From: an uncultured SAR116 cluster alpha proteobacterium
Lineage (GTDB): Bacteria; Pseudomonadota; Alphaproteobacteria; Puniceispirillales; Puniceispirillaceae
NCBI GenBank assembly: GCA_902573725.1
Contig: CACGLE010000001.1
Location: 75,479-126,756 of the forward strand
Length of the DNA stretch: 51,278 nt
Direction: 5' to 3'
Translations under genes and position numbers: made by a program
Part shown: positions 1-51,278 of the stretch, piece after piece
Position numbering within the stretch: the first letter of the stretch is position 1
Layout: the number at the start of each line of letters is the position of its first letter
The notes under the pieces: model-generated
Told to the model about the DNA's origin: nothing
What the model saw: the letters and a program-made list of their open reading frames with translations, nothing else
Database searches by the model: none

Positions 1-261
1 GAGTATCTACCTCTATACACACGAAGACAATCTCTGCGCCATAAAGTCCGTCCTGGTATTACTGGTTTGGCTCAAGTATGTGGAAGAAATGCTATCTCTT
101 GGAGAAGAAAATTTGCATTAGATTTATATTATGTCAATAATCAAACATTTTGGCTGGATTTAAAAATAATTTATACTACTTTCGGTATAGTTCTCAAACG
201 TGAAGGTATTACATCTGAAAATAATGTAACGGTTAGTAAGTTCAGGGGAAAAAGTGAGTGA
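1..261 (+). CDS. Undecaprenyl-phosphate sugar-1-phosphate transferase (PglC/WcaJ type), 3' part
   Basis: The frame is open from base 1 and gives the last 86 residues of a bacterial sugar transferase. Enzymes of this family transfer a sugar-1-phosphate from a UDP-sugar to undecaprenyl phosphate at the inner membrane, the first membrane step of O-antigen, capsule or glycoprotein glycan assembly. Visible family signatures are [14 protein letters not shown], then [14 protein letters not shown] and LKREGI, which is the conserved C-terminal end of the catalytic domain. The 5' part, with the membrane hairpin and catalytic Asp-Glu, lies outside the window. The stop overlaps the GTG start of the next gene by four bases, indicating an operon with the acetyltransferase and aminotransferase downstream. 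The exact sugar substrate is inferred from those neighbours: a diacetamido-trideoxy sugar is most likely. Confidence 0.9.
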
Positions 262-884
262 ACAAGTTGATTGGTGTATATGGCGCCTCGGGATGTGGTG
301 TTGGAATTATGCCGCTTATCAGAGAGCAATATCTTGATTCAAAAATTGTGTTTATTGATGATAAAAAATCAAATGGTTTATTAAACGGTCATCAAATTAT
401 TGATTGGGCTGAGTTTCTAGAAGAAAGTTCAAAGCAAAAGTTTGTAAGTATTGCCATTGCTAATCCCGAGATTCGCAAAGCACTCTCTGAAAAGTGCATG
501 AAGCATTCAATACCATTGATCGAAGCTTGTGCTTCGTCGGTTGTAAAAATGGATAATGTTGAACTGGGTGATGGAGCATGTCTTTCCCCTTTTGTAACCT
601 TGACCTCAAATATTAGGATAGGACTTTGTTTCCATGCAAATTTGTACTCTTTTATAGAACATGATAGCGTAATAGGCGATTATGTTACTCTTGCTCCAGG
701 TGCAAAAGTAAACGGTAATGTATTAATAGAGGACTGTGCTTTCATAGGAGCTGGCGCCATTATTCGCCAAGGTGTCTCAATAGGTAAAAGAGCAGTTGTT
801 GGAATGGGGGCAGTGGTAGTACGAGATGTTCCTGCAGATACGACAGTTGTGGGCAACCCAGCAAAAATTCTAGGAAAGAGATAG
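258..884 (+). CDS. Sugar O/N-acyltransferase, PglD/NeuD family
   Basis: A 208-residue protein in the NeuD/PglD family of left-handed beta-helix acetyltransferases. The N-terminal part (about residues 1-85) has a Rossmann-like nucleotide-sugar binding fold beginning [11 protein letters not shown]. From about residue 95 the protein shows hexapeptide-type repeats such as [26 protein letters not shown] and [10 protein letters not shown], which form the acetyl-CoA-binding helix. PglD acetylates the 4-amino group of the UDP-4-amino-sugar made by PglE. The GTG start overlaps the stop of the sugar transferase, and the aminotransferase ATG follows two bases after this stop, so the three genes are co-transcribed. 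Acetylation of the aminotransferase product is the most economical role. A serine O-acetyltransferase or sialic acid O-acetyltransferase role cannot be excluded from sequence alone. Confidence 0.88.
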
Positions 885-886
885 GA

Positions 887-2014
887 ATGCGCATATACCT
901 CTCCAGCCCTCATATGTCAGGCATTGAACAAAAATATTTAGAAGAAGCATTTGCCGCAAACTTTGTTTCCCCTTTTGGCCCTCAGCTTGACAAATTTGAA
1001 GATATGGTCAGAGAATATTTAGGCGGTGAATTATATTGTGTCGCTTTAAATTCTGCCACGTCCGCGCTGCATCTTGCTCTAAGAATTGCTGGTGTTGTTA
1101 CTTCAGACGAAGTATGGGTTTCTTCAATGACATTTGCCGGGGGAGTCTTTCCAATAAATTATTTAGGTGCTTCTCCGCGGTTTTTTGATCTAGATCCTAA
1201 TAGTTGGACTATTGATGTTTCGCTGCTTACAGAGGAACTCGAATACGCAGCAAGAGAAAACCGTTTACCAAAAGTTATCATTCCTACTGACCTGTATGGG
1301 CAATCGGTAGATTTGAACCCTATCGAAAATATCGCTGAAAGCTATGGTGTGAAGGTAATAGTAGATAGCGCTGAAAGCTTGGGGGCGTATTATAACAAAA
1401 CTCGAAAGGCGGGTACAGGCGGCGATGCTTCAATAATATCTTTCAACGCAAATAAAATTATCACTACGTCCGGTGGCGGTATGTTGGTCACTCGACACAA
1501 GGATTGGGCAGAGCAGGCACGATTTTTGGCCACTCAAGCGCGCGACCCTGAGCCGCATTATGAGCATTCTACCTTTGGATACAACTATAGGCTTTCAAAT
1601 ATTTGCGCTGCAATAGGTATTGGCCAGATGCACGTTCTTGATCAGAGGGTCATTCGCCGCAGAGAAATCTTTGATAACTATGTAAAGTTCTTGGATCAAC
1701 CAGGGGTTAGCTTTATGCCAGAGCCGCTTGGTAGATATTCTACCCGATGGCTCACTACTCTCACAATCAATCCATCTGTGACAGGTGTATCGAGTAACGA
1801 TATTAGAAAAAAACTGTTAGGGTATAAAATAGAAACTCGACCATTGTGGAAGCCTATGCATATGCAACCGTTATATTCTGGTGCTATGTATCATGGTAAT
1901 TTTTTTGATGAGGGTTTGTTTAAGAATGGAATGTGCCTCCCGTCCGGTAGTGCTATGACTGAAAAAGAGCAAAATGAAGTTATAGAAATATTTTTAGATT
2001 GTGTGATTGGTTAA
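887..2014 (+). CDS. DegT/DnrJ/EryC1/StrS-family sugar aminotransferase (PglE-like)
   Basis: A 375-residue PLP-dependent aminotransferase of nucleotide sugars, the usual length for the family. The start MRIYLSSPHMSG is followed by the typical LNSATSALHLALRIAG cofactor-phosphate region (about residues 55-70). DSAESLGA (about 163-170) contains the PLP-ring aspartate, and SFNANKIITTSGGGM holds the Schiff-base lysine near residue 190. The gene sits directly after the PglD-like acetyltransferase. A PglF/WbpM-type 4,6-dehydratase lies 1.8 kb away on the other strand. This supports a role in converting a UDP-4-keto-6-deoxy-HexNAc to the 4-amino sugar. The stop codon overlaps the stop of a decayed minus-strand gene (TTAA at 2011-2014). 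Confidence 0.9.
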   Translation: MRIYLSSPHMSGIEQKYLEEAFAANFVSPFGPQLDKFEDMVREYLGGELYCVALNSATSALHLALRIAGVVTSDEVWVSSMTFAGGVFPINYLGASPRFFDLDPNSWTIDVSLLTEELEYAARENRLPKVIIPTDLYGQSVDLNPIENIAESYGVKVIVDSAESLGAYYNKTRKAGTGGDASIISFNANKIITTSGGGMLVTRHKDWAEQARFLATQARDPEPHYEHSTFGYNYRLSNICAAIGIGQMHVLDQRVIRRREIFDNYVKFLDQPGVSFMPEPLGRYSTRWLTTLTINPSVTGVSSNDIRKKLLGYKIETRPLWKPMHMQPLYSGAMYHGNFFDEGLFKNGMCLPSGSAMTEKEQNEVIEIFLDCVIG

Positions 2015-2640
2015 AGCGAAGGGTCGTTAAGGTCCATTTCTCTCCAAGAGGATTTTTGATACGAGATTTTATGGTCAACAACATAAAACTTATCGATATC
2101 TGTATCTATCAATAAATCATCAAGGACCTTATCTACTTTTAGGCAATTAGCTTCATGAATGAAATTCATTCTTCTTGGTATCCCTAAATGGAGGCTCTAT
2201 GTCTATAAGTCTAAATTCTCGTGTGAATAAGGAATAAGGTTACCTTGTCCTATATATTTTAGATAAGGATGAGAAGAATTTCCTATATATTTGTCAAAAT
2301 CTCGTTTTTAAAAAACACCGTTTGCCTCATTTAAATTGAACCCTGGAGTAGAGGCAAAACGCACATCATTTATCGGTTTAAAATTAAAAAAGAGCTAGGC
2401 ATCTGATAAATTCTATATTTTAGTAATACTTTGCTCATAAGGTGCAACACAATTAGGCTTATATTTGTCAAGATGTTTACCTATTTTTTTCTCTAAATGT
2501 TCTAAAAGCACATTTTTAATACTGTATTACCTTTTGTTAACAACAGCTTTTTTCTATTAAAATATGTAGAAGAAAATTTTATAATTGGACGGTTGCTTTT
2601 GACACGCATATGCCACGATGATCGCAGGAAATAGTAAAAA
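2011..2640 (-). pseudogene. Decayed gene of unknown function
   Basis: Reading the minus strand from about 2640 to 2011 gives protein-like sequence broken by nonsense codons. One frame, ending at the TAA at 2011-2013, carries stretches such as FKPINDVRFASTPGFNLNEA, HPYLKYIGQGNLIPYSHENL, and the end KFYVVDHKISYQKSSWREM followed by DLNDPSL. The same frame holds internal stops at 2413-2415, 2395-2397, 2308-2310, 2203-2205 and 2197-2199, and another at 2527-2529. Farther upstream (about 2530-2640) the plausible coding frame shifts, reading KLLLTKGNTVLKMC. Base composition and amino-acid content look coding, so I interpret it as a former gene of about 200 residues or more in the polysaccharide locus. 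I do not recognise the family; a transferase of the surface-glycan cluster would be expected by context only. Confidence 0.6.
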
Positions 2641-2672
2641 TTAAGGTTGTGAAAAGAGTAATTCTATCAGTA

Positions 2673-2749
2673 AACACAGTAGCTCAGGTGGTTAGAGCAG
2701 CGGAATCATAATCCGCTTATCGGGGGTTCAAGTCCCTCTTCCGCTACCA
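2673..2749 (+). tRNA. tRNA-Met (CAT) with degraded acceptor stem, possibly a pseudo-tRNA
   Basis: D-arm GCTC...GAGC, anticodon arm GCGGA-ATCATAA-TCCGC with CAT anticodon, T-arm GGGGG-TTCAAGT-CCCTC and an encoded CCA end are all present. The body matches the elongator tRNA-Met of Alphaproteobacteria as I remember it. The 3' acceptor strand is TTCCGCT, but the 5' strand at 2673-2679 is AACACAG. That leaves A2-C71, A4-C69 and C5-C68 unpaired, with only three Watson-Crick pairs and one G-U. The CAT anticodon could in principle be tRNA-Ile2, but the anticodon stem and T-stem favour Met. It may be non-functional, or a 3' fragment left by an integration event. Confidence 0.7.
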
Positions 2750-2785
2750 CTCCTACTCCCTTAATGGGAAGGAGTTGTTTTTTTT
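2749..2785 (+). terminator. Rho-independent terminator after tRNA-Met
   Basis: ACTCCT pairs with AGGAGT and the inner TCCC with GGGA around a TTAAT loop, with a two-base AC bulge on the left arm. The hairpin is followed by TG and eight T residues. It starts at the last base of the tRNA CCA and would end a plus-strand transcript just before the convergent EamA gene. Confidence 0.75.
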
Positions 2786-2793
2786 GAAACCCC

Positions 2794-3687
2794 TTAAATT
2801 GATTCTTTTTTTACGTATATTTTTCTCTCCCTCCAAATAATTATAAGACCAGCTACTACGATTAATATCACTCCCGGGAAAAGTTTTTGTATTGGAAATT
2901 CTCCAAAAAATATCCATCCTAGTACAAAAGCATTAATTATACCAAAATAACTAAACGGAGCTAAAACAGAGGAAGGTGCACTTCGAAAAGCATACATTAA
3001 TAACACAACTCCAAAACCACCAAAACAAGACATACTGAGAATAATTAAAATATCAGTAAAACTATGTATTGGAGAAAATGTAGTGGTTCCTACAGCAAGA
3101 ATTAATGCTCCAAAAGCCGATGCCAAAGCTGAGTATAAAAACAAGACTGCACTAGATACATTTTTATCAAAACTCCGCAGCGTTACGGTAGACGCGGCGT
3201 AACAAAAAGCTGCACCTATTGGTAACAAAGCATACCATGTGAATACGTCAGAACCGGGGCGAATAATCATGATTGCCCCAAAAAGCCCAACAATTACAGC
3301 GCCCCAGCGCCATATTCCAATTTTTTCGGCATAAATAACTATTGCAAGTAAAACTACGAAAATTGCGATTGTTTGTCCTAAAGCTGAGACCGTGGCTAAT
3401 TCTAGCTGCATTAAAGCACTGTATAGCATTAGCTGTGCTACAGCTATTAATAGGCCACGACCAACTGCTAAACGCCACTTAATGAGTCGATATTCGGCTA
3501 ACCTTAAAGTCAACTGTCGTTCATAGGCAAGATAGAGAATAGCTGGAATAACCCCTAAAACATTTCTATATAAGGAAAGTTCTTGTGGATTATAATGGGA
3601 AGATAAGAAACGAACGTGGACTGCCATTAAGTCAAAGCAAAAATAAGCACCTAGACAAATCAAGATAGCGTGAATATTGTTATTAAT
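2794..3687 (-). CDS. EamA/DMT-family drug/metabolite transporter
   Basis: About 297 residues of hydrophobic sequence with roughly ten predicted transmembrane helices in two tandem EamA halves, typical of the RhaT/YdcZ-like DMT exporter family in the inner membrane. Signatures include the ALMQLELATVSALGQT region at the end of the first half and PFSYFGIINAFVLGWIFFGE in the second. The first conventional start codon is TTG at 3661-3663, but this would cut off the start of helix 1. A good AGGAG lies at 3694-3698, six bases before an in-frame ATT at 3685-3687 that would begin INNNIHAILICLGAYF. I therefore prefer the ATT start; it is rare, and TTG remains the alternative. The substrate is unknown. 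It is followed on the same strand, upstream, by the dehydratase gene, but 124 bp apart. Confidence 0.82.
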   Translation of the reverse strand: MNNNIHAILICLGAYFCFDLMAVHVRFLSSHYNPQELSLYRNVLGVIPAILYLAYERQLTLRLAEYRLIKWRLAVGRGLLIAVAQLMLYSALMQLELATVSALGQTIAIFVVLLAIVIYAEKIGIWRWGAVIVGLFGAIMIIRPGSDVFTWYALLPIGAAFCYAASTVTLRSFDKNVSSAVLFLYSALASAFGALILAVGTTTFSPIHSFTDILIILSMSCFGGFGVVLLMYAFRSAPSSVLAPFSYFGIINAFVLGWIFFGEFPIQKLFPGVILIVVAGLIIIWRERKIYVKKESI

Positions 3688-3813
3688 TTGCTTCTCCTAT
3701 TTTTGTGAGTCATTTCAAGACTCGTTAATAAATAAACTAATTGATAAAGAAAGAGTTGTATAATAAAGGCAGAATGTTTCTTTAAACAAATCACTGGAAA
3801 AATTATTTTCGAA

Positions 3814-5778
3814 CTAGCTCTTTTTGTTGTTTGCTAAGTGGATCCAGTCAACTATATCCATATTTGGCTCATAATCCGTTACCAGCTCTTCTAATAACCG
3901 CCTAACGGTTTGAACATCATTTTCATTAATCGCAATGGTTAATATTTCAATCTTATCTTTTAGAATTTTCCAATCTAGAAACGTTTCATGGGCTTTCATG
4001 ATCCGATTATGCGATGTTATCTTTGGGTTATTACCAATCAGTAATTCTTCATATAGTTTTTCGCCAGGACGTAAGTTTGTAATTTCAATCTCTATGTCCC
4101 CATCTGGATTTTCTTCATTTTTTATTGACAGGCCTGAGAGCTCAATCATGCGTTCAGCAAGTTGTATAATTTTTACTGGCTTACCCATATCGAGTACAAA
4201 AACATCTCCACTAGTTGCCATTGCTCCCGCTTGAATTACTAATTGTGAAGCTTCTGGAATTGTCATAAAAAAACGTGTTATCTCGGGGTGGGTGATTGTA
4301 ATTGGACCCCCTTCTTTAATTTGTTGACGAAATTTTGGTACAACAGAGCCGGACGAACCTAGCACATTACCAAATCGAACCATTGAAAGTTTTAGAGAAG
4401 GATTTTCGGCTGCAAGTGCTTGCAGGATCATCTCTGCAAGCCGTTTGCTGGCACCCATAATATTAGTTGGTCGTACTGCTTTATCAGTACTTACCAAAAC
4501 AAAATTTTCAACTTTACACTTTATCGCAGCTTGCGCTGTAAAAAGAGTTCCTAAAACGTTATTTTTTACACCCTCTGATAAATTATGTTCGACTAATGGA
4601 ACATGCTTGTAAGCAGCAGCATGGTATAATGTATCTGGTTGCCAAGTGGATGTTATTTTATCAACGCGATCTCTTTCTCGAACTGATGCCAGAAGTGGGA
4701 TAATATGAACCTCTGTTTTTTTTCTCTCTAATTCCTGGTGAATATTATACAATGCGAATTCATTCTGTTCCACCAACAACAATTTTTTGGGTCTGAGTTC
4801 AATAATTTGGCGACATAGTTCGCTACCAATAGAACCACCAGACCCAGTTACCATGACAATCTTATTTGTGATATTTTTTGCCAGTAAAATCTGATTCGGT
4901 ATAACTGCTTCACGGCCAAGCAGGTCGTCAATGTCTAGTTCTTTCAAATCAGAAATTGTGACCTTGCCTTTTGCTAAGTCTGAAACGGTTGGAAGAGTTC
5001 GAACAGAAACCTGTACTTCTTGAATTTGATTTAAGATTTCATTTTTACGCTTTCGGCTTATACTCGGCATGGCTAGTAAGACATCCTTTATATTTAGAGA
5101 CTTAGCTAGCTTACTTAAATCAGCTGGGTTATATATTGTTTGTCCATTTAAAACATGACCGTGTAGGCTATTATCATCATCCAAAAAGCCAACCACTTGC
5201 ATTTCCTGATTACCAGACATTGCTCGAGCCAACTGCCTCCCAGACTCTCCAGCTCCATAGATGAGAAACTTTGGCTGTTTGGCTTTTTTCAATAGAGTTT
5301 GATATTGTTCGCTAAGCCATAGCCTTGCTAATGCTCTAGAAGCTCCAACAAATAAAAGTAGCAATATTGGCTGAATTATGCCTATGGTGCGTGGTACACC
5401 TAAAATACCTATAGCAGTGAATATAGAAGCGTATAAAAGCCCATATATGAAAATAGCCCTGGCTACAGTCAACAGTGCTGGCCAGCCGCTATACCGAAAA
5501 ATTGTGCGATAAAGACCAGAAATAATAAATATGGGTAATGCAAAAACTATGGACGTCGTTAAGGATATAAGAGCCCCATCTGATAAGGAAATAAATTCGC
5601 CTAGTCGAAGATAATATGCTAGCCAAACAGAAAGGATAATTAGGCTAGTATCCACACATAATACTACTCCTATCTTCGCTGACCGTGGGAGTGATAATAA
5701 AAAATCAACATTTGTACTTGTCTTTTGCTTCAAAAAACCGTCCCTTTTATATTGGTGATTCAATATTATATTATTCAA
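3814..5778 (-). CDS. Membrane-bound nucleotide-sugar 4,6-dehydratase (PglF/WbpM/CapD type)
   Basis: 654 residues, the usual length of the WbpM/PglF class. An N-terminal part with about four transmembrane helices (residues 25-145) is followed by a CoA-binding-like Rossmann segment (YGAGESGRQLARAM, about 170). The catalytic SDR domain begins at about 310 with TGSGGSIGSELC. The YHAAAYKHVPLVE and VSTDKAVRPTNIMGASKR segments include the MxxxK form of the catalytic motif that replaces YxxxK in this class. The enzyme dehydrates UDP-GlcNAc to a 4-keto-6-deoxy sugar at the inner membrane. With the PglE-, PglD- and PglC-like genes at 1-2014 it completes a UDP-diacetylbacillosamine-type route, although it is on the opposite strand and separated by a decayed gene, a tRNA and a transporter. 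Confidence 0.9.
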   Translation of the reverse strand: MNNIILNHQYKRDGFLKQKTSTNVDFLLSLPRSAKIGVVLCVDTSLIILSVWLAYYLRLGEFISLSDGALISLTTSIVFALPIFIISGLYRTIFRYSGWPALLTVARAIFIYGLLYASIFTAIGILGVPRTIGIIQPILLLLFVGASRALARLWLSEQYQTLLKKAKQPKFLIYGAGESGRQLARAMSGNQEMQVVGFLDDDNSLHGHVLNGQTIYNPADLSKLAKSLNIKDVLLAMPSISRKRKNEILNQIQEVQVSVRTLPTVSDLAKGKVTISDLKELDIDDLLGREAVIPNQILLAKNITNKIVMVTGSGGSIGSELCRQIIELRPKKLLLVEQNEFALYNIHQELERKKTEVHIIPLLASVRERDRVDKITSTWQPDTLYHAAAYKHVPLVEHNLSEGVKNNVLGTLFTAQAAIKCKVENFVLVSTDKAVRPTNIMGASKRLAEMILQALAAENPSLKLSMVRFGNVLGSSGSVVPKFRQQIKEGGPITITHPEITRFFMTIPEASQLVIQAGAMATSGDVFVLDMGKPVKIIQLAERMIELSGLSIKNEENPDGDIEIEITNLRPGEKLYEELLIGNNPKITSHNRIMKAHETFLDWKILKDKIEILTIAINENDVQTVRRLLEELVTDYEPNMDIVDWIHLANNKKS

Positions 5779-5957
5779 ATAATATGAACATTTACGTTAT
5801 GGTTCTTGTTTTAAAATATTGGTAATTTAGACTTAAATAAAAAAACAAGTTTATCATTCTTAATTTGTGATTCTCTATAATCCTATTCATCACAAGTTAG
5901 AAAACAATCTTTCTCCCTAAATTAATATAATTTGTATTATTGTAAATTGGTATAATT

Positions 5958-6827
5958 TCACATTCCCCGCCTCTTTATTAAAGCATCTAATCCTTTGCGA
6001 TAGTTTGGAAAACGTAGAGTAACGCCTAGTTCAGGTCCAGCAATTACAGAACGCAACCGTCGCTTAGAAATATAGAAAGAAAGTGCCATTGGTGTTAAAT
6101 TAGCTTCTTCAAACGCGATCGGTTTTGGGGGTGAGATATTAAGAAGTTTTGCTGCATAACGAATTACATCTTCTTGTGAAGCGGGTTCCTCGTCGCATAA
6201 ATTTATGATACGCAGCGGGCGCGGTTTATTTATTGCTTTAATTATAATATTTGTGATGTCCTCTTGATGAATTCGATTTGATAATTGTCCCTTTCTTTTT
6301 ATAATTCGGGCACTACCCTCTAACAAGGATAAAATGGCGTTTCGTCTTGGACCATAAATTCCTGCTACTCGAAATATTTCAGCATTACAAGCCTTTTGCC
6401 ATTCTCTCTCTGCATTTAATCTTGCAAGGCCTCTTTTAGTGCTTGGAGCAGCTGGGGTGGTCTCATCAATGAAACCACTTTCTTGATCGGGATAGACAGA
6501 TGTAGCAGATATATAACCAGTCCAACCATCATATTCATGAAGTTCTTTTGCATGACTGCGCATCACAGGGTCATAACCAGCGAGTGCTGAAATTGTTGAT
6601 ATCACATGACTTGCTTTAGAAAGATAGGTGCTTAAACCTGGTATTTTGCTTCCATCCTCAAATTTTAGAATTTCCCAACTATTTGGTAGATTAGGTTTTA
6701 GTTTTTCCAGATTTCTAGTTGTTCCTGTGATTTGCCAGCCTTTTTTATGAAGCTCAGTTGCCAGATGTTGTCCAACATAACCAAGACCAAAGATGAATAA
6801 ATGATTACTTTGGGTCAATTTCACCAA
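5958..6827 (-). CDS. NAD(P)-dependent SDR-family oxidoreductase/epimerase at the end of the cob operon
   Basis: A 289-residue extended-SDR-like protein. The nucleotide-binding motif FIFGLGYVGQHLA (about residues 11-23) is followed by TGTTRNLEKL and SATSVYPDQ, and the length fits the YeeZ-like NAD-dependent epimerase/dehydratase group. A clear catalytic YxxxK is not evident, so the activity may be non-canonical. The start is TTG at 6825-6827, with an adjacent GTG at 6822-6824 as an alternative; neither has a strong ribosome-binding site. The gene overlaps the 3' end of cobF by 23 bp, so it should be translated from the cobalamin transcript. None of the known aerobic cobalamin steps needs an SDR of this type. 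Its role is therefore unassigned; a link to corrinoid metabolism is suggested only by position. Confidence 0.75.
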   Translation of the reverse strand: MVKLTQSNHLFIFGLGYVGQHLATELHKKGWQITGTTRNLEKLKPNLPNSWEILKFEDGSKIPGLSTYLSKASHVISTISALAGYDPVMRSHAKELHEYDGWTGYISATSVYPDQESGFIDETTPAAPSTKRGLARLNAEREWQKACNAEIFRVAGIYGPRRNAILSLLEGSARIIKRKGQLSNRIHQEDITNIIIKAINKPRPLRIINLCDEEPASQEDVIRYAAKLLNISPPKPIAFEEANLTPMALSFYISKRRLRSVIAGPELGVTLRFPNYRKGLDALIKRRGM

Positions 6828-7590
6828 CTATTTTTTCTCGCCTTAGCATATAGCTATCCATAATCCAGCCATATATTTCTCGTGCATTTTTTCTTGTTTC
6901 CACTATAATATCTGACATTTCATTTAGTTTACCTTCGACCAAGAGCTCTTGTTCCATACCTAGGTACGCGCCCCACCAAATATAGTACTTTTCTTGCTCC
7001 AACGTTGTGAAAGAGCAATTTCCATCAAGCATTATGATAGCCGTATCTATATCATCTGGAAATCCAAAATTACTAAGCTGGCGTCCTGTTGTTATCATGA
7101 AAGGTTTGCCTATTTGGTTTATTGTGATTTTATGCGCTGCTGTTAGAGCCTGTACGGAGGTTATGCCGGGAATTATAGTAATCTGTGGAGAGGGTTTCAG
7201 GCGTTTAGCAATCCTCAGAGAGCTATCATATAAAGAAGGGTCACCCCAGATAAGAAGTCCAACTGACTTAACAGATTTCTTCAAAACTAGTTGAGCTTTT
7301 TCAATACAATCAATCCAAATTTTTGCAATATTTTCATGCCACTCCTCTACTGCTTTAGGGTAAATCTGTTTATTATTTCTAGTGGGTAGGTCAAATTCAA
7401 ATAGTTGGGGACAATCCTCTCCTAGTATTTTATTGCATATCTGATATCGCAAATCAGCTAAGTCGCTTTTACTATTCCCTTTTCTTGGAATGATGATGAT
7501 ATCTGCAGATTTTAATTGTTCAATTGCTTGCAGAGTAATATGAGCAGGGTTTCCTGTCCCGACCCCCACGAGAAATATTTCAATTTTCAT
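6805..7590 (-). CDS. cobF: Precorrin-6A synthase (deacetylating)
   Basis: A 261-residue tetrapyrrole methylase. It begins MKIEIFLVGVGTGNPAHITL, the SAM-binding glycine-rich start of the family, and has the GLLIWGDPSLYDS and IIPGITSVQALTAAHKI motifs. CobF uses SAM to methylate C1 of precorrin-5 and removes the extruded two-carbon unit as acetate, giving precorrin-6A; it is specific to the aerobic pathway. I take the ATG at 7588-7590 as start, ten codons inside the longest frame, because homology begins there. This leaves an 11-bp overlap with the end of cobA (ATGAAAATTGA), consistent with translational coupling. It is followed by the SDR gene with a 23-bp overlap. Confidence 0.93.
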   Translation of the reverse strand: MKIEIFLVGVGTGNPAHITLQAIEQLKSADIIIIPRKGNSKSDLADLRYQICNKILGEDCPQLFEFDLPTRNNKQIYPKAVEEWHENIAKIWIDCIEKAQLVLKKSVKSVGLLIWGDPSLYDSSLRIAKRLKPSPQITIIPGITSVQALTAAHKITINQIGKPFMITTGRQLSNFGFPDDIDTAIIMLDGNCSFTTLEQEKYYIWWGAYLGMEQELLVEGKLNEMSDIIVETRKNAREIYGWIMDSYMLRREKIVGEIDPK

Positions 7591-8317
7591 CAGGAAAATC
7601 CATATAAGACAGTGGCCCATAAAATATTAAAGCGGGGTGTTGGGAAGTATCTTTTTTTAGTGATTTGGCAAGTTTGCTAATTGTCGATTTAATCAATTTT
7701 TGACTTGGTGTTGCGACAGCCTCAGCGAGAAGAGCTGGAGTATCTCCAGGCAAGCCATTCTCCTCAAGTAGTTTTTGCATTTTAGCGAATGTTTGTTTTC
7801 CCATAAAAACGATGGTGATAGCCGATGGGTCTGAAAGCGCTTTAAGGTTAAAATCATCGGGTAACTCACCTGTTATATCTCTTCCTGTAATAAATTGGAT
7901 GCGCCTTGCGCTAAGCCTTCTTGTCAAAGGAATACCAGCTTCTGCCGCTGCTGCGAAGGCTGAAGAAATGCCGGGAATAATTTCATAAGAAATACCCGCC
8001 TTCTTTAATTCGATTATTTCTTCCTCTAATCTCCCAAATATTCCTGGGTCGCCTGATTTAAGGCGCACAATATGTCCACCATTTCGAGCATACTCAACCA
8101 AGAGTTGGCTAACTGCATCTTGCTTTGGTGATGGGCGATTTGCACGCTTTCCAACTCCCACAAGGTCAGCACCTTTGCGAGCAAATTGCAAAATAGGACC
8201 TGATGATAAATCATCAAATAAAACTGCATCTGCTTTTTTTAATCTATCAACGGCTTTGAGCGTTAATAATTGTGGGTCACCCGGACCTGAACCGACAAAA
8301 CTAACAAAACCAGTCAT
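7580..8317 (-). CDS. cobA: Uroporphyrinogen-III C-methyltransferase (SUMT)
   Basis: A 245-residue SAM-dependent enzyme that methylates uroporphyrinogen III at C2 and C7 to give precorrin-2, the branch-point reaction to cobalamin and siroheme. Signatures are VSFVGSGPGDPQLLTLKA at residues 5-22, LKSGDPGIFGR near residue 90 and IIPGISSAFAAAAEAGIPLT near 117. It is a stand-alone methylase without the CysG dehydrogenase/ferrochelatase domain, as expected of cobA. The ATG lies 3-4 bp inside the end of cobB, and cobF starts within its last codons. Confidence 0.95.
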   Translation of the reverse strand: MTGFVSFVGSGPGDPQLLTLKAVDRLKKADAVLFDDLSSGPILQFARKGADLVGVGKRANRPSPKQDAVSQLLVEYARNGGHIVRLKSGDPGIFGRLEEEIIELKKAGISYEIIPGISSAFAAAAEAGIPLTRRLSARRIQFITGRDITGELPDDFNLKALSDPSAITIVFMGKQTFAKMQKLLEENGLPGDTPALLAEAVATPSQKLIKSTISKLAKSLKKDTSQHPALIFYGPLSYMDFPDEN

Positions 8318-9645
8318 AAATTTGCCTCTGCAATCAAGTGAAAAAATGTGCCTGTTACATTGCCTCGAACAGAACCTGTTTCTTGTACTGGAGTATTTGA
8401 AGCATCAACAACGGAAAACAATACGTCATCTGGTTGAGATAATATTTGGCTATAATGAAATTCATGGCCTCTCCACGAAGTATTTCTGCCAAATAGTTTT
8501 GTGTTGTATACAGAAGTTGCTTTACGATAACCCAAGTGAAATTTTCGTTTTTCAAAACTTGTTACAAGTCCGAGCAAGCCAAGCATATTATGTGCATTGC
8601 CATCTTTATCAATCAAGGCCTTGCCTAGTACCATGTATCCTCCGCATTCGCCATGTATAGGACGTGTTTTGGCATGTTTTCTAATTGCACTAAAACATTT
8701 ATCAGCACTTGCTAATTTACCCGCATAAAGTTCAGGATAGCCGCCTGGTAACCAGACTACGTCTGCATCTTTTTCTGGGGGTTCATTTGCTAATGGAGAG
8801 AAATAAGAGATTCTGGCTCCTTGCTCTCGCCAAGATGATACTAGATGCGGATAGGTAAAAGAAAAAGCCTTATCATGGGCAAGTGCGATATGTTGGCCTG
8901 GAGGGGTGGTAAAGATGACAGATGACAAATTATCTAAGTTTTTTGTCTGCGCGAGTTCTACAATTCGGTCTAAATTTACATTCTGAGTTATAAAGCATGC
9001 ATATTCATCTATAGCCTTATTTAAATCTGGATGCTCAATAGCTTGAATTAATCCTAAATGCCGCTCTGGAAATTTTAGGTCTCCTCTACGTGGTAATGCA
9101 CCCAACACCTCAATACCTGCCTGTTCCATACCGATACTTGTGAGTCGCTCATGGCGCTCGCTTGAAACATGATTTAAAATTACACCCGCAAAGGGTAATT
9201 TTTTCTCAAAGCTCGCAAACCCAAGTGCTGTAGCAGCAGCCGATTGGGCCTGTCCTCTAATATCAAGCACTAGTATTATAGGCCAGTTAAAAAAACGAGC
9301 TATTTCAGCCGTTGAGCCATAGCCAGAGGCACCCTTTTGGGCAACACCGTCAAATAAGCCCATTGATCCTTCTGTTAAAATAATATCAGCTCCTTCGGCA
9401 CTAAAGGCAATTTTTTGAATTAGCACATCTGGCATTGCCCATGTGTCCAGATTATATGAAGGCCTGCTGGCAGCTGCCAAATGAAATGCTGGATCAATAT
9501 AGTCAGGACCACTTTTAAAGGGCTGAACTGAAAAATTTCGGTTACGAAGAGCACGCAAAAGGCCAAGCATAATTGTTGTCTTGCCGGAACCAGAATTAGG
9601 AGCAGAGATAAGTAAGCCTGGTGGCAAATTTATGTCTTTAGTCAT
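8314..9645 (-). CDS. cobB: Hydrogenobyrinic acid a,c-diamide synthase
   Basis: 443 residues with the two-domain architecture of CobB/CbiA. The N-terminal ATP-binding domain begins with the P-loop [17 protein letters not shown] (about residues 14-30). The C-terminal class I glutamine amidotransferase domain has [10 protein letters not shown] with the nucleophilic cysteine near residue 333 and a GHEFHYSQ segment near 400. It amidates the a- and c-acetamide side chains using glutamine and ATP. In this cluster the substrate should be hydrogenobyrinic acid because CobG, CobF and CobN mark the late-cobalt route. It overlaps both cobM (upstream) and cobA (downstream) by four bases. Confidence 0.94.
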
Positions 9646-10406
9646 TCTTGTGCTGTTCCAGGTCTAAAGCGGCGAGAATAATCAGTTGCATATAGGCGAC
9701 TGTTATTAAATTGTTCGTTATCTAAACAACTACCAACAAAAATAATAGCAGTTCTTTCTATCTCTTTGGGCATTCTATTTTCGATTGTATATAATTCGCC
9801 TTTGATAATCTGTTGGTCTGGCCAACTAGCACGAAAAATAACTGCAATAGGACAATTGGCTCCATAAAATGGAACAAGTTTTTCCACAATATAGCCTAGG
9901 TTGTGTATGGATAAATGAATTGCCAAGGTTGACCCTGTTCTGGCAAAATTTTCAAGGGTTTCACTATCTGGCATGGCGGAGGCACGCCCATGTGTTCTTG
10001 TGAGTACTACTGATTGGGCTAATCCAGGAAGGGTAAGTTCTTTATCAATACTAGCAGCGGCTGCGGCAAAACTTGGAACTCCAGGTGTTACTGTTATATC
10101 AATATTAGCTTCTCTTAATTTTCTGATTTGCTCTCCCATTGCTGACCAAATTGATAGGTCTCCTGAGTGAAGACGTGCTACGTCAAGTCCAGCATTTGAT
10201 GCTTTAACGCACTCATCTATGATACTATCAAGGTCAAGAAATGCAGTGTTAATGATAGTTGCGTTACTTGGACAGAAGGCCAGTATCTCTTCTGGAATAA
10301 GGGACCCAGCATAAAGACAAATCGGACATTCGGAGATAATTTTTTGCCCTCTTATCGTAAGAAGATCAGCTGCACCGGGGCCTGCTCCTATGAAATGTAC
10401 TGTCAT
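9642..10406 (-). CDS. cobM: Precorrin-4 C11-methyltransferase
   Basis: A 254-residue tetrapyrrole methylase with [18 protein letters not shown] at the N-terminus. [17 protein letters not shown] (about residues 30-46) is a segment characteristic of CobM/CbiF, and [20 protein letters not shown] lies near 105. It transfers a methyl group from SAM to C11 of precorrin-4 to give precorrin-5. The gene lies between cobE and cobB with four-base overlaps on both sides, so it is part of a tightly coupled translation unit. Confidence 0.95.
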
Positions 10407-10780
10407 AAATCAACTCCCATTGCAATTGCACAAACAGCTTGCCTATCGTCTGAAATAACGCGTGTCGATATCAACCTGGCCGGTGTTTTGAAAATAGCAA
10501 GGGCAGCTGCCTCAGCAACACTTCCTGTGTGTCTTATATTCATGATTTTTGAAGATTTTGTGGGTGTGTCTGTACCTGATATAACGTCACTTTTAACTCC
10601 GTAAATGGGAAGGTGTAGTTTTTTTGCAAACGCACATAATGCTTTGTGGGACATCTTGTCCTCAGGCACACAAATTCCAGAATAATATTCCGTTTGAGGT
10701 GTTTTGGATAATGCGGACTCAAAGCTTTCAATAGATGCATACTGCCGAAATCCACATCCTATAATGAAATGCTTACTCAT
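10403..10780 (-). CDS. cobE: Cobalamin biosynthesis protein CobE (CbiG C-terminal domain)
   Basis: A 125-residue single-domain protein matching the C-terminal domain of CbiG. It starts [20 protein letters not shown] and contains the [11 protein letters not shown] and [11 protein letters not shown] segments of that domain. In aerobic producers it occurs as the separate CobE, whose exact function is unsettled: binding or handing over of a pathway intermediate has been proposed. It overlaps cobM by four bases and starts three bases after cobL ends. Its size and position between cobL and cobM leave little doubt about the family. Confidence 0.88.
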
Positions 10781-10783
10781 GTG

Positions 10784-11989
10784 TTAATAGTTCCCTTTTA
10801 TTGTAACCCACTGCGTAATAGGAAAACTGGCCTTCCAACCATGCATGTTACCTATTTCCTCGAGATGTGAAATTTCTAGCCGTTGAATTCTACCACCAAA
10901 TTTCCCTTGTAATGAGGTAAGAAGTCTATCTGTTTCAATCGTTACGCCATTTGCAACCACCCGTGTGCCATCACCAATATGCGACCATAATAATTGAATT
11001 AAGTCTTCATTTAACCCTCCTCCGATAAAGATGCAATCAGGTTTCTCGAGGTCATATATTGCGTCATTTATTTTTGATTCTACAACGATTAGTTGGTCAA
11101 CGCCCAGATTGAGAGCATTTTTTTTAATTGTATTGACACGTTCTGAATTTTTTTCAACCGCAGTTGCTCTCATAAAAGGACCAGATAACAGCCATTCTAT
11201 TCCAATTGAACCAGAGCCAGCGCCCAAATCCCAGAGATGTTCACCTGACCTAGGCGCTAGTGACGACAAGGTAAAGGCTCTCACAGCCTGCTTAGTAATT
11301 TGACCATCATGTTTAAACCAGCTATCAGGTATGCCTGAACTAGATTGTATTGTCTCGCCGTCTCCTGAAATATCTAAGGCAACCATGACCGGATGCATGA
11401 ACTCTTCTTCTAAGTCACTTGCGAAACTTTTAGTTATTTTTTGATTTTTACTGCCAAGTGATTCTAGGCTTGTAATTTGTGTATTCCCAAAACCTATACG
11501 GCAAAGATAATTAGCAAGCTCATTTACAGATTTCCCATCTCGCATTGTTGCCATAATTCTGCGATTTGGAGCAAGATATGGCCGCAGCCTTGAAAATGGT
11601 GCTGCATGCAAACCAATGCAGAGAGTTTGGTCTAATGCCCATCCCAGTTCAGCTGCACATAGTGAAAAGCAACTATGGTTTGGGATGGCCATCCATTCTC
11701 CTGGAGTAAGATTTGGCGTAATGTTGGAGCCTGCTCCAAACCAAAACGGGTCGCCAGAGGTTAACATAACACATGGCTGGTGCCGCCTGGAGAGTACTAT
11801 TTCCATGCCTTTTGAGAATGGTGAGGGCAATTCGATGAGACTAGCCTCGCAGCTAGGTAGCATAGACAAGTGTCGTTTAGGCCCTATAATATATTCGGCA
11901 GAAGTAATGTGTTGTTTAGCGATTTGTGCTAGCTTGTCAAAACCGCCACCATCCATTCCAATAATGATTAACCAGGGGTCACTTTTCAT
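10784..11989 (-). CDS. cobL: Precorrin-6B C5,15-methyltransferase (decarboxylating)
   Basis: 401 residues carrying both halves of CobL. A CbiE-like tetrapyrrole methylase domain (about 1-200) begins WLIIIGMDGGGFDKLA. A CbiT-like class I methyltransferase domain (about 210-401) has LWDLGAGSGSIGIEWLLSG as SAM motif I. The enzyme methylates C5 and C15 of precorrin-6B and decarboxylates the C12 acetate, giving precorrin-8X. Its ATG at 11987-11989 lies in the palindrome CATG, whose other strand supplies the start codon of cobK. There is thus no intergenic space: its transcription must come from a promoter inside cobK or from read-through of cobJ across antisense cobK. Confidence 0.94.
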   Translation of the reverse strand: MKSDPWLIIIGMDGGGFDKLAQIAKQHITSAEYIIGPKRHLSMLPSCEASLIELPSPFSKGMEIVLSRRHQPCVMLTSGDPFWFGAGSNITPNLTPGEWMAIPNHSCFSLCAAELGWALDQTLCIGLHAAPFSRLRPYLAPNRRIMATMRDGKSVNELANYLCRIGFGNTQITSLESLGSKNQKITKSFASDLEEEFMHPVMVALDISGDGETIQSSSGIPDSWFKHDGQITKQAVRAFTLSSLAPRSGEHLWDLGAGSGSIGIEWLLSGPFMRATAVEKNSERVNTIKKNALNLGVDQLIVVESKINDAIYDLEKPDCIFIGGGLNEDLIQLLWSHIGDGTRVVANGVTIETDRLLTSLQGKFGGRIQRLEISHLEEIGNMHGWKASFPITQWVTIKGNY

Positions 11990-12728
11990 GCTGCGAAATC
12001 TCTTAATACTAGGGGGTACAACTGAAGCGTCTTCCTTGGCTTATCTTATCTCTAAAACCGAGTTTAATGCTACTATTTCCTATGCTGGGCGTGTTAGACG
12101 TGTCCGTCAACAACCTATTCAAAAAAGAATTGGCAGTTTTGGTGGAGTAGACGGTCTTTCCTCTTATATTATTTCTGAGGGGATCACCCATCTCGTAGAT
12201 GCAACACACCCATTTGCAACGCAGATTAGCCACAATGCTATTTTAGCATGCCAAAAAACTGGAGTGCCGCTTGCTGCTCTGACGCGCCCAAAATGGAAGA
12301 AACAAAAGGGGGATAGATGGTGTTTGGTGCCTGATATTGACGCAGCTTCCGCTGCGCTTGACCAAAGTCCAAAGCGTGTCTTGTTAGCTATTGGGCGTAT
12401 GCAATTAGCTAGGTTTTATAAAAATCTGCAGCATTTTTATCTTTTGCGGCTTGTAGATGAACCTGAGGCACCTCCATTATTTCCAAATCACGTAATAGAA
12501 ATTTCCCGCGGGCCATTCACAACTGGCAGAGATAAATTACTTTTTACTAAACATAGAATCAATTTGATCGTTGCAAAAAATGCAGGCGGCAATGCTACAT
12601 ATTCAAAAGTAGAAGCGGCAAGGCAACTAGGGATTGAAATTATAATGATTGACAGACCTAAACTTCCAGATAGGCGCACATTTTATAGCCCCGAGGAGGT
12701 TGTTCATTGGCTTTCTTTTCCAGGATAA
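11988..12728 (+). CDS. cobK: Precorrin-6A reductase
   Basis: 246 residues from the ATG at 11988. Homology begins at this methionine with MLRNLLILGGTTEASSLAYL, although the frame is open further upstream inside cobL. Other CobK features are YAGRVRR, the THLVDATHPFATQIS motif near residue 70 and the late INLIVAKNAGG. It reduces precorrin-6A to precorrin-6B with NADPH. The gene is inverted relative to its pathway neighbours: its start codon overlaps that of cobL (CATG at 11987-11990) and its last 25 bases overlap the 3' end of cobJ. AGGGG at 11973-11977 could serve as ribosome-binding site and lies inside cobL. Promoter elements must also lie within cobL. Confidence 0.94.
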   Translation: MLRNLLILGGTTEASSLAYLISKTEFNATISYAGRVRRVRQQPIQKRIGSFGGVDGLSSYIISEGITHLVDATHPFATQISHNAILACQKTGVPLAALTRPKWKKQKGDRWCLVPDIDAASAALDQSPKRVLLAIGRMQLARFYKNLQHFYLLRLVDEPEAPPLFPNHVIEISRGPFTTGRDKLLFTKHRINLIVAKNAGGNATYSKVEAARQLGIEIIMIDRPKLPDRRTFYSPEEVVHWLSFPG

Positions 12729-13468
12729 TGGCGAGGCGTGTACATCCATTCTCTGTTATTTTGATAGATAATTCTGGTCTGGCTTGAACCAACTATAACC
12801 AACGTACGCATATCAGCCATATCAGCTTTTGCTTTTGCAATTGATACATACTTTATTGTTTCTTCCTTAGTTGAAACAGCTCTTGCAAAAATAATTGGTC
12901 TATCATCTTCACAATGTGATTTTAGTAACCTTAGCGTTTTTTCAAAACCTTTTGGTCGCGATTTTGAGCGTGGATTATAAAATGCAATCGCAAAATCTGC
13001 TTCAATTGCCAATCGAATTCTCTTATCAATAATTGACCAGGGTTTTAGATTATCACTTAAATTAATTGCACAGAAATCATGTCCAAGCGGCGCACCAATT
13101 CTTGCAGCAGACGCAATCATTGCTGTAATTCCTGGAAGTATTTCAATGTCTATATTATTCCAGTACGGCGCATTGTTTTCTAAAACCTCGAATATTGCAG
13201 AAGCCATTGCAAAAACGCCGGGGTCACCAGAGCACACTACCAAAACAACACTGCCTGCTTCTGCTAAAGTTAAAGCATGTTTTGCGCGTTCTGCCTCAAC
13301 TCTATTATCTGATGGGTGTAACTTCAAACCTTTTTTGGGAGCGATTCTGTCTACATATGAGAAATATCCGATTACATCTGTAGCCAAACTAATAGCCTTC
13401 GATACCTGAGGGGTTATTTGGGACGGATCACCTGGACCGAGTCCAACAACAAAGATTTTACCATTCAT
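12704..13468 (-). CDS. cobJ: Precorrin-3B C17-methyltransferase
   Basis: A 254-residue tetrapyrrole methylase beginning MNGKIFVVGLGPGDPSQITP. It has the characteristic DVIGYFSYVDRI and VCSGDPGVFAMASAIFE segments, then LPGITAMIASAARIGAPLGH and IAFYNPRSKSRP, which mark CobJ/CbiH. It methylates C17 with contraction of the ring to give precorrin-4. It overlaps cobI by four bases upstream. Downstream it converges on and overlaps cobK by 25 bp. Confidence 0.95.
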   Translation of the reverse strand: MNGKIFVVGLGPGDPSQITPQVSKAISLATDVIGYFSYVDRIAPKKGLKLHPSDNRVEAERAKHALTLAEAGSVVLVVCSGDPGVFAMASAIFEVLENNAPYWNNIDIEILPGITAMIASAARIGAPLGHDFCAINLSDNLKPWSIIDKRIRLAIEADFAIAFYNPRSKSRPKGFEKTLRLLKSHCEDDRPIIFARAVSTKEETIKYVSIAKAKADMADMRTLVIVGSSQTRIIYQNNREWMYTPRHYPGKESQ

Positions 13469-14196
13469 GGTCTTCTTCCTTGTCCATGTAAAATGATAAT
13501 AGAAAAATAAGGTGCATTTTCCGCATTGTAGTCAGATAATCGCTGCACTGTCTGCCTGTCCATGGCTGCATATTCTACAATGAATGCGTCATAAAACCGT
13601 CCTGTTCCTTCGAGTGCTTTTTTGATTTTGGGCAAATTATGCCCAATTTTCATAATGATAGCAGCATTTGTATCTTGCAGTTGGTTTTCAAGAGTGGTTT
13701 TATCTAATGTTCCCATCAAAACAGTTAGTATGTCATCTCCCCAAGTTATGGGTGTGTCAGTTGCAGTCCAAGCAGCTGACATACCAGTAATAGCAGGCAC
13801 AACTTCAACAGGACATTTATCTCTAACACGGCTGTAAATATGCATGAAAGAACCATAAAAAAATGGATCTCCTTCACATAATATAACCAGATCTATACCA
13901 GTTTGTGATAATGATATAATCTTATTAGAATATTTTTTATAGAATTCGGATAACACCTCACTGTAGCGCTTGTCTGACAAAGGAATTTCAGTAGTAATAG
14001 GATACTCCATTGCTAATTCTATTACATCCTTGGACAATAAGTTGGATGCGATTTGGCGTGCATGGCCAGCACGACCCGCCTTTCTAAAAAAAGCAATGTA
14101 TTTTGCTTCTCGCACGAGCTTGTCTGCTCGCACACTTAATAAGTCAACTGCGCCAGGACCAACTCCAACACCATAAATTTTACCCATCTTTTTCAT
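13465..14196 (-). CDS. cobI: Precorrin-2 C20-methyltransferase
   Basis: 243 residues with GKIYGVGVGPGAVDLLSVRA at the N-terminus, the ILCEGDPFFYGSFMHIY segment near residue 100 and VVPAITGMSAAWTATDTPI near 130. These are typical of CobI/CbiL. It transfers a methyl group from SAM to C20 of precorrin-2 to form precorrin-3A. Two ATG codons three codons apart are possible starts; I keep the first. The gene overlaps cobJ by four bases and follows cobH after 23 bp. Confidence 0.95.
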   Translation of the reverse strand: MKKMGKIYGVGVGPGAVDLLSVRADKLVREAKYIAFFRKAGRAGHARQIASNLLSKDVIELAMEYPITTEIPLSDKRYSEVLSEFYKKYSNKIISLSQTGIDLVILCEGDPFFYGSFMHIYSRVRDKCPVEVVPAITGMSAAWTATDTPITWGDDILTVLMGTLDKTTLENQLQDTNAAIIMKIGHNLPKIKKALEGTGRFYDAFIVEYAAMDRQTVQRLSDYNAENAPYFSIIILHGQGRRP

Positions 14197-14219
14197 TTGA
14201 GCTTTTTGATCTCTTTATT

Positions 14220-14849
14220 TTATTCAAAACCACCTGCAAGCGCATTTAAAGCAGCTACCGTTACAGCACTACCTCCAAGCCTTCCAACAGTAATACAACA
14301 AGGTGCGGGTGCTGATAACATTAATGCATCTTTGCTCTCTCGTGCGCCAACAAATCCAACAGGACATCCAATGATAGCAGCCGGGCGTGGATAATGAGGG
14401 TTTTCAAGTAAATTTAATAGATGAAATAGGGCAGTAGGTGCATTCCCAATTGCAATAACAGCTCCTTCTAGGTAGGGACGCCACAATTCAATTGCTACAG
14501 CAGATCTGGTGTTTTTAGCCTCGACTGCCATTTTTCTTACGTTAGGTTCTCGAATGGTGCAAATTATCTTATTATTCTTTGGCAGCCTTTTGCGTGTTAT
14601 ACCTTCGCTAACCATTTTGGTATCACATAATATCGGTGCACCATTTTCTATAGCAGCTCGGGCTACGTTCGCGAAATCGGGAGTAAATTTGATCGATTGT
14701 GCAAGCTTCACCATTCCCGAGGCATGTATCATACGAACTACAATGATTTCTTCTTCGGGGGTAAAAGCAGATAAATCAGCTTCAGATCGAATAATAGAAA
14801 ATGATTCCTTGTAAATTGCTTCTCCATTTTTTTCATAATTAAAGGGCAT
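14220..14849 (-). CDS. cobH: Precorrin-8X methylmutase
   Basis: 209 residues, the normal length of CobH. RMIHASGMVKLAQ contains the catalytic histidine at residue 42, and CDTKMVSEGI and NAPTALFHLLNLL follow. IGCPVGFVGARESKDAL, near residue 165, is a hallmark of the family. It moves the C11 methyl to C12, converting precorrin-8X to hydrogenobyrinic acid. The gene lies between cobG and cobI on the same strand with short gaps. Confidence 0.95.
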   Translation of the reverse strand: MPFNYEKNGEAIYKESFSIIRSEADLSAFTPEEEIIVVRMIHASGMVKLAQSIKFTPDFANVARAAIENGAPILCDTKMVSEGITRKRLPKNNKIICTIREPNVRKMAVEAKNTRSAVAIELWRPYLEGAVIAIGNAPTALFHLLNLLENPHYPRPAAIIGCPVGFVGARESKDALMLSAPAPCCITVGRLGGSAVTVAALNALAGGFE

Positions 14850-14868
14850 TTTTCCATGACTTCTCTAG

Positions 14869-16002
14869 TTAAACCAACTTATTAAACAGTGCTACTTCCG
14901 ATAGTGATGCATGTTTAGGCTCATCCCACGCAAATCCATTTTCCAACAAATTATATGAGCCATTCTCTCCCACAATGCAAATATCACTCTTTGTTTGCAG
15001 CGCACATCCTTTTTTGCATCCAGATAAATGATATGATTTATCAAACTGAATTAATTCGCTTTCACTTAATTTTAAAGCCAATCTTTTTGTGTTTATGCTC
15101 GCAGATGCACAGCCAGGCATTCCTGTGCAAGCTGTAACATTATATCTCAGGTCATTCTTTGTTTTAATAAATTCTCCACTGAGCTTTGGAATTTTATCTA
15201 TAATTAGGCATCGATTTATAGAGAATATGATTTCTTGCGAGTTGTCTGCTAATTGAAGAAGCTGATTTGCTTTTAATTGACCAAATGGTATCGAAATAAC
15301 TTGTCTATCTTCCTCAAAACCAGGGTTAAGTGATTTTTTGTTTTCTTTTGGTTTTGTTTTTGCGTAAATATCTGGAACATCAGTATTCATTAAAAGTTGA
15401 TGCATTCTTTTGTAAGGGAGCTCTTTTTTTTGTGAGGAGCTAAACCAATTAAGGGCCTCCAGAATATCGCTTATGAATGTTTTTTCCGATGAAACATATC
15501 CCTTCTCGCACCCATCGAATCTAATAAGTAATTTATTGGAATTATCTTTCTCGATCCTAATATCAGCAGAAATATCACTAAGATAGCGCTTTCTACCACA
15601 GTCAATGGCGAACCCAAATTTTACTGGTAGATTAGGAAAGTCGCCAGCGGCATCATATAGCATTTTAGCACAGCGCCAGCCAATTGATTGGTAGGGTATA
15701 AAAGGGCCCAGCACAAGATTGATCCGTTCAGGCACTTCATTTTTTCCTGAAATGCCAATATTTTGTAAGCCTTTGAGCATAAGAGGATAAGTATGCTGAC
15801 TCAGACCTCTAATCTGAAGGTTTGCTCTATTAGTAATATCCAAAAAACCATTTCCATAACGCTCTGATAGAATCGCGATCGCGTGTGCTTGCCTGCTCGT
15901 TAGTCTGCTAAAAGGAGGTTTTATTCTAATAAGTAATCCATCTCCGGATTTCATTGGTATAAGGGTTGATGGACACCATCCTTTAGCACTTGGTTTATTC
16001 AT
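14869..16002 (-). CDS. cobG: Precorrin-3B synthase (oxygen-dependent)
   Basis: 377 residues related to sulfite/nitrite reductase haemoproteins. It begins with RGWCPS-like KGWCPSTLIPMKSGDGLLIR, and TNRANLQIRGL lies near residue 60. The iron-sulfur cysteines are seen near the C-terminus as CTGMPGC and GCKKGC. CobG uses O2 to form the ring-A gamma-lactone and C20 hydroxyl of precorrin-3B, and so marks the aerobic pathway. It is shorter than the well-studied Pseudomonas denitrificans enzyme but keeps all four cysteines. It overlaps the end of cobN by four bases. Confidence 0.92.
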   Translation of the reverse strand: MNKPSAKGWCPSTLIPMKSGDGLLIRIKPPFSRLTSRQAHAIAILSERYGNGFLDITNRANLQIRGLSQHTYPLMLKGLQNIGISGKNEVPERINLVLGPFIPYQSIGWRCAKMLYDAAGDFPNLPVKFGFAIDCGRKRYLSDISADIRIEKDNSNKLLIRFDGCEKGYVSSEKTFISDILEALNWFSSSQKKELPYKRMHQLLMNTDVPDIYAKTKPKENKKSLNPGFEEDRQVISIPFGQLKANQLLQLADNSQEIIFSINRCLIIDKIPKLSGEFIKTKNDLRYNVTACTGMPGCASASINTKRLALKLSESELIQFDKSYHLSGCKKGCALQTKSDICIVGENGSYNLLENGFAWDEPKHASLSEVALFNKLV

Positions 16003-19000
16003 TCTACCGTCTCAAGATTAGCATGAATAGAATTGCGCCTAGTTTGCCACAAACCAGATTTATATAATTTTTCAAAACAGTCTTGCATGGCTTTAAGTGC
16101 TTCTGGATTAGCTTCCTGCATAAAACAAACAATTTCCTGATTTCCAAGAGTAGCGTCGTGGAAACTATCAAAAAGATGACTCCCAACGGCATTCGCTAAA
16201 TTTGCAAAAGCTGCCATATGTAATAACGTGGCAGCAATCTCTGCAGCTCCTCGATGCCTATGACGCATCATGCTATCAATCCATTTAGGATTGGAAGCTC
16301 TTGCATATACAACCCTTGCAATTTCCTCAGAAAGGCTTCTTGTGATAGGATCTTCTGGATTTGTATTATCTAAATGATAGAGATTTACCTTCCCACCAAG
16401 TTCTGCTTTTGCAGCTGCAAATCCGCCTTCATGAGCCGCATAATCTGAGGATATTAGGATATCCGTCTCTCTTAAATCTTGCATATGAATAAAGCTATCT
16501 GCTTTCTGAATGCGAGATATAAGTGCCTGCTTATTTTGAATTACTTTAGAGCCATTTACCGCAAATTGGCTAGCATTAATCCAGGCATTTGCAGCCTTGT
16601 TTCTGCCTGTTGCATTAAATTGTTCAGCAGCATCACCCATACCAAGACCATAGGAGTTTGGTGCTGAACTAAATATACGTGCTGAATCTTCCTCTTTTGA
16701 TCCAACGTAAGGATTAAAATCCTTACGTTCATCTCGTTTACACAATGCATCAATCGCTTGCTGAAATAATGACGATAAAGTTGGGAACACATCTCTGAAT
16801 AGACCTGATACACGCAAGGTTGTATCGATTCTAGGTCTGTCTAATATAGCCAGGGGCAAAATTTCAAAACCTATAACTCTATCAGACCCTTCCGACCAAT
16901 TTGGTTTTACACCTATCAAGTGAAGTGCCATAGCAAATTCTTCGCCAGCTGTTCTCATTGTTGCCGAGCCCCATAAGTCTACAATTACTCCAGATGGCCA
17001 TTCACCTGTATCCTGTAAACTACGTCTCAGAAATTCTTCAGCTAGTTTAATACCTTGTTTAAAGGCAGCTTTAGTTGGAATTGAAAGCGGGTCAGTTGAG
17101 AATAAATTTCTTCCAGATGGAAGTACATCTTGCCTTCCTCTATAAGGAGAACCAGATGGACCTGCAGCAATCATTTTTCCAGATAGGGCGTCAATGATGG
17201 ATTGACGTTCATTGGAAACTGATAAAGTGGTGTCGAAGACTGTTTGCCTTTGTCCGCCTCTACCAAAAATGTGTAAACCATCTGCAAATTGGCTTTCCTT
17301 AATATCACAGACAAATGAGTCAATTCTTGTAAGTATATCTGTAGGGTTTTTATTGCAATTTACTTCCAAATCTTTTGCTATTCCAAGTGACTCTGCTTCA
17401 CAGATAATATCACTTTTAAGCCTATCGCGTCTTTTTGGATCTAGACCATCTGCGATGGAGAACTCATCAAGTAATGATTCCAACTGACTGAATTGTTCTG
17501 GAGTGTTAGCTTTCTTTAGAGGTGGCGGTATATGACCTAAAGTAACTGCACTAATCCTTCTCTTAGCCTGCGCTGCTTCGCCAGGGTCATTAATTATGAA
17601 AGGATAAATAATCGGCATATTTCCTGCCAATACTTCTGGCCAGCAATTATCTGACAATGCGACAGCTTTTCCTGGAAGCCATTCTAAGGTTCCATGTGCC
17701 CCAATATGGATAATGGCATTCGTTTTCATTACTTTTTGGAGCCATAAATAAAAAGCAACATAACTATGACATGGAGTTCGTGAAATATCATGGTATTCAC
17801 CTTCTCTATTTTGTTTAATACCGCGTTCTGGTTGCAATGCGACTAGAGCATTTCCAAATGGCAAACTGGTAAAATTGAAACTACCATCCATAGCGAGTAA
17901 ATCAGCTTCGGGTGCCCCCCATACAGAATACAACTCTTCTTGAAGACTCAAGGGCACTTCGTTTAAAGCGGTTTTATAAGATGCAATATCCCAAGACATG
18001 GTTTTATGAGTAAGAAGACTCTCAAAAGATTCTTCTTTTGTTTCTATATTATAACCTAAATCCTCTAATATTGCTTGAGCAGATGCAATAGCATCAAGTC
18101 CAACAGCATGCGCCATTTGCCAAGGCCGACCGGGGTAAGTGGATAGGATAAGGGTTAGTTTTTGCTTTGAGATAGGGGTTTTTTGTAATGTATGCCATTT
18201 TGCAATTTTAGCGCATATGGCGTTAATTCGTTTCTCGTCAGGTTGATGACCGACAGGCGCGAATTGCAAAGCCTCATCTATTGTTTCTGGTTCTTTAAAA
18301 GACGCCACCCCAGCAAAAATTCTGCCATCTACTTCTGGTAATACAACATGCATTGCCATATCAGCCGGTGAAAGACCCCTGGCAGCTTCCGCCCATGCGG
18401 CACGGTTTGATGTTGAGAGTGCTATCTGAAAAACTGGAACATTGGCTATATCAAGTGGGGAGGTTCCATCCCTACCTTTCCCTGAAAATGATGTGGCATT
18501 TACTATGAATGAGGGTGAAAAATATAATATTTGTTTTTCTAACCAAGCAGCTGCTTCAGGTGCTTTTAAGGATGGTACAAATAAACTCATTACAGCAAAT
18601 CCATAGTTACGTAATTTATGGAATAAAGCTGCAATTGGTTTAAGGTCAGCTGATGTAATATATGAGCGATAAAAGGTGATAAGAATGACAGGTTTAGTTT
18701 CATAGCCGCGTGCTATAAACGGACAACATATATTATATTCTGGCGTCCAAGCGCCAACATTGCCTATCATCTTACTTCCACTCACAGGACTAACGTAAAG
18801 TCCTGCTGCCAACGCTAATTGAGCTAAAGCAGAATGTGCTGCAATTTCGCCCCCCATTTCACAATAATATTGTAATCGTCGCAAAGTTGAGATTGGTACT
18901 GTTGATATCTCATCAAGTTGCAGGTCAGTACGGCCATCTGCTGATATCGCAGCAAAGGCTATATTATTTTTTTTTGCAATTTGGGCTACTTGACTGAGCC

Positions 19001-19298
19001 CATAGGACCAGTACGGCACACCACCGATGAGCCGAACGAGAATACCTTTGGCGTGGCATAAGGTTTTTTCAATATAGGTATCAACTGAAATAGGATGTTT
19101 GAGAAGGGAAAGATTAGCAATTCTAACGCTTGGAAACACTTCATTATTTAGCTTTTTAGCGCGATGCCAGCCAGCTGCAAAAGTACTTAGATCACTGTCT
19201 GAAAAAGAGAGAATCACAAGGTCTGCGGATCTGTGATCTAGGTCTACTGGTATCTCTGTTTCTTCTAATCCATGTCTTTCTACGAAAAGGACGTGCAT
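15999..19298 (-). CDS. cobN: Cobaltochelatase large subunit CobN
   Basis: 1,099 residues of the CobN/magnesium-chelatase H family. Recognisable blocks are LSFSDSDLSTFAAGW at residues 29-43, IGAHGTLEWLPGKAVALSDN near 550, YPFIINDPGEAAQAKRR, GGRQR-type GRGGQRQTVFDTT, and VIVDLWGSATMRTAGEEFA near 770. CobN is the large catalytic subunit of the ATP-dependent complex that inserts Co2+ into hydrogenobyrinic acid a,c-diamide. It normally needs the AAA+ partners CobS and CobT, which are not in this window. It is somewhat shorter than the classical protein. It starts eight bases after cobW and overlaps cobG. Confidence 0.95.
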   Translation of the reverse strand: MHVLFVERHGLEETEIPVDLDHRSADLVILSFSDSDLSTFAAGWHRAKKLNNEVFPSVRIANLSLLKHPISVDTYIEKTLCHAKGILVRLIGGVPYWSYGLSQVAQIAKKNNIAFAAISADGRTDLQLDEISTVPISTLRRLQYYCEMGGEIAAHSALAQLALAAGLYVSPVSGSKMIGNVGAWTPEYNICCPFIARGYETKPVILITFYRSYITSADLKPIAALFHKLRNYGFAVMSLFVPSLKAPEAAAWLEKQILYFSPSFIVNATSFSGKGRDGTSPLDIANVPVFQIALSTSNRAAWAEAARGLSPADMAMHVVLPEVDGRIFAGVASFKEPETIDEALQFAPVGHQPDEKRINAICAKIAKWHTLQKTPISKQKLTLILSTYPGRPWQMAHAVGLDAIASAQAILEDLGYNIETKEESFESLLTHKTMSWDIASYKTALNEVPLSLQEELYSVWGAPEADLLAMDGSFNFTSLPFGNALVALQPERGIKQNREGEYHDISRTPCHSYVAFYLWLQKVMKTNAIIHIGAHGTLEWLPGKAVALSDNCWPEVLAGNMPIIYPFIINDPGEAAQAKRRISAVTLGHIPPPLKKANTPEQFSQLESLLDEFSIADGLDPKRRDRLKSDIICEAESLGIAKDLEVNCNKNPTDILTRIDSFVCDIKESQFADGLHIFGRGGQRQTVFDTTLSVSNERQSIIDALSGKMIAAGPSGSPYRGRQDVLPSGRNLFSTDPLSIPTKAAFKQGIKLAEEFLRRSLQDTGEWPSGVIVDLWGSATMRTAGEEFAMALHLIGVKPNWSEGSDRVIGFEILPLAILDRPRIDTTLRVSGLFRDVFPTLSSLFQQAIDALCKRDERKDFNPYVGSKEEDSARIFSSAPNSYGLGMGDAAEQFNATGRNKAANAWINASQFAVNGSKVIQNKQALISRIQKADSFIHMQDLRETDILISSDYAAHEGGFAAAKAELGGKVNLYHLDNTNPEDPITRSLSEEIARVVYARASNPKWIDSMMRHRHRGAAEIAATLLHMAAFANLANAVGSHLFDSFHDATLGNQEIVCFMQEANPEALKAMQDCFEKLYKSGLWQTRRNSIHANLETVE

Positions 19299-19306
19299 TT
19301 TTCAGT

Positions 19307-20344
19307 TTAGCTTTCTAAAATTTCTTTAATCGCAGGTATATTGATATGATTACGTTCGGCAATTACAACAATTTGACCTCGACGAATGTCATCTGGATGC
19401 CACATTTTATCAAATTGTGAGCGCACACGTGAGCCTACTGCCTGAACAAGTAGCCGCATAGGCTTACCGGTAATAGAGACAAACCCCTTTACTCTTAGAA
19501 TGTGTTGTTCGTTTGCCAGTATCTTTATTTTATTTAGAAGAATATCTGGCGAATCTAACTCTGCTATATTAAAAATGGCACTTTCGAAATCTTGATGGTC
19601 ATGCTCCGGCTCATTATCATGATGTGAGGGGCGCTGATCAATATCATTTTCCGCTTCAGCCTCTAATCCCAGAATAAGTCTAGGGTCGATTTGCCCTTCC
19701 ACCACCTCGATAATGGGGGGGTGGCGGATTGTGTTATTTGCAATAACCTGTTTTGCTTTTTTCTTATCAGAACTGCTGGCAAGGTCAGCTTTTGTGAGTA
19801 AGATGAGATCAGCACATGCAATTTGATCCTCGAATACTTCAGATAAAGGGGTTTCATGATCAATCGAATCATCTAATTCTCGTTGTGCTTTTACGCTTGC
19901 AATATTAGGTGCAAATTGACCCGAAGAAACAGCTTCGGCATCTGCAAGTGCAATAACGCCATCAACTGTAATTTTAGAGCGAATGGCTGGCCATTCGAAA
20001 GCCTTAAGCAGTGGCTTTGGTAATGCGAGGCCCGAGGTTTCAATTAAAATATGCTCTGGTTTAGGTGAAAGTGACATCAATTTTTCGATCGTTGGAATAA
20101 AATCATCTGCCACGGTGCAGCAAATGCAGCCATTAGCCAACTCCATAATATTTTCTTCTGGGCAATTAGGAATTGCACATCCCTTAAGAATTTCTCCATC
20201 AACGCCAATATCACCAAACTCATTGACGATTACAGCCAATCTTTTACCAAGAGGATTTTTCATCAAGTGAGAAATTAGTGTAGTTTTTCCTGAGCCTAGA
20301 AAACCCGTGATTATAGTAACTGGTATTTTTGTGATATTTTGCAT
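19307..20344 (-). CDS. cobW: CobW-type metal-trafficking GTPase
   Basis: 345 residues of the COG0523/CobW G3E GTPase family. It shows the P-loop GFLGSGKTTLISHLM near residue 15, the metal-binding NGCICCTVADDF near 75 and the TKAD guanine-specificity motif near 190. An acidic, histidine-rich linker, HHDNEPEHDH, lies near 242, followed by the C-terminal CobW domain. In this family, GTP-dependent binding and delivery of metal is established. Its first position in the operon ahead of cobN supports cobalt delivery for chelation. The plus-strand cobO starts 259 bp away in the opposite direction, so the shared intergenic region should hold both promoters. Confidence 0.95.
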   Translation of the reverse strand: MQNITKIPVTIITGFLGSGKTTLISHLMKNPLGKRLAVIVNEFGDIGVDGEILKGCAIPNCPEENIMELANGCICCTVADDFIPTIEKLMSLSPKPEHILIETSGLALPKPLLKAFEWPAIRSKITVDGVIALADAEAVSSGQFAPNIASVKAQRELDDSIDHETPLSEVFEDQIACADLILLTKADLASSSDKKKAKQVIANNTIRHPPIIEVVEGQIDPRLILGLEAEAENDIDQRPSHHDNEPEHDHQDFESAIFNIAELDSPDILLNKIKILANEQHILRVKGFVSITGKPMRLLVQAVGSRVRSQFDKMWHPDDIRRGQIVVIAERNHINIPAIKEILES

Positions 20345-20603
20345 AAACCCTTTAATTCCCCTTTAATTTTAGTTCTGTTAAGTTTATCCACAATTTACAT
20401 TCTATTATAATAGGCCAAAATATAATCTTGAATCAAACAACGGTATTGCTCAGAATCCGACCTTTCTTTTTATGTAATTTTCTGATTTCGAATAAACGGA
20501 CTCCTCTACTCGTATTTACAATTAACAATTAACTGGTTCATACTTTAATTATTCAATTCATGCCATTCTAGTTTTGATTATTTTTTGCAAAAGGATATGC
20601 CTA
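20345..20603. promoter_or_regulatory. Divergent cobW/cobO intergenic region
   Basis: This AT-rich 259-bp space separates the divergent cobW and cobO genes and should contain both promoters. I looked for the conserved B12-box and surrounding helices of a cobalamin riboswitch on both strands and did not find them. No strong sigma-70 hexamer pair stands out. AAAGG at 20590-20594 is the probable ribosome-binding site of cobO. Confidence 0.5.
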
Positions 20604-21242
20604 ATGAACGGACATCAGGAAAAAAGACAAAAAGATATTGAGCTTAATAAGATTCACAATCAAAAAATGCAAAAAATTAAAGCTGCCCGAGATAAGCTTA
20701 TGGCCACTAAAACAGAGGAAAAAGGCCTTATTATTGTTCATACTGGGTCAGGAAAGGGAAAATCCTCTTCAGGTTTTGGAATGATAATGAGATGTATTGC
20801 CCATAATATACCATGCGCAGTTGTCCAATTTATAAAAGGAACTTGGCAAACAGGTGAGCGCGAATTTTTGGAAAAAAGATTTCAGAAAGAATGTATTTTT
20901 ATTGTATCAGGCGAAGGTTTTACTTGGGAGACGCAAAATAGAGAGCTTGATATTTCAGCTGCAAAGTCAGGTTGGGAAAAAGCAAAAGAGCTGATTCGAA
21001 ATTCAGAAATTAAATTTATGTTGTTGGATGAGATCAATATTGCGCTTCGTTATGATTATTTAGATATTAATGAAGTAGTTGATTTTCTTCTTCATGAAAA
21101 ACCATTTATGACACATGTTGTTTTAACTGGCCGCAACGCTAAGGATGAATTGATAGAAGCAGCTGACCTGGTTACTGAAATGTCACTCATTAAGCACCCG
21201 TTTCGTGATGGAATCAAAGCCCAAAAAGGCATAGAGTTTTAA
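20604..21242 (+). CDS. cobO: Cob(I)yrinic acid a,c-diamide adenosyltransferase
   Basis: 212 residues from the ATG at 20604, chosen because AAAGG lies about ten bases upstream and CobO homology starts with [10 protein letters not shown]. The open frame extends ten codons further. The P-loop [34 protein letters not shown] and [16 protein letters not shown] are typical of the CobO/BtuR adenosyltransferase family, which transfers the 5'-deoxyadenosyl group of ATP to the cob(I)alt corrinoid. It is followed by cobQ after 16 bp in the same direction. Confidence 0.94.
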
Positions 21243-21258
21243 AAAAGGTTCTAACGAT

Positions 21259-22710
21259 ATGCTTGCCATAATGATTCAAGGAACAGGTTCTAATGTTGGT
21301 AAGACTATGTTGGTTGCGGGATTATGTAGAGCTGCAAGCAATCGTGGATTGAACGTCTCACCATTTAAACCCCAAAATATGTCTAATAATGCAGCTGTAA
21401 CCTGTGATGGCGGGGAAATTGGTAGGGCTCAGGCATTGCAGGCACGTGCAAGTAAGAAGCAACCCCATACTGATATGAATCCCATTTTGCTTAAGCCAGA
21501 AACAGAAAAGGGCTCGCAGCTAATCATACGTGGCAAATATCAAAGCTCATTCAAAGCACATGAATACGCTAAAATTAAAAAGACGCTACTAGAACCAGTT
21601 TTAAGTAGTTTTGAAAGTCTTAGATCACAATCTGATTTAGTTATTATTGAGGGCGCAGGCAGTCCAGCTGAAGTTAATTTGCGTCAAAATGACATCGCTA
21701 ACATGGGATTTGCTAACGCTGCCTGTGTTCCTGTAGTGTTGGTTGCAGACATTGATAGGGGCGGTGTTATTGCACAGCTTGTGGGAACCAAGGCTGTATT
21801 ACCAAATGGTGATCTTGAGATGATAAAAGGCTTTATCGTAAATAAATTTCGTGGGGATGTAAGTTTATTTGACGAGGGGTACGAGTTTATTAAGAAGCAG
21901 ACTAAATGGCATGGTTTTGGGGTATTACCCTTTTTTATGGATGCTTGGCGTCTGCCAGCAGAAGATGCTCTTGATATCGGATCTCAGAAACCTAGAAAAA
22001 CTTCGCGATATAAAATTGCCTGCTTATGTCTTTCTCGAATGGCAAATTTTGATGATTTGGATCCATTATCACAAGAAAAGGAAGTAGAACTTGTTATGAT
22101 ACATGCAGGCCAAGTAATACCAGCTGATGCTCACCTTGTTTTGATTCCTGGCAGTAAATCAACTATTTTCGATTTACAATTTTTGCGAGAGCAGGGTTGG
22201 GATATAGATCTCAAGGCACATCATCGCCGTGGAGGATATATCTTAGGTATATGTGGCGGATATCAAATGCTTGGCACTAAAATTTATGATCCTGATTGGC
22301 TTGAAGGAGAAACAAAGGAAACTAAGGGATTAGGATTTTTGCAAATAGAAACAATTATGAGGACAAAAAAAACGCTTAATGAAGTAAGTGCTATTCATCT
22401 TGAAACTTCTCTTCAAATTAAAGGCTATGAAATACACCTTGGAGAGACCAGTGGAGTTGACTGCCAACGTCCCTTTGCAATGATTGGAGGTAGGAAAGAT
22501 GGTGCATCCTCAGTAGATGGGCGCGTGCAAGGAAGTTATGTGCATGGACTTTTTTCTCAAGATAGTTTTAGACGCGCGTTTTTGAATAAATTGGGAATAT
22601 CTGTAGAAGGGTTTGCCTATGACGCACAAATAGAAGACACACTCGACGGGCTGGCTGAACATATAGAGACATATCTTGATGTTGATAAAATTTTTTCTTT
22701 AGCAACTTAA
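21259..22710 (+). CDS. cobQ: Cobyric acid synthase
   Basis: 483 residues, normal length. It starts with [20 protein letters not shown] (P-loop) and contains [29 protein letters not shown] and [16 protein letters not shown]. The glutamine amidotransferase half begins around residue 250; [10 protein letters not shown] (near 330) holds the nucleophilic cysteine and [11 protein letters not shown] (near 425) the catalytic histidine. It amidates the b, d, e and g side chains of adenosylcobyrinic acid a,c-diamide. It converges on cobC, and the stop codons overlap (TTAA). Confidence 0.95.
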
Positions 22711-23687
22711 CTTCTAAAGGCTCTTTCAAGGCGATCCCAGCCATCCTCTTTTGGAAGTCCAAGCCTTATCCAATATTCAGAATAGCTAAAAGTACGTGTC
22801 CATATTCTTTGTTTAGCTAGTTTATGCTGTATATCTTTGGCATTATTACATTGATATAAACGAAATAAATTTGTTCCACCTGCGGATTCAAGACCATTTT
22901 TTTGGGCTATTTTATCAAGACGTAGAGCATCAGCTTCTAACTTTTCTAATGTCTGTTGGCGCCAACTGTCATCCGTCAGAACGCATGCTCCGATCGCAAG
23001 AGCAGGACCTGATACAGCCCATTTACCCAAAGCATATGAAAATTCATTAAGAGTTTTACCACACGAAAAGACGAAACCCAGTCTTAACCCTGCTAGGCCA
23101 TAAAATTTACCAAAAGAGCGAAAAATAATTATGTTTTTGTGATGTTCTGTTAAATGCGGTAAAACTGAAAGATGAGGATATAAGTCACAAAAACTCTCAT
23201 CAATAATAAGCGTGCCAACAGTATTTGAAAGCTCAAGCAACTCATTTGGCCAAAATTTCTTTCCATCAGGATTATTGGGATTTACGATTATAGCGCAATT
23301 AGCATCTTTCATATCATCAACGTTTTGACAACGGGTTATATTCCAATTAGCTCTTTGGAATTGAACTTCATATTCATTATAACTTGGGAATAAAATACAT
23401 ACATTTTTTGTTTTTTTCTTAATTATAAAAGGAAGAAGCTGAATTGCTTGCTGGACGCCTGCTAATGGCAAGCAACTAAACTTTGCTTGATAGGCAAATT
23501 TGGCAGAGTGAATTACTGATTCTATGAGTTGCTGATCTGGCAACTCTCTCCATATGTCTAATGAGAGATCAAAAACATTATAGGTGTAGGGATTAATTCC
23601 GGTTGATAAATCAATCCATTCATTGCGATTACCCCCAAACTGAGAGATTGCTCTATCTAAATTACCACCATGTTCACATGTAAGCAT
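22707..23687 (-). CDS. cobC: Threonine-phosphate decarboxylase-like aminotransferase (CobC)
   Basis: 326 residues of the class I/II PLP-dependent aminotransferase fold. It has the start [14 protein letters not shown], the [13 protein letters not shown] motif at about 22-34 typical of CobC/CobD decarboxylases, [11 protein letters not shown] near 150 and the PLP-lysine segment [19 protein letters not shown] near 195. It makes (R)-1-amino-2-propanol phosphate from L-threonine phosphate for attachment to cobyric acid. It is adjacent to cobD (one base between), with which it works. Confidence 0.9.
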
Positions 23688-24653
23688 TTAATACCCAGCC
23701 TTATTTATCCAAAAAAATAACAGTAAAATTATAGATAACAAAGTAACCCAATTTAGTAAGCGGTTATAGAGTTTCAGCCCAAGAAATATATCTTTTGATG
23801 AAGGGTCTTCTCCTTCTTCATGCAACCACTCATCATCGCTTAATGCACCTTCATAATTACGGGGGCCTGACAATCTAACATTAAGCGCAGCTGCAAAACC
23901 TGCCTCTGGCCAACCTGCATTTGGTGAGCGATGCTTTTTAGCATCACGCCACATTATACCAAAGGAATAGATGGAGTTTGTTGCTGATAGAACGTAGATT
24001 GTCCCCGTTAATCTAGCAGGCAGAAAATTAACAATATCATCTAATTTTGCAGCTGCCCAACCAAATGCTTCATATGCTTGGGTTCGATATCCAATCATGG
24101 AGTCCATGGTGTTGATAGCCTTATACACAAACAAGCCTGGGATCCCTAATATTGCGGCCCAAAATAACGGAGCAATTACCCCGTCTGAAGTATTCTCAGA
24201 GAGGCTTTCAAGACTAGCACGTGCGATACCGGAATCATTAAGAGTTTTTGCATTTCGTCCCACAATCATAGAAACCGCAGTACGTGCAGACTCAGAATCC
24301 GCTTTGCTGAGGGCAAGAGCTACTTTTTCTACATGCTCATTCAAAGATTTTGCGGCAATCCAAGGCCATATAAGTAATGAAGTTAGAATGATCCCAAGCC
24401 GGTTATCAGGAATAAGTGAAGATATAAATAAGGCAACTAAAAGACAGACTCCAGTTACAATTAAAACAGTAATGATACCCCAAAAACGCCTAAGGCTTGC
24501 AGTTGTGTTTGCATTATTAAATGTTTTCTCACAAAAGCTAATTAAACTCCCAATTAGTACAACTGGGTGTGAGACGCGCCTGAATAACCAATCAGGCCAT
24601 CCGATAATGCGGTCTATTGTTAAAGCAATAATTATGCAAACAAGCATGTTCAT
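23688..24653 (-). CDS. cobD: Adenosylcobinamide-phosphate synthase (CbiB/CobD)
   Basis: A 321-residue integral membrane protein. It begins MNMLVCIIIALTIDRIIGWP and has the RVSHPVVLIG motif near residue 25. SLESLSENTSDGVIAPLFWAAI (about 147-168) includes the family signature SENTSDGV. NTMDSMIGYRTQAYEAFGWA and RDAKKHRSPNAGWPEAGFAAAL follow. Several hydrophobic helices place it in the inner membrane. It condenses adenosylcobyric acid with aminopropanol (phosphate). It overlaps the downstream-named phosphatase gene by four bases and abuts cobC. Confidence 0.94.
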   Translation of the reverse strand: MNMLVCIIIALTIDRIIGWPDWLFRRVSHPVVLIGSLISFCEKTFNNANTTASLRRFWGIITVLIVTGVCLLVALFISSLIPDNRLGIILTSLLIWPWIAAKSLNEHVEKVALALSKADSESARTAVSMIVGRNAKTLNDSGIARASLESLSENTSDGVIAPLFWAAILGIPGLFVYKAINTMDSMIGYRTQAYEAFGWAAAKLDDIVNFLPARLTGTIYVLSATNSIYSFGIMWRDAKKHRSPNAGWPEAGFAAALNVRLSGPRNYEGALSDDEWLHEEGEDPSSKDIFLGLKLYNRLLNWVTLLSIILLLFFWINKAGY

Positions 24654-25243
24654 GTAATGGCACTTTTATTAATTGACACAACAGAGAAATTATTTGTGCC
24701 TAAATGGCGTATACTTGTCGCAGACAAAGTATCAATTTCGCATTTTAGCGCCGATATATGGCTTCCAAAGGCAAGTGCAAGAGCTGCGCGAATAACTCCG
24801 GCATGAACAAAAAATGTAATTTTCTGAGTTTTAGAACTCACGCAGAATTGTTTTATTACAGGGTGTACACGCTCACAAAGTTCTTTAAAACTCTCACCTT
24901 CAGGAGGTTTAAAGTTTACAAGCTCTTTTCCTGTAACCGTTCCTGTATCTGGAAGCTGCGAAAAGGCCTTTCCTTCCCATGCGCCAAAAGATTGTTCCCA
25001 AAGGTTATCATTTGTTTGGCGAGGATGACATTCAGATAATATTGCATCACACGTCTTCTGGCATCTTTTTGCTGGGCTGCATACAATAAGGCTATTATTT
25101 GAAATTTGCTTGCGAAGGAATAAAATATCATTTGGTAAAATGTCACCTATATCTGCATCATAACGACCATACAGAAAACCACTGGGTTGGCTTGGGGCGT
25201 GTCTAACAAAAGTAAGTAGCTTAGAACTAGGTGATGACGTCAA
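24650..25243 (-). CDS. Histidine phosphatase, probable alpha-ribazole phosphatase
   Basis: 197 residues of the histidine phosphatase superfamily. The N-terminal catalytic segment is LLTFVRHAPSQPSGFLYGR (about residues 9-27), the acid motif EQSFGAWEGKAF is near 83, and the second histidine lies in FFVHAGVIRAALALAFG near 144. Its genomic place next to cobD and cobP suggests dephosphorylation of alpha-ribazole phosphate or of adenosylcobalamin phosphate, the role of E. coli CobC. RHAP replaces the more common RHG(E/Q) motif. It overlaps cobD by four bases and is divergent from cobP, from which it is separated by 43 bp. Confidence 0.85.
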   Translation of the reverse strand: MTSSPSSKLLTFVRHAPSQPSGFLYGRYDADIGDILPNDILFLRKQISNNSLIVCSPAKRCQKTCDAILSECHPRQTNDNLWEQSFGAWEGKAFSQLPDTGTVTGKELVNFKPPEGESFKELCERVHPVIKQFCVSSKTQKITFFVHAGVIRAALALAFGSHISALKCEIDTLSATSIRHLGTNNFSVVSINKSAIT

Positions 25244-25286
25244 AAATATGTTCCTTTTTGAGCCTGATTAGGCTACGAGTGAAGTC

Positions 25287-25796
25287 ATGGCTTTTTCATT
25301 ATTAATAACTGGTGGCGCTCGTTCTGGAAAGAGTAGTTTTGCTGAAAAACAGACTCTTAGCTATGGTAAACCCGTAATTTATATTGCAACAGCAAAGGTC
25401 TACGATAAAGAAATGGAAAAACGAATTCAAATTCATAGACAAAGGCGGGGAGATGAGTGGCTTACTGTAAACGAACCTATAGAAATTGCAGATAAATTGT
25501 TTGCCTTAGATGGGCAAGGAGCATGCCTTGTCGAATGTTTAACATTATGGCTCTCAAATCTTATGTTTGCACAAAAGGATGTATCCGTAGCAACTTCTTC
25601 TTTGATTGAAGCCATCAATGCTCGCCGTGACCCTGTGATTTTAGTTACCAATGAAGTGGGAAGCGGAATAATACCTGAAAATGAGCTAGCAAGACGGTTT
25701 CGTGATGAAGCTGGCCGTCTTAATCAGGTTGTAGCTGAGGCTGTTGATGAAGTTTATACATGCATCTCTGGTATACCGCTAAAACTAAAGCCCTAG
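25287..25796 (+). CDS. cobP: Adenosylcobinamide kinase / adenosylcobinamide-phosphate guanylyltransferase
   Basis: 169 residues with the P-loop LLITGGARSGKSSFAEKQT at the start. IYIATAKVYDKEMEKRIQIH near residue 32 includes the guanylylated-histidine region, and CLVECLTLWLSNLMF and TNEVGSGIIPENELARRFRD follow. These define CobP/CobU. The enzyme phosphorylates the aminopropanol hydroxyl and then forms adenosylcobinamide-GDP. It leads the plus-strand group cobP-cobT-cobS-DUF1636. Confidence 0.95.
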   Translation: MAFSLLITGGARSGKSSFAEKQTLSYGKPVIYIATAKVYDKEMEKRIQIHRQRRGDEWLTVNEPIEIADKLFALDGQGACLVECLTLWLSNLMFAQKDVSVATSSLIEAINARRDPVILVTNEVGSGIIPENELARRFRDEAGRLNQVVAEAVDEVYTCISGIPLKLKP

Positions 25797-25817
25797 TGAT
25801 TTAAGGGAGGATAATTT

Positions 25818-26822
25818 TTGGATAATATTTCCAATTTACAAATGGTAGATGATTTTATTAACACTATGCCAAACAAAAATATGCAAGCTGAAGCGGCTGC
25901 ATCGGTCTATCAAGACCAATTAACCAAGCCATCCGGCTCGCTGGGGATGCTAGAGGAATTGGCTGTGTTTTTGGCAGGTTGGCAGAATAGTAAGAGGCCA
26001 GTTGTCGAAACTGCACAAGCTATTATTTTTGCTGGAAATCACGGAATCTGTGAGCAAGGTGTAAACCCATACCCGCAGGAAGTAACTCAACGCATGGTCT
26101 CAAATTTTGAAAATGGTGGTGCGGCAATGAATCAGTTATGTTCTTTAAGTGGTGCCGAATTAACCATAAAACCTTTATCACTGGATTCCCCAACCCAGGA
26201 CTTTACCCAAACAAACGCAATGAGCATGATAGAATTACTCGATGCGATGTCAGTAGGGATAAAATCTGTTAATAGAAGTGCCAATATTATTCTTCTTGGT
26301 GAAATGGGGATTGGTAACTCAACAGTTTCATCTGCCCTTGCTGCGAGTGTTTTCGGAGGGAGAGTTGCTGATTGGGTTGGAGCGGGAACAGGTTCTGATG
26401 AAAAAGGGATTGCTCATAAAATATATATTATTGAAGAAGGCATTGCAAAACATGGCTTACGCCCTGATTTAACAGCGATTCTAGCTTTTGGTGGTAGGGA
26501 ACAAGCTGCCATTTGTGGGGCAATATTAGCCGCAAGATCGGCTTCTATACCAGTATTACTTGATGGATTCATATGCACAGCAGCTGCAGCACCATTATAT
26601 GCACTTTCTCCCAGTTTATTAGACCATTGTCTTGTTGGGCATAAATCAGCTGAACCAGGCCATCAAAAATTACTTCAATCAATGAATAAAAAACCAATTC
26701 TTGATCTAAATATGCGATTAGGTGAGGGTACCGGTGCAGCGCTTGCCTTAAGTATTCTTAAAGCTGCTGTAGCATGTCACAATCATATGGCCACCTTTAA
26801 AGAACTAGGAATAAATAATTGA
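25818..26822 (+). CDS. cobT: Nicotinate-nucleotide-dimethylbenzimidazole phosphoribosyltransferase
   Basis: 334 residues (CobT in Salmonella naming, CobU in Pseudomonas naming). Family blocks are LTKPSGSLGMLEELAV near residue 35, IIFAGNHGICEQGVNPYPQE near 68, LGEMGIGNSTVSSALAA near 155 and AFGGREQAAICGAI near 220. RLGEGTGAALAL near 300 contains the catalytic glutamate. It activates 5,6-dimethylbenzimidazole to alpha-ribazole phosphate. The start is TTG at 25818, supported by AGGGAGG seven bases upstream and by the lack of an ATG or GTG nearby. Its TGA overlaps the ATG of cobS. Confidence 0.94.
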   Translation: MDNISNLQMVDDFINTMPNKNMQAEAAASVYQDQLTKPSGSLGMLEELAVFLAGWQNSKRPVVETAQAIIFAGNHGICEQGVNPYPQEVTQRMVSNFENGGAAMNQLCSLSGAELTIKPLSLDSPTQDFTQTNAMSMIELLDAMSVGIKSVNRSANIILLGEMGIGNSTVSSALAASVFGGRVADWVGAGTGSDEKGIAHKIYIIEEGIAKHGLRPDLTAILAFGGREQAAICGAILAARSASIPVLLDGFICTAAAAPLYALSPSLLDHCLVGHKSAEPGHQKLLQSMNKKPILDLNMRLGEGTGAALALSILKAAVACHNHMATFKELGINN

Positions 26823-27580
26823 TGAAATGGACTGTTAAACGCTTAACAGAGGTGCAAACAGCTTTTTTGCTCCTAACTCGCCTTCCTGCAGGCAAACTCA
26901 ATACTTATGTACCTAAATTGAAAGATGTGGCATGGGCCTTTCCAGCAGTTGGATTTGTTGTTGGTGGAATTATTGCAGGTATTTACGTAACCACATCACA
27001 ATTCATGCTACCTTCCTTTGCCTCAGCTATTTTTGCATTAATTTTTGGTATTTTTTGCACAGGTGCCATTCACGAGGATGGGCTTGCAGATTGTGCGGAT
27101 GGTTTTGGCGGTGGTCAAAATAAAGAAAACAAAATTACGATTATGACAGATAGTGCCATTGGAAGCTTTGGAATGCTTGCGCTAATTATGGTAATGGGAT
27201 TACGCATCTTAATGTTGTCGTCTCTTCCCTCAACAACAGAAATTGCTGCTGGTATAATTATCTGTGCTGTTATCAGTAGATTCTCCATGGTAGGATACTT
27301 ATGTTTTTTACCAGCAGCAAAACAAGAAGGGCTTGGCAATCAAGCTTCTGCAGATAATATATCGCCCATTTTTTTTGCAGCCATCGTTGCATTTCCTGCT
27401 TTTTATTTTGGTGTTTTTAGTTTTGTATATGTAATTACTTCAATGTTAATAATTGCTCTTTTTTGGGGAATTATTGCAAAATATCAGATAGGAGGTCAGA
27501 CAGGTGATGTCTGTGGAGCTGGTCAATTACTGAGTGAGACAATGGGTTGGGTGATGTTAGCATCTATATATGCGGTCTAA
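26822..27580 (+). CDS. cobS: Adenosylcobinamide-GDP ribazoletransferase (cobalamin synthase)
   Basis: 252 residues (CobS in Salmonella, CobV in Pseudomonas naming). The ATG at 26822 overlaps the stop of cobT. FLLLTRLPAG near residue 16 is typical of the family. The acidic, metal-binding segment HEDGLADCADGFGGGQNKE near 82 and TGDVCGAGQLLSETMGW near the end are signatures. About six or seven hydrophobic helices place it in the inner membrane. It joins adenosylcobinamide-GDP and alpha-ribazole (phosphate), completing the nucleotide loop. Its stop TAA shares a base with the ATG of the DUF1636 gene. Confidence 0.94.
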   Translation: MKWTVKRLTEVQTAFLLLTRLPAGKLNTYVPKLKDVAWAFPAVGFVVGGIIAGIYVTTSQFMLPSFASAIFALIFGIFCTGAIHEDGLADCADGFGGGQNKENKITIMTDSAIGSFGMLALIMVMGLRILMLSSLPSTTEIAAGIIICAVISRFSMVGYLCFLPAAKQEGLGNQASADNISPIFFAAIVAFPAFYFGVFSFVYVITSMLIIALFWGIIAKYQIGGQTGDVCGAGQLLSETMGWVMLASIYAV

Positions 27581-27930
27581 TGATTGATTTGCATCTGCAA
27601 ATATGTCGGTCTTGTCTACCTGTGACTGATAAAAGTATTCCGGATGATTACGATTGTAAAAATCTTCAAATTGCTTTGCAGAAAGCAGGACTAAATGCCA
27701 ATATAATTGGCTCACCCTGTTTAGGTGTTTGCACATCGCCTACTAGTTTAACAATTCAATCGCCTAATAGAACAACTTATGTTTTCAAAAACGTTGATTT
27801 AAAAAAAGACCAAGCAGATTTGATAGCAACATGTAAGCTTTATCTAGCTACTGATTACGGATGGATAGAAGATGCAACAGGCCTTGGAAGTTTTCGTCAC
27901 TTATTGCACGCAAAAATTCCTCCTATCTAG
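27580..27930 (+). CDS. DUF1636 small thioredoxin-like ferredoxin-type protein
   Basis: 116 residues from the ATG at 27580 that overlaps the cobS stop (TAATG). Four cysteines occur as CRSC near residue 9 and CLGVC near 46, followed by TTYVFKNVDLKKDQADLI and a C-terminal GSFRHLLHAKIPPI. This pattern matches the DUF1636 family, described as predicted metal-binding or [2Fe-2S] thioredoxin-like proteins often found beside cobalamin genes in Proteobacteria. Translational coupling to cobS suggests a cobalamin-related job, for example electron transfer or metal handling; a reductant for cobalt reduction is one possibility, but it is speculation. It converges on the next gene with a CTAG overlap of stop codons. 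Confidence 0.8.
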   Translation: MIDLHLQICRSCLPVTDKSIPDDYDCKNLQIALQKAGLNANIIGSPCLGVCTSPTSLTIQSPNRTTYVFKNVDLKKDQADLIATCKLYLATDYGWIEDATGLGSFRHLLHAKIPPI

Positions 27931-28442
27931 GGTTTTGCATTTAATTCAATAACAGCTGAAATAATATTATTATCAGCCATAAATGGTCTATGATCGTTAC
28001 TGTATAATGTTATTCGCATTTGCTTTGCATCCTCGGGAATTGTGTCGATATGAAACCAGCTATTATAAAGTCGAGCAATTTTATGTTCGTCAATATACAA
28101 ATGAGCATGCCCCATCCCATCTTTATGTTTGAGCCCAGCAGATTCTGGTGCGAATGTAAAATTACTGGTGATGAGATGTACATTAAATCCAGATACAGGG
28201 TCAATTTGGAGTTCTGCTCTAATTGATGGTTCCAACCCATTTTTAGGGATCGTAATAGGCTCTGCATGGGTTTCTAAGTGGCTAGTTTTGCCTCTATGGT
28301 ATGCTGTGTCTAAATGGTTCATATTATGCTTATGACCATCAAATGTAACATTGTTTGCACCAGCAATCATAAAGCCAATAAGCCCACTGAAAATAAAGCC
28401 AATCGCACATAGCCCAAGTAAACGGAAGTCTATTTTTCTCAT
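27927..28442 (-). CDS. Membrane-anchored histidine-rich periplasmic protein, CbtAB-linked
   Basis: 171 residues. One hydrophobic segment (about 8-27, LGLCAIGFIFSGLIGFMIAG) acts as anchor or signal peptide. A histidine-rich stretch follows (HKHNMNHLDTAYHRGKTSH, about 37-55). The C-terminal domain (about 70-171) carries GHAHLYIDEHKIARLYNSW and LYSNDHRPFMADN. The conserved HAHLYID...NDHR pattern resembles small periplasmic proteins found near metal transporters; I know of no established function. Many histidines and the position 42 bp downstream of cbtA suggest periplasmic cobalt binding or delivery to CbtA. It is transcribed with cbtB-cbtA. Confidence 0.7.
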   Translation of the reverse strand: MRKIDFRLLGLCAIGFIFSGLIGFMIAGANNVTFDGHKHNMNHLDTAYHRGKTSHLETHAEPITIPKNGLEPSIRAELQIDPVSGFNVHLITSNFTFAPESAGLKHKDGMGHAHLYIDEHKIARLYNSWFHIDTIPEDAKQMRITLYSNDHRPFMADNNIISAVIELNAKP

Positions 28443-28484
28443 TAGTAATAAAAGCCTTTATTTAATTTTTCTGTAAGGACTAAA

Positions 28485-29174
28485 TTAGCTAGCAGTACGC
28501 ACGGTTTCTTTATGAAGAAAAAAAGCAGACAACCCTCCTAGAATAGCCCATGAAACTAGACCTATTCCCAAAGCTCGGCTGGCAAAAAGGGCACCAATTT
28601 CTGTTGGTGCGGGGCCCGTAAACACGTTTGGTTCAGGAGCTCCAAAAATATGAGGAGCAATCATCAAAGCGCTCCCAATAAAAAAGTATTTGATTTTTGG
28701 TTTGAAGGCAATTAGCCAAATCCCAATTACGGTTAGAAAAACGGTTGTAAACCACCAAATTTGACGAGGTTGAACCTCTGCTGCTGCTACTCCTGGCACT
28801 TCTGGTGGAAGTGAAATGGCTGGTGCGAGATGGACAGCGATATATCCAATTATACCCCAAACTATACCTTGATGAAACGTAATCCTATCACCGGATGTTT
28901 GCAACCGAAGTGTCATTGCGGAAATGAGTAAAAATGCATAGCCAATGTAAATAATCATACTGAACAGGAGGGAAAGTCCATCTCGAATTGGTTGTAGTGT
29001 GTCTAAGCTCTGTTGTGCACTATTAGTAAATTCACCAAAATGCTTTAAAATACCGTTTTCATAAAGTTCTGAGTGAAGAAGTACGGGTTGTACAAAATAC
29101 CATTGTAGCAAACCAGCCATTAAGCCGCCGAGCGAACCCGCAAACAAACCACTAATAAGAATTCGAAAAAACAC
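28485..29174 (-). CDS. cbtA: CbtA-family cobalt transporter subunit
   Basis: 229 residues with about five transmembrane helices. It begins FFRILISGLFAGSLGGLMAG, then LQWYFVQPVLLHSELYE, HLAPAISLPPEVPGVAAAEV and RQIWWFTTVFLTVIGIW, which are diagnostic of CbtA. CbtA is a predicted cobalt transporter, widely associated with cobalamin regulons, that works with the small CbtB. The start is GTG at 29172-29174, preceded by AGAGG about ten bases upstream. The cbtB stop lies 30 bp upstream on the same strand. It would supply cobalt to the CobN chelatase encoded nearby. Confidence 0.92.
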   Translation of the reverse strand: MFFRILISGLFAGSLGGLMAGLLQWYFVQPVLLHSELYENGILKHFGEFTNSAQQSLDTLQPIRDGLSLLFSMIIYIGYAFLLISAMTLRLQTSGDRITFHQGIVWGIIGYIAVHLAPAISLPPEVPGVAAAEVQPRQIWWFTTVFLTVIGIWLIAFKPKIKYFFIGSALMIAPHIFGAPEPNVFTGPAPTEIGALFASRALGIGLVSWAILGGLSAFFLHKETVRTAS

Positions 29175-29204
29175 GCAGAAACAACCTCTATTAAGCTTAC
29201 TAAA

Positions 29205-29375
29205 TTAGTGGCAGGGAAACCCTGTTGCGTGGCGCACATCATGGGCAGCATTATGCAATATATGGGATTGTGAATGACCAGCTACGTAAATAACTAGCAA
29301 ACCAAGCAAAGCAGCCAAAAAAATGGACAGCATTTGGGATCTTGATTGGCTAAATGACTGAAGGAGGGCAACCAT
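29205..29375 (-). CDS. cbtB: CbtB small cobalt-transport subunit
   Basis: A 56-residue protein read directly from the minus strand. It begins MVALLQSFSQSRSQMLS, has one transmembrane helix (IFLAALLGLLVIYVAG), then HSQSHILHNAAHDVRHATGF, and ends PCH. The C-terminal AHDxRHAxGFPCH motif is the CbtB signature, and its histidines are likely metal ligands. AAAGGAAAGC precedes the ATG as ribosome-binding site. The gene lies directly upstream of cbtA on the same strand. Confidence 0.93.
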   Translation of the reverse strand: MVALLQSFSQSRSQMLSIFLAALLGLLVIYVAGHSQSHILHNAAHDVRHATGFPCH

Positions 29376-29450
29376 TGCTTTCCTTTCTTTCGTTTTCTAG
29401 ATGAATTAAACCGAATAACATTTTAAAATTTTTACATCAATACTTACTAC

Positions 29451-29479
29451 ATTACAGGATGAAAAAAAATTTTATGCAA
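29451..29479 (-). promoter_or_regulatory. Candidate sigma-70 promoter of cbtBA
   Basis: On the minus strand TTGCAT, a 17-base spacer and TGTAAT form a possible -35/-10 pair about 75 bp upstream of the cbtB start codon. The -10 matches five of six consensus positions and the -35 only three. No cobalamin riboswitch fold is visible in the short leader. Confidence 0.35.
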
Positions 29480-29553
29480 GTACGATTTTGAAATTCTTTT
29501 CAAAAGAAATCGAGTTCATACGTTTTTTCCCTAATTAACTTAATTAATTAACT

Positions 29554-30237
29554 TTAAAGACTTTGGATCAATGATAAGGAAAAACCTATAACCCCACCAA
29601 GTAATCCACCCCATACAACGAGCCATCCAAGGTGAGATTGAATAATATCTTGAATAATCTTTTTTACTTGCGCTGGCGTTAAATCCTCTAAACGATTGTT
29701 AAGTATTGTTTCTATTTGGTTTTTAAATTCTTCTAGTTTGGATGAAGATAAATTATCATTCGGTGCGTCGATAATTTGTTGGGTCATTTCAGATAATTTA
29801 TTAATAACCGGTTCCCTCAATGGCTCAAGTGCTTTTTTGCCCCCAAACATTCCAAGCATACTGCTAAATTGAGAAGTCATTATCGCATCTGATAGGTTCT
29901 CAAAGATCGCATTATAGTCAATTTTTGAATGGATAGACTCTCTCGACTTTTCCTCTGTTTGTTTTAAAAAGAGGGTAATGTTTTCTTGATTAAAAAATTC
30001 TTCCATCACAAGAGATTTTATACCCATTTTGAATTCTTCGAATTTGTTAGGTATGATTCCAGAGCCATATAGCAAAGGCACTTTTTCAAAAAGCATATGA
30101 ATAGCAAGCCAGTTGGTAACACTGCCTGAAAGGGCGAATAGTCCAGTCATAAACAGGATTTGTGTTGAGTCTAATATTAGATATCCAGCAAGAACAGCTA
30201 TGACAGCTAGAAAATTTGTTGCAAATGATTTGTTCAT
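29554..30237 (-). CDS. DUF445 family membrane protein
   Basis: 227 residues. Two hydrophobic helices at the N-terminus (about 6-45) are followed by SVTNWLAIHMLFEKVPLLYG, the diagnostic start of DUF445, then SGIIPNKFEEFKMGIKSLVM. A long helical, charged region (about 75-200) and a final hydrophobic segment (GWLVVWGGLLGGVIGFSLSLI) complete it. The family occurs in many bacteria as inner-membrane or envelope-spanning proteins without an established function. It is likely monocistronic, with about 180 bp between it and cbtB downstream. Confidence 0.85.
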   Translation of the reverse strand: MNKSFATNFLAVIAVLAGYLILDSTQILFMTGLFALSGSVTNWLAIHMLFEKVPLLYGSGIIPNKFEEFKMGIKSLVMEEFFNQENITLFLKQTEEKSRESIHSKIDYNAIFENLSDAIMTSQFSSMLGMFGGKKALEPLREPVINKLSEMTQQIIDAPNDNLSSSKLEEFKNQIETILNNRLEDLTPAQVKKIIQDIIQSHLGWLVVWGGLLGGVIGFSLSLIQSL

Positions 30238-30378
30238 ATAATCTGTTCCCTGAACTTAATGTTCTATAATTGCCAGCAAATCATGACCATCTTAAACTAT
30301 TTTTTCATTAAAATAATAAACTGGGTAAATGTAAATTTAAAGTTTCATGCGCTATTATATTTCTTCTGAAGTGTTATT

Positions 30379-30404
30379 TTTGCTAGGAGAATTTGCTAGG
30401 AGAA
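30379..30404. repeat. Perfect 13-bp tandem duplication
   Basis: TTTGCTAGGAGAA occurs twice without a spacer, in the region between the divergent DUF445 and DUF1538 genes, about 45 bases upstream of a candidate -35 element. It may be a recent slippage duplication or a pair of operator half-sites. Confidence 0.8.
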
Positions 30405-30448
30405 GCAGTATTTAGCTAATAACGTGATTTTGGGTAATAGGTAAGGCA

Positions 30449-30478
30449 TTGACTTTTTTTAAAAATTTAATGAATACT
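30449..30478 (+). promoter_or_regulatory. Candidate promoter of the DUF1538-PII group
   Basis: TTGACT, an 18-base AT-rich spacer and AATACT stand 30 bp upstream of the preferred ATG of the DUF1538 gene. The -35 is good and the -10 moderate. Confidence 0.35.
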
Positions 30479-30507
30479 TAAAGACATTTATTTTGAAGGC
30501 AAAGCTG

Positions 30508-32262
30508 ATGCGCTACTCAGACTATCTGAACCAAGTGAATGTTCGCCATAGAACGGTGAATTATAATTTACTCACATCAAAAAATAAAACTAAAGAAAAA
30601 GGTTCCCTTGCCCCACCAAAAATAGAGCTTACTGCGAAGCAAGCTTTTGATTTGCTTGCCCCATATTGTTCATCCCGAATTATGGAACAAGTAAAGGCTG
30701 TTGTACCGCTAGCCGCCTATTTGATGATTTTTCAAATTTTAGTTTTGCGTCATCCTATAGAGGCAGCTCTAATTTTGTGTCTTGGTTTAATTGCAGTAAT
30801 CATAGGGCTTGCCGTATTCATGGAAGGTTTGAGTACCGGTTTGATGCCATTTGGCACAATTATTGGAGATAATTTGCCAAAGAAAGCCTCAATGCCAGTG
30901 GTTCTCTGTATTATTGGTATATTAGGGGTTGGCGTAACATTTGCAGAGCCTGCTATTGGTGCTCTGCAAGCATTCGGTTCGTCGGTTGATGTTAACGCTG
31001 CTCCTTATTTATATGAAATTCTCAACAATTGGACAATGCCGCTTGTTCTCATGGTTGGAGGCGGAGTAGGTATTGCAGCTATCCTTGGGACAATTCGTTT
31101 TGTACGGGGATGGTCGCTCAAACCAATGATTTATGGAGCTTTATTCCCTGTAGTTTTATTGACTATTTATGCATGGTTGGACCCAAATCTGAAGAGCATT
31201 CTAGGTTTAGCATGGGATTGTGGAGCTGTGACAACTGGTCCAGTTACCGTGCCCTTAGTTCTTTCCTTGGGTATAGGTATTGCTAACGCTGCCGGAAAAG
31301 GCAATTCATCTCTTTCTGGTTTTGGTGTGGTAACTATGGCCTCTCTTTTCCCTATTTTAGCGGTTCTGGTTTTAGCTATATTTGTTTCGCTGACTATATC
31401 TCCGGAGGAGATAATAGCCGCAGCAAAGATGTCAGCCGTTACTATACAAACTGAACCTTCAATTTGGGGAAAAACACCACTCGTTGAAATAGTGCTCGGA
31501 GTGCGAGCTATCCTACCTTTGGTGCTGTTTTTGATGTTTGTTTTGTTTATAATTTTAAAATCTTCTTTACCAAATCGGATGATTACAATTTATGGCTTAG
31601 CACTCTCCATAATCGGAATGTGTATTTTTAATATAGGGTTGACTTATGGGCTTGGAGCTATTGGCGCTCAAACAGGTAGTGTCTTGCCTGCCGCTTTCAT
31701 GGAGTTGCCCGTCAGTCAGTTCTCACCAATTTATCCGGAGTTGGTTGGCCTTGCGATAGTGATTGGCTTTGCTTTTCTGCTCGGTTTCGGCGCTACTTTA
31801 GCAGAACCTGCTTTAAATGCACTGGGCATAACTGTACAAAACCTTACCAATGGGGCCTTTAAAAAAGAAATGTTGATGTATAGTGTTGCAAGTGGTGTTG
31901 CCATCGGAATAGCTTTGGGTATATCAAAACTCGTTTTAGGGTTTGACCTGATGATGGTGCTTTTGCCGCTTTATGGTTTTGGTATTCTGCTCACAATTAT
32001 ATCTTCAGAGGAATTTGTCAATGTGGCTTGGGATAGCGCGGGAGTTACGACAGGGCCCGTTACTGTTCCGCTGGTATTAGCAATGGGATTAGGATTAGGA
32101 AATGCTGTTTCTGCTATAGAAGGTTTTGGAATATTGTCCCTTGCTAGTATTTGTCCCATTATAGCAGTATTAACTATGGGGGTAGCAATTAGAATAATGA
32201 ATAAAAGCCAGGATAGCCCAACAGAAGATGAAATAGTGTCAGAAGATGTTGTAAAGGACTAA
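30508..32262 (+). CDS. DUF1538 double-domain integral membrane protein
   Basis: About 584 residues from the ATG at 30508, preferred because GAAGG lies about eight bases upstream; a TTG five codons earlier is possible. After a polar N-terminus the protein has two similar membrane halves (about 65-300 and 335-560), each ending in the same motif: LAWDCGAVTTGPVTVPLVLSL in the first and VAWDSAGVTTGPVTVPLVLAM in the second. GATLAEPALNALG and TFAEPAIGALQAFG are paired in the same way. This is the duplicated DUF1538 arrangement. The conserved TTGPVTVP loops suggest a pore or substrate site formed by inverted or tandem repeats. The function is not established. Two P-II-type genes follow within a few bases, suggesting control by nitrogen or energy status as for AmtB-GlnK. 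Confidence 0.88.
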   Translation: MRYSDYLNQVNVRHRTVNYNLLTSKNKTKEKGSLAPPKIELTAKQAFDLLAPYCSSRIMEQVKAVVPLAAYLMIFQILVLRHPIEAALILCLGLIAVIIGLAVFMEGLSTGLMPFGTIIGDNLPKKASMPVVLCIIGILGVGVTFAEPAIGALQAFGSSVDVNAAPYLYEILNNWTMPLVLMVGGGVGIAAILGTIRFVRGWSLKPMIYGALFPVVLLTIYAWLDPNLKSILGLAWDCGAVTTGPVTVPLVLSLGIGIANAAGKGNSSLSGFGVVTMASLFPILAVLVLAIFVSLTISPEEIIAAAKMSAVTIQTEPSIWGKTPLVEIVLGVRAILPLVLFLMFVLFIILKSSLPNRMITIYGLALSIIGMCIFNIGLTYGLGAIGAQTGSVLPAAFMELPVSQFSPIYPELVGLAIVIGFAFLLGFGATLAEPALNALGITVQNLTNGAFKKEMLMYSVASGVAIGIALGISKLVLGFDLMMVLLPLYGFGILLTIISSEEFVNVAWDSAGVTTGPVTVPLVLAMGLGLGNAVSAIEGFGILSLASICPIIAVLTMGVAIRIMNKSQDSPTEDEIVSEDVVKD

Positions 32263-32264
32263 TC

Positions 32265-32621
32265 ATGAGTAATCGAACAATAACCTACCTTTCTAATGCA
32301 TGTTTGATCACATGTGTCGTTCAAAACAATCTTGCAGAAACAGTTTTGGAAGCTGCTAAAAACAGTGGTGCACAAGGTGCTACTATTAATTATGCGCGAG
32401 GCACCGGAGTACGTGAACGTCTAGGATTACTTGGTGTTACTATTGACGAGCAAAAAGAAGTTATTCGAATTATCGTATCAGAGGATCAGGCTGATTTGAT
32501 TTTTGAAGCTATGTTCCTGGCCGGTAAACTTGACACGCCTGGGAAGGGTATCATGTTTATGACAAAGTTAGATAGAGTTGCTACTTACATCCCAGATGCC
32601 GTTTTAAATTCAATAGAATAG
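32265..32621 (+). CDS. P-II family signalling protein
   Basis: 118 residues with P-II fold features: an N-terminal beta strand followed by VLEAAKNSGAQGATINYARG, a T-loop region GTGVRERLGLLGVTIDEQKEV, and VSEDQADLIFEAMFLAGKLD. The C-terminal GKGIMFMTKLDRVATYIP matches the B/C-loop part of the family. The T-loop lacks the canonical uridylylated tyrosine context of GlnB. Starting two bases after the DUF1538 stop, it probably binds and regulates that membrane protein in response to nucleotides or another ligand, as P-II-like proteins linked to transporters do. The ligand cannot be told from sequence. Confidence 0.87.
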   Translation: MSNRTITYLSNACLITCVVQNNLAETVLEAAKNSGAQGATINYARGTGVRERLGLLGVTIDEQKEVIRIIVSEDQADLIFEAMFLAGKLDTPGKGIMFMTKLDRVATYIPDAVLNSIE

Positions 32622-32638
32622 ATTGCTTGGAGAACATC

Positions 32639-32929
32639 ATGAAAGTCGAAATTGGCGCGCTAGTCGAAAAAGAATATGGCCAACTGGTAAAAGATGAAAT
32701 TTCTCAGGTTAAAGGTGTAGAGTATGTTTTTTTTGCAACAGGTCGCTCTAACGATTTATTTGATCAAAAACAATTTGGGAGCTTTGGTGAAGCATCAATA
32801 ATCACAATAATAGCAGAAGAAGCTGTCAAAGACGATGTGTTTGACCAGCTTTTTATGTTATGTGAGCTTAATGCAAAAAAAAGCGGTGTGGTCTATATGT
32901 CAAATCCCATAGTGCGGTCCACAGTATAA
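32639..32929 (+). CDS. Second P-II-like small regulatory protein
   Basis: 96 residues from the ATG at 32639 with GGAG a few bases upstream; the frame extends four codons to a TTG. It starts MKVEIGALVEKEYGQLVKDE and has TGRSNDLFDQKQFGSFGEAS in the T-loop-like position and ELNAKKSGVVYMSNPIVRST at the end. Size, strand pattern and position after a P-II gene suggest a divergent P-II paralogue; it may form a heteromer with the first or recognise a different ligand. I do not recognise a named family. Confidence 0.65.
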   Translation: MKVEIGALVEKEYGQLVKDEISQVKGVEYVFFATGRSNDLFDQKQFGSFGEASIITIIAEEAVKDDVFDQLFMLCELNAKKSGVVYMSNPIVRSTV

Positions 32930-32992
32930 ACCAAATTCGGGTATCATTTAATAATATAATTCAGAAAATGACGCTAGAATGGACGAATTTTT

Positions 32993-33391
32993 ATGAAAAA
33001 AATTGTTGCAAAGCAAAACGAGACAATTTTTGAAGCTGGTGCTAAAGCTGACTCGGTTTATTTAGTTGTTTCCGGAGAAATAGGGATTTTCCTTCCGACT
33101 AATAATTCAGATAAACCGGATTTTATTCTTGGAGAAAATGAAATATTTGGAGAAATGGGCGTCATAGATAAATCCTTGCGGGCGGGGAGGGCAGATGCAT
33201 TAAGCGATGTAAATCTGATTAAAATTAGCCAACATGAGTTTACTGATAAATTATCCAAATCCGATCCTTTTATAACCGGTCTGACCAGAGTTTTGGTTGC
33301 ACGTATTCGTGATTTGCTGAAAAAAACAACTAAAAACGAAAAGGTGAAAAACTCAGATATTGAAACGGCAAATCAAGAGTCTGATGCTTGA
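32993..33391 (+). CDS. Single-domain cyclic-nucleotide-binding protein
   Basis: 132 residues, almost entirely one cNMP-binding beta-roll. KQNETIFEAGAKADSVYLVV and SGEIGIFL are followed by the phosphate-binding cassette FGEMGVIDKSLRAGRADAL (about 50-68), which keeps the glutamate and arginine that contact cyclic nucleotide ribose and phosphate. A lysine-rich tail (about 110-132) follows. There is no DNA-binding or enzymatic domain, so it probably acts by protein contact. It follows the P-II genes by 63 bp, and a class III cyclase is encoded 4.3 kb downstream. Its end overlaps the convergent hydrolase gene by 19 bp. Confidence 0.85.
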   Translation: MKKIVAKQNETIFEAGAKADSVYLVVSGEIGIFLPTNNSDKPDFILGENEIFGEMGVIDKSLRAGRADALSDVNLIKISQHEFTDKLSKSDPFITGLTRVLVARIRDLLKKTTKNEKVKNSDIETANQESDA

Positions 33392-34224
33392 AAGAAATTT
33401 AGTATTTCTTTGTAAGTTTTCTCGCTTTTGCAATCTTGCCTGTAAGTAAAATGCCCTTTTTTACAGCTGTACCCGATAATTTTCGGGTATACATTATTGG
33501 ATTTGACAAACACATTTAAATCTTCGGGTCTATTAAATGGGTCATCACTATAGGCAAAAATTAGGAAATCTAGTCTTTCAGCTTCTAAAATCTCATTAAT
33601 TTGTTTAGGTCTTAAAACTTTGCGCCAAATAGGAAAAATCTTCGTTTCATATCTTGGGCCAGCAAAAGCTGGGGCAAACAAAACGCCTCTGTTAAATGCA
33701 TTAGGTAGCATTTTTGCTGCCATAAGAGCTGTCCAACCGCCTGCTGAAAATCCAGAAAGAAAAATATTTTCATTGTGAACTCCCACTTCATTTAACTGGC
33801 TTAATAATTTTTCCAGTTCAGAAACTCGTTTGTATATAAACGAGCCTTTTTCCAAACCATCAGTAGCTGTCGAACAAAGATAATAGACGGACATATTAAG
33901 TTTGTTAGCAGCGAGGATTAAACTCCGTGGTGGTAAATCATCAACACATTTATCATTGCTTATAACTGCAGGTCTTTTGGTTCCATGCATCCAGATAATG
34001 ATTTTACTTTCATGACTAAAAGGTAAGGAGGAGATGTTTCGAGTTTCTGGAGGATAGTGTGCAAATTTTTCCTCGACTGAAAGAAACCGGGAGGAACCAG
34101 ATTTATTTGCAATTGTATTTGCAGGTGAGCAAGATGAAAGTAGCCAAATAATTGCAAAAATGTATGGAAAATAAGCCGCTAGTTTAGACACAGTTTCACC
34201 AATTAGTAAGTCGAAATAAGGCAT
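33373..34224 (-). CDS. Alpha/beta hydrolase, probable exported lipoprotein
   Basis: 283 residues. A hydrophobic stretch near 15-31 ends in LLSSC, which fits a lipobox, so the mature protein may be lipid-anchored. In the hydrolase domain IIIWMHGTKRP gives the oxyanion HG motif (about 75-85). The nucleophile elbow is GFSAGGWTALMAAKM (about 158-172), with LIFAYSDDPFN and KKGHFTYRQDC supplying the likely acid and histidine. It looks like a dienelactone-hydrolase/esterase-like enzyme; the substrate is unknown. It is divergent from the FecR gene and converges on the cNMP-binding gene with a 19-bp overlap. Confidence 0.75.
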   Translation of the reverse strand: MPYFDLLIGETVSKLAAYFPYIFAIIWLLSSCSPANTIANKSGSSRFLSVEEKFAHYPPETRNISSLPFSHESKIIIWMHGTKRPAVISNDKCVDDLPPRSLILAANKLNMSVYYLCSTATDGLEKGSFIYKRVSELEKLLSQLNEVGVHNENIFLSGFSAGGWTALMAAKMLPNAFNRGVLFAPAFAGPRYETKIFPIWRKVLRPKQINEILEAERLDFLIFAYSDDPFNRPEDLNVFVKSNNVYPKIIGYSCKKGHFTYRQDCKSEKTYKEILNFFQASDS

Positions 34225-34332
34225 TATAATAGTTTTATCTTAAATAACATGCAAATGGATAAAAAATAACTCTATGTGCTGTGGTACATTTCTGTTATCG
34301 TTTCGTTATTTACGTTTAAAAAGTATTACGTT

Positions 34333-37300
34333 ATGACTTATATTCGCATTACTCTTACAAGCATTATTTTTGCATTGATTAGTAGCATAGCTTTATCTGA
34401 GGATTTTAAGATTATATCTTTTAAGGGTGTAGTTGAAACTTCATTCGATCAAAAAATATGGAATATTGTGGAAGACGGTGAGTTAGTGAAAACTGGCTCT
34501 TGGATTAGAACTGGTCCCAAAGCTTCGGCAATTATCTTATTACCCAATAGAACTCAAACTAAAATCTCTCGAAACGCTGAATTTCAACTTAATTATCAAG
34601 CAAAGGAAGAGAAAACGCAGGTAAACTTAAAATTGGGAAAGATTTGGTCTAAAACCAATAAGAAGCCCGCAAAAATTACGGTTAAAGCACCTAATGCAGT
34701 CGCGTCCATTAGAGGTACAGAATGGGTAATTGAAGTTCTTGAGGATTCAAGCTCAAGTTTGGCTGTTTTAGAGGGTGAAATTAAACTTGCTGGTAATGAT
34801 GGTATAACTAAAGATGTCGAAAATGGACAAATTGCCAGTGTTAATAGTAGCGGTGTAATCTCAGTTAATAAACTTCTCAATCCCGCTGATTATCTCCAAT
34901 TTATATTTAAATACGAGGTGGAACCATTCGCTTATGCACCTGAGAATGTTGGAGATAAACTTGAAAAAATAAGCAGACTTGCTGTTGTCGACCCGTCAAA
35001 AAAAACAACAGCTTGTGAACTAAATGAGATGGTAACACCAGAACGCTTTTTGGAAAGCATTGAGAATAGAGATCCAAGTTGTCTTGTAAAAATTAACCCT
35101 AATATTTTGCCCGATGGAAAGTGGAATATATGGGCTAAATTGATAAAAGCAGACGCAAATTTTGCATTGGGAGACGTTGAAACTGGTCGACAAATTCTGG
35201 ATGAAATACCGAGATCATCAGGCAAATTATATGTTGAGGGAAAATTCAATTTTTCAAATGGAGATTATGAGTTAGCAGTAAAAATGCTGTTGCAGGGTGT
35301 AGAAGAGGCTCAGAGCAAAGCTAGTTTTTATTCTTTATTGGCAGAGATAGAGCAAGCTAAAGGAAATTCTTTAAGTGCATTGGATTATTTTAAAAGAGCT
35401 AACGAGCATGATCCCTATTGGCAAAAACCACTTATTAAAATTTCTCAGATTGAAATAGCTAACGGTAACTACGACTATGCGTTAGCAGTTTTAAAGCTAG
35501 CTGAAAAATTAGGCGGTAAGACAAATTCGTTAGCAGCTGGAAAAGCACAATATTTTAGTTATAGGTATCAATTAGAAGAGGCAAGGGAAGAAGCTGCAAT
35601 AGTATTACAATCTGATCCTAATCAGATTGATATGTTAGTAGCTCTTGGGATTGTTGAATTAAAAGCTGGAAAGCATCAAGAAGCCATTGATTTTTTCGTT
35701 CAAGCATTAGCGATAGAACCTAATTATGCGAAAGCATATGTTTTTATGGCCATCGCGCATCTTCATGCTAACGAAGTCTCTCAAGCTATAACTCAATTGC
35801 AAAGAGCGATTAAACTAGATGGTCAAGACCCCTTGCCGCACATAGTTGCATCTCAAATATATTCAGCACAGCTTGAATCGGGTAAGGCAATTTATCATGC
35901 AAAACAAGCGATAGAACGAACAACAAAGGAAACTACCTGGGGGCAATTAGCCAACGATCAGCAAGGTGGTGCAAACGTTGGAAGGCGTTTTTTAGAGGTT
36001 GGTCTTCCTAACCATGCGAGGGAATCTTCCGAGGAAACGAAGGACCAAACATGGGCGGGCAGTTATCTCTTTAGGGCTGCTACAGCACCTAGCGCGCTGG
36101 AGCGAAATTCACAATATATTAGGGGTTTTACACTTGACAGTCAAACATTTGGCTCCAGGCGGGACAGTCCAGATGTTATAGCACGGCCGGGTGATTATGG
36201 TTATAGAGAGTTAAAAATTGGTCTTGGTGAAGAAAATAGTGACATAGCGCTAAAATTAGGAACTAATGGGCGAAAGTTAAATGGGAGCCAAGAATTTAGC
36301 TATCTTACTGATATTGGAATATTTCAAACTCAGAGAGATGCATATTTGGCGTCTGATGATACAGATAAATCAACATTTGGACTAGGGTTTTTTGGTCTCG
36401 GTTGGCGTGACGGATTTGATACAAATCGTTTCCTTACCGCAAATATTGTTCCTTTTGAAACAGATGGTACTTTTCCTATTGAAGATACAACCTCCAGAGT
36501 AGACTTTGGAGTTTCATTTCGAAAAGATAAATCAATTTTTTTAAATAGTTTGGCAGCAGAAAATGGAAACGCGGAGGTATCAATTAACGTTGCTGGTAAT
36601 TGCACAGGTGTAGACAAAATGAAAACCCTTGCAGGTGAATTTGGTGTTGGTGAAGTTGGGGTGAAATTAAATAATGCTGAATTATCTTGGGCTGCAGAAG
36701 GAGCGTATAGGCAAGCGGAATCTGATTACACTGTTACTGACCCAACAAGTTCAACAGCATGTAGTGATCTTTCAACAGCTTATTCAGAGCGCATAGAAAA
36801 TATTAAAAATGATGAATATGATTGGGTTGTTTCTTTTAGTTTAAAGGGAAAAAAAGCGAATTACATACGCGAGTTTAGAGCGAGGGGCCTTTTATACGAT
36901 AGAGACTTCAAACAAACACTAAGCTTAGATTCAGTGGCCCAAACAGGTGTTACATCAAATGTTAGTGAAGTTAAATTTCGACCATCGTTGGGTATATCAA
37001 ATAAAAATGAGAAATTCAGTTATTCATTAGCAGTTATACAAGACTATCACCCACTCAAACAAGCATCTCTTCATATTGACGATATTGCAGGAGTTGCAAC
37101 AAGGTATGAATTTATGAATTCGGGGGGGCATATTAATCAGGCATCGGCTCATTTCAGATATCAGATGTCAGAAAAAACAAGACTATATGCAAATGTTGAT
37201 GAATTTGAGATAAAAAATAATCCAGTTTATATCATATTTAGAGAACAATGGAACGCTGATTTATTAGAGAATTTTACACTAAATAAATTTAATAATCCAA

Positions 37301-37740
37301 ATGCAAATAGGATTTATACTCCCTCAAATTCCTTTGCTGCCGCAAGATTTAAAACCAGCGCTGTCAAAGTAGAGTCTTTGCTTTCTGATACATTGAGTAT
37401 GTATTCAGGGATTGAATTTTTAGATGGGAAGGTTATCGATCATCCTGGATATGACGAAGAGGGAGCATTTGGCCGCGTATCTGATATACCGGAAACATTA
37501 GCGCATATTGGATTAACTAAGCGTTACGATGAATTTCTAATAGGGGCTATGGCCTACCATATGGCAGGTATTGTCTCTACAGCCTATGGAACACCTTATG
37601 ATAAAACTGGTCAGAAAGTTAATTATACACGAGCATTAGTAAATGGAGAATTTGCTGCAGATTTAACCCATTCTTATACCCATGAACGAAACGATACCAG
37701 AGAATATAAAATAACTCTTACGTATAGGAGTTATTTTTAG
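34333..37740 (+). CDS. FecR domain - TPR - outer-membrane barrel protein
   Basis: 1,135 residues from the ATG at 34333, which begins a good signal peptide (MTYIRITLTSIIFALISSIA, cleavage after ALS). The longer frame starting at GTG 34276 would bury it. A FecR domain follows (about 20-190), with VKTGSWIRTGPKASAIILL and VKAPNAVASIRGTEWVIEV. Tetratricopeptide repeats lie at about 270-570 (for example ALGIVELKAGKHQEAIDFF). The long C-terminal part (about 600-1135) has alternating strands and a terminal phenylalanine, as in outer-membrane barrels. It overlaps the CHASE2 cyclase gene by one base. This gene pair is found in many Proteobacteria near large surface proteins; its function is not settled. 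Confidence 0.85.
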   Translation: MTYIRITLTSIIFALISSIALSEDFKIISFKGVVETSFDQKIWNIVEDGELVKTGSWIRTGPKASAIILLPNRTQTKISRNAEFQLNYQAKEEKTQVNLKLGKIWSKTNKKPAKITVKAPNAVASIRGTEWVIEVLEDSSSSLAVLEGEIKLAGNDGITKDVENGQIASVNSSGVISVNKLLNPADYLQFIFKYEVEPFAYAPENVGDKLEKISRLAVVDPSKKTTACELNEMVTPERFLESIENRDPSCLVKINPNILPDGKWNIWAKLIKADANFALGDVETGRQILDEIPRSSGKLYVEGKFNFSNGDYELAVKMLLQGVEEAQSKASFYSLLAEIEQAKGNSLSALDYFKRANEHDPYWQKPLIKISQIEIANGNYDYALAVLKLAEKLGGKTNSLAAGKAQYFSYRYQLEEAREEAAIVLQSDPNQIDMLVALGIVELKAGKHQEAIDFFVQALAIEPNYAKAYVFMAIAHLHANEVSQAITQLQRAIKLDGQDPLPHIVASQIYSAQLESGKAIYHAKQAIERTTKETTWGQLANDQQGGANVGRRFLEVGLPNHARESSEETKDQTWAGSYLFRAATAPSALERNSQYIRGFTLDSQTFGSRRDSPDVIARPGDYGYRELKIGLGEENSDIALKLGTNGRKLNGSQEFSYLTDIGIFQTQRDAYLASDDTDKSTFGLGFFGLGWRDGFDTNRFLTANIVPFETDGTFPIEDTTSRVDFGVSFRKDKSIFLNSLAAENGNAEVSINVAGNCTGVDKMKTLAGEFGVGEVGVKLNNAELSWAAEGAYRQAESDYTVTDPTSSTACSDLSTAYSERIENIKNDEYDWVVSFSLKGKKANYIREFRARGLLYDRDFKQTLSLDSVAQTGVTSNVSEVKFRPSLGISNKNEKFSYSLAVIQDYHPLKQASLHIDDIAGVATRYEFMNSGGHINQASAHFRYQMSEKTRLYANVDEFEIKNNPVYIIFREQWNADLLENFTLNKFNNPNANRIYTPSNSFAAARFKTSAVKVESLLSDTLSMYSGIEFLDGKVIDHPGYDEEGAFGRVSDIPETLAHIGLTKRYDEFLIGAMAYHMAGIVSTAYGTPYDKTGQKVNYTRALVNGEFAADLTHSYTHERNDTREYKITLTYRSYF

Positions 37741-39701
37741 TGAAAATTGGCAAGCAGTGGAAAATAGCTTTAGTCGTAGCTTTTCTAGGTAATATATTTT
37801 CCTATTTTGTTTTACTTGGACCTACAGAACGGCTAAATATTGACGTTCTTAATGTATTGTCGCCTTCGAATGCGCCATCAAATGATATCATTGTTGTAGC
37901 AATAGATGAAAACTCATTTTCTGCTTTTGAAACACAATGGCCTTGGCCACGTGAACTTCATGGGATGTTGGTAGAGCGATTGGTAGAGGAAGGTGCTCGC
38001 GATATTATTTTCGATGTGGTTTTTGCAGAACCCTCTGAGCCCGAATCAGATGGGTATTTCGCAGAGGCAATATCAATGGCAGATAATGTAATCTTGGCAT
38101 CAGACCTTACAGCTGTGGATGATGGTTTTATGTCAGGTGTGATAGAAACTCGACCATTCATTGATTTTGAAGAAGCTGGAGCAAGGGTTGGTCTTGCTGG
38201 TGTTGATCAGGATAATGACCGGGTAATTAGATACTTTCCATCATTCGAAGGTACACTCTCTTCGGTTGCAGCTCAGATAGAAGAAGTTCCATCAGAACGC
38301 TCTAGAATAATAAACTATGTAGGAGAAGATCATTCATTTAATTATCTATCCTATTATCAATTTTTCCTAGAGGACGGTGTTGAGCCTGGGGCTATTGAGG
38401 ATAAATACGTGTTAATAGGTCTTGATGTAAAAGCAACGCCGGATGTTCAGAAAAGTCAGGTAGATGCATTTCCCACCCCACATACCCGATTTAATGCTAG
38501 ATTGTCTCCAGGCGTAGAAGTTCACGCAAATATGCTTCATAATTTGTTAAATGAGAGTTGGATTATAAATCCATCAACAGAACAAAAGATCATTTATTTG
38601 GCTTTAATGGCGGTTATTGGTTTTCTTGCTACACAGACATTTAACCCTTTTTCCTCAGCTGCAATGTTACTGGTTTCTGGAGCAGGAGCATTCGGGGTTT
38701 CAATAATAACATGGCAACAAGGATATTTTCTTACCTCGTTTGCAGCTTTTCCCTCGTTTATTTTTAGCTTTGTAGCATCAGGAGCACATGCTTACCTCAC
38801 AGAAGGAAAACAAAAAAGACAGATTAAAGGTGCTTTTGCACAATACCTTGCACCTGATATGGTTGATGCATTGATTGCTGATCCAGACAAATTAACTCTT
38901 GGTGGTGAGAAGAGAAAAATGACTATTATGTTTTGTGATGTTAGGGGTTTTACAGCTATATCAGAGGCATTGAAAGACCGACCAGAGGTATTGGCTGAGG
39001 TAATAAATACCTTATTAACAGAGCTTACAAATGACATTCTCGAAACTGGGGGGACTATAGATAAATACATGGGTGATTGTATTATGGCATTCTGGAATGC
39101 GCCAGTTGAAAACCCAAAACACGCCGAGCAAGCCGTTGAAGCAGCAAAAAAAATGATGAAAACAATATATAGAGTGAACGAGAAGATCGGAGCAGAGGGT
39201 AAAGTATTGTTTGATCTTAGAATAGGTATCGGGATTGCAACAGGCGAGTGTGTGGTTGGAAATATGGGTTCCAAGCAGAGATTTGATTACACTGTACTAG
39301 GTGACGTGGTAAATCTAGCCTCTAGATTAGAAGGACAGACAAAGGGATACGGAATTACAACCGTTTTATGTAAAAATACCGCTTCTTCTCTTAATAGCAC
39401 CGAAAATAAAGTGCTGGAAATAGATAAAATAAGAGTGAAAGGCAAAAAAGACCCAGAAGTTATTTACGGATTATTGGAAGAAAGTGCTTCGACAAGAGAA
39501 TTGGAAGCAGTATTAGTTTATTTACAAAAATTTAGGTCAGGTGATTTCAAGGGTTCGATGGCCTCGCTAAAACCATTGATAAATCAGAAAGACGGCCCGC
39601 TTAAAGTGTTTGCATCTCTCATGACAGAGAGAGTGACCCCGTTATCAAAGAAACCATTGAAGAAAAATTGGGACGGTGTGTTCACAGCAGAAACAAAATA
39701 G
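37740..39701 (+). CDS. CHASE2-domain class III adenylate/guanylate cyclase
   Basis: 653 residues. An N-terminal transmembrane helix (about 8-26) and a periplasmic CHASE2 sensor domain (about 35-280; VAIDENSF, WPWPRELHGML, IIFDVVFAEPS) come first. Three transmembrane helices (about 283-355) lead to a cytoplasmic catalytic domain (about 390-580). MFCDVRGFTAISE gives metal-binding Asp400, DKYMGDCIMAFWNAP gives Lys442 and Asp446, and YTVLGDVVNLASRLEG gives Asp522. The Lys/Asp pair favours ATP, hence cAMP. The GTG start overlaps the FecR stop by one base, so the two are coupled. Its product could be read by the cNMP-binding protein at 32993 or by Crp-type regulators elsewhere. Confidence 0.92.
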   Translation: MKIGKQWKIALVVAFLGNIFSYFVLLGPTERLNIDVLNVLSPSNAPSNDIIVVAIDENSFSAFETQWPWPRELHGMLVERLVEEGARDIIFDVVFAEPSEPESDGYFAEAISMADNVILASDLTAVDDGFMSGVIETRPFIDFEEAGARVGLAGVDQDNDRVIRYFPSFEGTLSSVAAQIEEVPSERSRIINYVGEDHSFNYLSYYQFFLEDGVEPGAIEDKYVLIGLDVKATPDVQKSQVDAFPTPHTRFNARLSPGVEVHANMLHNLLNESWIINPSTEQKIIYLALMAVIGFLATQTFNPFSSAAMLLVSGAGAFGVSIITWQQGYFLTSFAAFPSFIFSFVASGAHAYLTEGKQKRQIKGAFAQYLAPDMVDALIADPDKLTLGGEKRKMTIMFCDVRGFTAISEALKDRPEVLAEVINTLLTELTNDILETGGTIDKYMGDCIMAFWNAPVENPKHAEQAVEAAKKMMKTIYRVNEKIGAEGKVLFDLRIGIGIATGECVVGNMGSKQRFDYTVLGDVVNLASRLEGQTKGYGITTVLCKNTASSLNSTENKVLEIDKIRVKGKKDPEVIYGLLEESASTRELEAVLVYLQKFRSGDFKGSMASLKPLINQKDGPLKVFASLMTERVTPLSKKPLKKNWDGVFTAETK

Positions 39702-39723
39702 ACACCGATATGTCAGAGATTTT

Positions 39724-40530
39724 TTAATTATCAGAAATTACTGGGACAATAGCATTTTCTAATTCTAAATAAATCCTGATTGCCTTTAAGGGTTGCTCTG
39801 GTTGGAGAGGCCGTGTGGTTGGCAGGTTGGGCATGCCATCTAAAAAACCAAGTAAAATTGCACTTTTTGTGGAGAAATTCACATTCTGAGTGAGGTCATT
39901 GGTTTTTTCTGAAATTTTTAAGGCATCCAGTTTTGATTGTACAACACCAACGACGGTGCCCCCTGGACCAATCAAGGGGCCTCCAGAATTACCTTTTTGA
40001 ACTTCTGCACTAAACTGAAATGAATCTTTGTTATCCCTCAGACCAGTGCTGCTGTTAACAATGCCTCTTGTTATTTTGGGAGTAAGACCCTGTATCGCTA
40101 CTTGCGGATATCCAATCGTTACCACATCCATTCCAGCTGGCACACCTTTGGAATGAGAAAGATAAAGAAACGGGGTTATTGCTTTCACTTTTAACAATGC
40201 TAAGTCTAATTCTTTATTCGTTTTTACAATACTCGCTTCAAATAAACGTTTTCTGTCAACCAATACCTTAATTTTTTTATAACCATCAATTACATGAAAC
40301 GAAGTGACAAGATATCCAGAGTCGTTTACAAAAAATCCAGTTGCTATTGAACGATTTTCGGACGTGTTTTGTGCTAATTTAGTGAGAAGGTCAGGTTCAA
40401 GTTCCTGTGAATTAGCGTTCTGGAATATAAAACAAAATAAAAATACCAATAACAATAACGCCCTGAACTTATTGGAAAAGCAGTCGATTTTTTTTCCTTT
40501 AAAATTCTTTCTTATTATAAAAATTTGCAT
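39724..40530 (-). CDS. Exported trypsin-like serine protease
   Basis: 268 residues. An extended n-region and hydrophobic core (about 22-37) give a signal peptide, likely cut after NANS. The chymotrypsin-fold domain shows the triad: His79 in TSFHVIDGY, Asp109 in KELDLALLKV and Ser182 in KGNSGGPLIGPGG. There is no PDZ domain, so it is a short relative of the DegP/HtrA (S1C) group. It is the last gene of an operon, beginning one base after the FixJ-type regulator, and probably acts in the periplasm as part of signal processing or on the secreted products of the locus. It converges on the cyclase gene; no clear terminator lies between. Confidence 0.88.
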   Translation of the reverse strand: MQIFIIRKNFKGKKIDCFSNKFRALLLLVFLFCFIFQNANSQELEPDLLTKLAQNTSENRSIATGFFVNDSGYLVTSFHVIDGYKKIKVLVDRKRLFEASIVKTNKELDLALLKVKAITPFLYLSHSKGVPAGMDVVTIGYPQVAIQGLTPKITRGIVNSSTGLRDNKDSFQFSAEVQKGNSGGPLIGPGGTVVGVVQSKLDALKISEKTNDLTQNVNFSTKSAILLGFLDGMPNLPTTRPLQPEQPLKAIRIYLELENAIVPVISDN

Positions 40531-40531
40531 A

Positions 40532-41215
40532 TCACCTCAATTTGGAGTCATTCAGTTGAAGATATCTCTCATATTGTCGGGTGAGTTCAATGGCATTAGT
40601 GGCATTCATCTTTTTCAGAATTCTGGCTCGATGCAACTCTATTGTTCGAATACTATTTTTTAATTTTTCGGATATTTGTTTATTTGAAAGACCTCTCACT
40701 ATATTATTTAGCACCTCAGTTTCTCTGTCGGTTAATTCATTCATACGTTCTTCAAATAGCTGCGTAAAATTACGTTCTTTTTGAAGTTCTTTGGATAAAT
40801 TCATAGCATCTTCAACTCTATTCAGCAATTCTTCTGAATTTACTGGCTTTGTCATGAAGTCAAAAGCTCCATTTTTTATTGCAGAAACGCCCATGTCAAT
40901 GTCGCCATGCCCTGTAAGAAATATAACAGGTTGCGTTGCAACGGCTTCAGATTTTATTCTTTCAAAAAGCTCTAACCCGTTCATAGATGGTAGTCTCACA
41001 TCAATTAAAAAACACTGTAGTTTGAGTTTGGAAGCGGGTTGATTTTTTTTATTTTGAACAGAAGATATATTGTTTTTTTCTTCTAAATAGGCTTCCGCTG
41101 AGTTGTGCAGAAAAGTGTTATAACCAGCCCCCCTGAATAATGCCTCCATAGCTTTTCCAAGGTCGACATCATCTTCAATGATCGTAAGTATTTTTTGGGT
41201 ATTATCAGACGACAT
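40532..41215 (-). CDS. FixJ/NarL-type response regulator
   Basis: 227 residues. The receiver domain (1-140) has IIEDDVDLG at 12-20, phospho-acceptor Asp72 in CFLIDVRLPSMNGLELF, FLTGHGDIDMGVSAIKNGA and the lysine in DFMTKPVNSEELL. The LuxR/FixJ helix-turn-helix (about 158-215) carries LTDRETEVLNNIVRGLSNKQ and RTIELHRARILKKM. A polar insertion of about 15-18 residues (around 47-65, NNISSVQNKKNQPASK) precedes the phosphorylated aspartate and is not usual in FixJ. Its start overlaps the kinase stop by 11 bp, so the pair is cognate. I infer that it binds the TGCGGAAACTAC boxes at 43796-45161, whose reverse complement resembles FixJ sites. Confidence 0.93.
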   Translation of the reverse strand: MSSDNTQKILTIIEDDVDLGKAMEALFRGAGYNTFLHNSAEAYLEEKNNISSVQNKKNQPASKLKLQCFLIDVRLPSMNGLELFERIKSEAVATQPVIFLTGHGDIDMGVSAIKNGAFDFMTKPVNSEELLNRVEDAMNLSKELQKERNFTQLFEERMNELTDRETEVLNNIVRGLSNKQISEKLKNSIRTIELHRARILKKMNATNAIELTRQYERYLQLNDSKLR

Positions 41216-42845
41216 CTTTAATACTCACTAGTCTATCGGTGTCAAAATATTCAGTTTCTAAGTTCTTAATAAAAGTTTTACGAGTTGGAATTGAAACAAT
41301 AAAATTCATTCCTTGAGAGCTGTTATTATCAATGGTCATGGTTGCGGAGCATTGCTCGCAAAGTGATTTGCATAGACTCAATCCGAGACCATTTCCATAC
41401 TCTTTAGTTGTAAAAAAAGGTTCAAAAATATTGTTAATTTCTGAAATGCTAATTCCTGGTCCATTATCGCCAACAATTAGTTGGACGATTTCCTGTTCAT
41501 TCTTATTTTTTTCTAGTTTTGACGATATTGTTAATTCACGATTTTCAGTTTTTGCATCAGCCATAGCTTCGATACCGTTATATGCAAAGTTCGTGATTAT
41601 CTGCTCTATTGCAACTAAATTAGTAAATACTTTTTGCTCAGGATCAATTTTCCAGTAGACTTTTGTATCATTTTTCTTGGCTTTAAGCTCTATTACTGCC
41701 TCAACATTTTTCTTTAAATCATCCAAAAATACATAATTGTTTTGGGAAACAGTCAATTTTCTAGTGGAAAGCATTGATTTCATAATTGTTCCACAACGAA
41801 TGGTTTGTCTTCTGATTTCTTCAATATTTTTTGCCAACTCGTTTTTGGAGTAACTCTTTTTTGCAATCAAATCCTGAGATAATTTTGCATATATCTCAAT
41901 CGCCGAGATTGGCTGATTTACCTCATGTGAGATAGCTGTCGCAATCTCCCCTATTGAGGCTAGGTTCGACTGTTTTTGGGCTCGTTCAGCTATTTCTTCA
42001 ATTTGTTTCTCTCTGTTAACGCGCTTAAGATGTTCAAACCAATAAAAAATGAGAGAAATCCATAAGAGAAAATTTGCGCTTAGAATAAGTATTGTATCAG
42101 AGGAGAACATCCATCTAGGAAACCAAGATAATCCCCAAAACCCTTCTGAACGAGCTCTATAGATTTGAAAACGAATATTTGGTTGTTCTAATTTTACCTC
42201 AAATTTATCCAAGATTTTAACGTTATTTTTTTTGAAGTCAGTAAGGTCTACGTCTTTAGGTGAAATAATAAGACTGTTATCCCCAAATGGAAGATTTTCT
42301 TTGAAAAGAGATGTGAGATTGATTTTTCCGAATGATGTGTAATTTTTTCCAAATGCGTCTGCTAACGTTATGGAAAATGGAAGGAGATATTGACTATTTT
42401 GATTCTCAAATGATGCTCCATAAATGAAACGGTTCTTTAAATTACGGCTTGCGGTTTGTAAAGCAGGCAAGGCTAATTTAAGAAAGGTATCATTAGATGC
42501 TGTAATACCTGACTTACTATATACAGACGAAAGATTATCATCTCCATCTGAAACTGTAAAAACTTCGATGCTTTCTAGCCACTCTATTTCATCGACTAAA
42601 TTTCCTAAGCCTTTGAATTCACTTGTATTATTAAAGGAGGCTATATATTTATCTTCGAATTTTCTAAATTTTATGGACATGGTATCTAATACGCTCGACC
42701 GCATTCTTTCTTTGAAAGCAATCGTTTTTTGATTGAAAAGCTCTAAACTTATCTGGATTGAGATCGCAAATAGCATGACAAGGAGAACCATAATAAAAAT
42801 AGTTCCTTTCCTTATTTCAAAAGATGTTTGTTTCAACTTGTTCAT
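41205..42845 (-). CDS. Sensor histidine kinase (DctB/FixL-like HPK4 type)
   Basis: 546 residues. TM1 (about 14-36) and TM2 (about 250-270) enclose a periplasmic sensor region of about 210 residues that I do not recognise. A linker helix rich in charged residues leads to the HisKA domain, with SIGEIATAISHEVNQPISAI and phospho-acceptor His307. The HATPase domain (about 400-535) has NFAYNGIEAMADA (N box), VGDNGPGISISEI and GLGLSLCKSLCEQ. The HEVNQP motif is typical of kinases that pair with FixJ- or DctD-type regulators. It overlaps the coiled-coil gene upstream by four bases and the regulator by 11 bp. It probably senses an envelope signal, perhaps through the coiled-coil protein. Confidence 0.92.
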   Translation of the reverse strand: MNKLKQTSFEIRKGTIFIMVLLVMLFAISIQISLELFNQKTIAFKERMRSSVLDTMSIKFRKFEDKYIASFNNTSEFKGLGNLVDEIEWLESIEVFTVSDGDDNLSSVYSKSGITASNDTFLKLALPALQTASRNLKNRFIYGASFENQNSQYLLPFSITLADAFGKNYTSFGKINLTSLFKENLPFGDNSLIISPKDVDLTDFKKNNVKILDKFEVKLEQPNIRFQIYRARSEGFWGLSWFPRWMFSSDTILILSANFLLWISLIFYWFEHLKRVNREKQIEEIAERAQKQSNLASIGEIATAISHEVNQPISAIEIYAKLSQDLIAKKSYSKNELAKNIEEIRRQTIRCGTIMKSMLSTRKLTVSQNNYVFLDDLKKNVEAVIELKAKKNDTKVYWKIDPEQKVFTNLVAIEQIITNFAYNGIEAMADAKTENRELTISSKLEKNKNEQEIVQLIVGDNGPGISISEINNIFEPFFTTKEYGNGLGLSLCKSLCEQCSATMTIDNNSSQGMNFIVSIPTRKTFIKNLETEYFDTDRLVSIKDVV

Positions 42846-43531
42846 TTCTTTTGCATTTCTTGCACTTGAGTTTTGAGAGTTTGTAATTTTGTTTCGTAGA
42901 AAGAGTTTGTCTCACCAACGCTTTTTGATATAAGTTCTTGGTATGAATTAAATATGTTTACAGTGAATCCGCTCGATGCACATTGTTTAGCTTCCAAACG
43001 AAGAAGCCTATCGAATGATTCATACATTTTTTCTGATATTTGTTTTTGTTCTAAAATTTGTGACAGGACTTCATCAGAGGTCTTTTTTAACCTTCTTGAT
43101 TTCCCGCATACAGAAGCATTCTGAGTGTTTTCTATGAGCAAATCAAATAAACTGCAGTTTTCTGAGACAAGTCCATCAGAGTTTGTATTTATTCTTACAA
43201 TTGAGTTTTGGATTAAAGAGAGGGTTTTTAGATTTTCTTCCCGTTCTTGATTGATGCTATTTTTTAACTGAACGATATTTGAGTCAGAGTTTACATCTGG
43301 TAAATCAGAGAAACACGAGCGCTCAAGTGAGTTTATCCCGGATGTCATGGCTTCGTGAGCGTCATTTTGGATAGATAAAAAAGACTCTATTTCATCTGTA
43401 ATTTTTTTGTTTTCAGCAAATACATCATTCGTTTGTGAGATAATAAAAAACAGTGAGGCCAAGGCGGCAAGCACTACAAAACTAAATCGCTTTCGGAAAA
43501 AGGATAAATAATGTTGAGGAGTTCTAACCAT
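42842..43531 (-). CDS. Periplasmic coiled-coil protein, first gene of the kinase operon
   Basis: 229 residues with a hydrophobic segment (about 17-33, FVVLAALASLFFIISQT) followed by a possible cleavage site at VFA-EN, so it is exported or anchored. The rest is mainly helical, with predicted coiled coils (about 40-110 and 145-229). Four or five cysteines (about Cys68, Cys126, Cys141, Cys183) could form disulfides. I do not recognise the family. Four-base overlap with the kinase gene indicates tight co-translation; a periplasmic ligand-sensing or kinase-modulating partner is the simplest idea. The upstream 453 bp contain two of the TGCGGA boxes. Confidence 0.7.
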   Translation of the reverse strand: MVRTPQHYLSFFRKRFSFVVLAALASLFFIISQTNDVFAENKKITDEIESFLSIQNDAHEAMTSGINSLERSCFSDLPDVNSDSNIVQLKNSINQEREENLKTLSLIQNSIVRINTNSDGLVSENCSLFDLLIENTQNASVCGKSRRLKKTSDEVLSQILEQKQISEKMYESFDRLLRLEAKQCASSGFTVNIFNSYQELISKSVGETNSFYETKLQTLKTQVQEMQKK

Positions 43532-43795
43532 TTAGGAACTTCAGCCATCTCATTTAAATAAATAAATAATAGTTTTTGTTGAAAAACATTATCTTAGGTC
43601 GCCTCTGTTTGCAATAATGATTGTATTTTATAAGATGAATGCAAAATTTAGGTGCAAAAAATTATTTTCGTGAATTCGTTGGATGTAAATATTCAATTAC
43701 TCAAAATTTATGGTCGAACAACTCTATAAACTCATGAAAAAATATTAAAAACAATAGGTTAGTAAAAAACCACTTAAATAACTTAAAAATAAATT

Positions 43796-43814
43796 TGCGG
43801 ATACTACGTATAAC
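43796..43814. promoter_or_regulatory. FixJ-like box 1 (variant)
   Basis: TGCGGATACTACGTATAAC; one core mismatch (GGAT for GGAA) against the other copies. On the minus strand it reads ATACGTAGTATCCGCA. Confidence 0.55.
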
Positions 43815-43886
43815 TTTTTTCGCATATTTCACCACAATTTTTACAGCTCTAACTGACTGTTTCTGTTATTGGGGGTATTCAGCTTT

Positions 43887-43905
43887 TGCGGAAACTACCT
43901 ATTAA
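43887..43905. promoter_or_regulatory. FixJ-like box 2
   Basis: TGCGGAAACTACCTATTAA, nearly identical to box 3 more than 1 kb away on the other side of the sulfotransferase-like gene. Its position about 355 bp upstream of the kinase operon would allow autoregulation. Confidence 0.6.
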
Positions 43906-43984
43906 TTTAAATAAGCAATTCTATACAGTTTTTGCACAGATAGCATTAGAATAAAACCTATCAGCAACAGCATACAGTAGTTTG

Positions 43985-44728
43985 CTATAAGCTGTATTGC
44001 AATCTATCACAGACATTTTTAAGGTGCGGGATTTTCCTCATTTTTTCCCGAGTCTCCGAGTAAAGTTGCCTTTGAGGTAATGCCCTAAGTTCTTTTAGCT
44101 CAATGCCCCTTGATCCATCTTTTACGTTGTCACCTGTAATCTTGGTATTAGCATGGAAGGCGTTTAAACTTGCACTTGAAATATTGATATTTAAAGCTGA
44201 AGAAGTTGTTCTGAGAACTTCTTCGGGGTATCTTATTAAGTCTTCATAGCGAATTATTGGCACGCCCTCAATAGAATGGTTGAACGCGATATAACCTCGA
44301 CAAAAGAGTTCAAAGCTCATATATTTTTTAATTGGTGCGAAATTCATCATGGATAAAAATTGGTCAACTGGATTTCGGACCAAAGCGAGTCTGTTTAGCA
44401 CAAACCTATCTGCGAGTGTTTTTACGCTTAATGCATTCAGACTACACCTCCTAAAAAGGAAATCCTGATGAGAGAGGTCTCTGATGATTATTTTTTTTGT
44501 GGTATGCTCTTCTAAAAAGGAAATACAATCAGTATAGCTATCGATTGACTTAGGAATCGCTATTTTATGGAATTTCAAACATTGTTCTCTAATATCTCTG
44601 CCTCTTCTAGAGGGGTGCACTTCCGACAAGACAAGGATTTCTCGAGAATTGCCTAAAATTTTGGCAAATACAGTGCCTCCGGTCCTTGACAGTTGATGTA
44701 TAATTGAGACGGAAATACGCTTATCCAC
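43985..44728 (-). CDS. Sulfotransferase-like protein
   Basis: 247 residues. An N-terminal HQLSRTGGTVFAKILGNSR (about 11-29) resembles the PAPS 5'-phosphosulfate loop, which usually reads RSGTT. RLALVRNPVDQFLSMMNFAP (about 132-151) matches the 3'-phosphate-binding motif RNP-D-S, and IIRYEDLIRYPEEVLR follows. This supports a sulfotransferase fold acting on a carbohydrate or protein. No start overlap with neighbours is seen; it is 253 bp or more from either array of TGCGGAAACTAC boxes, which flank it on both sides. Substitution of the usual RSGTT loop means that activity is not assured. Sulfation of a surface glycan or of the giant neighbour protein is only a possibility. Confidence 0.75.
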   Translation of the reverse strand: MDKRISVSIIHQLSRTGGTVFAKILGNSREILVLSEVHPSRRGRDIREQCLKFHKIAIPKSIDSYTDCISFLEEHTTKKIIIRDLSHQDFLFRRCSLNALSVKTLADRFVLNRLALVRNPVDQFLSMMNFAPIKKYMSFELFCRGYIAFNHSIEGVPIIRYEDLIRYPEEVLRTTSSALNINISSASLNAFHANTKITGDNVKDGSRGIELKELRALPQRQLYSETREKMRKIPHLKNVCDRLQYSL

Positions 44729-45002
44729 AGGTCAAATCCATACAAGTAACAAATATATTATGTTGCAACAAAAAAACAGATATTCGCAGTATATCATTGG
44801 TTTTAAAAGTTGGTAATGAAATGTTTCGAAAAAGAATTATCAAACAAAGGATTTGCTGGAATAAAACGGAAAATAGAATACGATGCTAAATCTAATTTTA
44901 AATGAAACTGCAGCGATTAAACCTTATATATCTAGGACGCCCAGAGTGATTCGCAACTTATCCAAATTTCTCAATAAATCAGAACAAAATGGGGGTTTTT
45001 TT

Positions 45003-45021
45003 TGCGGAAACTACCTATTAT
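45003..45021. promoter_or_regulatory. FixJ-like box 3
   Basis: TGCGGAAACTACCTATTAT, first of four regularly spaced copies before the giant gene; the next copy begins 46 bp later. Confidence 0.6.
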
Positions 45022-45048
45022 TTTTTTTATAAAAAACAAGGGAGAATA

Positions 45049-45067
45049 TGCGGAAACTACGTATTTT
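45049..45067. promoter_or_regulatory. FixJ-like box 4
   Basis: TGCGGAAACTACGTATTTT; on the minus strand ATACGTAGTTTCCGCA. The next copy begins 47 bp later. Confidence 0.6.
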
Positions 45068-45095
45068 CAGTTTTAAATATAAAAAAAGTTGACTT

Positions 45096-45114
45096 TGCGG
45101 AAACTACGTATTAG
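45096..45114. promoter_or_regulatory. FixJ-like box 5
   Basis: TGCGGAAACTACGTATTAG, preceded by TTGACTT as in box 6; the next copy begins 47 bp later. Confidence 0.6.
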
Positions 45115-45142
45115 TTTTTTGGCCTATGAAAGGAATTGACTT

Positions 45143-45161
45143 TGCGGAAACTACGTACTAA
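45143..45161. promoter_or_regulatory. FixJ-like box 6
   Basis: TGCGGAAACTACGTACTAA. The minus strand contains GTACGTAG, an exact fit to the GTAMGTAG FixJ class I consensus as I recall it. It ends 48 bp before the ATG of the giant gene and is preceded by TTGACTT. Confidence 0.65.
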
Positions 45162-45208
45162 GCTTTGAATGGTAAATTTCGTGAATCGGTCAGGTACAGG
45201 GTGTTGTT

Positions 45209-48200
45209 ATGAAAATGAATGGTTTAAACATTATAAAAAACAGTGAGGACCTTAGGCATTTTAAAGAAGTGTTAATATTCGATAGGAACGTATCGGATGT
45301 GGATGTTCTATTGGCTTCTGTTGATAAGCACGTTGGTCTGTTACTTGCCGAAGGAACAAATATTATCTCACAAATGTGTGATGTGATTATTTCGGGCGTT
45401 CAAAAACTTCATATACTTGGCCATGGTGAACCTGGCCGGGTAATTTTAGATGGTTTTTATTTGGATAGTGGAGCGTGGGATAAAATAGCATCCATCATTC
45501 GTATAAATCACGATGATACAGGTGATACCTATTATTTTGGTTTATCCGAACCAAATGCACGGAATTACGTAAGGGAATATATTTTTAAGAAGAATATGCA
45601 GATTAATTTTTGGTCATGCAAAACCGGAGATGGAATTATGGGAAAGAAATATACACAAAAAATCGCAGACATGCTTAATGCAAATGTTAATGCGTCTTCA
45701 ACCCCGGTAGGGCATGAGAAATTAGGTGGTAATTGGGAGTTAAATGTTATGTCAAATCCAAAGGTACCGTTCAGTACAGAAGCAATACAAAACTTTGAGC
45801 ATATTTTGAGTCATTCCACATATATAGGGCAAAAAGGCGGTTTGATCGTTAAGGGAACGTCTGAATTTTCCGTAGGTGAATCAAAGTATCATTACAATTT
45901 ATTTTTAAGCAGAGCTGACGCTGATAATATCGGAAATAAATTCAAGGCTGAGGGTGAACCAACTCCATCGGTACTAGAATTAAGCCTTGATGAATATCCG
46001 GGAATTACGTTTTTCTATTCGAATGCCTCTAATTTGGAGGACGGGGTTATAAATCCGGTAGCTAATCTGAGCGAGTTGGATACAAATACCCCTGTAAGTT
46101 TTGAATACAGTTACGGTGAAGATCAAAGCCAAGGCTTAGTTTTCCTTAGAGCTTCCGATGCAAATATTTCAAGCCAGCAATCTGATGCCTTCAATCAAAG
46201 CTACACTAATAGCTTTGGATACATGGGTCTTAATTCGGGCACTGTTTTGGCTGGTTCCATTAGCGAATTGAATCAATTGTCACCAGCGGTCATCAGCAAT
46301 TCAGGATTGTCTGACTATCCAGGTCCAGGTAATTTGGGTGCCAGTCAATATAATTATAATAACGACATTAATTTTGTAATAATCGATAGTGCTCAAAATA
46401 TAGCAGATTATTATAACGCGTTTTTGGGCCAAGTTGGCGCGACAAATGTTGACGTTGCCCTTGTTCTGCAGGATACAGCAGATAATATATACACCCGTCT
46501 TGAAAATACTAATCCTGCTGATGCCATGCATGTGCGTTTTTGGTCACAATTTGAGCAAATGTCGATTGATTTTGATGGTTCAACCCTCACACCGGCAGAT
46601 GTAATGCAAAAATTTAATGAGTGGAGAAGCGATCCAAGCCTCAATACGGATCCTTCTGCAACTCAGTTAGGTAATATTAATGACATACATGTCACAACAT
46701 ATAATGGCACTCCTTTTTATACGCAGCCAGCCAGTGAAACTCCACCAGCCGACTACACACCACCAGCCGGAGTAGCGACCGTAAATTTGGTGGATGTTAC
46801 TCTAGATACTCTGGTAGATTCTGTTGAGCGCGCAGATGTCGCAACAATCTTACTTGATACATCGATAGCAAGTTCAGACTTACCAGGTAATGCAGACTTA
46901 CCAGGAATCTCAGCTGAACAATTTGCTGCTTTAATAAGTCCAAAGGTTCAAAATTACAGTGGTAGTCATGTACGTGTTGAAGATACCGGTGCGAATTTTG
47001 CTGAAAATTCAGACACAGCATTGCTTGAAGGTTTAGCTTTTCGTATCGCGCAACTTCAATCCGTTGACCCTGGTTTTCAAGCAACAGAGGTGACATTAGA
47101 AATCACTGATGCTAATCCACGTGAAGCTGGTCTTGCGTCTCTATTTGTTGAATTTGCAAGGGATTTGGGTCTGACAATTCGAGATGTTACCGTTAATCTT
47201 GATAATAGCGTGCTTGATGAGAGTTATTTAGGTCTTTCCGTGAGAGAGGCGCTCGCTATTGTCAATGCTGAAATTCCACCCTCTGACACATCAAAAATTA
47301 CCATCGTTGATACAAGTAATGAAATCCTCTCTAATATCGACGAATTCGGTGCTGGTGGAGACTTATCATTTATCTCTTCTAATAAAATAACAGCACAAAA
47401 TGTTGAAGTGGACGACATCAATGAAGTTACCAGTGCTCAAATCGATGGGGGTAACCTAATTGGAAGTATCGAGCTCAGTGAGAATAACTTAGCGATAAAT
47501 GCTGGAAGACAATTTGACTTGGAAACATCACTCAGTCTTATCGATAGTCGTGTTGTGAATGCGCCCCAAGTTGCGGCGTTAAACATCTCAGAAAATGGTA
47601 GCGTCATCTCCCAAAATGCGGCTGAATTTCAAGCTGGTGGCAGGTTATCTGGAGCAGATAGCGTAGAGGCAACTGATGTGAGGGTCAATGAGGCTCTAAC
47701 CCTTGATGGGCTTGGATTCTTAGATTCAATGGTCATAGTAGATGATGCAGCCAGTATCGTCTCATTTATGGAGTCTAATGCCGGTGATAGCCTTAGTGCA
47801 AATTTCTCCCTATTTGCAGAGGGTGCAACCGTAGAACAGGTTGAAAATGGTCCTTTAGCTAGTGTTGGATATTCGTTAACGGATAGCGTGGAAAACATAT
47901 TGAATGCAGCTGCCGAAATATCCAATGATGCTGCGGAAGTAAATGTGAATGCTGGTATTGACAGATCTCTAACATTGGATGAAATGAGATCTCTTGTGGA
48001 AATAGTAGGCTCATTCCCCGCCGATATTCCTATGAATGTTTCAGATGAGCCAAATGCTATCCTTGGGTTTAAAAATAGTGCGGTTTCCTCCGAGCGTTTG
48101 GCTGTTTATGACTCAGATTCACTTTCTGCTGTTGGTGTTGCAGGTCAGACGGTCACACTCGAAAACATTAATGAATTGAGGGAATTAAAGCATTTTGACC

Positions 48201-51200
48201 TTAGTGGTTCATCCTTCAACGTCCTTGAGGATAATACCGGCGTTGTATTAGCTTTAATTCGGGGAGATGACCCAGACAAAGCAACTATTTTATCAAATAG
48301 CAATATAGAAATTGACGAGTTAAATGATAGCGGCAGCTCGATTGTTTCTGATTTAAATATTGCCGATGCAACAGCATTAGTTAATGCCGGCGTTGCTTTT
48401 ACAGCTAGCGGTTATAACATCAGTGATGTTGCAACAAGCATTGAAAATGCTGCTAGTGGTCTTACAAGCGCTACTTATGGCGCTACCATTCTAGGCGTCG
48501 CAAATACTGTAAATTCTACAGATACGTTTATTACAGCGACTATCTCCGAAGCAGAAGCTCTTCTTCTTAATTACGCAGACTCCTATCGGATTAACGATAC
48601 GGTGGCAAATATACAAGCTGAAATGGATGGGGCCTCAACCTCTGTCGGTTCATCGCTTTTGACAGGTGCTACCGATACAGGTCCTGGCGTTGCCGTATTT
48701 GCAAGTGATGCAAGTGCAGAAAATAAGATAGATATAAATGCTTTGGAAGTGTTTGCGTACCATAGTAGGCTCAGCCCCTCCCAGGTAAGCATCACAGACA
48801 GTGCAACTAGTGTTTCGGCTAACCCTGGACTTTTTGAGTCCCCTTTACATTATGGGCCTATTGATCCTGCTACTGCTTTTGTTCAATCCCCACAGCTCAG
48901 TCCTGTTACTATGAAAGTAAGTAATGCAGATAATCATGACCTGCAATCGAATATTTCTTTGGCTACATTTGAAAATATTGACGTTATCGATATTTCTGGT
49001 GCAACGGCAACTGTAATTATGCCGCTTGTTGCTGCCGAGAAGCTAACTGCTGACTCCTTCAGTTCGGGATCATCCGGCGTTCAGGTTGTCGATACACCAA
49101 TAATCGGAAGCATGCATTTGGATCCGGGTGATTCGTTCTTCACGCATGAAATTCCGGCTCTCACGCCAAGAGTACCAGTTACAATCACTACAAAGGATGT
49201 AGGAACTCTTGATTCGAATATGAATGATACGGTTATAAATATTCTTGATTCAAATGGAAATGTTGTCACTCAAAACGACGACATAAATCCAGGTAGCGGT
49301 GATTATTACTCAACCGTTACATTTGACCCACAACCAGGAGAAACCTACACAGCATATGTAAGTTCATATAATAATCAAGATTTTCCTAACGATGGCCCGC
49401 AACGACCTGGATATGGTCTTGTGTTAGACCAGTCCTCAGCCACTGGAATTGGGTTTGTTGATTTAGTGAGCCAAAGCGCCCTTCCTGTTGATTGGGATAT
49501 CGCGGACCTGGCGGTAAATGACGGTAGCGGTTCAACAGCTTCTTTCTCCATTAAAGATGACGCCGACATTCTTGTTGCAGCTCTTCAAACAAGGCAAGAG
49601 GCAAGAGATTTGGCTCAAGTAGCTGATTCTGTTGAGATTTTTGGGGTTTCTTTTCAAGATGCTCTTACGCTCAACTCAGACGGGTTTAGTTCAAATATTA
49701 CTGGTGTGAATCTTTCAATTCGTTTGCTAGAACCCCTGGATAATCCCTCCACCACGCTTAGTGTTGCAGAAGCAACCGCTGTAAATAATGCGAGCGTTAT
49801 TAATAAGCTTGCTACTTATGATATCAAAGACGATTTCGATAATATTGACACGACAGCTGCTATTATGGGTAATGCGACGCAGGTTGTTGCCACTAATATC
49901 GATAGCTTGGAAGATATGAGGTCCGCCTTTAATAATGCTGGGATCAGTTCGTTTGAGTTCAGTCATTCTTTGCTTATCGGAACCGAGAGTAACTTTTTGA
50001 GCAATATTAGCGTTGCTGATTATAAGATGTTGAGCAAAACATCCGATGTACCTTCAATTAGCCCATACTCACTAGCGTCTATCAATGATAGCGTAGATAA
50101 CATCGAGACCGCTCTGGTAGCTGATTCCCAGGTTTTCTCTCCTCTCTTAGGCATTCCTAGCGTTCCTAGTAACGACATACACGCAACCGAAGCAGACGTT
50201 AATGATGCATTGAATATGCAAAGCAACACCCCAGGAACAGTTGGGTCGGTGGCGGCTTCATTTGATCTTGCGCGTGTAGAAACTTGGGATGCAGGGCTAA
50301 GGTCTGTAGGTTTTGCTAACTCCTCTCCAAAAGAGGGTTTTCCTCTTCAAAATCGTGATTATCTAGTGGTTCCAAATGACAGTCCGGATAGTGAGGCGAC
50401 AGAGCTTACCTTGGTACATTTAGATGGAAATACGGCTCAGCCAAACTCCATGAGTGTATCGGATAGCGCAGCTACTTTTACAGTCTCAAAGGAAGACCAT
50501 CCTGCATTATTTAATCATGCGATATCCTATAATACCAGACCTTTTGGCGATCCCGGTTATAATTCTACGCCGGAAAGCATTAATCCAATCTATATGGAGC
50601 TCTCAACCATTCAAGAAGCTACAGCGATCTTAGAAGCACGCAATGCTCCAACAATCGATAATCTTACGCTTGATATCAGGGTTCAGGATTTCGTTTCAGA
50701 TGCAAATGCATTCGGTGTTGATAATGCAGGGTTTCCTGCAGCGGGCATTCCCGCTCCTGGGGCTGGTAATGGATTGCCTGATAATTTCTTTGTTGATGTA
50801 GAACGTGTTTTTATTAACGATGTAAGTACAATAGAACAGGCAGTTTTATTTAATTCTGACACTATTTCTCCCATCGTCGATAAGTACAGTCTTGCGTTTG
50901 ATTTTGTAGATCGAAAGCTTACTGTTGAAGAAGCTGAGGCTGTCTTGAATGCAGATAATGCAGGTAGTATTATTCCATCATATGCGATTGCCGATAACGC
51001 TTCCGCCATTAAGGGTGCTTTAAATTCTGCGGAATTAGCCGGTCTTATTACAAATGCAGACTCTGTTGAAGCATTTAATGCTTCGATTGGGGATGCTGTA
51101 GAGCTTAGATTTGGCACAAGTGATTTTAGTGTTCATGTAGATACATTACATATAACACCTCCTGCTGCGGACCGCATTTATACGGTAGAAGAATATGTTG

Positions 51201-51278
51201 CTGCAACGGACTCGGCTGTGCTTACTTCTATCCCTGGTGACTCAAGAGTAGAAGATAATTTGGCTAATATAGCGTTTC
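45209..51278 (+). CDS. Giant DUF4347 repeat-containing surface/secreted protein, 5' part
   Basis: The frame is open from ATG 45209 to the window end, giving at least 2,023 residues with no stop. The N-terminal 200 residues match DUF4347: LHILGHGEPGRVILDG (about 72-87), FWSCKTGDGIMGKKY (about 133-147) and VGHEKLGGNWELNVMS (about 170-185). There is no N-terminal signal peptide, which fits type I secretion with a C-terminal signal beyond the window. From about residue 380 a loose repeat recurs with the pattern (Y/V)xIxDxxxxI, e.g. VIIDSAQNIADYY, YSLTDSVENILNA, YNISDVATSIENA, YRINDTVANIQAE, ASINDSVDNIETA and YAIADNASAIKGA. Residues about 1300-1400 resemble a PPC-like domain (DTVINILDSNGNVVTQNDDI). 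The composition is rich in Asp, Ala, Ser and Asn and poor in Cys, as in large bacterial adhesins. Confidence 0.85.
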   Translation, partial: MKMNGLNIIKNSEDLRHFKEVLIFDRNVSDVDVLLASVDKHVGLLLAEGTNIISQMCDVIISGVQKLHILGHGEPGRVILDGFYLDSGAWDKIASIIRINHDDTGDTYYFGLSEPNARNYVREYIFKKNMQINFWSCKTGDGIMGKKYTQKIADMLNANVNASSTPVGHEKLGGNWELNVMSNPKVPFSTEAIQNFEHILSHSTYIGQKGGLIVKGTSEFSVGESKYHYNLFLSRADADNIGNKFKAEGEPTPSVLELSLDEYPGITFFYSNASNLEDGVINPVANLSELDTNTPVSFEYSYGEDQSQGLVFLRASDANISSQQSDAFNQSYTNSFGYMGLNSGTVLAGSISELNQLSPAVISNSGLSDYPGPGNLGASQYNYNNDINFVIIDSAQNIADYYNAFLGQVGATNVDVALVLQDTADNIYTRLENTNPADAMHVRFWSQFEQMSIDFDGSTLTPADVMQKFNEWRSDPSLNTDPSATQLGNINDIHVTTYNGTPFYTQPASETPPADYTPPAGVATVNLVDVTLDTLVDSVERADVATILLDTSIASSDLPGNADLPGISAEQFAALISPKVQNYSGSHVRVEDTGANFAENSDTALLEGLAFRIAQLQSVDPGFQATEVTLEITDANPREAGLASLFVEFARDLGLTIRDVTVNLDNSVLDESYLGLSVREALAIVNAEIPPSDTSKITIVDTSNEILSNIDEFGAGGDLSFISSNKITAQNVEVDDINEVTSAQIDGGNLIGSIELSENNLAINAGRQFDLETSLSLIDSRVVNAPQVAALNISENGSVISQNAAEFQAGGRLSGADSVEATDVRVNEALTLDGLGFLDSMVIVDDAASIVSFMESNAGDSLSANFSLFAEGATVEQVENGPLASVGYSLTDSVENILNAAAEISNDAAEVNVNAGIDRSLTLDEMRSLVEIVGSFPADIPMNVSDEPNAILGFKNSAVSSERLAVYDSDSLSAVGVAGQTVTLENINELRELKHFDLSGSSFNVLEDNTGVVLALIRGDDPDKATILSNSNIEIDELNDSGSSIVSDLNIADATALVNAGVAFTASGYNISDVATSIENAASGLTSATYGATILGVANTVNSTDTFITATISEAEALLLNYADSYRINDTVANIQAEMDGASTSVGSSLLTGATDTGPGVAVFASDASAENKIDINALEVFAYHSRLSPSQVSITDSATSVSANPGLFESPLHYGPIDPATAFVQSPQLSPVTMKVSNADNHDLQSNISLATFENIDVIDISGATATVIMPLVAAEKLTADSFSSGSSGVQVVDTPIIGSMHLDPGDSFFTHEIPALTPRVPVTITTKDVGTLDSNMNDTVINILDSNGNVVTQNDDINPGSGDYYSTVTFDPQPGETYTAYVSSYNNQDFPNDGPQRPGYGLVLDQSSATGIGFVDLVSQSALPVDWDIADLAVNDGSGSTASFSIKDDADILVAALQTRQEARDLAQVADSVEIFGVSFQDALTLNSDGFSSNITGVNLSIRLLEPLDNPSTTLSVAEATAVNNASVINKLATYDIKDDFDNIDTTAAIMGNATQVVATNIDSLEDMRSAFNNAGISSFEFSHSLLIGTESNFLSNISVADYKMLSKTSDVPSISPYSLASINDSVDNIETALVADSQVFSPLLGIPSVPSNDIHATEADVNDALNMQSNTPGTVGSVAASFDLARVETWDAGLRSVGFANSSPKEGFPLQNRDYLVVPNDSPDSEATELTLVHLDGNTAQPNSMSVSDSAATFTVSKEDHPALFNHAISYNTRPFGDPGYNSTPESINPIYMELSTIQEATAILEARNAPTIDNLTLDIRVQDFVSDANAFGVDNAGFPAAGIPAPGAGNGLPDNFFVDVERVFINDVSTIEQAVLFNSDTISPIVDKYSLAFDFVDRKLTVEEAEAVLNADNAGSIIPSYAIADNASAIKGALNSAELAGLITNADSVEAFNASIGDAVELRFGTSDFSVHVDTLHITPPAADRIYTVEEYVAATDSAVLTSIPGDSRVEDNLANIAF

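Follow-up and report, generated by a model that had tools for sequence, protein, structure and literature searches.

The locus described here raises the question of which protein, if any, reads a set of near-identical DNA boxes standing before a giant gene, and with what effect on that gene. The window, that is, the whole stretch of 51,278 nucleotides that was analysed, comes from an uncultured alphaproteobacterium of the SAR116 cluster. The initial annotation had reported six copies of a FixJ-like motif in it, all in one orientation and starting at 43796 (with one mismatch), 43887, 45003, 45049, 45096 and 45143; all six were recovered. They share a TGCGG(A/T)AACTAC(G/C)TA-like core, lie on the + strand, and fall in two intergenic gaps, 43532-43984 and 44729-45208. 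Box 1 (43795..43810, +; TTGCGGATACTACGTA, one mismatch), in the gap upstream of an operon that encodes a small protein, a kinase and a regulator, is followed by box 2 (43886..43901, +; TTGCGGAAACTACCTA). Box 3 (45002..45017, +; TTGCGGAAACTACCTA) opens a regular array, which continues with box 4 (45048..45063, +; ATGCGGAAACTACGTA). Together with the hexamer upstream of each, boxes 5 (45089..45110, +) and 6 (45136..45157, +) form the same 22-bp unit, TTGACTTTGCGGAAACTACGTA, identical at 22 of 22 positions to the site in a congener, G001. The motif was first given as 19 bp long, a length that did not hold: the core common to all boxes measures 15-16 bp, and the 22-bp unit is limited to boxes 5 and 6 and the congener.

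This set of boxes is discrete, and the observation is real. None of the six boxes departs from TTGCGGAAACTACGTA at more than one position, whereas every other site in the two gaps does so at five or more. When up to three mismatches were allowed across the window, the six matches found were the boxes alone (shuffled controls: mean 1.64, maximum 5). Similarly, the genome-wide search that had been proposed as a check returned the six boxes as the sole sites with at most one mismatch in the 1.45 Mb available for this genome (75 contigs, 64% complete). At two mismatches, a single extra site appeared, within a coding frame, and no intergenic ones.

The spacing of the boxes is equally regular. Start-to-start distances of 46, 47 and 47 bp in the array, and of 91 bp between boxes 1 and 2, are correct as originally given; a search for a hidden box halfway through the 91-bp interval found none. 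For four boxes placed at random in the array's gap, regularity within 1 bp has a probability of 1.6e-4. Adjacent boxes are about 4.4-4.5 helical turns apart, so neighbours should alternate between opposite faces of the helix, and alternate boxes (93-94 bp, about 8.9 turns) are nearly in phase. Such regularity might also be expected if a promoter fragment had been duplicated in tandem, or if the boxes were a dispersed repeat, with no regulatory role in either case, and the spacers between boxes 4 and 5 and between boxes 5 and 6 do align better than shuffled sequences (p 0.001). However, once their common TTGACTT is removed, the likeness of these spacers is not significant (p 0.17), in contrast to the nearly perfect boxes, and this argues that the boxes themselves have been held constant. 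In addition, the box is perfect in G001, which has no array, and no dispersed family exists in the window's genome. We therefore regard a functionless repeat as very improbable. Past tandem duplication, which the initial annotation had suggested, seems doubtful as a recent event, and the pattern would fit selection on the boxes after an old duplication more than recent copying.

If the boxes are binding sites, their sequence points to a protein of the FixJ family. Their reverse complement, TACGTA-GTTT-CCGCAA, has a 6-4-6 layout and can be set beside the fixK FixJ site of S. meliloti, TAAGTA-ATTT-CCCTTA (hyphens added here), and the two FixJ consensuses obtained by in vitro selection (SELEX), GTAGTTTCCC and GTAMGTAG (PMC4999443). 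The boxes match the fixK site at 10-11 of 16 positions (11 in four of the six boxes), GTAGTTTCCC at 8-9 of 10 (9 in five boxes) and GTAMGTAG at 6-8 of 8 (7-8 in boxes 4-6). Both SELEX consensuses are matched as well as in boxes 4-6 by about 1e-5 of random and 4e-5 of shuffled 19-mers; by SELEX consensus and fixK match, the boxes are candidate FixJ-type binding sites. The proposed FixJ likeness is thus borne out, and more strongly than it had been argued: the first reading relied on GTAMGTAG alone, so the 9/10 match to GTAGTTTCCC is independent support, to which the 11/16 match to the fixK site and the 6-4-6 layout are added.

A regulator of this family is encoded beside boxes 1 and 2. The response regulator gene (40532..41215, -) specifies a receiver domain (PF00072, E 2.4e-20) and a GerE domain (PF00196, E 2.8e-16), which makes its product a member of the NarL/FixJ-type family and the probable binder of the boxes. 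Its phospho-acceptor, Asp72 in the motif IDVRLP, is invariant, and it matches the solved FixJ structure 5xso over its full length (7.6e-31). The membrane histidine kinase (41205..42845, -) combines HisKA and HATPase_c domains with an N-terminal sensor region that belongs to no Pfam family; no PAS domain, the mark of the haem-binding FixL sensor, was found in it. Because the regulator scores 159.7 bits against the FixJ equivalog model (NCBIfam NF006900, cut-off 255) and its kinase has no detected PAS domain, the pair constitutes a FixJ-family system rather than FixLJ. The operon begins with a gene for a small protein (42842..43531, -) with a hydrophobic N-terminal stretch and four conserved cysteines, and ends with a trypsin-like (HtrA-type) peptidase gene (39724..40530, -), a conserved marker of the locus. 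The small protein heads the operon in all three species compared and evolves fast (28% identical in G001, 21% in G004), with its four cysteines invariant; it is possibly a periplasmic co-sensor or partner of the kinase. The peptidase is 63-75% identical across species, compared with 25-33% for the kinase and 39-43% for the regulator.

The initial annotation had assigned the boxes to this neighbouring regulator, and that assignment is supported. It is the sole protein with a GerE/LuxR domain (PF00196) found in the 64%-complete genome, and the box is kept alongside it in a congener; on these two grounds, it is the predicted binder. Binding by some other DNA-binding protein is improbable in our judgement. 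The incompleteness of the genome, whose missing part may hold further LuxR-type regulators or sites, leaves room for such a protein, as does the congener G004, which keeps the kinase-regulator pair without the exact box. Against it stand the agreement of the boxes with both SELEX consensuses and with the fixK site, the single GerE-domain protein found, and the retention in G001 of the box together with an identical recognition helix.

The probable main target is the giant gene (45209..51277, +), which encodes at least 2,023 amino acids and whose reading frame is still open where the window ends. Its N-terminal DUF4347 domain (PF14252) scores 71.1 bits against a cut-off of 24.6 (E 1.2e-19), and the size and repeats of the protein suggest that it is probably surface-exposed. 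The first reading had missed the place of the promoter-proximal box, which is flanked by -35 and -10 hexamers: box 6 is preceded by a -35-like TTGACT (45136, +) and followed by a weak -10-like TAAGCT (45159-45164, +). The latter matches the consensus at three of six positions, which is why a consensus scan does not list a promoter there. The spacer of TTGACT-N16-TATAGT is taken up by the box in G001, where a scan covering 400 bp of both strands gave no other promoter-like match. The same box-in-promoter arrangement precedes the giant gene of G004, as TTGACA-TATGTAAAAGTACGTA-TATGGT (N16), which contains GTACGTA.

The nearness of the box to the start codon and to -35/-10-like hexamers would also suit a transcribed RNA element or the promoter of an alternative sigma factor. 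Nevertheless, an Rfam search gave no match, and a transcript started from the G001 or G004 promoter would not include the box, which there precedes the -10 hexamer. Moreover, no TTGAC hexamer accompanies boxes 1-4, and what is repeated is therefore the box, not a promoter. Both the RNA and the sigma-factor readings therefore appear extremely improbable.

Among congeners, G001 shares the kinase operon, the genes for a FecR-TPR protein and a cyclase, and the DUF4347 gene, and has no sulfotransferase gene. Its one perfect box stands 65 bp ahead of the start codon of the giant gene (box 6: 66 bp), and the 22-bp unit TTGACTTTGCGGAAACTACGTA stands 72 bp from that codon in G001 and 73 bp in the window. 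This position, kept in a second species, supports the giant gene as the target that had been proposed. The regulators of G001 and the window are 43-44% identical overall, with an identical 12-residue recognition helix (NSIRTIELHRAR); that of G004, a more distant congener, is 39-40% identical and its helix differs at two positions. When the G001 28-mer was compared with G004, its best match was the TTGACA-N16-TATGGT before the giant gene, with no shuffle out of 2000 doing as well. G004 no longer has the full box: the promoter and the TACGTA half are kept, and the left half of the box is unconserved. A search of the G004 gap with the box alone placed the best match at another position (11/16), and 213 of 2000 shuffles did as well. 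Identity between the G001 and G004 upstream regions, taken alone and ignoring position, is not above chance, whereas the promoter-plus-box pattern is. Of the relatives with the same kinase-regulator pair, in which conservation of the motif had been expected, G001 thus carries a perfect box and G004 lacks the full one; since the exact box occurs in two genomes only, its conservation rests on one independent comparison.

Other congeners extend this picture little. The G003 contig with the giant gene begins at its DUF4347 domain, and a search of G009 found no DUF4347 gene. A search of five further congeners yielded no match to the regulator, although G008 shows a fragment of the peptidase at a contig end. 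These five have few box matches at up to two mismatches, no commoner than those of a reversed-pattern control. At this threshold, the congener matches in G008 and G003 are in coding frames; of the two in G007, one is likewise coding and one is intergenic, with two mismatches. Class- and order-wide searches based on the peptidase found the locus in the genus only, and the likeliest other candidate, G229, has no such neighbourhood.

From the sequence, positions and conservation of the boxes, their FixJ resemblance and the family of the regulator, we infer binding, its sign, the signal and the ancestry of the array. The boxes are likely, with some confidence, to be operators through which the neighbouring FixJ-type regulator controls the giant gene, be it positively or negatively. 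On this reading, a single dimer of the regulator would occupy each box, whose 6-4-6 layout (minus strand, TACGTA-GTTT-CCGCAA) is asymmetric. A dimer on the promoter-proximal box, between TTGACT and the -10 hexamer, would compete directly with RNA polymerase, and an envelope signal, acting through the kinase, may either lift this repression or bring it about. In the lineage of the window, a single site like that of G001 may have given rise to the array of four and to the two boxes beside the kinase operon.

The sign of control is a finer matter. The place of the box within the -35/-10 spacer favours repression or another form of core-promoter control, and because a dimer there should exclude RNA polymerase, repression by occlusion is, provided that the regulator binds, somewhat the likelier sign. 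There is a precedent in R. palustris, in which FixJ represses a promoter (PMC13327599). For the whole claim that the giant gene is specifically repressed, our confidence falls a little short of even. The opposite sign, which is a branch of the same operator explanation and not a fully separate one, would have the phosphorylated regulator activate the gene, with boxes 3-5 recruiting RNA polymerase to a promoter that coincides with box 6 or follows it. Activated promoters often have several sites upstream, and the weak -10 after box 6 would fit an activated one. FixJ itself is classically an activator at fixK, where it acts from further upstream, at sites -69 to -44 and -57 to -31; the known fixK sites lie upstream of or over the -35 region, not between the hexamers (PMC4999443). 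However, the sole box of G001 lies between TTGACT and TATAGT, where such an activator would block the polymerase, and further downstream there is no good alternative -10 that leaves space for a ribosome-binding site. Activation is accordingly the less likely sign, and we consider it rather unlikely. As an operator array, the boxes might do more: spacer-bound FixJ-family control, combined with operators that alternate around the helix, could through cooperative or looped binding give a sharp on/off switch of the surface protein, a suggestion that we make tentatively and consider less likely than not.

Two further targets had been suggested, the operon of the kinase and regulator and the gene between the two box clusters. 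Boxes 1 and 2 stand 265 and 356 bp from the start of the kinase operon, so autoregulation is possible; the case is weaker, since the single G001 box (246 bp from the operon start there) lies in a divergent gap and G004 has no operon-adjacent box. The gene between the clusters (43985..44728, -) had been called a sulfotransferase, an assignment that holds only loosely: it scores 16.6 bits against the Pfam Sulfotransfer_1 cut-off of 22 (E 0.0054), and its motifs LSRTGGT and LVRNPVDQFLS suggest a divergent member. As a target, it is unsupported, being absent from the G001 locus and replaced by a different enzyme gene in the G004 gap. Species differ in the enzyme gene that they carry between the kinase operon and the giant gene: the sulfotransferase-like gene in the window, a TPR and glycosyltransferase 41 (OGT-like) gene in G004 (L132 3497-5611), and none in G001. 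These enzymes could modify the giant protein.

Other neighbours accompany the locus as well. Genes for a FecR-TPR protein and a CHASE2 adenylate/guanylate cyclase (window 34276-39701), convergent to the kinase operon and overlapping each other by 1 base, occur with the locus in all four congeners examined, and this company suggests a cyclic-nucleotide link to the same system. Further away, window positions 8314-26822 hold a large cobalamin biosynthesis cluster (CobN, CobW, two CbiA/GATase_3 and a DBI_PRT phosphoribosyltransferase).

Further matches to the box were also examined. A scan of species-representative genomes with TGCGGAAACTACNTA gave matches that, among those listed, are scattered and in many cases within coding frames. 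The single match in G030 is coding, and the 16-mer lies within coding frames in six viral contigs, one copy (in L170) being at an open end. In the betaproteobacterial contigs L044, L057, L058, L009, L063, L080 and L086, the same 15-mer appears in recurring contexts: as an inverted pair with CCGTAGTTT(G/A)CGC in Rhodocyclaceae, and in Rhodoferax/Comamonadaceae as TGCGGAAACTACCTAG, which in L009 adjoins a TctC-type receptor gene. These 15-mers perhaps belong to other FixJ-type regulons or to dispersed repeats. Their neighbours, where checked, are neither DUF4347 genes nor this kinase-regulator pair, and the matches were therefore rejected as evidence.

Taken as a whole, the locus probably represents a two-component system that switches this one giant gene. 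Regulation of giant surface proteins seems to be little described in SAR116, an abundant ocean lineage, and among the papers searched, none dealt with the regulation of DUF4347 proteins in its title or abstract. At this one locus, the sequence suffices to name the regulator, its predicted operator and its probable target, and the array offers a direct test of how FixJ-type sites behave inside a promoter.

Among known systems, the FixLJ system of Rhodopseudomonas palustris resembles the proposed one in that a FixJ-type protein binds and represses a promoter, that of nifHDK; it differs in its target and its oxygen-sensing kinase, and an array is not described in the accessible part of the source (PMC13327599). 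With rhizobial FixL/FixJ, the window shares a full-length receiver and GerE regulator and a 6-4-6 operator that matches both SELEX consensuses. Unlike FixL, the window's kinase has another N-terminal sensor region and no detected PAS domain; the probable target in the window is the giant DUF4347 gene, whereas the rhizobial targets are fixK and nifA, and the site lies inside the core promoter and is present at the locus in six copies. TtrS/TtrR and StyR-like systems have regulators of the same family: the best solved-structure match of the window's regulator is 1yio, a response regulatory protein that we take to be StyR, and TtrR is its second-best NCBIfam model. It differs from TtrR, with 136.5 bits against an equivalog cut-off of 290, and no tetrathionate or styrene genes were seen near the locus. 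The kinds of component assembled here are known; the array and the overlap of box and promoter are unusual.
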